Below are positions 1-32,522 of a stretch of 32,522 nucleotides of DNA, one piece after another. The stretch covers positions 1-32,522 of IMG/VR virus record IMGVR_UViG_3300028844_002547. One strand, given 5' to 3'. Every line of letters begins with the position of its first letter. The first letter of the stretch is position 1. A model generated the notes under the pieces. That model did no database searches, was not told the DNA's origin, and saw only the letters and a list, made by a program, of their open reading frames with translations. This stretch comes from a virus. Position numbers and translations under genes: made by a program.

Positions 1-690
1 TACGTTGTCCTGTAGCAGTGGGTCGCCTTCCGCTTTTAATTGTTTTGATTTGTTTTGGAAACTTGGTCTACCTGATCCTGGTCTACCTTCTATAATAGCC
101 CTATCTTCTGCAACTTTTTCTTCGATAGGTTTTGGCACAAAATTACCAAATAAGTCTGCATCTGATACACCCTCACTCATTATATCTGTAGCTTTTAATC
201 TATTTTGTCTCGAAAAATCAGCTCTTTCTTCGGGAGACATTGCATTAATTTTTTTTCTTAATTCTATACCTGCTTTTGTTCTGTCGTATGCACCATAAGC
301 AGCAGCACCAATAACAGCGCTTGGTAACGCTCCTATACCTGCTAAAGCAGGTAATGCTCTTACACCAACATAAGATCCTCCTAACCCAAAAGCCATTCTT
401 CCAACAGGATCTTTAATATTTAAAGCATCTGCAACTTTCTCACCTGCAATATATCCTCCAGCAGCTGGTATATTAGCTATACCTTTAACTAAATTTTTTC
501 CAAATCTTGCTGGGCTACTTACTCTCATTCTTTCCATAAATGTAGGTGTTTTTCTAATTGCTGGTACGGGTGCGCCACCGTAAGGTGATCCAACCATTAT
601 ACCTGTATTAGCATTAATAGTTTTAAGAACACCTTTTTTAAGAGCTTCTTTTCGAAACATTGGTCTGTTTAAAACTTTGTTAAGTGACAT
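1..690 (-). CDS. Putative internal virion protein, C-terminus cut off by the left edge
   Basis: This frame opens at an ATG (690) and stays open for 230 codons to base 1 without a stop, so the gene is partial at its 3' end. The start begins MSLNKVLNRPMFRKEALKKG, with GAGG about 7 nt upstream. Residues about 65-135 are rich in Gly, Ala and other small hydrophobic residues (for example PAAGGYIAGEKVA and AVIGAAAYGAY), and the rest is basic and polar. It follows three other Gly/Ala/Gln-rich or internal-type genes at the end of the virion gene run. From that position and composition I infer an internal (ejected) virion protein. No enzymatic motif is seen in the visible part. Confidence 0.72.
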   Translation of the reverse strand, partial: MSLNKVLNRPMFRKEALKKGVLKTINANTGIMVGSPYGGAPVPAIRKTPTFMERMRVSSPARFGKNLVKGIANIPAAGGYIAGEKVADALNIKDPVGRMAFGLGGSYVGVRALPALAGIGALPSAVIGAAAYGAYDRTKAGIELRKKINAMSPEERADFSRQNRLKATDIMSEGVSDADLFGNFVPKPIEEKVAEDRAIIEGRPGSGRPSFQNKSKQLKAEGDPLLQDNV

Positions 691-698
691 CGAACCTC

Positions 699-1550
699 CT
701 AGGCCTGCTTGGGTTGAATACCTTGAAATGCTGTAAATGCTCCTATACCAGTACCAACAGCTTGTGCTAATGGACTAGTAGATGGTTGTGTACCCATAGT
801 TACAGTTGAAGATGACTTAGGTCCAGCTGCATATAAATTAGATAAGAACTCAGCTCTTTGGTAAGGCTCGTATTGTTGTTGTAAAGTAGATTGTCTTTGT
901 GCATCAAGTGCTTGTTGTGCAAGTTGTCTTTGAACACCACCTGCTGCAAATAATTGATTAATATCTCCTTGAGCCATTTGTTGTTGGCCTAAACCTAATT
1001 GACCTAATTGTTGACCTGCAGCAAGACCAACTTGTTGTTGCCTTTGAGCTGCACCTAATGCAGTGTTAAAACCTTGTTGCTGTGCTCTTCCCATAGCTTC
1101 TAAAGTTCTTCCTTGAAGCTCTGCTTGTTGAACACCTTCTCTTCCTCCACCAAACGCACCTGCATTTACTGCTTGTGCAGCTAACTGATTACCCATTATC
1201 CCTGATTGTCTCGCAATCTCATCTGTAACATAAGATTGATATGGGTTTAAATATTGTGAAATTTGACTTGCACCAATAGGGGCTGCTGCACCTGTTACTT
1301 GACCAATCCCTTGTTGAACTGTTGGAGCACCAACACCTGTTGTTCCTGCTGCTGTCATCCCTTGTTGTTCTAAGGCACCTAAACCTGCTACTTGATAATC
1401 TGGTAAATTTATAGGAGCTTGTGCGACTTGTCTCGCAATGTCCATCAGTTCTATTTTACGTTCTTCTATACCTGGTGCTTCTCTAACAAACTGTGTTTGT
1501 GAGCTTGGTGTTGCTGGTGCTTGTGATCTTCCTCCTCCAAAAAAACTCAT
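699..1550 (-). CDS. Gln/Ala-rich internal virion (DNA transfer-like) protein
   Basis: A 283-residue protein very rich in Gln, Ala and Gly, starting MSFFGGGRSQAPATP. The middle carries YLNPYQSYVTDEI (about residue 98) and NAGAFGGGREGVQQAEL (about 130). I recognise these as a pattern shared by internal or pilot proteins of many marine short-tailed phages. The stretch from about 145 to 235 is low-complexity Gln/Ala, probably helical. The start is 2 nt after the stop of the GNAT-like gene, and the next gene starts 9 nt downstream, so it belongs to one co-transcribed internal-protein cluster. A role in forming the DNA ejection conduit is an inference from position and composition. Confidence 0.7.
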   Translation of the reverse strand: MSFFGGGRSQAPATPSSQTQFVREAPGIEERKIELMDIARQVAQAPINLPDYQVAGLGALEQQGMTAAGTTGVGAPTVQQGIGQVTGAAAPIGASQISQYLNPYQSYVTDEIARQSGIMGNQLAAQAVNAGAFGGGREGVQQAELQGRTLEAMGRAQQQGFNTALGAAQRQQQVGLAAGQQLGQLGLGQQQMAQGDINQLFAAGGVQRQLAQQALDAQRQSTLQQQYEPYQRAEFLSNLYAAGPKSSSTVTMGTQPSTSPLAQAVGTGIGAFTAFQGIQPKQA

Positions 1551-1551
1551 A

Positions 1552-2013
1552 TTATATCCATTTCTCTAGTTGTACGTGTTTCTTTTTCCATCCCCATTTT
1601 TTGGAAACTTTTTCCCAACCAGGTCTGGCCATTATACTTAATCTTTTGCATTTGTTGGCAGTAGCAAAATCTGTAACTGCTGTAATTAAATTGTCTTCCC
1701 ACAGTTCTCTTCTTTTACCTGTGCAAATAACAATTTCGTATTGGTTATAGTTAGGCATCACACCTATTCTTCCAATACATATACCAAAAACTTTGTTTTC
1801 TTCTGACTCATCGGAACCAAACATAATCCAACATTGCATTGTATCTTTTTTTAATTCGTCCATCACCCAAGTAGATTCTGCATACTTTCCCGAAAAAGCC
1901 AATGCTTCCGCTACCATAAATTCTGCAAGAGGCCAAAACTTTCCTATGTCTTTTGGCTCAAGTGGTAAAATACTTACTAAAGGTTTAATTTGTTTTTTGT
2001 TTGCTTTCGCCAT
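1552..2013 (-). CDS. GNAT-like (T7 gp13-type) virion-module protein
   Basis: A 153-residue protein. The arrangement of an N-terminal helix (PLAEFMVAEALAFS), a central strand pair with a charged turn, and a C-terminal motif (RLSIMARPGWEKVSKKWGWK) resembles the acetyltransferase-like fold of phage proteins grouped with T7 gp13. I do not see a clear acetyl-CoA-binding R/Q-x-x-G-x-G/A loop, so catalytic activity is doubtful. AAGGA lies 5 nt before the ATG. The gene overlaps the preceding internal virion gene by 29 nt and is followed after 1 nt by another. The context suggests a virion-assembly role rather than metabolism. The fold assignment is from pattern only. Confidence 0.6.
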   Translation of the reverse strand: MAKANKKQIKPLVSILPLEPKDIGKFWPLAEFMVAEALAFSGKYAESTWVMDELKKDTMQCWIMFGSDESEENKVFGICIGRIGVMPNYNQYEIVICTGKRRELWEDNLITAVTDFATANKCKRLSIMARPGWEKVSKKWGWKKKHVQLEKWI

Positions 2014-2989
2014 TTCTATCCTTTAATAAATCAAATACACGTTTGTATCTTTTTTGTTGTTCATAAAAATATTTAGCGCCTTTTTCTCGCATGTCTTTCA
2101 TGCTATTTGGATTACCTCCAGCTATGATTCCAGCACCTAATACTCCATCTGCTCTTGTTACAAACTCTCCGTCTGCTAATTGAGCTAACATTGTATCCTC
2201 GTCTTTGTCTCCTACCCCTGCTCCGTCCTCTACATAACCCGATGCTCTAACATAATTGTTAGCATCATTTTCATCATGTGAAACTTTTGATGGAAGATAG
2301 TTTATACCACCTTCGTTAAATTTTTGTATTTGTGCTATGCCACCTACTTTTAATCTTTGTACATTCATTGAATAAGGACCTATTCTTCTATCTTCACGTC
2401 CTGCTTCTTCTGGTGCATAAACTTTTTCGTATGCTTTTTCTTGACCTGTTGTTGGATCAATGTAAGTATATCCAGGTCTATTAGCTTGTAGATCTAAATA
2501 ACCTACGTTATATCCTGGTGTGTAAATGTCTGTTGGTTGAGGATCGAATGCACCACTTAAATATGTTCCAGCAGCTATTGCGGCTGATACTCTTCCTGGA
2601 GAAAATTCAGCACCTGACTCTCCACCTTTTCTAAGAATATCTAAAATACCACTTCCACTTTGTTGTTGTTGTGTACGTGCAAACATTGTTGGATCTCCGC
2701 CTCCAGGAACTGCCGACATAGTTCTTGAAGTTAAGGCTGAACTTTGTGGATTGTAAGCTCCAGGCATATTAGCTAGGAAAGCTGGTTGACTTGCTGCAAA
2801 TGCTTTGGTTGCTGATGATTGTGGAAACATACTCATACCTGTTGAACCTAAAGTATAACCACCATAAGCACCTGTTAGACCACCAAGTATTCTTCCAAGT
2901 CCTGATGCACCTGAATCTTTTGCTCCTCTGTATCCTTGATAACCACCATATGCTGCTAATGCGTAGGGTATTAATGCTTGTATTGGCAT
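1985..2989 (-). CDS. Putative internal virion protein with a C-terminal DGEFV motif
   Basis: A 334-residue protein. The first 60 residues are a Gly/Ala/Tyr-rich hydrophobic stretch (ALAAYGGYQGYRGAK, then RILGGLTGAYGGYTLG). The middle is polar with a Gln run. Residues about 255-315 hold a motif seen in many phage structural proteins: DTMLAQLADGEFVTRADGV followed by a Gly-rich turn and a basic helix ending in KRYKRVFDLL. It heads the cluster of three or four internal-type proteins at the end of the structural genes. AAGGAG lies upstream of the ATG. I infer an ejection or internal core protein. No enzyme signature is visible. Confidence 0.68.
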   Translation of the reverse strand: MPIQALIPYALAAYGGYQGYRGAKDSGASGLGRILGGLTGAYGGYTLGSTGMSMFPQSSATKAFAASQPAFLANMPGAYNPQSSALTSRTMSAVPGGGDPTMFARTQQQQSGSGILDILRKGGESGAEFSPGRVSAAIAAGTYLSGAFDPQPTDIYTPGYNVGYLDLQANRPGYTYIDPTTGQEKAYEKVYAPEEAGREDRRIGPYSMNVQRLKVGGIAQIQKFNEGGINYLPSKVSHDENDANNYVRASGYVEDGAGVGDKDEDTMLAQLADGEFVTRADGVLGAGIIAGGNPNSMKDMREKGAKYFYEQQKRYKRVFDLLKDRNGESKQKTN

Positions 2990-3035
2990 ATAAATAAATT
3001 CTCCTTTAAAGATCTAAATATAGAATATTACCATT

Positions 3036-3920
3036 TTACTTAGGTAATATCAACTCATCTGCAAAACGTCCTTGATACTGATGTTCTCCAACATGCACGA
3101 TTGAGTCGTTTACATAAGAGTAACATCTACCCCCTAAATTTCTCCATAATTGACAAAAAGCAAAATCCTCACCTAAAAAGGTTTTTTCTTTAGGATCGTG
3201 AGTTGTATCAAAAAAGTTCCACATATGAGGTTTATCTACATATTTACCATTGATTACTGTCTTTTGAACAATCTTTTTATCAGGGTAAGCTTTAATCATT
3301 TTATCAAATACTTCTCTTTTAATTAACATACACCCTGTTGGAGCATCTGTTACTTCCATAATTCCTTCTTGAATGTCTATGTTTTTATCGTTAGGTACTT
3401 TCATAGGGTAAGTGTGTAAAGCTTTTCTTATATCATCAGGTGATTTAATTTTACCTTCTTGCATCTTTCTAAATGCTTTATCCCACATCAAAGTTTTAAG
3501 AGGGTAAGGTACAGATATAACATCTTTGTCTGCTTTAAGCATAGCGAATATTGATTTAGCTTGAAAATAAATATCCGAATCAATAAACAACAGATGAGTA
3601 AAATTAGATTCTAAAAAACCAGAAACACATAAGTTTCTTCCCTGTGTCACTAAAGAAGATTTCATTAATTGAAAAGTGACTTGTGTTTTTTCTTTAAAAC
3701 AAGCCTGTTGAAATTCTAAAAGAGCTTGCGTGTAATGAATTGAACAATCACTATGAACTGGTGTACCAACAAATATTTTGTGAGGGAACTGTTCTTTTTC
3801 TAATTTAAATTGTCCGGTGTCCGTTTTCCACATTGGCGTAACCGCCTTGACACCCGGTTCTGAACTTACTTTGATTTCTTTTAATGTTTGGTAGGTATCT
3901 TTATTTACTGTTTCTTTCAC
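3036..3920 (-). CDS. GT-A type glycosyltransferase, GTG start
   Basis: A 294-residue protein with a GT-A-like fold signature. KIFVGTPVHSDCSIHY (from about residue 48) is the nucleotide-binding strand region. LLFIDSDIYF (111-120) supplies the DxD metal/nucleotide-sugar motif (D114, D116). APTGCMLIKREVF (about 194) and FLGEDFAFCQLW (about 249) resemble the acceptor and catalytic regions. The start is GTG, with GGAG 6 nt upstream. It overlaps the stop of the GT4 gene by 20 nt, so the two are probably translationally coupled. In related phages such pairs are thought to glycosylate phage or host surface molecules. The substrate cannot be told from sequence. Confidence 0.8.
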   Translation of the reverse strand: MKETVNKDTYQTLKEIKVSSEPGVKAVTPMWKTDTGQFKLEKEQFPHKIFVGTPVHSDCSIHYTQALLEFQQACFKEKTQVTFQLMKSSLVTQGRNLCVSGFLESNFTHLLFIDSDIYFQAKSIFAMLKADKDVISVPYPLKTLMWDKAFRKMQEGKIKSPDDIRKALHTYPMKVPNDKNIDIQEGIMEVTDAPTGCMLIKREVFDKMIKAYPDKKIVQKTVINGKYVDKPHMWNFFDTTHDPKEKTFLGEDFAFCQLWRNLGGRCYSYVNDSIVHVGEHQYQGRFADELILPK

Positions 3921-4836
3921 TAATGGCTCCTTTCAAAAAACTCGACCATTCCATTCCTTTTTTATTCCAATTATAAAATCTTTTATAGAACTTTTGTTGT
4001 TCTTCCAAATGCTCTTGCATAAAATCTTCATGTAAATATCCTGCTGCAACCTCTATTGCAGATGCTGTATCTCTTGCCATTGATTCGTAATTAGTATTAT
4101 AGTTAATATACACTGGCCATTCGGCACAAGTTTCATATAAAGCACCAAAATTATTAGTTAACACATGCACTCCAGACGCTAAAGCCTCCAGCGCTGATGC
4201 ACACGAAGTTTCTTCAAAAACACTTGGGTAAACAAACATATCGTAATTAGGCATTATCTCTTTAATATATTCGTTTGGTTTGTAACCGATGTAATTTACA
4301 TTTGGTAATTGTTTAGCTTGTTCATACAAAGCTTTAAACTGATCATCATTTGCTTTTTTAAAATCGTCTCCATAGACTTGTGTAGAGCTGTAGACATCTA
4401 ATATAATATTAGGGTTTTTTACATCTTGCATTGCACGTAATAACACATTCAAACCTCTCCAAGGTGTGCAGTGATGTATTAATTTTATAGGTTCACCTTT
4501 TTTATAAATCTTTCTTACCGGAAAATCTTGAACACCATTTTTAATAACAACAGATCTATCAGTTGGTATATCAAAGAAGTATCTAAATTTTTCGTAGTTC
4601 CAGTGACTATTAAATACATACCAATCATATTCTTTATGTCTTGCTTTGTTACCAAAAAATTCCTGTAGATTTGGTTGATCCCAAGAATTCTTTTGCCAAA
4701 GTATATTAACTTTTGTTGGATCAATTGGAACTTTACCTGGTATGGATGTACAGATCTGTACTTGATCTAGTAATTCTTTTGGAACATGTTTATGGAGCAT
4801 TTCCATTTGCAACTCCGTAGCACCTCTAGGTTCCAT
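3901..4836 (-). CDS. Family 4-like (GT-B) glycosyltransferase
   Basis: A 311-residue protein. The C-terminal half has the GT-B donor-site hallmark FEETSCASALEALASG (208-222), an E-x7-E motif (E209, E217), and upstream a typical HHCTPWRGLNVLL strand-loop (121-133) and VNYIGYKPNEYIKEIM (about 180-195). The N-terminus begins at a PRGATEL motif, so it is shorter than most GT4 enzymes and lacks the usual leading strand before this loop. The ATG overlaps the stop of the 65-residue gene (TAATG) and has no good ribosome-binding site, which suggests coupling. It is probably a nucleotide-sugar-dependent retaining glycosyltransferase. Donor and acceptor are unknown. Confidence 0.85.
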   Translation of the reverse strand: MEPRGATELQMEMLHKHVPKELLDQVQICTSIPGKVPIDPTKVNILWQKNSWDQPNLQEFFGNKARHKEYDWYVFNSHWNYEKFRYFFDIPTDRSVVIKNGVQDFPVRKIYKKGEPIKLIHHCTPWRGLNVLLRAMQDVKNPNIILDVYSSTQVYGDDFKKANDDQFKALYEQAKQLPNVNYIGYKPNEYIKEIMPNYDMFVYPSVFEETSCASALEALASGVHVLTNNFGALYETCAEWPVYINYNTNYESMARDTASAIEVAAGYLHEDFMQEHLEEQQKFYKRFYNWNKKGMEWSSFLKGAISERNSK

Positions 4837-5033
4837 TATTTTTTAGTATGAATACCCATAGGAATTTTAGTAACTTTTATCTCAAGATCTTGTCTAAAAT
4901 CATCGACAGTTGTATCTGTATTTGGATCAGCTACATCTGCATCAAACTCTGCTTTGTTTGCATAAACTTTTCCACTTCTTTTGTGTTTAACAATTTCTTT
5001 TGCTACTGCTGGTATTTTAGGTAAATCAGTCAT
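4836..5033 (-). CDS. Small conserved phage protein of unknown function
   Basis: A 65-residue protein with a basic N-terminal half (KHKRSGKVYANKAEFDADV) and an acidic middle (DPNTDTTVDDF). The phrase GKVYANKAEFDADVADP looks like a small domain I have seen in virion gene clusters of marine phages, but I know no function. It lies between a tiny Lys/Arg-rich gene and the glycosyltransferase pair, with a TAATG junction to the latter. The reading frame is well supported by the tight spacing. Confidence 0.65.
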   Translation of the reverse strand: MTDLPKIPAVAKEIVKHKRSGKVYANKAEFDADVADPNTDTTVDDFRQDLEIKVTKIPMGIHTKK

Positions 5034-5064
5034 AACTTTTTATAATGCTTTTAAAGTTATTTGT

Positions 5065-5202
5065 CTAGCCTTTTCCTTGACCTTTGTATCTACGGGTATT
5101 TTTTTGACGTTTTTCATTTTTATTTAACGATTTTTTATGTTTACGTGGACCTCTTTTCTTAGGCTTATCTCGAACTACAAAGTCTTTAAATTTTTTAGCC
5201 AT
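5065..5202 (-). CDS. Tiny Lys/Arg-rich protein (45 aa)
   Basis: ATG at 5202, TAG at 5065-5067. The product begins MAKKFKDFVVRDKPKKRGPR and stays strongly basic to the end. The start overlaps the stop of the upstream gene by 8 nt. Nearly half the residues are Lys or Arg, which suggests binding to DNA or RNA, perhaps packaged inside the virion. This is inference. I recognise the opening as common in marine phage genomes, without a known function. Confidence 0.68.
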   Translation of the reverse strand: MAKKFKDFVVRDKPKKRGPRKHKKSLNKNEKRQKNTRRYKGQGKG

Positions 5203-5530
5203 TTTCTTGTGATCTATCTATTAAGGCATAACTTACAGCACCTGTAATTTCGTTAGCTGTAGCTGCTTGCATTTCAAGGACATCACTTGCTTCTAAGTTT
5301 AGAGATTCTTTAATTAAATTGTCGGTAGACTTGTTTAAAGAAACATGTCCTATTTGAACACGAGAAGCTCCTGATTTTGTTATAAATAAATCTGTATCTA
5401 CACCACTTGCAGTATCGTGAACTGCTTGTACATTTTTAACAATAATAGTTCCATCTGCAGGACAAGTTAAAACTGTCGTAATATTAGTCGTAGTTAAATC
5501 AAATGTTTCGCTTTTATATCTAATTGTCAT
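5195..5530 (-). CDS. Small beta-rich virion-type protein
   Basis: A 111-residue protein composed of alternating short hydrophobic/Thr strands (TTTNITTVLTCPADGTIIVK, then GVDTDLFITKSG), typical of small phage decoration or tail proteins. No cysteine pairs or catalytic motifs stand out. Its ATG overlaps the stop of the 54-residue gene (ATGA), and its own end overlaps the next tiny basic gene. A structural role is inferred from composition and position between the gp10-like hub and the internal proteins. Confidence 0.65.
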   Translation of the reverse strand: MTIRYKSETFDLTTTNITTVLTCPADGTIIVKNVQAVHDTASGVDTDLFITKSGASRVQIGHVSLNKSTDNLIKESLNLEASDVLEMQAATANEITGAVSYALIDRSQENG

Positions 5531-5691
5531 GACATAAAATAATTAAAGGTGTTTTGTTCATTTTTAATTTCTTCTTGATAGGAAGTATTTAACTTATCTT
5601 TAAGAGTTTGTAAAGATTGTGATACTTGTCTTTGATTGTCTTCAGTATAAACTGGTGTCGGTTCAGGAATTATAATATCTACTCTTGCCAT
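5527..5691 (-). CDS. Small coiled-coil-type protein (54 aa)
   Basis: ATG at 5691 overlaps the stop of the 186-residue gene (TAATG), and the TGA at 5527-5529 overlaps the next ATG. The product starts MARVDIIIPEPTPVYTEDNQ and continues as a charged, Gln/Lys-rich helix (RQVSQSLQTLKDKL). Its opening resembles the 13-residue remnant ORF at 6251-6292 (MARINI...). Function unknown. The perfect stop/start overlaps on both sides make it a confident gene. Confidence 0.7.
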   Translation of the reverse strand: MARVDIIIPEPTPVYTEDNQRQVSQSLQTLKDKLNTSYQEEIKNEQNTFNYFMS

Positions 5692-6251
5692 TATGCTAAA
5701 TCAGCTCCTCCACCAAAACCAGACATTCCTGATCCTCTTGATCCCTTAGATCCATCTGAAGTGTTATTGCCCGGCCCTCCACCTCTATGAATGTCTTGTG
5801 GTGTTGGTTGAATATTCATAATTTTTGGACTTGTTATTGTATTTAAAGTTCCTTGTGGATCTCTCTTAATATCTTTTTCAATAGCTTTTTGAACTCTTCT
5901 GTTTCTTATAATATTTGCAATTCCTCTAGCACCTGCAGGTAATAGTGATCCAACTGTCGTTAGTGCTCCTATTGGATTTGTAAAACCAAAAATGTTTGAC
6001 ACACCTAAAATACTTCCTGTTAAACCCTCAATACCCAGTCTTTCAAAAGCAAGATCTTGCACTTTATTCTTTGCTATGCTTTTCGCCACTTCTTTAAAAT
6101 CAGGTAACCCCCTTGTGTCCTCTCCTGGAGTTATTTGCAAGCCCATAGGTGTTAAGGGTTGATTAACAAAAGAAGGTTGATAATTCTCAAAACCTGGCTG
6201 AGCCTGAATTTGTGCTAATCCTTGTTGAATTTGTGATTCAATTGGGTCCAT
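5691..6251 (-). CDS. Putative internal or membrane-interacting virion protein
   Basis: A 186-residue protein. The N-terminal 70 residues are Gln/Pro-rich, and a Gly/hydrophobic segment follows (LTGSILGVSNIFGFTNPIGA and ALTTVGSLLPAGARGIANII, about 76-114). Then comes a basic helix (RNRRVQKAIEKDIKRD), and a Gly/Ser-rich tail ends it. This layout resembles ejected proteins of short-tailed phages. The ATG overlaps by one base the TAA of the short 6251-6292 ORF, which carries a copy of the hub gene's 3' end. That suggests this gene once directly followed the hub gene. Function inferred only. Confidence 0.65.
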   Translation of the reverse strand: MDPIESQIQQGLAQIQAQPGFENYQPSFVNQPLTPMGLQITPGEDTRGLPDFKEVAKSIAKNKVQDLAFERLGIEGLTGSILGVSNIFGFTNPIGALTTVGSLLPAGARGIANIIRNRRVQKAIEKDIKRDPQGTLNTITSPKIMNIQPTPQDIHRGGGPGNNTSDGSKGSRGSGMSGFGGGADLA

Positions 6252-6292
6252 TATCCTCTCATTCCATCTGGTTGTATATTTATTCTTGCCAT
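6251..6292 (-). pseudogene. Duplicated 3' end of the gp10-like hub gene (13-codon remnant)
   Basis: A 13-codon ORF reads MARINIQPDGMRG and stops in a TAATG overlap with the next gene. The complete hub gene at 6881-9031 ends FRADIQPDGMR. At the DNA level 6257-6277 matches 6884-6904 at 20 of 21 bases. The 176-residue oxygenase gene lies between the two copies. The short ORF is therefore best read as the original 3' end of the hub gene, left behind when a cassette carrying a replacement end was inserted. A translated 13-residue peptide is possible but less likely. Confidence 0.7.
6257..6277. repeat. Direct repeat, downstream copy of hub-gene 3' end
   Basis: These 21 bases equal 6884-6904 except for one base, the third position of a proline codon. 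The copies lie 627 nt apart in the same orientation and bracket an AT-rich 2OG oxygenase gene. Confidence 0.85.
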
Positions 6293-6335
6293 ATTTTATA
6301 ATAACATTTATTATTTTACTATTCCACCCTTTATA

Positions 6336-6866
6336 TTATTTTGATATTTTAAAATTTCCACTAATAATACATCTTTTAGTATCATTATTGTTTTCAACTT
6401 CATGAGGTATAAAAGAATCAAAAAAAACAATTTTATTTTTTTCTGGTTTTATCTTCGTTTCAAAATAAGAACAATAAGGAAATCCTGGATTATAAAAAAT
6501 TGTATTAGCGGATTGTTCTGTACAATCTATGTACCAAATAAAAGAAATATGATCACAATTTTCATGATGTAAATGTATACCATGTCTTGATTCTTTTTCA
6601 TATTTTTGACACCATATATCTATTAATTCTAATTTTTTAAATTTTTTTTGTAAACTTTTTTTTAAAAATTGAACCACCCATTCACTGTATAATTCTTTAA
6701 ATAAATCTTTAAATTCACTATCGTTTTTTTCATCAAGATTGTGAAATGTAGAAAGCATTTGTCCTTTTTTATAATTAATTTTATTAATGAAATTAATTAC
6801 TTGTTCATTAGCCTCTAAATAAGATTCATAAATATTACATGTAATTTGAATTTGTTTAATAAACAT
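6336..6866 (-). CDS. 2OG-Fe(II) oxygenase-like protein (H-x-H type)
   Basis: A 176-residue protein, very Lys/Ile/Asn-rich and more AT-rich than the structural genes. The motif GIHLHHENCDHISFIWYI (96-113) gives candidate metal-binding His98 and His100. KIVFFDSFIPHEVENNNDTK (145-164) gives the distal His155, and the following Arg165 may bind 2-oxoglutarate. This pattern fits the putative 2OG-Fe(II) oxygenase group in which the first acid is replaced by His (2OG-FeII_Oxy_5-like). The substrate could be a phage or host protein, or another molecule; nothing in the sequence decides. It is flanked on both sides by copies of the hub gene's 3' end, which suggests insertion as a cassette. Confidence 0.7.
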   Translation of the reverse strand: MFIKQIQITCNIYESYLEANEQVINFINKINYKKGQMLSTFHNLDEKNDSEFKDLFKELYSEWVVQFLKKSLQKKFKKLELIDIWCQKYEKESRHGIHLHHENCDHISFIWYIDCTEQSANTIFYNPGFPYCSYFETKIKPEKNKIVFFDSFIPHEVENNNDTKRCIISGNFKISK

Positions 6867-6880
6867 TAATATGTATTAGA

Positions 6881-9031
6881 CTATCTCATTCCATCAGGTT
6901 GTATGTCTGCTCTAAAAGTTCCGTATCTCCAGTTTTGATCTGTTGAAGTGTTAGCTATTTTTAAACTAGCAAATCTAGATCTTGCACGTGTATCAACTTT
7001 ATCAGTTGAATTAGTAACTGTAAATGGTCCAAGTGGAGAAGATGTTGAATTGTTAGAAGGATAGTTTCTTAAATTAATTGTTATTTGTGCATCTCCTGTC
7101 AGTAATTTAAAATCTGGAACAAATCTTTTCATACTCATAAACATTTGACCATCTCCTCCTGCTGATAAATCAAAATCACCAGATTGAATAAAAGCTGGTA
7201 TTGCTGTTTTATTACCAACTGAATCTACTTCGTTATTACCAACTTCATGAGCATAATAAGTTGATGCACCATTTTGATTTGTAACTCCTTGTATTGTTGG
7301 AAAAGAAGGAGTACCTGTCGATGAAAATTCTGTTGCATAAGGATTATCATATAATGTAGCATCAAACCAAGTAGTTCTTGAAAGTGATCCAGTCGTCCAA
7401 GTATTTTCTGTGTAGTTATAAGTTACAACTCTATCAATTAATGTTGATCCAGACTTAGGGTAGAACCAACTAATCTCTTCATAAAGATGATTGAGTCCTA
7501 CATAAATTTGTTCTCCATTAGCGTAACTCAAACCTAGATTGTCTCCCTTATCTGTAAATACAAAATCTTCAACTAAACATGGCACTGATTTAACTGTACC
7601 ATCGTATACAAAAAATCCTCCCGCTTGACCCATCCACCAAACAGCTCCGTTTACATATTTAATAGAGTGTTGACCAATAGCTCCACAATTACTTCCAACT
7701 TGTCTTATTGAAAATGTAAATGGAGGACCAACAAACTGCATTACATAAGCCGATGTGTCAGTTAAAATTAAAATATAATCTTTACCTCTTACAGCCCCTA
7801 CTATTTTTGTACCTGAATCTATTCTAAATGTACCAGCAGTATTAACTGAAGTTGGAGCATAATCAGATATGTTTTCTTGATCTGAAAATCTTATAAACAT
7901 TTTATCTTGAGTATTTGAAGTCCCAATTGTAGTTTCTGTTCCAAGTATTACTAAATGTCTATCTCTTTCAGAAACGATAGACATAACAGATTTAGTTGGT
8001 GCTCCACTAACGACAGTTGCTCTTGTGGTTAATGCAGCGGGTGCATTACTTATAGTATCCCACTCGAATGTTTTACCATCTTTTATTGTTGCAATTAATT
8101 TTGATCCAAAATGATCTAAAGACCATGATGCAGACTCTAAAGTTACTCCACCAGTAAGTGAAGCCGATCCCCATCCAAGATAAACTTCAACAGAAGCTCC
8201 GCTCGCATGAGCTGATCTAGTGCCTGCTACAGCTCTAGTAATTCCAGTTAAATCATTTGTAGAAATTCCAGTGTATGAAATAAATTCTGCTCCAACTTTT
8301 ATAGTTCCAGATGTTGGAAAACCAACAACAGAAGATAATGTAATTGAAGTTCCTGATCCTCCAGTCCCAGCAGTGTCATCTTGTAGTAAACCATTTAAAG
8401 TTGAGATAACTCCTGCAGACCCACCCCATCCAGAAGTACCATAACCAAAACCAGCAGTTTGACTTAATGGTCCTACTTTAACATAAGGATTTATTGTTGC
8501 TGCTCCACTTGCTGCAACAGTTGTACCAGCATTAGCCGCCATAGTGATTGTAAATGTATCTTGACTTGGAACTGTCACGACTTCAAAAGTATTTGTAGTA
8601 AAATCTGCAGCCACATAGCCTGCTCCTACTGGAGGTGTAACAGAAGTAAATGTAATTAAATCTCCTGCAGATAATGTGTGAGCAATTTTATTTACAGTGA
8701 CAGTTGGACTTGTGTTAGCTGTTGTAAAGGTTGCTCCAGTTATTGCAGAGTCTAAAGGAGTAATATCGTAGAATGCATTTTCAAAATAAATTATTAAAGC
8801 CTTATTAGTACCTATAGCCGAGTATCTTCTACCATCTAAATCAGCCCAAACAAGTTGATCTCTTGCTGCACCGACTAGTGTATTTGAAGTTATTTGTTCC
8901 CAACCCCCTATTTTTTCTGGAAGACCATATCTAAACCTAACAAAATCTCCATCAGTCCACTGGCCTTCTGCTCCAGTTTCTGTGACTTGTTTGTTAAATC
9001 CAGGTCTTATCTGTACATTTGTTAAAGGCAT
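6881..9031 (-). CDS. Tail hub / packaged-DNA stabilisation protein, P22 gp10-like
   Basis: A 716-residue protein starting MPLTNVQIRPGFNKQVTETG. The N-terminal half has beta-repeat modules, including an inserted Thr/Val-rich segment (about 90-185, AGTTVAASGAATINPYVKVG) and a Gly/Ser-rich region to about 290. Residues about 300-560 carry a propeller-like series including SIVSERDRHLVILGTETT and AVWWMGQAGGFFVYDG. This resembles the P22 gp10 / T7 gp12-type tail tube or hub proteins, which seal the portal after packaging. The stop is followed after 14 nt by the oxygenase gene. The last ten codons recur at 6251-6292. Assignment rests on pattern, size and the neighbouring podovirus module. Confidence 0.78.
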   Translation of the reverse strand: MPLTNVQIRPGFNKQVTETGAEGQWTDGDFVRFRYGLPEKIGGWEQITSNTLVGAARDQLVWADLDGRRYSAIGTNKALIIYFENAFYDITPLDSAITGATFTTANTSPTVTVNKIAHTLSAGDLITFTSVTPPVGAGYVAADFTTNTFEVVTVPSQDTFTITMAANAGTTVAASGAATINPYVKVGPLSQTAGFGYGTSGWGGSAGVISTLNGLLQDDTAGTGGSGTSITLSSVVGFPTSGTIKVGAEFISYTGISTNDLTGITRAVAGTRSAHASGASVEVYLGWGSASLTGGVTLESASWSLDHFGSKLIATIKDGKTFEWDTISNAPAALTTRATVVSGAPTKSVMSIVSERDRHLVILGTETTIGTSNTQDKMFIRFSDQENISDYAPTSVNTAGTFRIDSGTKIVGAVRGKDYILILTDTSAYVMQFVGPPFTFSIRQVGSNCGAIGQHSIKYVNGAVWWMGQAGGFFVYDGTVKSVPCLVEDFVFTDKGDNLGLSYANGEQIYVGLNHLYEEISWFYPKSGSTLIDRVVTYNYTENTWTTGSLSRTTWFDATLYDNPYATEFSSTGTPSFPTIQGVTNQNGASTYYAHEVGNNEVDSVGNKTAIPAFIQSGDFDLSAGGDGQMFMSMKRFVPDFKLLTGDAQITINLRNYPSNNSTSSPLGPFTVTNSTDKVDTRARSRFASLKIANTSTDQNWRYGTFRADIQPDGMR
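6884..6904. repeat. Direct repeat, upstream copy at the true 3' end of the hub gene
   Basis: Encodes IQPDGMR just before the TAG at 6881-6883. It is the partner of 6257-6277 with 20 of 21 identical bases. Confidence 0.85.
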
Positions 9032-9060
9032 AGGGTATTATACCTTATTAAGACACCTTA

Positions 9061-9297
9061 TTAAAGATTGTCATTAGGCTTTTCAATTTTAATTTTTTGG
9101 TTTTTTTTTGATGTTATACTATTTGTTTTTTTATCAAATTTTTTTTGAAACTCAAAAAATAGACCCATAAACAAATTAATAAAATGTTTTAAAAACTCAG
9201 TAGATAATGTTAATTTTTTATGTTTAGAGATAATATCTATTTCTTCTTTAGAAAATATTATTTCTCCAGAACCGTCTTCTTTTTGATTAATTTGCAT
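9061..9297 (-). CDS. Small charged protein in the AT-rich accessory block
   Basis: A 78-residue protein, starting MQINQKEDGSGEIIFSKEEI, then one hydrophobic/aromatic helix (LKHFINLFMGLFFEFQKKF, about 36-54) and a Lys/Asn-rich tail. The start overlaps the stop of the preceding oxygenase gene by 11 nt. I recognise no family. The amphipathic helix could associate with a membrane or a partner. It is the last gene of the accessory block before the hub gene. Confidence 0.6.
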   Translation of the reverse strand: MQINQKEDGSGEIIFSKEEIDIISKHKKLTLSTEFLKHFINLFMGLFFEFQKKFDKKTNSITSKKNQKIKIEKPNDNL

Positions 9298-9844
9298 TTT
9301 GTGGGCAACTCCAAAATTGACGTTTATCCATGTAATAATCTTTGTATTTTCCTTCAGCGTCTACATAATGTAGAAAAGCTTGAAACTGATAATCTCCAAA
9401 AAACTCATTTCTCCAATGCTCAACTTCAGAGCCTAAATAAATAGCGGCATCTCCTTTATTTAAATTTAATTCAACTCCGTCCATAACTATAGGCCATAAT
9501 GTTCCGTCTCCATTAATATTTACTGTAACACTTATTTCACAAGATGGTCTATCAGTATGTTTTTCTAATACAGCAAATTTTGTATAAGTTCTCCAAAATG
9601 AATAAGTAGGTAATAATTTTTTATTAGTTTCTTTTTCAATTAAATGTTTTTTACTTAACATTAACGACTCCATTAATTTGTCTCCATAAAAATAAGTATC
9701 TCCTACATTACTTTGTCTAAAATCAAAACTATCTAAATTAATTCTATGTTTTATTTCACAGTAATGAGACATTAAATTAATTTCATCCATTGATAAAAAA
9801 TTTTTAATTATTTTATATTTAAATTCTTTTCCTATTGTGCCCAT
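9287..9844 (-). CDS. 2OG-Fe(II) oxygenase-like protein (HxD, no clear Arg)
   Basis: A 185-residue protein. KFAVLEKHTDRPSCEISVTV (89-108) gives His96 and Asp98 of the HxD iron triad. NKGDAAIYLGSEVEHWRNEF (129-148) gives the distal His143. The usual 2OG-binding Arg ten residues later is not evident: the expected strand reads GDYQFQAFLHYVD. I recall phage-encoded relatives with this HTDRPSCE...GDA.IY...EHWR layout, so the family call is reasonable. Some members lack a canonical Arg. It overlaps both neighbours by 11-13 nt, which suggests a coupled operon. Substrate unknown. Confidence 0.72.
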   Translation of the reverse strand: MGTIGKEFKYKIIKNFLSMDEINLMSHYCEIKHRINLDSFDFRQSNVGDTYFYGDKLMESLMLSKKHLIEKETNKKLLPTYSFWRTYTKFAVLEKHTDRPSCEISVTVNINGDGTLWPIVMDGVELNLNKGDAAIYLGSEVEHWRNEFFGDYQFQAFLHYVDAEGKYKDYYMDKRQFWSCPQNAN

Positions 9845-10410
9845 GCTACTACAGAATACCTTTCTCCTTTTGTAACTTCTTTGACTGAATGTGGGTATAA
9901 AAAATTACTCGGCCAAACAATTATTCTATTTCTTTTCTTTTGAATCACTGTAACATCATCAGAGTTTGGGTATTTAAAATGTAAATCTCCTCCTTCATAA
10001 TCATCATTAATAAAATAAATACAACTCAAACTTCTATTAGTAACCGCACAATCATCAACATGAAATTTATAATGCCCACTTTTTACATATTTTAAAATTT
10101 GAATATCATTAATTAAAAATTTTTCATCTAATTTAAAAAGACGAGCATAAGCATCTACATAATTTTTAAAATTAAAATTTAAAAAATTTGCCCAATGTAC
10201 TTTTGTCATACTTGTTTCATTTAAAGCAGACAAAGTGATGCTCAAAGTTTTTCTTATTTTTTCTTCTACAATTGATTTATTATTTCCAATAACTCCTGCT
10301 TTTTCAAATTTAAAAGTTTTTACTAGTTTTGTAAAATTGTCTAGAACATTTTCATTTAAAACATTATCGAATTGTACAATGTATTTATGTAAATCGTTTT
10401 TTACTTCCAT
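9832..10410 (-). CDS. Prolyl 4-hydroxylase-like 2OG-Fe(II) oxygenase
   Basis: 192 residues from the ATG at 10410, chosen over an in-frame TTG at 10425 because GGAAG lies about 8 nt upstream of the ATG. The C-terminal double-stranded beta-helix core is complete: SGHYKFHVDD holds H117 and D119, SCIYFINDDYEGGDLHF is the classic P4H strand, NFLYPHSVKEV holds H174, and KGERYSVVAWAQ holds the 2OG-binding R184 and the usual 'SVVAW' ending. All active-site residues are present, so it is probably catalytic. It overlaps the DUF-like gene upstream by 10 nt and another oxygenase downstream by 13 nt. Related proteins hydroxylate proline or other side chains, or nucleic acids. The target here is unknown. 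Confidence 0.82.
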   Translation of the reverse strand: MEVKNDLHKYIVQFDNVLNENVLDNFTKLVKTFKFEKAGVIGNNKSIVEEKIRKTLSITLSALNETSMTKVHWANFLNFNFKNYVDAYARLFKLDEKFLINDIQILKYVKSGHYKFHVDDCAVTNRSLSCIYFINDDYEGGDLHFKYPNSDDVTVIQKKRNRIIVWPSNFLYPHSVKEVTKGERYSVVAWAQ

Positions 10411-11141
10411 GATTTTTTCTTCCAAAAATGTTCTTTGTAATTATTTATAAATAGTTTTTTTAAAAAAAACATATTTGTTTTCTTTGTTTCTTTACTGATA
10501 GGATCAATTTTCATTTTCCACTTATCTCTTTTAAATGGTATCACTTGACAATATGGAGTGCCTCTTTTTATTGTAGTTTTTAATGTAGGATATTTATCAC
10601 CATTCACAATAATTGGGAAATTAATTTCTATATTAAATGTATCTGTGTCAACAATACCTGAAATTATAGAAAATCGATCATCACTATTATTTAATGGTGA
10701 AACAAAAAGAGTTGAATATCCAGGCGGTGTTTTTATAAACCATGGATTATTAATTTTATGAATAGGTAGATTTTTATTTTTTTCAAGTAAAGGACTTTCC
10801 TTAACTTGTGTTGTTGCATGAAAAGACCCAAACTTATTATAATTTAAATTTATTTCATCTGCTAAATCAGTGTTTATTTGAGAAGATTCAAATCCAGTGT
10901 TTTTTACACCTATTGTGTCTACATTATGTTCAATATAATAATCAACAGGCATTTTTAAAATATAACCAGCTGTTAGTGTATCTAAAAAAGGCATACATCC
11001 TTTAACAGTTTCGTTATTTTTTTTATGCTCTAATTTTTTAAACCAAGCAGGGATATTAAATACGCTTGGAATTGGAAAAATGTCTTTATTATTATCTATA
11101 TATTTTTTACTTGCTCTAAAAGTAATAGTTTTGTCAAACAT
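10401..11141 (-). CDS. Conserved viral protein of unknown function (DUF6065-like)
   Basis: A 246-residue protein. Recognisable blocks are FPIPSVFNIPAWFKKL (about 21-36), GCMPFLDTLTAGYILKMPVD (48-67), NNPWFIKTPPGYSTLFVSPL (131-150), ISGIVDTDTFNIEINFPIIV (160-179) and GTPYCQVIPFKRDKWKM (194-210). These match a family I know from T4-like cyanophages and other marine viruses. I believe it is the DUF6065 group but could not verify the number. Its biochemical role is unknown to me. It opens the AT-rich accessory block with two oxygenases, and its stop overlaps the next start by 10 nt. Confidence 0.68.
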   Translation of the reverse strand: MFDKTITFRASKKYIDNNKDIFPIPSVFNIPAWFKKLEHKKNNETVKGCMPFLDTLTAGYILKMPVDYYIEHNVDTIGVKNTGFESSQINTDLADEINLNYNKFGSFHATTQVKESPLLEKNKNLPIHKINNPWFIKTPPGYSTLFVSPLNNSDDRFSIISGIVDTDTFNIEINFPIIVNGDKYPTLKTTIKRGTPYCQVIPFKRDKWKMKIDPISKETKKTNMFFLKKLFINNYKEHFWKKKSWK

Positions 11142-11158
11142 TATTACTTATAAAATAA

Positions 11159-11593
11159 TTAAGGAATTTGTAAAGTATTAATATAATCTATTGAATTATC
11201 TTCGCAATATTTTTCCCATGTAGTATTTAGGGGATAATTTATTGATGAGTAATCGTATGTATTTAAAGTTGTGTAATAAGAGTTTATTGTTGAATAAAGA
11301 CTTTTAGATTCATTAACTCTTTGAATAAAATTTTTAAAAAGTGGTTTAATGTTCTCAATGTATTGTTTAAGTTCATCTTCATTTTCATAACTAATGGACA
11401 TATCTGAATCTGTTATAGTTACACTACCCTCTGAAATAGAAGCCCAAGCTGAATCATTTTTTAATTTAGAAAAATCATCATCACTTATATCGATAGCCTC
11501 GAATGGTGGAAAAGAAACAGCTATTTCATTTTTTTCAACATCGTTTGAAGCAATTTTATGAATCTGATTATTAATTGTAATTATATAAGCCAT
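11159..11593 (-). CDS. Fibre-companion protein, possible tail-fibre assembly factor
   Basis: A 144-residue acidic protein starting MAYIITINNQIHKIASND, with an N-terminal beta segment and, from about residue 73, a helical Asn/Tyr/Ser-rich half. Its ATG is 3 nt after the stop of the glycine-rich fibre gene. Small acidic proteins directly after fibre genes are often chaperones for the fibre, so that is my best guess. No specific family motif is recognised. It could instead be a modular accessory gene, since its base composition is closer to the AT-rich block that follows. Confidence 0.6.
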   Translation of the reverse strand: MAYIITINNQIHKIASNDVEKNEIAVSFPPFEAIDISDDDFSKLKNDSAWASISEGSVTITDSDMSISYENEDELKQYIENIKPLFKNFIQRVNESKSLYSTINSYYTTLNTYDYSSINYPLNTTWEKYCEDNSIDYINTLQIP

Positions 11594-11595
11594 TC

Positions 11596-12852
11596 CTATT
11601 GTCCTCCATCATCAAAAAATTGTAAAAACCCAGCTGAACCTGCCTTACCTGCTCTAGTAGTTGCGTTAGGACTTGATGAGCCACCTCCTCCTCCACCAGC
11701 TACAGATATTCCTAAGTAACCAGAAGGTAAAACGAAATCAGCATTTGAGGCTGGTGAGTTCGGCACGTTTGGTGCAGCCACATTTCCATTTCCTGTACCT
11801 AAGCCTGCTGCTCCGCCTGACGCTGTGAATAAAGATCCTACGTTAGTATCTCCACCTGCACCTCCGTTTACACCATTGTTTTGATTACCAGAAGGTCCAC
11901 CTGCACCTCCTCCTCCAATATTGTAGGCATAGGTTGTACTTGCTGCAAGAGTTCCTGAATAAAACGCAAACTCAGCACTCCCGCCTGAACTACCACTAGC
12001 TGCTGGATTTCTTACAGTTCCTGATCCACCACCTCCTCCTCCTGCCGAAGCATAAGCATAAAATTTACTTGCATTTGCTGGAGTAGCGACGTTTGTTGAA
12101 ACTGGTCCGCTTGAAAGAATTCTTGGAAAATATGATCCGTCCCCACCTGCTCCTGATGAGGCTGCTGTAAGTCTACCTTGAGCATCTACAGTAATGTTAG
12201 CAGTTGTGTAAGACCCAGCACTTACTGCTGTGTCTGCTAATTTAGCAGCCGATACTGCATCATCTTCAATCATATCTGTAGCTACTTGAACTTCTCCTAC
12301 TGCTCCAGCAGAAGCTGCTCCAATTACTCTGTTAGCAGTTGTAGTGTCTTGAATTTTTGCATAAGTAACTGCATCATCTGCAATTTGTGCAGTTGCGATT
12401 GTTCCTGTAATATTAGCAGCAGCAACTGTGCCACCTAAAGTGTCTAATGAAATTTCGTTTAAATTTGTACCATCTGTATATGCAGCATAAATTTTTGCAG
12501 CATCTAATGTAAATCCAGTTCCTGAAGCAGTTTTAATTGTTAAATTAGTTGGTCCGCTAACAGCAGAACAATCAAATATATAAAATTTTTCTATTGTATC
12601 TGGAACAGTAACAGTCGATGCTCCAGTAAGTGAGCCAGTAAATTTAATGACCATATTTCTTGCAGTTGAAATAGTTTTATCAGTCATTGCAAGAGCAAGG
12701 TTTCCACCATCATTAAGTGCTAATGATTCAAAACCAGCTACTGCTTGTTGAATTAAGTTTAAGTTATTATTTGTATTATCTCCCCATGTACCAGCGTTTT
12801 CGCCAGTGACCATAAGTTCAAGTTTTAAATCTGTTGAATATGCTGATGTCAT
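11596..12852 (-). CDS. Tail fibre / adhesin with glycine-rich C-terminal domain
   Basis: A 418-residue protein. The N-terminus (STDLKLELMVTGENAGTWGD) is the pattern I associate with virion-attachment domains of marine phage fibres. The middle has ANITGTIATAQIADDAVTYA-type repeats typical of fibre shafts. From about residue 265 come polyglycine runs: AYASAGGGGGGSGTV, YNIGGGGAGGPSGNQNNGVN, ISVAGGGGGGSSSPN. This composition recalls the polyglycine type II sandwich of phage adhesins such as the gp38-type receptor-binding proteins. The long Gly stretches probably shape the receptor tip. It ends with FLQFFDDGGQ. Host-receptor binding is inferred. Confidence 0.8.
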   Translation of the reverse strand: MTSAYSTDLKLELMVTGENAGTWGDNTNNNLNLIQQAVAGFESLALNDGGNLALAMTDKTISTARNMVIKFTGSLTGASTVTVPDTIEKFYIFDCSAVSGPTNLTIKTASGTGFTLDAAKIYAAYTDGTNLNEISLDTLGGTVAAANITGTIATAQIADDAVTYAKIQDTTTANRVIGAASAGAVGEVQVATDMIEDDAVSAAKLADTAVSAGSYTTANITVDAQGRLTAASSGAGGDGSYFPRILSSGPVSTNVATPANASKFYAYASAGGGGGGSGTVRNPAASGSSGGSAEFAFYSGTLAASTTYAYNIGGGGAGGPSGNQNNGVNGGAGGDTNVGSLFTASGGAAGLGTGNGNVAAPNVPNSPASNADFVLPSGYLGISVAGGGGGGSSSPNATTRAGKAGSAGFLQFFDDGGQ

Positions 12853-12889
12853 AAATTTTTATCTCCTAAATATTATAATTTTACCTTAA

Positions 12890-14017
12890 TCAAGCTGCTA
12901 AATCAACCTCTGACCAAATATTATTTACTCCAGGATCAATTTCTTGCCACGAAGTAATACTAACTGTTCCAAGACTAGCTGTCAATTGTATACCAGTTAC
13001 ATCAATTCCAGCTGTCCCAGTAACAGTAACTGCTCCCATTTGTGGAGCTATTGATAAACCAGAAACACCTATCATTTGTCCAGGTATTTCTGAAGGAGTA
13101 CCTAACGATGCAGTGATTTGTTGTCCAGTTACTGGTTCATTAGTTGATTGAATTAATGTAAAAGTACCCAAAGACATAGTTGCTTGAATACCAGTTACAT
13201 CTACTGGTGTTTTTAAGCCCGCTATAGTATTACCGATTGATCCAGTTAATTGAGAACCAGTGACATCAACAGTTGCAAGTCCTTCTATAGTAGGAGTTGT
13301 TGTATTAATATCTAATTGATCTTCTGAAGCAAGTACAAATATATCTTGGTCAATTTGAATTGAGAATGATGGATTTGCATAAGTAGAGTTTATTTGTAAA
13401 CCAGAAACTGAAACATCTACATCTGTAAATGCATTTGCAGCTGGGAAATTTATTGTAGAAGTTATTTCTTGTCCAACAGCAATAGCTGAATAAGCTCCAC
13501 CCCAAGCTAAATTACCCCATGTTCTTCTACCCCAACCAATACCAGTTAATAAAGAATCATCGACTGTAGCAGATCCTATTGATGTAGCTGCTTGTAGATT
13601 TGTAGAAGTAAGTTCTACTCCAATACCAACTACTTCTTCTCCACCAGTAATTGCTATTTGTTGTCCAGTGACTGATTGAACTATTGATGTTCCGCCTAAA
13701 GCACTTGGTTCTCCAAATGCCATCTGTCCTAAATTAGTTACAGATACAGAAACATCAACAATTATATTTTCTTGAACTGTTCCTATAGATGAAGTTAGTT
13801 GTGATCCAACGGCAACTGGTTGAGAACCAGAAAGATCACCCCATTCATTTTCACTCCAAGTGTCTCCACCCCAACCAACTTGAAGTTCTCCATCAGCAAC
13901 TATTGTTCCAATAGAAAAAGTTGCTGAAAGACTGGTGCTACTTAAGGATACATTTTGATCACCGAGTGTACCCCAGTTTTGGAAACCCCATGTTTGTGAA
14001 CCCCAAGTAGCAGCCAT
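12890..14017 (-). CDS. Repeat-rich structural protein (W-G and V-T-G repeats)
   Basis: A 375-residue protein built of imperfect repeats. Three Trp/Gly clusters (TWGSQTWGFQNWGTLGD at the start, VGWGGDTWSENEWGDLSG near 48, GWGRRTWGNLAWGGAY near 160) are interleaved with about eight copies of a V-x-V-T-G-x-Q-L-x-x-S-L/I-G-T unit, such as IDVTGIQLTASLGTVSI near the end. There is no enzymatic motif and no signal peptide. It directly precedes the fibre gene and follows a small virion protein. I infer an extended beta-rich tail appendage or decoration protein. The repeat phase of about 25-35 residues is unusually regular in the C-terminal half. Confidence 0.72.
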   Translation of the reverse strand: MAATWGSQTWGFQNWGTLGDQNVSLSSTSLSATFSIGTIVADGELQVGWGGDTWSENEWGDLSGSQPVAVGSQLTSSIGTVQENIIVDVSVSVTNLGQMAFGEPSALGGTSIVQSVTGQQIAITGGEEVVGIGVELTSTNLQAATSIGSATVDDSLLTGIGWGRRTWGNLAWGGAYSAIAVGQEITSTINFPAANAFTDVDVSVSGLQINSTYANPSFSIQIDQDIFVLASEDQLDINTTTPTIEGLATVDVTGSQLTGSIGNTIAGLKTPVDVTGIQATMSLGTFTLIQSTNEPVTGQQITASLGTPSEIPGQMIGVSGLSIAPQMGAVTVTGTAGIDVTGIQLTASLGTVSITSWQEIDPGVNNIWSEVDLAA

Positions 14018-14031
14018 ATCATTTTATATCC

Positions 14032-14475
14032 TTAAGCTAATCTCAAAATAGCAGCAGAAGTTGTAAATGCAGGGAATTGAATAGTAAAAGTTCCCGATGT
14101 TGCAGTTTTATCACTTCCAAAATCTAACACAGCAACTGCATCAGTAGTATTTGAACCACCATCAGTAGTTGTGTTGTAAATCAAAGCTCCTCTTGCAGTA
14201 AGAGTTACTCCTACAAAAGATAGATCAGCAAAATCAGTAATAGCTATTGCTGAAGATACTTTAACACCTTGGTTAACTAAAGTTCCACCGCCTGCTGTGT
14301 ATCCAGATGATGATACTTCATTTCCTGTTGTATAGTTTTCAGTTGAAGCACCTAAAGTTGCTTGTGATGTAAACATTGCTAATTTATATGTGTCCGATGA
14401 TGTATCGAAATCGTGTTTTCCTTGAAGTAATTCTTTTTTAAAAGAATTACAAATTGCGTTTGTTGTTATTGCCAT
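14032..14475 (-). CDS. Small conserved virion protein
   Basis: A 147-residue protein starting MAITTNAICNSFKKELLQG, then beta-rich with Thr/Ser/Gly. KLAMFTSQATLGASTENYTT, NEVSSSGYTAGGGTLVNQGV and TFTIQFPAFTTSAAILRLA are blocks I recognise from virion gene clusters of many environmental phages. Its function is not established as far as I know; a neck or tail component fits its place between the connector-like and fibre-type genes. The reading frame is closed by neighbours at 11-14 nt. Confidence 0.7.
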   Translation of the reverse strand: MAITTNAICNSFKKELLQGKHDFDTSSDTYKLAMFTSQATLGASTENYTTGNEVSSSGYTAGGGTLVNQGVKVSSAIAITDFADLSFVGVTLTARGALIYNTTTDGGSNTTDAVAVLDFGSDKTATSGTFTIQFPAFTTSAAILRLA

Positions 14476-14486
14476 AATTATTCTCC

Positions 14487-15152
14487 TTAATATGTTGTGT
14501 TTGGAGTAGGTGATGGAATTTTAACTCTTGGAACTCCGTCATCGTACTCCCCTCGTCTTCTTCTACCCATTTGTTGTAGGGCAAAATTCTGTACCTCTTC
14601 ATTGTACTTCTTTTCGTATAGATTGTACATATCCATAGGACCTTTTAAATATCTAAAGGCTTCTGTTAAAACACCATGTAATAGCATTGATTCTTGATAA
14701 GTAGAAATAAAAGTATTATTGCTTGATGTAAATTGTGGTGCATCTTTAATATAGTTGATTTGAACTGTTAATGCAGATGATGGAACAGGTGCAACTAAAA
14801 TAGTAAAATCATCCCAATTAGCATAATATTTAGGAGTTCCTGTAGCTCCACTGCCGTTGTATTCAGAAATAAAACTAGTATCTCTTTTTTCTAAAAAAGT
14901 TCTATTATCAGAACCGTCTATTACTTGAACAGATCTTAAAACTAATGAATCTGCAGGAATTGTTACATATCTATTATTTGCTGTAAAGTTTGAAGTAGAA
15001 TATTTTCTTAAATCATCGTAATCTACCTTACCCGCTATATCTAACTCAACAGATCTTATAAAATCTTGAATTATTGCATCTGATAATACATTGTTATCTA
15101 CTTCTGTGTAATTTCTTACCTGTGTTAAAAAATTTGAATATGTAATAGCCAT
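14487..15152 (-). CDS. Head-tail connector / adaptor-like protein
   Basis: A 221-residue protein. The N-terminus (MAITYSNFLTQVRNYTEVDN) with DAIIQDFIRSVELDIAGKVD gives the helical opening expected of gp4/gp11-like adaptor proteins. The middle is a beta domain (NNRYVTIPADSLVLRSVQVI, NWDDFTILVAPVPSSALTVQ). The C-terminal helix (LLHGVLTEAFRYLKGPMDMY) and a basic tail (QMGRRRRGEYDDGVPRVKIP) follow. This fits a ring protein that binds the portal or tail. It overlaps by one base the stop/start junction of the 132-residue gene. Connector identity is inferred from fold pattern and the podovirus order. Confidence 0.72.
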   Translation of the reverse strand: MAITYSNFLTQVRNYTEVDNNVLSDAIIQDFIRSVELDIAGKVDYDDLRKYSTSNFTANNRYVTIPADSLVLRSVQVIDGSDNRTFLEKRDTSFISEYNGSGATGTPKYYANWDDFTILVAPVPSSALTVQINYIKDAPQFTSSNNTFISTYQESMLLHGVLTEAFRYLKGPMDMYNLYEKKYNEEVQNFALQQMGRRRRGEYDDGVPRVKIPSPTPNTTY

Positions 15153-15550
15153 TATGTTATTGATACCTCCACTTTACCTAAAACTATATTAACACGTCTT
15201 CTTCTGTTTTGTAATGATGGATCTGCTGGAATCATAGCTGAAGTTCCTTGGTTATCAAATGCAAAATCACCAGGAAGAGTAAGATTAGCAACACCTACTG
15301 AAGCACCGCCTGAATCTGCTAAAACACCACTTCTATTTTTAGGTTGTTGAAATTTTTGTGGTCTTGTATTTTGTAAAGCAATTGCATCAGCTGTGGAATG
15401 TCTTCTTCTAATTTGAGGATGCTTTGGTTCAAACTCAGAATAATGAACTAAAGATCCGTTCCATTCTTTTACCATTTCAGTATATGGAAATGCCATTCCC
15501 GATCTATCTGATATTGCTTGACTTCTTTTACCTGTTGCCCATTTTGCCAT
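15152..15550 (-). CDS. Small head-tail region protein
   Basis: A 132-residue protein starting MAKWATGKRSQAISDRSGMA, with KEWNGSLVHYSEFEPKHPQI, then a proline- and arginine-rich part (TRPQKFQQPKNRSGVLADSG) and a basic end (NRRRRVNIVLGKVEVSIT). The first 70 residues are a block that recurs between the two connector-type genes of marine podovirus-like genomes, as I recall. There is a 1-nt overlap with the connector gene downstream and 2 nt to the upstream one. A joining role between connector rings is a guess. Confidence 0.66.
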   Translation of the reverse strand: MAKWATGKRSQAISDRSGMAFPYTEMVKEWNGSLVHYSEFEPKHPQIRRRHSTADAIALQNTRPQKFQQPKNRSGVLADSGGASVGVANLTLPGDFAFDNQGTSAMIPADPSLQNRRRRVNIVLGKVEVSIT

Positions 15551-15552
15551 AA

Positions 15553-16248
15553 TTATATTCCATTAGGATAAAAAGATTGAGGAGTAATGTATGTTGAAGT
15601 TCTTTGACCATCTTCATCAAGAGCTCTTTTAAGCTCGTCTTCATAAACTAATTTATTTTGTTGTACAAGTTGTGGTGCTTTTTTCATAGCAATGTAATAA
15701 GCTAAACCCGCACACATACACGGTAAAAATCTGTAAGCAACATCGGCATCGTTTGTGTATGCACCAGCATCTTCAATTCTTTTTATCACATAATATTTTA
15801 ATGTGTTGTAAGTATTTAAATTAGGAGCTTGGTATAAATAAATTTTAGGTGTAGTAAGCCTTTCCACATAATATTGTGAAGGTTGTCCTAATGCTAATTT
15901 ATTAGGTAATGCTGCATATGCAGATCTATCAATTTTTGTTAAAGAAACATCCTGCGTGTTAATTCCATCTGCTGCTGCTGCAGTTGAAGATACAAAAGCT
16001 TCAAGCACATCATTAACATCAGCTGCAACTGAATACTCAGCTTGGCCACTTACCAAAGATGCTTCGTGTAGATCTACTTTCCATAAATGAATACCTCTGT
16101 TACCCCATTCAGCAAACAAAAGATCTAAACTTCTTCTAGCAGATCTTAGATCATATCCCGCATTTGTTGTTAAACCACATCTTTCATAACCCTCATCTAT
16201 AATTTCATCGATATTTAAGTTAAATGATGTTGTCCCTGAAGTTGCCAT
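15553..16248 (-). CDS. Head-to-tail adaptor / tail accessory factor-like protein
   Basis: A 231-residue protein. The motif DEIIDEGYERCGLTTNAGYD followed by LRSARRSLDLLFAEWGNRGI (35-54) is a recognisable adaptor signature. Later parts are EYSVAADVNDVLEAFV, YVERLTTPKIYLYQAP and a C-terminal helix (FLPCMCAGLAYYIAMKKAPQ). It matches the P22 gp4 / T7 gp11 type of head-to-tail adaptor. AAGGA lies 5-6 nt before the ATG. It is the first of the connector trio. Confidence in the adaptor role is moderate to high because portal, hub and this gene form a coherent set. Confidence 0.76.
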   Translation of the reverse strand: MATSGTTSFNLNIDEIIDEGYERCGLTTNAGYDLRSARRSLDLLFAEWGNRGIHLWKVDLHEASLVSGQAEYSVAADVNDVLEAFVSSTAAAADGINTQDVSLTKIDRSAYAALPNKLALGQPSQYYVERLTTPKIYLYQAPNLNTYNTLKYYVIKRIEDAGAYTNDADVAYRFLPCMCAGLAYYIAMKKAPQLVQQNKLVYEDELKRALDEDGQRTSTYITPQSFYPNGI

Positions 16249-16298
16249 TTAAATCCTTTTTACGGTTGTACAATTTCTTGGATTGTATCATTTTTTGA

Positions 16299-16430
16299 CT
16301 AAATTTTGAAGACCTTAGGCTTTTTGCTACGTAATTTCGCGATGACACGTTGTTTTTTCTTTTTTTCATCTCTTGCACCTCTAAGTTTACCTTCAACTTG
16401 TTTTGATATCTGCCCACGTGATATTGCCAT
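16299..16430 (-). CDS. Tiny basic protein (43 aa)
   Basis: ATG at 16430, TAG at 16299-16301. The product starts MAISRGQISKQVEGKLRGAR and continues as a Lys/Arg-rich helix. Its first eight residues resemble the start of the gene just upstream (MAITRGKI). The start lies inside the stop of that gene (TAATG). About 40 percent of residues are basic. The longer 65-residue ORF in another frame over this place is a shadow: it lacks a ribosome-binding site and overlaps the adaptor gene. Function unknown; packaged nucleic-acid binding is possible. Confidence 0.7.
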   Translation of the reverse strand: MAISRGQISKQVEGKLRGARDEKKKKQRVIAKLRSKKPKVFKI

Positions 16431-16606
16431 TATATTAAATCCCTAGCCTTTCCTATTATTGGTTTATCTTTAGTTTTTGGTATTTTATTTAAAATTCGTC
16501 CATACTTAGGCCACCCAAACTTACTAGGACTTTCGCCAACATATCTCCAACGAATAACTCCTGTGTTTGGATTTCTTTCGTATATTTTTCCTCTTGTAAT
16601 AGCCAT
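16430..16606 (-). CDS. Small basic protein (58 aa) sharing its C-terminus with the endolysin gene
   Basis: ATG at 16606, TAA at 16430-16432 overlapping the next ATG. The product starts MAITRGKIYERNPNTGVIRW and ends KPIIGKARDLI. The M15 endolysin ends LPIIGKAVDLV, and the last 33 bases of the two genes agree at 25 positions. The start of the gene also resembles the next one (MAI-S/T-RG). It looks like a mosaic of the two neighbours' ends. A 2OG oxygenase gene lies between this gene and the endolysin gene. Function unknown. Confidence 0.7.
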   Translation of the reverse strand: MAITRGKIYERNPNTGVIRWRYVGESPSKFGWPKYGRILNKIPKTKDKPIIGKARDLI

Positions 16607-16611
16607 AATAT

Positions 16612-17076
16612 TTAATTATTTATTTTATACCATCCAGCAATAACAAATCTAGTGTTAGAGATAACTTTTTTTACACCATGCTTATAGTAATTACCATCAA
16701 AGAATATAGACCTTTTTTTTAAAGGCTTAAATATTAAATCATTTTCATAGTAAGTATTACCACCTTCATAATTATCATTTAAATATGTAATAGAAGATAA
16801 ACTTGTTTTACTACTTGCAGTATCAAGATGAAGATCTTGATAACTTCCTTTTGGCCATTTTACTATTTCATACCAATCAATCTTTGAATTATTAATACTA
16901 AGAGCTTGATTGTTAAGTTTATTTTTTAAAAAATTTAAACGATCATCTTGTTGATCAAGAGGTAGAGGAAAAACATCACGGAAAGTCTTTGCATAATGTT
17001 CATTATTTTTATAAAAATTAATTAAATAATTACACTCTTCATCAGTTAAAAAATTATCAACAATTTGAGTTATCAT
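16612..17076 (-). CDS. 2OG-Fe(II) oxygenase-like protein (P4H type)
   Basis: A 154-residue protein. The core residues are all visible: YQDLHLDTASSK has H83 and D85, SSITYLNDNYEGGNTYY is the characteristic P4H strand, DGNYYKHGVKKV has H133, and SNTRFVIAGWYKI has the 2OG-binding R143. It is compact but complete for a single catalytic domain. It is AT-rich (Lys/Asn/Ile). It starts 8 nt after the endolysin stop and ends 5 nt before the 58-residue gene, whose 3' end copies the endolysin 3' end. Substrate unknown. It is distinct from the 192-residue relative at 9832-10410 apart from the shared core. Confidence 0.8.
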   Translation of the reverse strand: MITQIVDNFLTDEECNYLINFYKNNEHYAKTFRDVFPLPLDQQDDRLNFLKNKLNNQALSINNSKIDWYEIVKWPKGSYQDLHLDTASSKTSLSSITYLNDNYEGGNTYYENDLIFKPLKKRSIFFDGNYYKHGVKKVISNTRFVIAGWYKINN

Positions 17077-17084
17077 TTTATTTT

Positions 17085-17567
17085 TTAAACTAAATCTACC
17101 GCTTTTCCTATAATTGGTAAATATTTTGTTTTTTTAGAATCTTGGTCTCTGTATGCTCTCATGTATTGACCTCTTGGTTGAAAAGGCACCCAACTTGCAT
17201 GTATCCATCCGCTGTTAGGTTCGCCAGGCGTGTAGTATTCGAGGATCAATTGATCTGTCCCACAGTTCATTTTTACCCAATCAGCAACTTCTGCATTGTC
17301 TACTCCTAAAACTTCAAAATCACAAGCCTCAGCTTTTGAGTGCTGACTGGTCAAACTTGATCCTATAGCAACACATAACTCAGGTGAACGAAACCCACTG
17401 GTCACCTTGACTCTACCAAAATGATCACGGACTGGTTGTAATACATTTTCACATAGTGCTTTTAATTTTTCTACTTGATCAGAATTAGGATTATTATCAA
17501 TTCCCTTACGTATTGCTGTATCTGATTTAATTAATTCTTGAAGTGTAAAATTACGACTTAGATTCAT
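17085..17567 (-). CDS. Peptidase M15-type endolysin
   Basis: A 160-residue protein with the M15 zinc-peptidase signature. VTSGFRSPELCVAIGS (55-70) is the lead-in, SQHSKAEACDFEV (74-86) supplies zinc ligands H76 and D83, and GWIHASW (120-126) supplies H123. These match D-alanyl-D-alanine-type carboxypeptidases or endopeptidases that cut peptidoglycan stem peptides. There is no signal peptide, so export would rely on a holin or an upstream membrane protein. The C-terminus (PIIGKAVDLV) recurs in the 58-residue gene downstream of the inserted oxygenase gene. It follows the small membrane proteins of the lysis-type cluster, as expected for an endolysin. Confidence 0.84.
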   Translation of the reverse strand: MNLSRNFTLQELIKSDTAIRKGIDNNPNSDQVEKLKALCENVLQPVRDHFGRVKVTSGFRSPELCVAIGSSLTSQHSKAEACDFEVLGVDNAEVADWVKMNCGTDQLILEYYTPGEPNSGWIHASWVPFQPRGQYMRAYRDQDSKKTKYLPIIGKAVDLV

Positions 17568-17575
17568 AAAAACTC

Positions 17576-17788
17576 CTATTCTAATATTAACTTTTTTATA
17601 GAGAAAGATCCATCTATATTTGTCTCAAGTTCTGCAGAACCAGTATAACATTTATAAGATACACTTTCTGAATATTGTCTTTCCGCCTGACGCTTACCAC
17701 GTAAACACATAGCCATCGATTCTTGAATACGTGCCTCATTAATACTTCCATTAACAAACATAAGCAAAGCTACCACAGACTCTATCAT
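17576..17788 (-). CDS. Small secreted or membrane-anchored protein in the lysis cluster
   Basis: A 70-residue protein starting MIESVVALLMFVNGSINEAR, a short hydrophobic N-terminus (4-13) that may be a weak signal or anchor. The rest is polar with two Cys (28 and 47) and ends ELETNIDGSFSIKKLILE. Its ATG overlaps the stop of the 54-residue gene (ATGA), and the endolysin starts 9 nt downstream. A lysis accessory role is inferred from position. The family is not recognised. Confidence 0.6.
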   Translation of the reverse strand: MIESVVALLMFVNGSINEARIQESMAMCLRGKRQAERQYSESVSYKCYTGSAELETNIDGSFSIKKLILE

Positions 17789-17949
17789 AATATTTTACCT
17801 TTGTTGGTTCCTTGCTTGATAACATATTTTTGTGTACCATTTTTGCCAGTTTCAACTTCCTTTTTTAAATTTTTTATAAAGCTCATTTGTTTAGCTTTCT
17901 TTTCCATGTCTTCCATGTATTGTATAATTTTTCTAGTTACTCGTTCCAT
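17785..17949 (-). CDS. Small Lys-rich helical protein (54 aa)
   Basis: ATG at 17949, TGA at 17785-17787. The product starts MERVTRKIIQYMEDMEKKAK and continues KQMSFIKNLKKEVETGK, a charged coiled-coil-like helix, then a Lys/Gly/Thr-rich tail. It overlaps the 90-residue gene by 17 nt and the next ATG by 4 nt. Such tight overlaps favour a real gene. Function unknown; it belongs to the lysis-type cluster by position. Confidence 0.65.
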   Translation of the reverse strand: MERVTRKIIQYMEDMEKKAKQMSFIKNLKKEVETGKNGTQKYVIKQGTNKGKIL

Positions 17950-18205
17950 TTTTATATACTATCTCTCTGTTGGCATCTTTTAATTCTTCTACATCTACTA
18001 ATAATTTATTAATCTGACCTTCCATAAATTCTATTTTTAATTTATTACTCATATTCATTTCAATATTTTCAGCTATATTTAGACGTTCTACAATCTGAAA
18101 GTAACCCATGGTGCCAAGTGCTACGATAATTATTAATGAAACTACCGTCTTCATAGGCATTTGCACAGCTGCTTCTTCTCCGATATGTAATGGTTTATTG
18201 CTCAT
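17933..18205 (-). CDS. Single-pass membrane protein with coiled coil, i-spanin-like
   Basis: A 90-residue protein. A polar 19-residue N-terminus precedes one transmembrane segment (VVSLIIIVALGTMGYFQIVE, 21-40). A periplasmic-type charged helix follows (KLKIEFMEGQINKLLVDVEE, about 54-73). An uncleaved N-terminal anchor plus coiled coil just upstream of the endolysin recalls inner-membrane spanins, but no lipoprotein partner (lipobox Cys) is seen nearby. It overlaps the upstream gene by 11 nt. The spanin idea is inference. Confidence 0.62.
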   Translation of the reverse strand: MSNKPLHIGEEAAVQMPMKTVVSLIIIVALGTMGYFQIVERLNIAENIEMNMSNKLKIEFMEGQINKLLVDVEELKDANREIVYKNGTSN

Positions 18206-18476
18206 TTATTTTAGGTTTTGGTAATGGTAGTATAAAGTCTTTTGGTGGTATTTTCAACTTACTCTTCTTTGATTTTATGAACTTATCTCCCATTAAATTG
18301 ATTTCTGGGTTTTCTTTTTTGTAGTTATCTTTCATATCATCCCAGGCACTTTTAGAATTCTCTGGTCTACCTCTATCAACTGCAGGAGTTACACCACTAC
18401 ATTTTGATACCAATAAAGCAAAGTTTTCATTTTGTGCAAGACTAGGATTAGCATTAACTCTACCACACATCTTCAT
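18195..18476 (-). CDS. C-terminal part of a secreted lysis-region protein split by a frameshift
   Basis: The ORF starting at the internal ATG 18476 codes for 93 residues (MKMCGRVNANPSLAQNENFA and on), polar, with two Cys and a Lys/Pro-rich end. In the same frame the sequence is open far upstream, to the TAA at 18618-18620, and encodes a plausible continuation such as EQQYLRFTYRKYLGTDCKTQ. That points to a longer protein whose signal peptide lies in the other frame at 18709. The ATG here has no good ribosome-binding site, so it is probably not the native start. Function unknown; a small periplasmic protein of the lysis cluster is likely. Confidence 0.6.
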   Translation of the reverse strand: MKMCGRVNANPSLAQNENFALLVSKCSGVTPAVDRGRPENSKSAWDDMKDNYKKENPEINLMGDKFIKSKKSKLKIPPKDFILPLPKPKINEQ

Positions 18477-18709
18477 TAATTCTAATTGTTGTTTTAAATT
18501 TGCATTTTCTTTTTGTGTCTTACAGTCTGTGCCTAAATATTTTCTGTAAGTAAATCTTAAATATTGTTGTTCGTTTGTACTATTATCACTGTAATTATAA
18601 TCAGTATCTCTTTGTCGTTAAGATATTCATTTTTAGAATGTGCAGGTCCACCAAACAAAGCTAGTAGAGTTATCATTATAATTAGTATTGCAGTAAATCT
18701 GTAATCCAT
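18477..18709 (-). pseudogene. Signal-peptide half of the frameshifted secreted protein
   Basis: ATG at 18709, with GGAG about 9 nt upstream, opens MDYRFTAILIIMITLLALFG and then GPAHSKNEYLND, a convincing signal peptide with a cleavage-like Ala-His-Ser. The frame then runs to a TAA at 18557-18559 after 50 codons, and its last 17 residues are implausible (EILIIITVIIVQTNNNI). A shift of -1 anywhere between about 18617 and 18560 joins it to the frame of 18195-18476 and gives a sensible protein of about 170 residues. No X-XXY-YYZ slippery heptamer was found, so a mutation or sequencing indel is more likely than programmed slippage. Confidence 0.6.
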
Positions 18710-18727
18710 CCTGAGACTCTCCATACA

Positions 18728-19027
18728 TTACCTATTTAAATCCTTAATATCATAACTGTGTTCTCTAACTTGATCTGCTAGTTGTCTGTATAAATTTTCT
18801 GCCATCTGCCACGTAGATTCTGCAGAAGTTAGTCTGGTGTTTTGATCTGTAATTTTTTCTTGGGCTGTATTTAAATCTCTTGTAAGATTTATTATGTCTT
18901 GTTGATTTGAATTGATAGTGTCTGTAAGATTAACAATATATCTAACACCAGTAAATGTACCGACTAGCACTGAAGCTACCACAGGTACCATTACAATATT
19001 TTTCTTTAATAAATCTGCTAAGTTCAT
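18728..19027 (-). CDS. Single-pass membrane protein with long coiled coil
   Basis: A 99-residue protein. One transmembrane segment at about 11-33 (IVMVPVVASVLVGTFTGVRY) is followed by a long heptad-rich helix rich in Gln, Asp and Leu (TINSNQQDIINLTRDLNTAQ, then ITDQNTRLTSAES). This inner-membrane anchor plus coiled coil is the second of its kind in this cluster and fits a spanin-like or lysis accessory protein. It is 4 nt from the preceding 31-residue gene and 18 nt from the next start. Confidence 0.64.
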   Translation of the reverse strand: MNLADLLKKNIVMVPVVASVLVGTFTGVRYIVNLTDTINSNQQDIINLTRDLNTAQEKITDQNTRLTSAESTWQMAENLYRQLADQVREHSYDIKDLNR

Positions 19028-19031
19028 TATT

Positions 19032-19127
19032 TTACTTTTTCTTTTTTTTATCTGTAACTATATCAGCTATTTTCTGTATCAAATTATCTAGATAGCCTAA
19101 TATTTTATAAATTATTTTATCAATCAT
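19032..19127 (-). CDS. Tiny protein (31 aa) with Lys tail
   Basis: ATG at 19127 overlaps the stop of the 236-residue gene (ATGA), and the TAA is at 19032-19034. The product starts MIDKIIYKILGYLDNLIQKI and ends in a run of Lys. It could form an amphipathic helix that lies on the membrane. The start overlap, and its place just before a membrane protein gene, support it. Short length keeps confidence moderate. Confidence 0.58.
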   Translation of the reverse strand: MIDKIIYKILGYLDNLIQKIADIVTDKKKKK

Positions 19128-19834
19128 TTTTTAACATCATTTTCAAAAGACATATCAAGTGCATAATCCTTATAAGACTCATATGTTCTTTTTTCATCTT
19201 TTTCTTTTACCTCGTAAAACATTTTTTCACTATCTTCTGTAAGCCAGTCTTTGTTTTCAACATTCCATTTTGTAGTTTGTACCGAATAGTCTGGAACATC
19301 GTCACCAACAGTGTAGTTAGGAGCATCCCACAAAATACGGTTATTAGGCTGAGCTGCATAATTGCCGTCATCAAGAGCCAATATATGCGCACACTTATGT
19401 TCAGCGGGTATTTCAGAATGTTCCGTATCCAAAATGTTTCCTTCTGGATGGCCCCAATCAATGGTAAATAAATATTCGAACGGATAATTTTTTTTATCTT
19501 TTCCATAATACTTTCCTCGTTTACCTCTTAAAAAACTAAAGCAATGAACACTAGGATAATAGCTAAAGCAATTCCACAGTTGAAGCTGGTCGATTGGCAT
19601 ATCAGGCACTTTGGCTCTATCATAACGTTCTTGGAAAAACGCTGAGATAGGCAAACGCCAAAAACACGCGCCATTTGGTAACATGATGTTAAATAAGATA
19701 GCACGGTCGGTAATAGATGTAATACCGAAGATGCAACAGTCTTCGCTTTCGCCATTATGTTTTTTAAGATCATATAAATACTCCTTCCTTATCTTGCAGT
19801 ATATAGGTGGTATATCAGCATTCAAGTACGCCAT
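19124..19834 (-). CDS. Unrecognised conserved-looking protein, aromatic and Cys-rich
   Basis: A 236-residue protein starting MAYLNADIPPIYCKIRKEYL. It is unusual for its richness in Tyr, Trp, Phe, Cys and His: CCIFGITSITDRAILFNIML, NGACFWRLPISAFFQERYDR, LWNCFSYYPSVHCFSFLRGK. A conserved-looking acidic block follows (YLFTIDWGHPEGNILDTEHS), with a charged C-terminal helix (KMFYEVKEKDEKRTYESYKD). There is no signal peptide, and I do not recognise the family with certainty. It sits at the boundary between small virion proteins and the lysis cluster. The reading frame is secured by 3-nt spacing upstream and an ATGA overlap downstream. Confidence 0.62.
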   Translation of the reverse strand: MAYLNADIPPIYCKIRKEYLYDLKKHNGESEDCCIFGITSITDRAILFNIMLPNGACFWRLPISAFFQERYDRAKVPDMPIDQLQLWNCFSYYPSVHCFSFLRGKRGKYYGKDKKNYPFEYLFTIDWGHPEGNILDTEHSEIPAEHKCAHILALDDGNYAAQPNNRILWDAPNYTVGDDVPDYSVQTTKWNVENKDWLTEDSEKMFYEVKEKDEKRTYESYKDYALDMSFENDVKK

Positions 19835-19837
19835 AAG

Positions 19838-20515
19838 TTAACATTTCCATCTTCTTCTTGCTTGTCTTAATCTTGAATTAGGGTCTTTAGCCGCTTTTGG
19901 AAACTTTTTCATTTGTCCAGCACTTCTTGCACAGTATGATTTTCTACGTGCTGCTCTTTTCTTTCCTGGATTATCTTCTGTAACAGCAGTGCTAAGTTTA
20001 CTTCCAGGGTTTTTTCTTCTATATGCTGCAACACCTGCAGCAGTCATACCTGCACCACTTTTAGTAGATCTAAAATTTTTCTTGTTTCTAGCAGGCATAT
20101 TATCTCCGCCTCTTTTTAATTTTAACATACCACCAAGTGCTTTTTTCTTTTTTAGGAAAGTAGACATTGGTATTTCTTGGAACCTATCCATATCAGCTCT
20201 CCATGATGCTGCAGAACCTTCACTTCCGTATCTTGATAAACCCATACCTCTAGCAGAATTTGCTCCAGGTGTTTTTACGTTATGTGTTTGAAAAGCACTA
20301 CCTTTTTGTGATTGTTTTTTGATAGGAACCATCTTATCATTTCTAGCTCCTGCTCTAATGTTGTAAGCTTTTAAAGATTTAGTTCCTTGACCTGCTTTTT
20401 GAACATTAGCTTTAGATTTTTTATTTGATGCAGCACGTTTTAAACTTTTGACAAGATCAACAATTTTCTTACCTGCGTATTTACCGCCTGCATATGTTAA
20501 TTTTAATTTACTCAT
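19838..20515 (-). CDS. Large basic protein with DUF6321-like C-terminus
   Basis: A 225-residue protein with very high Lys/Arg content. The C-terminal 75 residues follow a pattern I know from many marine and giant-virus-like sequences: SGAGMTAAGVAAYRRKNPGS, KLSTAVTEDNPGKKRAARRK, SYCARSAGQMKKFPKAAKDP, ending SRLRQARRRWKC. I believe this is the DUF6321 family but could not check the number. The N-terminal part is a low-complexity basic linker. Its strong charge suggests binding of packaged DNA or RNA. It shares its composition with the basic genes at 26559-27442. Confidence 0.66.
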   Translation of the reverse strand: MSKLKLTYAGGKYAGKKIVDLVKSLKRAASNKKSKANVQKAGQGTKSLKAYNIRAGARNDKMVPIKKQSQKGSAFQTHNVKTPGANSARGMGLSRYGSEGSAASWRADMDRFQEIPMSTFLKKKKALGGMLKLKRGGDNMPARNKKNFRSTKSGAGMTAAGVAAYRRKNPGSKLSTAVTEDNPGKKRAARRKSYCARSAGQMKKFPKAAKDPNSRLRQARRRWKC

Positions 20516-20516
20516 T

Positions 20517-20807
20517 TTACGTAAACGTAATTGAAATGTTTGGACAGTTAGTTACTGTGACGTGAACACCTTCTTGAAATAAAATACCTGAACCTGGAAT
20601 ATAAAGATCTAAACCCTCTGTTCCAAATCCGTAAGTAGCTATTGTATCTCCTGATGCTCCGCCACTTCTAAAAACTAATAATGCTGATGCAACACCTTCT
20701 CCTTGAATAGAAGTAACTCTTGCTCTTCTTCCTGTTGGAACTAATTGAGCAGTAGCTGTAGCATGGGCATTACCCTGATCTGATGAAAAACTTCCTCCAC
20801 CTGACAT
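20517..20807 (-). CDS. Small beta-rich virion-type protein
   Basis: A 96-residue protein with an N-terminal Gly/Ser-rich tail, then strands (ARVTSIQGEGVASALLVFRS, DTIATYGFGTEGLDLYIPGS, GVHVTVTNCPNISITF). The 'I-P-G-S-G-I-L-F-x-x-G-V' block resembles the end of the gene upstream (ED-G-I-L-F-P-A-G-V). The two small genes may be paralogues. A capsid or tail decoration role is inferred. Confidence 0.65.
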   Translation of the reverse strand: MSGGGSFSSDQGNAHATATAQLVPTGRRARVTSIQGEGVASALLVFRSGGASGDTIATYGFGTEGLDLYIPGSGILFQEGVHVTVTNCPNISITFT

Positions 20808-20810
20808 AAA

Positions 20811-21143
20811 TTATCCGTTCTGTCCTGTTAAGTTTGGTCCTGAAAATTTATCAGTAAACAATGTAACCGCAGTAACATTTGTTGCAGTAGATAAGTAAAC
20901 ACCTGCTGGAAATAAAATACCATCTTCAGGTAATGAAAAGTTTACTACATCTCCGTTTGGAACGTCTACTGTTAAAAGATTAGTTCCACCTGAAGAAGCA
21001 GATGTATTTAAATTTACTAAACCTGCACCACCACCACTATTAGCTACAATAATACCTTTAAGTCTCACAGGATTAGCAATTACTACTGTTGATGTTGCAG
21101 TTCCTGCTACTCTTGTTGCTTGTATGTCAGCTTTAATCGCCAT
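20811..21143 (-). CDS. Small beta-rich virion-type protein, probable paralogue of the next gene
   Basis: A 110-residue protein of beta type: TSTVVIANPVRLKGIIVANS, TSASSGGTNLLTVDVPNGDV, PEDGILFPAGVYLSTATNVT. It shares the GILF-x-x-GV-x-V/L block and overall layout with the 96-residue gene that follows 3 nt downstream. The ATG has a good AGGAG 6-7 nt upstream, placed after a stable UUCG hairpin. Function unknown; structural by context. Confidence 0.66.
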   Translation of the reverse strand: MAIKADIQATRVAGTATSTVVIANPVRLKGIIVANSGGGAGLVNLNTSASSGGTNLLTVDVPNGDVVNFSLPEDGILFPAGVYLSTATNVTAVTLFTDKFSGPNLTGQNG

Positions 21144-21159
21144 GTTAATCTCCTAGTTT

Positions 21160-21181
21160 GTGGCTCTCCGAAGAGAGCCAC
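21160..21181 (-). other. Stable UUCG-tetraloop hairpin in a 49-nt gap between genes
   Basis: A 9-bp perfect stem (GTGGCTCTC with GAGAGCCAC) closes on a TTCG loop in the minus-strand transcript, 10 nt after the stop of the 181-residue gene. No T-run follows on the minus strand, so it is not a standard intrinsic terminator. It could be a leaky terminator, an RNA stability or processing element, or a helper of translation of the next gene, whose AGGAG starts a few bases later. Confidence 0.6.
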
Positions 21182-21191
21182 TAATTATTTA

Positions 21192-21737
21192 TTATTGATC
21201 GTCAAAAGGTGTTGTAAGTGTACCTGTTGCGTTAGTCAAACCTTGTACTAAATACAAGTTTGCTGCAACTGCAGTAAACTTAAGATAAGTTCCTTTTAAA
21301 CCACCTGTCGTAGCAACAGCTGCTCCAGCTTCACCATTCAAATTAATTTCATTGTTAGTAGCCGCAGGAACCCATTGTTTACCTGCTGTAGAAGCAGTAA
21401 TACCCGCAGTAATCATACCAATAAATTTATCATCAGTGTTTGCTGTTTGAATTGTACCAGTGAAATCATCTGTAAAAAGAATTTCAAAAGTTGTACCGAT
21501 TGTGTTTGCATTATTTGGATCACTTCCAGGTCCTGCAACAGCAGAATCAGCAGTAGCATTAATCGCTGGTATTGTGATTGCAGTTGGTGTTCCAGCTGGA
21601 TCCATAAGCATTAGTCTTCCAGCATTAGCAGCTACTGTCATGTCAGTTGCTAAAGTGTTTGCGACTACCGCATTAGGCCCTAAGTTAATAAAACCATTTT
21701 TTGATCTGACTGGTCCGTCAAATGTAGTATTTGCCAT
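21192..21737 (-). CDS. Virion-type beta-rich protein
   Basis: A 181-residue Ala/Thr-rich protein: DGPVRSKNGFINLGPNAVVA, then GRLMLMDPAGTPTAITIPAI, and a middle with TFEILFTDDFTGTIQTANTD. Low Lys and Arg and a strand-like rhythm resemble small head decoration proteins of marine phages. The ATG has AGGAGA 6-7 nt upstream. It is the first gene after the strong terminator and possible promoter, so it may begin a separate transcription unit. Role inferred. Confidence 0.66.
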   Translation of the reverse strand: MANTTFDGPVRSKNGFINLGPNAVVANTLATDMTVAANAGRLMLMDPAGTPTAITIPAINATADSAVAGPGSDPNNANTIGTTFEILFTDDFTGTIQTANTDDKFIGMITAGITASTAGKQWVPAATNNEINLNGEAGAAVATTGGLKGTYLKFTAVAANLYLVQGLTNATGTLTTPFDDQ

Positions 21738-21828
21738 AATATTCTCCTTTGTATAGCATTAAATTTTGTAGTCTCTATACCGTCTGCCTAGCCAGTCTAC
21801 AAAATAATTATTAATTCTAGGTGTTTTT

Positions 21829-21834
21829 ATTATA
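21829..21834 (-). promoter_or_regulatory. Perfect TATAAT right after the capsid terminator
   Basis: On the minus strand TATAAT occurs just past the T-run of the terminator. The hexamer 17 nt upstream (TTTCGA) matches TTGACA at only three positions and lies in the terminator hairpin. It could restart transcription of the 21737-downward genes after termination. AT-rich sequence makes chance likely, so confidence is low. Confidence 0.3.
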
Positions 21835-21836
21835 CA

Positions 21837-21866
21837 CAAAAAAAAAGGGGCTCGAAAGCCCCTTTT
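21837..21866 (-). terminator. Strong intrinsic terminator after the major capsid gene
   Basis: The minus strand reads AAAAGGGGCT, loop TTCG, AGCCCCTTTT, then an unbroken T-run. The GC-rich 6-bp core is extended by AT pairs to 10 bp. It lies 20 nt after the capsid stop. It separates the head-gene unit from the next genes and would raise capsid message relative to downstream genes. Confidence 0.9.
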
Positions 21867-21885
21867 AATATACTGTTAGTATCTA

Positions 21886-22746
21886 TTAACTAGTTGGTAA
21901 ATTTCCGTTACCAAAAACACATCTTGGATCAGAAAATCCAAAAGAGTATCTTTCTCTAGCTTTAAATCTCATGTTACCAGTATCGAAGTCACCTTCCATC
22001 GCAGTTTTGATTGGTGATCTAACGAACATTTTCAGTCCATTAGGCACATCAGTCAACAAGAAGAATGAATCAGTATCAGTTAAAAAGTTATTAACTGAAT
22101 AACCTTCTGGTACCATTCCCATGTTGTTAATTGCGTTGATGTCATTGTCGGCAGTTCCAACTCTCATTGGCGACTTCATGATTCTTTCAGCAGTAAATTG
22201 TAATTCTTTTGGAATTATCATTTTTCTACCAGAAGAAGCAATTTTTAAGCCTCTTTCATCGACAAAGCCAGCAATGTCAATTAATGACTGCTCTAACGAA
22301 GTTTCATTAAGGTCTGCAGCTACTGCTAAAACATTTGAGAAAGTTCCGCCTGTAGCTAATGGGTGTGAAGCATTAATTAATGATACTCCGTCTCCACCAG
22401 TTACTGCAGCTACTTGCGCATTGTTTAAAACATTTGCAGCTTTAGTTTGCTTCGTGTTTGCCATAGATCTTGCAAGAGCTCTTGTGTATCTGCCCGCAAG
22501 TCTATCGTATAGGTTATCTTCGATTGCTTCCTCAGTGATTGAGAATGCTAACGCGATTGTTTCGTGATTGTATCTTGCTGTGAAAGTTTCACCTGCTTGA
22601 TCAAACACTACTCCAGCACCTTCTTGTTTAGTTGGTGCAGAAGCGAAACCGCTTAACATTACTTCCTCTTCGAAAGCTCTGTCAGATGTTTCAGTAGGTG
22701 CCACTTCTATAGAAGTGATTGTTGATTCTAACAAGAATATTAGCAT
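21886..22746 (-). CDS. Major capsid protein, N-terminus apparently truncated
   Basis: The body is a confident phage major capsid protein: SDRAFEEEVMLSGFASAPTK near the start, then TARYNHETIALAFSITEEAI, SMANTKQTKAANVLNN, LINASHPLATGG, IASSGRKMIIPKELQF and a conserved end with FDTGNMRFKARERYSFGFSD. Relatives I know have about 40-50 residues before the RAFEEEV block. Here only about 24 precede it, and part of that is the antisense-like out-of-frame reading of the decoration gene end. No start has a ribosome-binding site. I report ATG 22746 (286 residues); the ATG at 22836 lies deeper in the decoration gene and is worse. The family HK97-like fold is assumed. See the findings on the junction. Confidence 0.8.
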   Translation of the reverse strand: MLIFLLESTITSIEVAPTETSDRAFEEEVMLSGFASAPTKQEGAGVVFDQAGETFTARYNHETIALAFSITEEAIEDNLYDRLAGRYTRALARSMANTKQTKAANVLNNAQVAAVTGGDGVSLINASHPLATGGTFSNVLAVAADLNETSLEQSLIDIAGFVDERGLKIASSGRKMIIPKELQFTAERIMKSPMRVGTADNDINAINNMGMVPEGYSVNNFLTDTDSFFLLTDVPNGLKMFVRSPIKTAMEGDFDTGNMRFKARERYSFGFSDPRCVFGNGNLPTS

Positions 22747-23263
22747 TGGCAGAACCAGTGTCTGAGTTGTCAGGGTCTTGCGAAATGTCGATCGCTTGTA
22801 TTGCGAAAGTAGTCGCTGTACCTGAAACTGATACATCTAGTTGTGCTTTTGATATTCCTGTCTGTGTTACACCTGTAGTGTTTGTAACAGAATAGTTCTG
22901 AAACAAATCCGCTCTAGCAAAAGTCGCATCTGCGTCTACAAGAAATACTGCATCTGGATCGTCAACAACAAACGCTGTAATGTCGCTTGCTACGATTGAA
23001 CCAGGATAGTAGTTCGAGTAAGTTGGCTTTTGAGTAGTTGGATCTGTATAAAAACATCCGTTAAAAACGCCCACAACAGCTTCTGATGTGTTAGCAGCAT
23101 GTACTTCAATGTTACCGCCAGTTACTGGTTGAACCAGGTCACCTTGGTAAATTGCAGTTCCGTAGTTACTAGCAATCGTGTATCTGTTTTGAGCACCCAC
23201 TAATGGTGTACCGTCTAGTTTTCTGTACGGTCTTAGACCGAACTTTTCACTTACGTTTGCCAT
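22691..23263 (-). CDS. Head decoration-like protein
   Basis: A 190-residue protein starting MANVSEKFGLRPYRKLDGTP, then ASNYGTAIYQGDLVQPVTGG, VVGVFNGCFYTDPTTQKPTY and a C-terminal beta part ending NNHFYRSGTY. This block is one I associate with the gene directly upstream of the major capsid gene in marine phage genomes. AGGAG lies 8-9 nt before the ATG. It overlaps the capsid ORF by at least 56 nt in another frame. The last residues after RSGT probably differ from the native end because of the junction described in the findings. Confidence 0.75.
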   Translation of the reverse strand: MANVSEKFGLRPYRKLDGTPLVGAQNRYTIASNYGTAIYQGDLVQPVTGGNIEVHAANTSEAVVGVFNGCFYTDPTTQKPTYSNYYPGSIVASDITAFVVDDPDAVFLVDADATFARADLFQNYSVTNTTGVTQTGISKAQLDVSVSGTATTFAIQAIDISQDPDNSDTGSANANILVRINNHFYRSGTY

Positions 23264-23325
23264 AGTTGTTTTCTCCTATTATGTTTATATTATCCAAGCT
23301 AACTACGGTAGGTAATGCAAAAAAA

Positions 23326-23796
23326 TTATTTTTTACGACTACCACCAAAGGTAACTCTAGACTGCCTATCAATATTGATCGGCATGTCCGGGTGTTGCTC
23401 CTTCATAAGATCTCGATCTATCGCGTCTGTTCTGTCTTGAGTAATTTTTTTAAAATACTCAGCACGACTTTTCAATATCTCCTCCGGTATCCTTGCCAAC
23501 ACAAGGCCACCAATTCCGATTAGACCAGCATGTTTACCCTCGTGAATAACTGGAAAATCATGTTCACCGATCTCACTTATAATGGTTTCGGCTTTAACAA
23601 ATTCCCATCCTTCTCTTAATTTTTTAGATACATTACCTGGATCTTCAAAACCGTTAGTAGAAGTTCTTATCCATCTGTGTGCGTAACCTTGCGGTGCAGC
23701 TGGCGCATCCAAACTGGATGGTGGAGTCCAATCTTTCTTTCTAGAAAGTTTAGTTCTAGATTCAGACTCGCGTGAAGTTTTTATTTTATTTTCCAT
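23326..23796 (-). CDS. Capsid-region conserved protein of unknown function
   Basis: A 156-residue protein with a basic N-terminus (KIKTSRESESRTKLSRKKDW), a central block PAAPQGYAHRWIRTSTNGFE and a helical C-terminal half (EEILKSRAEYFKKITQDRTD). I recognise the H-R-W-I-R block as belonging to a protein that sits between scaffold and capsid genes in many marine phages. Its function is not established. It starts 1 nt after the scaffold stop. Assembly or head-protein role inferred from place. Confidence 0.68.
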   Translation of the reverse strand: MENKIKTSRESESRTKLSRKKDWTPPSSLDAPAAPQGYAHRWIRTSTNGFEDPGNVSKKLREGWEFVKAETIISEIGEHDFPVIHEGKHAGLIGIGGLVLARIPEEILKSRAEYFKKITQDRTDAIDRDLMKEQHPDMPINIDRQSRVTFGGSRKK

Positions 23797-23797
23797 G

Positions 23798-24793
23798 TTA
23801 GGCTCCTTCCTTCACGTATTTTGCGTATTCCTCTAGTGGCACCCCTAATTTCTTAGCGATAACTACCTGCGATTTGGTGAGTTTCACAGACTTGCGTCCA
23901 CCTGATCTTCTGCTAACAGAAGCTACGTTTTGGACGGGTGCAGCTTTTGTTTTTTCTTCAGTAGAAGATTCGGCAAATTTCTGAGGGAAATACTCCTTCA
24001 TACGTTTGTTGATTTGATTATAATAGGCATCAGTCTCCGCGTCAATTCCCTCCTGCAACAGGTCTTCATGTATTCCCATAGCAGCAGAAGTTAATACTCT
24101 GTCAGATCCAAACCATTCATTATCAGTAGCCCATTCTTGAGCCCTTGTGCTAATTTGTGGTGCTGGAGCTTGTTCTCGAGCTTGTTCAGCAGGTTGTGAT
24201 TCTACTTCTTTATTCTTAGACTCTTTATCTGCAAGAGTCATAGAAACTTTTTCCTTTTCAACAGCTAATTTTGTCAGCTTGTCCTGAGCTTCCATAATTT
24301 GTTCTGCGTCTTGTGAATCTAATGCGACTTTTAACTCAGACTTAGCTTTGTCTCTTTCTGAATCAATTCTAGCATTGTATTCTTTAAGGTAATTAGTATC
24401 AGTTTCTTGAAATTTCTTTTCAGAATTTTCGTACTGACTTTTTAAACCTTTAGCATATTCAATTGCAGCACGTTCTCTACGTTCTGCTTCTTTAGCTTGA
24501 AAAGTTAATCTTTTTATTCTTTTTTGAACTTTTTCAGAATAGTCTTGAAGACCTGTGTCTTCCTCTTCTTCTTTTTGTTCAAATTTAGATTCTTCTTTTT
24601 TCTCTTCTTCTTTAGCTTCTTTTAAAAGCTCTTTAGCAGTTTTATCACCAGTTACATCAGTATAACCAAGATCAACTTCTTCTTTTTTTTGAAAAGCTTC
24701 GTCAACATCTTTTGGTGTTTCAACTTCTATTGTTTGATCATTGACACCATCTGTGTCAATTTCAACTTCATTTGTTTTTATTTCTTCTGCCAT
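23798..24793 (-). CDS. Scaffolding-like protein
   Basis: A 331-residue protein, with an acidic N-terminal 100 residues (KEAKEEEKKEESKFEQKEEE), a long charged coiled coil in the middle (EKVQKRIKRLTFQAKEAERR) and a short basic C-terminal segment (RRSGGRKSVKLTKSQVVIAK). This acidic, helical, Cys-poor layout just before the capsid genes is typical of phage scaffolding proteins, whose basic C-terminus binds coat. AGGAGG lies close before the ATG. No protease signature is visible, so cleavage may not be needed. Confidence 0.8.
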   Translation of the reverse strand: MAEEIKTNEVEIDTDGVNDQTIEVETPKDVDEAFQKKEEVDLGYTDVTGDKTAKELLKEAKEEEKKEESKFEQKEEEEDTGLQDYSEKVQKRIKRLTFQAKEAERRERAAIEYAKGLKSQYENSEKKFQETDTNYLKEYNARIDSERDKAKSELKVALDSQDAEQIMEAQDKLTKLAVEKEKVSMTLADKESKNKEVESQPAEQAREQAPAPQISTRAQEWATDNEWFGSDRVLTSAAMGIHEDLLQEGIDAETDAYYNQINKRMKEYFPQKFAESSTEEKTKAAPVQNVASVSRRSGGRKSVKLTKSQVVIAKKLGVPLEEYAKYVKEGA

Positions 24794-24803
24794 TTAGTCC
24801 TCC

Positions 24804-25250
24804 TTAATAATGGTGCAAAATATCGTTGGGGTTGTTTATTTTAGAAATGACTTCATCATCATTTAATACTCTTACTTCTCCTCCGTCTATTTTGAATCTT
24901 GAACCCGCGTACCTACTAAAAATAATCCATTCATTTAGTTTACACCAAGGCCCTTTAGGAAATTTTTCTTTATCAATATAACAAAGATCTCCCATTTTTA
25001 ATACTAGACCACACACTGTAGTCATTTGTATTGTTTCTTGTGTTGTATCAGATAACCAAAGACCACCTTTAGTTTTTTTAGGCCCTGCATAAGGCAAGAC
25101 TAAAATTCTATATCCAGTTGGTGTTGGTAATTTATCTAATGTTGATTTGTCGATCGCTTTAGGATCCAGGACTGTTTCTACTTCATCTTTAGCCTTGTAG
25201 GCATCGAGAAGTGCCTCAGTCCGTTTCGGTGTCTCCGTGGACTTGTTCAT
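24804..25250 (-). CDS. GroES-like co-chaperonin
   Basis: About 148 residues from the second ATG (25250), chosen because GGAG lies 7 nt before it; the ATG at 25256 would leave only 2 nt. After a 35-residue extension the Cpn10 fold is recognisable: LPTPTGYRILVLPYAGPKKT, then GGLWLSDTTQETIQMTTVCG as mobile-loop region and GLVLKMGDLCYIDKEKF, then NEWIIFSRYAGSRFKIDGGE and VRVLNDDEVI. Phage GroES-like proteins (for example T4 gp31) replace host GroES to fold large capsid proteins. No GroEL gene is in the window. Its place just before scaffold and capsid genes fits. Confidence 0.82.
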   Translation of the reverse strand: MNKSTETPKRTEALLDAYKAKDEVETVLDPKAIDKSTLDKLPTPTGYRILVLPYAGPKKTKGGLWLSDTTQETIQMTTVCGLVLKMGDLCYIDKEKFPKGPWCKLNEWIIFSRYAGSRFKIDGGEVRVLNDDEVISKINNPNDILHHY

Positions 25251-25434
25251 CTTCATACTCCGTTGTTGTCAGCAGGTCTTTAAGATCCTGTTGCAGATCT
25301 TCTAAAGATCTGATTTGACCCCTAACATATTGTAGTTTCTCCATGGTGTCAACACCATATATAGCGTGATCTCGAAGTCGTTGAAGATTCTTTTTTACTT
25401 TTCTCTGTACTAATGAAATTGTATCTATGTCCAT
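25216..25434 (-). CDS. Small helical protein (72 aa)
   Basis: The start is ATG 25434 in a TAATG overlap with the methyltransferase-like gene, preferred to a TTG at 25452. The product starts MDIDTISLVQRKVKKNLQRL, with a second helix YVRGQIRSLEDLQQDLKDLL and an acidic tail. It reads as a two-helix coiled coil. It overlaps the GroES-like start by 35 nt. Function unknown; possibly a head-completion factor by context. Confidence 0.65.
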   Translation of the reverse strand: MDIDTISLVQRKVKKNLQRLRDHAIYGVDTMEKLQYVRGQIRSLEDLQQDLKDLLTTTEYEDEQVHGDTETD

Positions 25435-26006
25435 TATACTCTTTGTAAACAAATTTTGTTTTCACCAGATTCAAATGTTTTAAAATCCCAGTAAGATAAT
25501 GTTTTAGCAATTGATTCCATACCATATTTTTTATAGTCATCAAATATAAACCTCGTGCCTTTTCTTGATCTATCAGCAAACCACACAGCTTCTCTCACAA
25601 CATCTTTTGTCATATGAGGCCCATCAAAATGAACTAGATCAAATATCTTTTTTCCGTTGTTAAAAAGATTCATAAACATGATATCGGTCATGTGATAAAA
25701 GCTAAAATTTCTGTTAGATGCAAAATCTTTAATCATTTGTGATTTCATATCTTCTGTATAATCACAGGTATATTCTGGAGTATCATCATAATGTTGATAT
25801 TTAATATTATTGTAGGGATCTATTGCAATGTGTTCATAAGGTTTATCTTGTATTCTAGCTTTAAGTCCCAACATAATTACTTGAGAGCCTAAACCTTCTC
25901 TTACACCTATTTCACATGAAGTTACTGATTTTGGTTCTTCAAAAAATGGTAATGTCTCGCACCATTTTTTTAAAAGATCGTATTCTACACTGTCCCCTTG
26001 AATCAT
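25434..26006 (-). CDS. Class I SAM-dependent methyltransferase-like protein
   Basis: A 190-residue protein with a Rossmann-like pattern. SVTSCEIGVREGLGSQVIML (28-47) gives the E/D-x-G-x-x-x-G nucleotide loop. YEHIAIDPYNN (58-68) gives the acidic end of strand 2 that binds the ribose. FDLVHFDGPHMTKDVVREAV and TRFIFDDYKKYGM give the later strands, with D-G-x-H resembling class I enzymes that act on small molecules or glycans (Methyltransf_24-like). The substrate is unknown. It overlaps the gene upstream by 4 nt and is the first of a short block leading to GroES and scaffold. Confidence 0.76.
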   Translation of the reverse strand: MIQGDSVEYDLLKKWCETLPFFEEPKSVTSCEIGVREGLGSQVIMLGLKARIQDKPYEHIAIDPYNNIKYQHYDDTPEYTCDYTEDMKSQMIKDFASNRNFSFYHMTDIMFMNLFNNGKKIFDLVHFDGPHMTKDVVREAVWFADRSRKGTRFIFDDYKKYGMESIAKTLSYWDFKTFESGENKICLQRV

Positions 26007-26209
26007 AATTTAAATTGTTGAAGCACATTAATTTTTTCTTCGGCTTCTGCTATTTTTGTAACTAGTTTATCTAATTCATCTAGGTGTTGCGGGTGCTCTC
26101 CGATTGCTACGGGTTTTTCTAAATATATTTGAATAGTAGCATCTGCTTCAGATATTTGAGCATTATATCTATCTTCTAATGCATGTAATAATGTTGATCG
26201 AAGACTCAT
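26003..26209 (-). CDS. Small helical protein (68 aa)
   Basis: Starts MSLRSTLLHALEDRYNAQIS and consists of helices: EADATIQIYLEKPVAIGEHP and LDKLVTKIAEAEEKINVLQQ, a likely coiled coil. It overlaps the methyltransferase-like start by 4 nt. No known family; short structural or assembly proteins of this kind are common before capsid genes. Confidence 0.62.
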   Translation of the reverse strand: MSLRSTLLHALEDRYNAQISEADATIQIYLEKPVAIGEHPQHLDELDKLVTKIAEAEEKINVLQQFKL

Positions 26210-26243
26210 GAAGAATCTATATATTATTTATAAGTTTTGTAAA

Positions 26244-26423
26244 CTAAAAAATGCCTTCGAATTTAGTCCCTTTAACAGCAGCACCTCCACCTCTACACAT
26301 ACCACCTGTTGAAAATCTTTTCTTACCCTCTTTATTCATTTCAATAATTTTTTTAATACCTGGGTAATCTTTTGCTTTTCCTACGGCTATTACTTTTACT
26401 TTTGGTTTTTTGTTTTTATCCAT
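26244..26423 (-). CDS. Small basic protein (59 aa) ending in the RGGGAA tag
   Basis: ATG at 26423 overlaps the stop of the 44-residue gene (TAATG), and the TAG is at 26244-26246. The product starts MDKNKKPKVKVIAVGKAKDY and ends RGGGAAVKGTKFEGIF. The same C-terminal pattern closes the 183-residue gene upstream (RGGGAAIRGTNFQGVF), 11 of 16 residues identical, with diverged codons. The tag may be a short interaction motif. Function unknown. Confidence 0.68.
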   Translation of the reverse strand: MDKNKKPKVKVIAVGKAKDYPGIKKIIEMNKEGKKRFSTGGMCRGGGAAVKGTKFEGIF

Positions 26424-26557
26424 TATATTTTTCCTTGTGCTTTTAATTTCTTTATATCACCTTTTGTAAGACCTGTTAAGTCCACCTTTGGTTTTACCGA
26501 TGTAATATCTGGAGATATTCTTTTCGGTTTAAATAAGTTTTTTATCCATTTCCACAT
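26423..26557 (-). CDS. Tiny basic protein (44 aa)
   Basis: ATG at 26557, 1 nt after the stop of the 110-residue gene, and TAA at 26423-26425 overlapping the next ATG. The product starts MWKWIKNLFKPKRISPDITS, an amphipathic basic N-terminus, and ends KKLKAQGKI. The two overlaps make it a likely gene. Function unknown. Confidence 0.65.
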   Translation of the reverse strand: MWKWIKNLFKPKRISPDITSVKPKVDLTGLTKGDIKKLKAQGKI

Positions 26558-26558
26558 T

Positions 26559-26891
26559 TTATGTCCTTACGTTAGCTGGTTTTGGCCCTGCATTACTTAC
26601 TGATCTCTTTCTGGCAACAGCAGAGGCCTTTTGCGACTTTGTCATCGCTGTGGCTTTTGCAAGTGGTACGCACTTCGGATACTTCCGCTTTGAACCACTG
26701 GCAGATTTTCGTCCACACTCTTGAAACTTGCCACCTTTTTTCTTTGCTCCAATATCTACCCATTTTTCATTAAACCATTTTGTTAGTCCGCCTGTACTCA
26801 TAGCAGGCACACAATTTGGAACCATACGATTCCCTTTTTTCTTCATGCCTTTTTGGATATAGCCTTCCCAACATGATCCTTTTTTGTTCAT
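26559..26891 (-). CDS. Basic Cys-rich protein (DUF5872-like)
   Basis: A 110-residue Lys-rich protein. The block KWFNEKWVDIGAKKKGGKF with CGRKSASGSKRKYPKCVPLA and MTKSQKASAVARKRSVSNAG is a pattern I recognise from many viruses and believe is the DUF5872 domain; I could not check. Four Cys (7, 27, 59, 74) may bind metal or form disulphides. Function not known. It overlaps by one base the 183-residue gene's stop and belongs to the Lys-rich set near the portal. Confidence 0.68.
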   Translation of the reverse strand: MNKKGSCWEGYIQKGMKKKGNRMVPNCVPAMSTGGLTKWFNEKWVDIGAKKKGGKFQECGRKSASGSKRKYPKCVPLAKATAMTKSQKASAVARKRSVSNAGPKPANVRT

Positions 26892-27442
26892 TAGAATACG
26901 CCTTGAAAATTTGTTCCTCTAATTGCAGCGCCACCACCTCTAGATAATTTAAGTGACTTCAAAGTTTTTGCTTGACCTGCGTGAGCCTTAGATGCTTTTT
27001 CTAATTTGTTTGCAACTTTCATTATTGTGCCTTTGTTAGCAGCAGTATATTTTAATTTTTTAGTTTTAGGATCGTATTCAGAAATAGGGTTTTGTTTATC
27101 AGTAATTTTTTTTTGTTTTTTATCTCTTGGATCATAAGGTCTAACGGATAAACCTTCTTTAGCTTTCTTAGGTTTACCAATTGCAATCATAATCATTAAT
27201 TTACCTTTTTTAGCTTTAGTCATTCCAGATTTTTCTAATCTACCCATTGCTGATTGTGAGCCTGCAGTAACAGCCATTCCAACTTTTGCTTTCTTAGGTC
27301 CCCAGTCTTTTCTTTTAGTACCACTTGGATCTTTTATTTTACCTGCACATATTTTTGAAGCGTATGCGTTTGCATAGGCCGATGGATATACTTTAAATTT
27401 TCTTTTAGCCGCTGATTTACCTCTTGCACATAATTTTGTCAT
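26891..27442 (-). CDS. Basic protein with LCARGKSAAKRKFKVYPSAYANAY motif split over two blocks
   Basis: A 183-residue Lys-rich protein. The N-terminus (KLCARGKSAAKRKFKVYPSA, then YANAYASKICAGKIKDPSGT) is a motif I know from environmental phage and virus proteins, often followed by a C-terminal tag. The tag here is RGGGAAIRGTNFQGVF. The linker is low complexity and Lys-rich. It starts at the base after the holin-like gene's stop. Probably nucleic-acid binding or virion associated; this is inference. Confidence 0.67.
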   Translation of the reverse strand: MTKLCARGKSAAKRKFKVYPSAYANAYASKICAGKIKDPSGTKRKDWGPKKAKVGMAVTAGSQSAMGRLEKSGMTKAKKGKLMIMIAIGKPKKAKEGLSVRPYDPRDKKQKKITDKQNPISEYDPKTKKLKYTAANKGTIMKVANKLEKASKAHAGQAKTLKSLKLSRGGGAAIRGTNFQGVF

Positions 27443-27826
27443 TTATTTTTTTCCTCCTCGGAAGATTTGTGTTCCCTTAATACCATAGATACTCGCCACG
27501 ACAAGGATCCACAAATTTGTGAACCATCCCGGGAGCTGCGAAAACATCTCAAAAAATAATTTTACTTTGTCCATTGCTGTTGGATCGTCTGATACGACTG
27601 CCCAGGCCAGCACCAACACGGGCAAACTTAAAATTATCAAAACTGCCTCGTCCTTCCAGTCCGATTGTCGGGCCTCTAGAAGTTTTCCCTGGTAAGCTTC
27701 CTGGCCTTCAGCCATTTTTCTTGCGTGCATCATTTGTGCATCCGCCATCAACATTTTCGTCTCTTGACGTTTTTTGAAGATGTGCGTACCTGCTTGGGCC
27801 GCTAATTTTATCGCGCTTAACCACAT
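27443..27826 (-). CDS. Two-TM, holin-like membrane protein
   Basis: A 127-residue protein. A 60-residue amphipathic, Met/Gln-rich N-terminus precedes two hydrophobic segments: AVLIILSLPVLVLAWAVVS (about 61-79) and WFTNLWILVVASIYGIKG (about 101-118), ending GGKK. The layout 'W-K-D-E...L-S-L-P-x-L-V-L-A' recalls small holin-type proteins of marine short-tailed phages. A hole-forming lysis role is likely but not proven; it lies 10 kb of genes away from the endolysin. The LAGLIDADG-like ORF overlaps its first 119 nt in another frame. Confidence 0.68.
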   Translation of the reverse strand: MWLSAIKLAAQAGTHIFKKRQETKMLMADAQMMHARKMAEGQEAYQGKLLEARQSDWKDEAVLIILSLPVLVLAWAVVSDDPTAMDKVKLFFEMFSQLPGWFTNLWILVVASIYGIKGTQIFRGGKK

Positions 27827-28157
27827 TGTATTTCTCCTGTCTTCTTATACTCATGAATTCTATCATTTTATCTATTATTTGGAAAGCCCTGTAGCCGTTT
27901 TGTCTCCATCTCCAGGTTTGTCTATGATATTCTTTACGTTTTTTACAAAGAAGTAACTGACCACCAAACATATTAGCAAACCTTTGTAGTGTGTCTTGAT
28001 CTGACATCTCTATGGTACAAGCAAATTCTTTTTTTCTACCTACACCTTTTGACCAGATGCCAAAACTTCCTTCTCCATCAAATACTCCAGATAAAAAAAT
28101 TAATTTAGATGCTACTGGAAGACTTTCGTATGAGTTTTTTGGTGTATTGTTTGACAC
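27708..28157 (-). CDS. LAGLIDADG-like homing endonuclease ORF
   Basis: 149 codons from a GTG at 28157. SKLIFLSGVFDGEGSFGIWS (17-36) is a good LAGLIDADG helix followed by its typical strand, with the catalytic acid in the DGEG position. CTIEMSDQDTLQRFANMFGG and QTWRWRQNGYRAFQIIDKMI are the expected following parts, ending MSIRRQEKYNVVKRDK. The single domain is thus complete by about residue 115. The last about 40 codons run through the start of the holin-like gene in another frame and look non-native. One motif means it would work as a dimer. It may be active, or only a remnant; no group I intron is visible. Confidence 0.7.
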   Translation of the reverse strand: MSNNTPKNSYESLPVASKLIFLSGVFDGEGSFGIWSKGVGRKKEFACTIEMSDQDTLQRFANMFGGQLLLCKKRKEYHRQTWRWRQNGYRAFQIIDKMIEFMSIRRQEKYNVVKRDKISGPSRYAHLQKTSRDENVDGGCTNDARKKNG

Positions 28158-28260
28158 TTTTTAACTTCTTTCCTTTTAATCCTTGTGGGTTTGGTCCTCT
28201 TTTAGGCGGTGGCCCATATTTAACCCCTCCACTTAATGAATTATTTCTTCTTTGAGTCAA
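28105..28260 (-). CDS. Small Pro/Lys-rich protein (51 aa), TTG start
   Basis: A frame opened by TTG at 28260 (GAGAG about 6 nt upstream, inside the portal end) codes for a product beginning (M)TQRRNNSLSGGVKYGPPPKR and GPNPQGLKGKKLKSVKQYTK, ending at the TAA at 28105-28107. The GGVKYGPPPKRGPNPQGL block is a motif I recognise from small marine phage proteins next to the portal, so the frame is probably real despite the unusual start. The last about 15 codons overlap the endonuclease ORF and may replace the native end. Confidence 0.5.
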   Translation of the reverse strand: MTQRRNNSLSGGVKYGPPPKRGPNPQGLKGKKLKSVKQYTKKLIRKSSSSI

Positions 28261-30559
28261 TTTTTTCTCTCGCAACTTCTAGACGTTCGTCAGATTGTTC
28301 GTCTTGTTGTAATAATCTATCGTAATCAAATTCAAGTCTTTGTGCAGCTCTTTGGTTTTCTTGATCTGCTCTAAATTTTGTTTCTTCAGCTTTTCTTTGT
28401 AGATCCATAGCTCTTAAATCAATTTCTTGTTGTTTAATTTTAATTAATGGATCTTCTTTGTTCTGTGATGCTTGTTCATTTTGAACTAACTCTTGAGTAA
28501 TCTGTGCAGCAACCTTTGCAACCTCCGCTTCAAACATTATTTCAAATTGTTGCGGATCTTGTTGAGCCATTTGTGACATTTCTGGATTTTCCATGATCAT
28601 AGCTTTGACTTGTGCCTTAGCTTTAAATGAAACGTGATCTGAAATGTGTGATTGTAGCAATGCATACACCTGTGGATTAATTTGAACCATTCTAGATTGC
28701 ATAAATGCCATGTGTGCAGCTAAGTGTGCATCGTGATCTTGAAATTCAAAGGCTGTCAACAACTTCATTTGAAGTGCACGTGCATTTTCTTTCGCAGGAT
28801 CTAAAGGCTCGGGTTGTTTCGGTGGTTGTTTAAGAATTGCCTCTATTTGTTTTGTACCAAGTGCTTCATAAACACGTCTGTAGGCTTCATGTAAGTTATG
28901 CATCTGTGGATTTGACTGTGCAATTTGTAATTGTGCCTGTGCAAGTGTCACTCTTTGAGCCATCGACATGATATTTGGGTCTGCAACAGGTAAAATATCG
29001 ACTCTGTTGTCAAAATCTGCCTGTTTAATCTGTCTAGGGCCACCGTAGACATCGTATGGATACTCTGGTGGTAGTGATTCCCCACAAATTCTTGCTAATA
29101 TCTTAAATTCAAGTCTCATTGCGTAGTAACAACGCTTGTGAACACCACTCATTACACGTGATCCTCTTTCCATTAATGCCATTGTAGTACCAACTGCTCT
29201 ATTTTGAGCATCATTCCCTATATTTGAATCTGTAATCGCTGCAAATTTCTGTCCTGCTTGAACTACAAAACCCATTAAGTTGTATAAAGTCGGTGATGGT
29301 TCTGTAAAGGGTAAATTAAAAAACTGATCTCTAATATTTCCTCCAGGCGCATCTACATCTCTAAACTCTCCTGGTTGAATTGGTTGGTCATCATCTCTAA
29401 CTCTAATACCACGTGATTTAAATCCTGCTGGTAAATTTTTTAAAGTACCTGCATCAATCAATTGTCTTAATGATTGTGTTGCAGCTTGTGATAATCCACC
29501 AATCATGTGTGTTAAACCAAATCCATAAAAACCTAAACCTGGTAAAAATTTGTAATGAACAAAATATTCTGTTCTTTGGTATGTAATATCATTAGGTTTG
29601 TAGTTTCTATAAATAGATAAAACCTCTCCACTACCTTCGTCAATAGTTACAATGTATGGAATTTTAATTTTTTTAGCTTTGTCATCAAAGTCTTCAAACT
29701 CATCTAAGTTTAAATCGACATGCATCTCAAGAATTGTGTTTAAATAATCTGAACCGGTACCTTTAATACCTTCTAGTTCATTTAGTTTTTTTTGAACTGA
29801 ATCTGGTTCTGTGCTGCTGTCGATTAAATCAATGTCTCTGTAAAATCCTGCTGCCATTTTCTTTGTCACATCATTAGAAGTCATTTTAATAACATGTGTA
29901 ATTCTTTCACAATCTTTTAAATCAGATGCGTAGTATGGAACGACTAAATCTTCTGCAGGTATAAATTTTGATACAGGTCTATCTTGTAATGCATCAAAGT
30001 AAATTTTCTTAAATGTAGATCCTGATAGGGGTAAATAAAATAACATCTGATCCATGTCAGTTGTATAATCTTCCATTTCCTCCATCAGCAGGTAATTCAT
30101 ATAATCTTTAACTCTATCGGCTTGTGCTTCGGTGGCCGGTGTTTGTGCACCTATAACCTGTGTTCTTACAGGGCCATCAGATGGTACAAGTTCTTTATAA
30201 GCTTGTGCTTGGAATTGTGTAACTGATTCAGCTAATAATGGATGAGTGACACCGGAAGCACCTTTAAATGGTTTAGTTACTTCCTGGTACTTAGTTCCTA
30301 ATAAATCTAAACCTTTAATGTAAGCGTCTTCCCATTCTTTTCTAGAAGTTTTATCTTTTTTATATTCTTCAATAAGATCAGAACCCATTTCTTTAAGAGT
30401 TCTTTCGTCCATGCCTTCTGCAAGGTTTGCGTTAAAATCATCTTGAGGTCTTTCTTCAACTACCTCTTCTTCACCTTCAATAGTTACATCTACTGGTAAA
30501 CCATCTGGTTGTTCAACAATTTCTTCTTCTGTCTCTGATGTTACTTTTTCTACTGCCAT
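28241..30559 (-). CDS. Portal protein, P22-like
   Basis: A 772-residue protein. The acidic N-terminus (about 1-75) is followed by typical portal blocks: SRKEWEDAYIKGLDLLGTKY, GASGVTHPLLAESVTQFQAQ, LPLSGSTFKKIYFDALQDRP and PAEDLVVPYYASDLKDCERI. The middle has FLPGLGFYGFGLTHMIGGLS and NRAVGTTMALMERGSRVMSG, the helical stem region. The C-terminus is a long Gln/Glu/Arg-rich helical barrel. Size and motif order agree with portals of short-tailed phages such as P22 (about 725 residues). It forms the dodecameric DNA gateway. It starts 2 nt after the stop of the upstream large protein. Confidence 0.88.
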   Translation of the reverse strand: MAVEKVTSETEEEIVEQPDGLPVDVTIEGEEEVVEERPQDDFNANLAEGMDERTLKEMGSDLIEEYKKDKTSRKEWEDAYIKGLDLLGTKYQEVTKPFKGASGVTHPLLAESVTQFQAQAYKELVPSDGPVRTQVIGAQTPATEAQADRVKDYMNYLLMEEMEDYTTDMDQMLFYLPLSGSTFKKIYFDALQDRPVSKFIPAEDLVVPYYASDLKDCERITHVIKMTSNDVTKKMAAGFYRDIDLIDSSTEPDSVQKKLNELEGIKGTGSDYLNTILEMHVDLNLDEFEDFDDKAKKIKIPYIVTIDEGSGEVLSIYRNYKPNDITYQRTEYFVHYKFLPGLGFYGFGLTHMIGGLSQAATQSLRQLIDAGTLKNLPAGFKSRGIRVRDDDQPIQPGEFRDVDAPGGNIRDQFFNLPFTEPSPTLYNLMGFVVQAGQKFAAITDSNIGNDAQNRAVGTTMALMERGSRVMSGVHKRCYYAMRLEFKILARICGESLPPEYPYDVYGGPRQIKQADFDNRVDILPVADPNIMSMAQRVTLAQAQLQIAQSNPQMHNLHEAYRRVYEALGTKQIEAILKQPPKQPEPLDPAKENARALQMKLLTAFEFQDHDAHLAAHMAFMQSRMVQINPQVYALLQSHISDHVSFKAKAQVKAMIMENPEMSQMAQQDPQQFEIMFEAEVAKVAAQITQELVQNEQASQNKEDPLIKIKQQEIDLRAMDLQRKAEETKFRADQENQRAAQRLEFDYDRLLQQDEQSDERLEVAREKIDSKKK

Positions 30560-30561
30560 GA

Positions 30562-32472
30562 TTAATTGTACCTTATTGGTTTAAACATATCCACTACAAG
30601 TCCTCCTTTGGACTTGTAAGTTTTTTGTGTATTTCTCATTAGTGGCACCACTTTAATCGCATATGCATCAAAATACAAGCGTGGATCTCCTTCTGGAATA
30701 TTTTTAGTTCCCTTCTCTGGATTCATACCAGAATTACTGTGGTAAGTGCTTTTGATCTCTTTTCCTTTTAGTGGGTGATCTGATGGGTATTTAAAATTAT
30801 CAGTGCTGACATTTTTATAGGGTTTTGTTGGATCTGATAAAGATATTTTTGTTGGCCCTGCTTTTGATCCATAGAACCGTGCATTCTTAGACATAACATC
30901 TGGTAGAACAGCTTTTCCTTTTTTACCAATACCTTTTCCATTTGAGTAACCGTAAAATCTCTCGTTACCCGCTTTATACCCTTGCCTGAAACTTACTTTG
31001 TCAAACGGGGCAACGGCTACGTAATCAACATTTTCACGTGCAGCCTTCTGCATCAAATATTTAATTGCATGATCTCCATATGAATCTGATTCAACCATTG
31101 GAAAGTAATCTTTGTTATTGTCTCCGTAAGTATTTCTTTGAGTAGTTAATCTTTTTAATTTTGTATTAATATCTTTCATAGATGCACTAATTGCATTTAC
31201 TCTGCCAAACTCATTGTTTACAACAGCATCATCTAAATCTTTAAGCATCTTACCTCTTTGACTCACAAGTAAATTTAATTCTATATCTGCATTAAATGGG
31301 TTAAGTCTTTTCTCTCCTGATAATTGCTGAGCTTTAGTCATACTTTTAGCAATACTCTGGTTTACATCAGATTGTATTTCATTAATCATAAATACTTTTT
31401 TACCATCAGGTGTGAACCTTGTATCGTATCTAATGTGGTAAATATTATTTACGTCACCAATCTCATCTGTAAAGTGTCCCCCTCTATTTCGAAGTGATGC
31501 ATTTGTTGGAATATCTTCTGGAAGTGTAAAAATAGTTTCTCTGTAATCTTTACCACCTTGTAATGTGTAATTAGTTTCAGTTCCGTATCTAGTTTTATTT
31601 GCTTGCATAGGACCTGCCTTGTTATTGATATCACCAATAACTTTGTTCAATAATTTTTTATCCTCTATTGCAAGACTTGTATTTTTTGTGGCATCTTTTA
31701 AGGTATCATTAATTTCTCTTAATGCTGACTTACTTAGAGCACCACCATCTGCTTTTAAATTATATTGTAAATTATCTAAATCATACTTTAAGCCATCATA
31801 TTCTTTGTATTTAACTTGTAAATCTCTTACCGTATTTCTTGCATTCTTAGCAGACACATCAAACGCTTCTTGAGCACCTTTATTAGCACCAAGTTCAATT
31901 GGTCTTAATCTATTAACAGGGTTTAGCTTGATCATTGCCCCTACTTCATTAGCATCAAGCTTTAGACCAAATTTCTTTGCTGCATATAACAGGCCACCTG
32001 TTAGGTCTCCTGCTTCATTGAATACTGCTAAATTAGAATCGAATAATTCTTCTTTGGATACATTAACTTCTTTACCGGCAAAGGGACCTGAATCATATTT
32101 AAATCTTTTCTGTTCTCTAACAGTTTTAGTTGCAGGTTTGCCAAATATTTTAAAGTTTACTTTTCTAGTAGATGTTAAATGATCTAGCCACTCATCTGCA
32201 GTGTACTTAGATCTCCCCATTCTCATAGCCCAATCATATGTCGATGAACCAAAAGCAGGTGCCATGTCATCACCCATCTGTAGGGGTTTTGTTTTTTTTA
32301 AAACTACTGGTGGGTTTTTTAATTCTTGTGTAACTAATTCTTTAGCCTGTGCCTGAGAAGGCTTAGGTGTGTAAGTTATTTGATTTTGTTGTTGTCCGGT
32401 GGCCGGTGTTGCTGAAGGCTTCTTCGCCCTTAGTAATTCCTTACCAGCTCTTAGTAATGCCTTTAGGGACAT
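30562..32472 (-). CDS. Large polyvalent-type phage protein
   Basis: A 636-residue protein. The N-terminus is basic and Pro/Gln-rich. MGRSKYTADEWLDHLTSTRK (about 84-103) and LKLDANEVGAMIKLNPVNRL lie in the first third, and the middle is a coiled coil. The diagnostic part is DYRETIFTLPEDIPTNASLR, then NNIYHIRYDTRFTPDGKKVF and MINEIQSDVNQSIAKSM, followed later by DHAIKYLMQKAARENVDYVA. This order (YRE..LP, ..H.R.D, EIQSD, A...L..AA..N.D..A) matches a domain in large polyvalent proteins of phages and integrative elements. Its biochemical role is unclear; it may be packaged with the DNA. AGGAGGGAC lies before the ATG. The end is FKPIRYN. Confidence 0.72.
   Translation of the reverse strand: MSLKALLRAGKELLRAKKPSATPATGQQQNQITYTPKPSQAQAKELVTQELKNPPVVLKKTKPLQMGDDMAPAFGSSTYDWAMRMGRSKYTADEWLDHLTSTRKVNFKIFGKPATKTVREQKRFKYDSGPFAGKEVNVSKEELFDSNLAVFNEAGDLTGGLLYAAKKFGLKLDANEVGAMIKLNPVNRLRPIELGANKGAQEAFDVSAKNARNTVRDLQVKYKEYDGLKYDLDNLQYNLKADGGALSKSALREINDTLKDATKNTSLAIEDKKLLNKVIGDINNKAGPMQANKTRYGTETNYTLQGGKDYRETIFTLPEDIPTNASLRNRGGHFTDEIGDVNNIYHIRYDTRFTPDGKKVFMINEIQSDVNQSIAKSMTKAQQLSGEKRLNPFNADIELNLLVSQRGKMLKDLDDAVVNNEFGRVNAISASMKDINTKLKRLTTQRNTYGDNNKDYFPMVESDSYGDHAIKYLMQKAARENVDYVAVAPFDKVSFRQGYKAGNERFYGYSNGKGIGKKGKAVLPDVMSKNARFYGSKAGPTKISLSDPTKPYKNVSTDNFKYPSDHPLKGKEIKSTYHSNSGMNPEKGTKNIPEGDPRLYFDAYAIKVVPLMRNTQKTYKSKGGLVVDMFKPIRYN
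30596..30617 (-). other. Perfect hairpin in the coding end, upstream of the portal start
   Basis: On the minus strand ACAAGTCC, loop AAAGGA, GGACTTGT forms an 8-bp stem whose loop carries a Shine-Dalgarno-like AAGGA. It lies about 37-58 nt before the portal ATG, inside the codons for KSKGGLVV. There is no T-run. It may tune portal translation or be chance in coding sequence. Confidence 0.35.
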
Positions 32473-32480
32473 TGTCCCTC

Positions 32481-32522
32481 CTATGTAATTTTAGTAGGTC
32501 TTGTTCTACCTAGTTTGCAACC
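32481..32522 (-). CDS. C-terminal end of an unknown upstream gene (partial)
   Basis: From the right edge the minus strand reads 13 codons, GCKLGRTRPTKIT, then TAG at 32481-32483. The stop falls 8 nt before the next ATG, just ahead of its AGGAGGGAC site, as expected for the last codons of a gene in the same operon. In podovirus gene order a terminase large subunit might be expected here, but 13 residues cannot show that. Confidence 0.45.
   Translation of the reverse strand, partial: GCKLGRTRPTKIT

Follow-up and report, generated by a model that had tools for sequence, protein, structure and literature searches.

The window, the whole 32,522-nt stretch analysed (record IMGVR_UViG_3300028844_002547), is a fragment of an HTVC023P-like pelagiphage from the ocean in which the genes of two oxygenase-type proteins, P3 and P2, overlap by 13 bp within a conserved set of genes led by a tail fibre: fibre - C144 - (D4) - P3 - P2 - S78. 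The overlap within this set is a new observation, and a conserved fibre-linked set with P3-P2 was not found in print in the open PMC library. A tentative reading, held at a little less than even, is that P3 and P2 work as a prolyl-hydroxylase-like pair devoted to the glycine-rich tail fibre whose gene lies immediately upstream.

An earlier note on this DNA had described four ORFs with an iron triad, and all four are present on the minus strand (the table gives their positions). Each has HxH or HxD plus a distal His, and the alignments showed that these metal motifs are conserved across relatives. The triad is HxD...H in P3 (H117xD119...H174) and P5 (H83xD85...H133), and P1 has HxH at the aligned position (H98xH100...H155); when the P1 and P3 profiles are aligned (probability 97.3), HxH falls on HxD and H155 on H174. 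P3, P5 and P1 score above the Pfam cut-offs for 2OG-Fe(II) families and P2 does not; P1 also scores 34.4 bits against TIGR02466, under its cut-off of 62.5. All four resemble iron proteins with a double-stranded beta helix, P1, P3 and P5 through Pfam and P2 through a confident predicted fold. The claim that the 2OG-binding residue differs among the four held clearly for P2 only, which has an invariant Q155; Arg is found in P3 (R184), P5 (R143) and P1 (R165, with Arg at that place in most aligned relatives). Such a number of genes had also been thought rare in virion gene clusters. This is not the case, and the multiplicity and abundance of 2OG genes in such phages were known before: tandem arrays are annotated in HTVC008M, Syn9, Mosig and S-CREM1, HTVC023P has several, and PMC9602691 gives 24 2OG-type genes in one phage. 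The genes are clustered at the tail-fibre locus rather than spread over the structural genes. P1 and P5 are the looser members of the group. Because P1 lies behind the gene for a 716-aa virion protein and P5 adjoins an M15-peptidase/endolysin gene (17085-17567), the four need not act together.

Table. Positions of the oxygenase-type genes and of the fibre-linked genes in the window
Feature	Position	Strand	Description
P1	6336..6866	-	Oxygenase with HxH motif; 2OG-FeII_Oxy_5, 28.1 bits (cut-off 27, barely over); PHROG 81
S78	9061..9297	-	Last member of the conserved set, a small protein whose gene overlaps the P2 end
P2	9287..9844	-	PHROG 2954 ('ferrochelatase'); predicted prolyl-hydroxylase-like beta helix
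P3	9832..10410	-	2OG-Fe(II) oxygenase; PF13640 2OG-FeII_Oxy_3, 62.2 bits (cut-off 27)
D4	10401..11141	-	DUF6065-like; predicted dUTPase-like fold
C144	11159..11593	-	Small, fast-changing protein, always adjoining the fibre
Tail fibre	11596..12852	-	418 aa; glycine-rich C-terminal domain; proposed substrate
P5	16612..17076	-	2OG-FeII_Oxy_3 oxygenase, 38.7 bits (cut-off 27)

The Fe and 2OG residues of P3 are complete, and R184, at the 2OG-binding position, is invariant among aligned relatives (residue numbers count from the ATG; counting from the alternative TTG start at 10425 adds 5). Comparison with PDB sequences gave prolyl hydroxylases or Egl nine homologues by name in 36 of the 36 matches at E <= 0.1, with prolyl 3-hydroxylase 1 at the top (2.3e-6). 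P2 has no Pfam family at E <= 1 and receives no name from NCBIfam. Structure prediction, proposed earlier as a check, yielded for P2 an AlphaFold2 model (pLDDT 94.6, pTM 0.90) with a double-stranded beta helix that keeps the HxD...H motif (H96xD98...H143), whose three residues do not vary in alignments of 24 and of 40 sequences. Among the best 50 rows of Foldseek and VIA-align, the structures nearest to this model are prolyl hydroxylases and similar oxygenases (4j25, Foldseek E 5.5e-8), and the leading Foldseek rows are Pseudomonas putida P4H, one of them complexed with EF-Tu. The alignment has no conserved Arg or Lys at +9 to +12 from H143, with Q155 standing there instead; P2 is therefore named an oxygenase-fold protein. 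Compared as profiles, P2 and P3 give no significant match (probability about 3). Their weak alignment (A1) still sets HxD on HxD.

The reading of P2 as a ferrochelatase was rejected, since neither Pfam nor the PDB sequences gave a ferrochelatase match and the confident beta-helix model draws oxygenase-type structures in the 50 listed Foldseek rows. Ferrochelatase is likewise absent among the 50 VIA-align rows listed for P2, which is no proof by itself. HemH-type ferrochelatases have about 300 aa, and the 185 aa of P2 are short beside that.

The fibre belongs to PHROG 31104 (2.5e-30). Its residues 1-205 share 61% identity with HTVC023P gp69, a 'putative tail protein', and residues 253-408 match PF21722 Gly_rich_2 at 22.3 bits, under the 24.3 cut-off. 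C144 falls into no PHROG family and matches nothing in Pfam above cut-off; in 23 relatives only M1 is invariant and three residues are nearly so. Perhaps, as a guess, it is a fibre chaperone. D4 matches PHROG 7084 (1.3e-46) and, below cut-off, PF19541 (4.7e-4), and its model (pLDDT 81.1) aligns with 2y8c_B (VIA-align Z 10.8, rmsd 2.3, 119/246 residues), with a Foldseek E of only 1.4e-3.

Conservation of the set was counted from D4 in 79 listed loci, leaving out the window-like contig L086. The loci in these and in the fibre and portal counts are the nearest relatives among the matches listed and are partly redundant, and each fraction covers the loci that have enough DNA on the side concerned. 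P3 is the next gene after D4 in 72 of 72 listed loci with room (50/50 when non-redundant), P2 directly follows P3 in 64 of 71 (45/49), and S78 comes within 1.5 kb after P2 in 52 of 53 (40/41). On the other side, C144 stands ahead of D4 in 75/77 listed loci (non-redundant, 52/54) and a glycine-rich ORF ahead of C144 in 65/69 (42/46). When the count was anchored on P2 (76 of 80 listed loci), an oxygenase was directly upstream or fused in 62 of 68; P2-P3 fusions occur in the cyanophages ACG-2014f, S-T4 and S-SCSM2R and also in PHROG 3531. Many sets retaining C144-P3-P2-S78 have no D4, and distant P2-P3 pairs often have no glycine-rich neighbour.

The association between fibre and oxygenase genes was counted with profiles of P1, P2, P3 and P5 built from the proteins of the window and of the first 86 loci. 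Control fibre loci came from 112 of 120 stretches, 8 being already in the set, and the control ORF was found in 108/112. A same-strand 2OG gene lies less than 4 kb downstream of 30/33 GNTPPVSPPQGN fibres compared with 16/36 control fibres (listed loci; Fisher p 3.9e-5), and less than 4 kb downstream of the portal gene in 3 of 26 listed loci. A non-redundant recount at 4 kb gave 29/32 motif loci and 15/29 control loci (listed), and the contrast was weaker at a range of 2 kb (39/73 against 15/54, listed). Every PF13640 and PHROG 81 match of HTVC023P, HTVC033P, HTVC027P and 023Pt_psg01 is at the fibre region; CRP-901, with a fibre that by eye is not glycine-rich, has no match to either. X-Pro-Gly is enriched in 111 non-redundant tips (of 160) relative to composition shuffles, the sole comparison. 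The window's own fibre has zero Pro-Gly and also no TPPVSPPQG. X-Pro-Gly as a target is thus weakened for window-type fibres, and the conserved proline motif of the fibres may be structural rather than a target of modification.

The position of P3-P2 in a conserved set directly behind a glycine-rich fibre favours a virion substrate and gives the earlier substrate idea partial support. Gene location is the ground on which hydroxylation of the fibre is put forward, and the chemistry is a proposal. The fibre would be made first and P3 would then hydroxylate its glycine-rich tip, most likely at prolines. P2 could be either another oxygenase, one that anchors its cosubstrate differently, or a partner that holds the substrate, and the hydroxylation might tune tip folding or receptor binding; P1 and P5 would play accessory parts and have targets of their own. 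A broader version is more doubtful, namely that in a widespread class among marine phages P3 and the misnamed 'ferrochelatase' P2 are a dedicated pair that matures the glycine-rich fibre tip through hydroxylation of its prolines, which in many fibres lie inside GNTPPVSPPQGN, a collagen-like change of a phage receptor-binding protein. Against the fibre reading, fibre loci may simply be hot-spots for cargo, as the control fibres suggest; the dUTPase-like fold predicted for D4 would have no place in fibre chemistry; and P2 lacks the canonical 2OG residue and a significant profile match to P3.

Modification of a host protein late in infection, comparable to P. putida P4H acting on EF-Tu, with the place of the oxygenases at the fibre locus due solely to cargo genes gathering there and travelling with it, is unlikely but the best of the alternatives. 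The P4H rows leading the Foldseek matches of P2, the 2OG neighbours of control fibres, the bacterial relatives of P2 outside the phage context and the genome-wide scatter of 2OG genes in large phages are all consistent with it; order and overlap with the fibre genes are, however, fixed over diverged relatives, the association is stronger where the fibre has the proline motif, and few 2OG genes are near the portal gene. There is a lower chance that D4 is a dUTPase-type enzyme and that the oxygenases produce a modified base. The predicted fold of D4 points this way, as do halovirus relatives of D4 that adjoin thymidylate synthase and ribonucleotide reductase genes and the DNA hypermodification genes that PMC9599517 reports in this phage group, whereas sets lacking D4, the prolyl-hydroxylase matches of P3 and the location behind the fibre argue against it, the TET/JBP family being seen only below threshold, in the single P2-P3 fusion L504. 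It is very improbable that P2 is a true ferrochelatase of heme/iron metabolism with the 2OG genes as helpers (iron, 2-oxoglutarate drawdown), as its PHROG label, the treatment of PHROG 2954 and 2OG genes as co-occurring auxiliary metabolic genes (PMC9599517, PMC11561400) and the 2-oxoglutarate modulation proposed in PMC3037559 would have it, given the match, model and length of P2 described above.

The conserved fibre-linked set offers a concrete substrate candidate for P3/P2, and, if the proposal is true, proline hydroxylation would give the receptor-binding protein of a bacteriophage a modification like that of collagen. The beta helix predicted for P2 also calls into question the published pelagiphage ferrochelatases, including the seasonal enrichment of PHROG 2954 that PMC11561400 reads as that of a potential auxiliary metabolic gene.

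Among known systems, the HTVC023P-type pelagiphages HTVC023P, HTVC033P and 023Pt_psg01 belong to the same phage group as the window and, like it, have glycine-rich tail genes followed by multiple 2OG-Fe(II) genes next to a 'ferrochelatase' of the PHROG 2954 type. They were published, in PMC9599517, as having a real ferrochelatase and auxiliary metabolism, whereas P2 is read here as oxygenase-fold; further, the window-type set has C144, D4 and S78 in addition and a different fibre tip. The cyanophage and pelagimyophage arrays of Syn9, S-CREM1, HTVC008M and Mosig resemble the window in their tandem 2OG genes and P2 relative, with a distant relative of D4 present as well in Syn9 and S-CREM1. In contrast, these arrays have more genes and are not always at the fibre, and a tryptophan halogenase is nearby in Syn9, S-CREM1 and HTVC008M. 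The prolyl hydroxylases EGLN1/PHD2, P. putida P4H and prolyl 3-hydroxylase 1 are like P3 by sequence and like P2 by predicted fold, but identity is low, P2 is without the 2OG arginine and the prolyl activity of P3/P2 is putative. Chlorella virus PBCV-1 has a collagen prolyl hydroxylase of its own, vCPH, reportedly described by Eriksson et al. in 1999, as cited in PMC9301287. The P2 model matches this virus-encoded enzyme (5c5t, Foldseek); PBCV-1, however, is a eukaryotic virus, and the phage fibre proposed here as substrate has no collagen repeats.

The earlier note had pointed to four oxygenase-like genes, and these exist: the metal-binding residues are conserved in P1, P2, P3 and P5 alike. 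Its further claim, that the 2OG-binding residue differs, held clearly only for P2, which lacks the arginine; P3, P5 and most P1 relatives keep it. All genes of interest lie on the minus strand. P2 matches the first half and P3 the second half of PHROG 3531, a two-part family, and the P2 and P3 profiles gave no significant match to each other. P1 and P5 are neighbours from the same superfamily without a settled role. The best PHROG for P5 is labelled 'DNA endonuclease', in conflict with Pfam. PHROG 274 and 2297, matched by P1, P3 and P5, carry the labels 'DNA endonuclease V' or 'DNA endonuclease'; Pfam places the three proteins in 2OG oxygenase families, and the labels look wrong.

Features of the window and the matches that define them
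Feature	Position	Strand	Family or match
P1	6336-6866	minus	PF13759, about 1 bit above cut-off
P2	9287-9844	minus	PHROG 2954 'ferrochelatase', 4e-45
P3	9832-10410	minus	PF13640, clearly above cut-off
P5	16612-17076	minus	PF13640, clearly above cut-off
S78, small protein	9061-9297	minus	
D4	10401-11141	minus	DUF6065
C144, small protein	11159-11593	minus	
Tail fibre, 418 aa	11596-12852	minus	
Glycosyltransferase-like, first	3036-3920		
Glycosyltransferase-like, second	3901-4836		
Methyltransferase	25434-26006		Methyltransf_24 type, 34.8 bits (cut-off 26.3)

The AlphaFold2 model of P2 is a beta helix (pLDDT 94.6, pTM 0.90, 40 sequences). Its top Foldseek rows were the Pseudomonas putida prolyl-4-hydroxylase (E 5.5e-8) and a Dictyostelium PHD. 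Human PHD2 and the collagen prolyl hydroxylase of a Chlorella virus ranked lower among the 50 matches listed. In VIA-align, the epimerase SnoN (Z 16.3, rmsd 3.2, 174 residues) and PHD2 (Z 15.9, rmsd 2.8, 166 residues) tie under the program's own rule. In the predicted structure one strand ends at H96 and another starts at H143; the iron histidines of prolyl hydroxylases are likewise placed at the end of one strand and the start of another. A bacterial P2 relative matched PF13532 at 2.7e-5, under the cut-off. Genes of the P2 type have been read as ferrochelatases in a passage of PMC9599517, which places an oxygenase gene always next to the ferrochelatase gene and counts eight distinct 2OG genes in the phage group; an excerpt of PMC11561400 treats PHROG 2954 likewise. 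On these tests that reading fails for P2, which has no match in Pfam, NCBIfam or PDB sequences and a predicted beta helix, and one published family label is very probably wrong. The record of 023Pt_psg01 reads 'putative ferrochelatase / putative Fe(II) dependent oxygenate superfamily protein', and doubt had therefore already been voiced in annotation. P2 relatives also occur on bacterial contigs (L489, L491, L495-L497; Mycobacterium, Lysobacterales). On L496 the relative adjoins a gene whose product combines Sel1 repeats with a 2OG oxygenase; this may be a cellular counterpart of the pairing of P2 with P3.

Searching IMG/VR with P3 yielded 72 loci. In a set of 86 sequences, which included the window, pieces of it and some named phages, custom-built profiles detected P2 in 82 and P3 in 84. 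The order C144, D4, P3, P2, S78 recurs on a single strand, preceded by a glycine-rich fibre, and searches started from D4 or P2 gave a matching picture among the matches listed. The D4 search returned at least 79 loci. Among the D4 matches listed, and counting loci with room, P3 came next after D4 in 72/72, P2 after P3 in 64/71 (with the 13-bp overlap in 55/64) and S78 within 1.5 kb in 52/53; C144 lay ahead of D4 in 75/77 and a glycine-rich ORF ahead of C144 in 65/69. Many sets lack D4, and several phages carry P3 and P2 as a fusion. More distant P2 relatives still have a partner oxygenase (62/68 among the P2 matches listed), but the fibre is often missing beside them. The pairing of P2 with P3 is based on adjacency and fusion. 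In the related locus L095 (2094-5981), fibre and C144 face the opposite way to D4-P3-P2-S78, as though a pair of units had undergone recombination without being separated.

The glycine-rich genes upstream of the HTVC023P array contain GNTPPVSPPQG in four places; HTVC033P has three copies of this type of motif and 023Pt_psg01 at least one. The string was not found in the literature library searched. A motif scan gave at least 120 loci, and among the matches listed glycine occupied positions outside the searched letters: -1 in 151/151 distinct contexts, +12 in 148/151 and +13 in 139/151. Also among the matches listed, a same-strand oxygenase gene followed the motif fibre in 30 of 33 loci with at least 4 kb downstream, against 16 of 36 control fibres picked by an N-terminal motif (Fisher p 3.9e-5). 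Around the portal gene of the window's close relatives, any such gene occurred in 5/80 loci listed (3/26 with 4 kb of room downstream). By these counts, the oxygenase genes are a feature of the fibre locus, especially when it carries the proline motif. Most likely, P3 would hydroxylate the glycine-rich tip of the fibre before assembly, and P2 would act beside it as second enzyme or holder; we infer the substrate from gene order and the residue from the substrate. A tandem pair of glycosyltransferase-like genes lies near the fibre region; glycosylation after hydroxylation of a virion protein is conceivable. The methyltransferase gene lies amid structural genes.

Some observations fit this mechanism less well. 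TPPVSPPQG occurs in 0/111 window-type fibres, and the window's own fibre contains no Pro-Gly. Compared with shuffles, window-type tips are enriched in X-Pro-Gly (APG 94 versus a mean of 48.3, NPG 82 versus 28.5) and depleted in Pro-Pro (40 versus 100.1); a proline column is conserved in 88/111. D4 has a predicted dUTPase-like fold, and its halovirus relatives (L242, L243) neighbour a thymidylate synthase in HSTV-2 and a ribonucleotide reductase in HF1, pointing to something other than protein chemistry alone. In large phages, 2OG genes are scattered genome-wide. The earlier proposal of a virion substrate is nevertheless strengthened by gene context, and remains putative.

Four such genes are not rare, contrary to what had been supposed. 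Tandem 2OG arrays are present in HTVC008M, Syn9, Mosig and S-CREM1, whose genes 72-80 comprise eight annotated as 2OG-family and one as JmjC; published passages count ten 2OG genes in S-CREM1 (PMC9964418) and 24 in S-SCSM1 (PMC9602691). Tryptophan halogenase genes lie near the arrays of Syn9, S-CREM1 and HTVC008M (loci L080, L083 and L079). Passages of other papers describe numerous 2OG genes in 14/16 cyanophages (PMC3037559), mention one in HTVC027P (PMC12753301), liken marine phage 2OG proteins to human EGLN3 (PMC12774648) and say of viral prolyl 4-hydroxylase that its use 'remains cryptic' (PMC9301287). The window record (32,522 bp) is a virus fragment. A DNA comparison of its 5000-18000 region with 50,697 phage records gave a single match, to Pelagibacter phage HTVC023P (77% identity, 9% of the query). 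In that phage, glycosyltransferase, oxygenase and fibre genes are ordered similarly, and gp69 shares 61% identity with residues 1-205 of the window's fibre.
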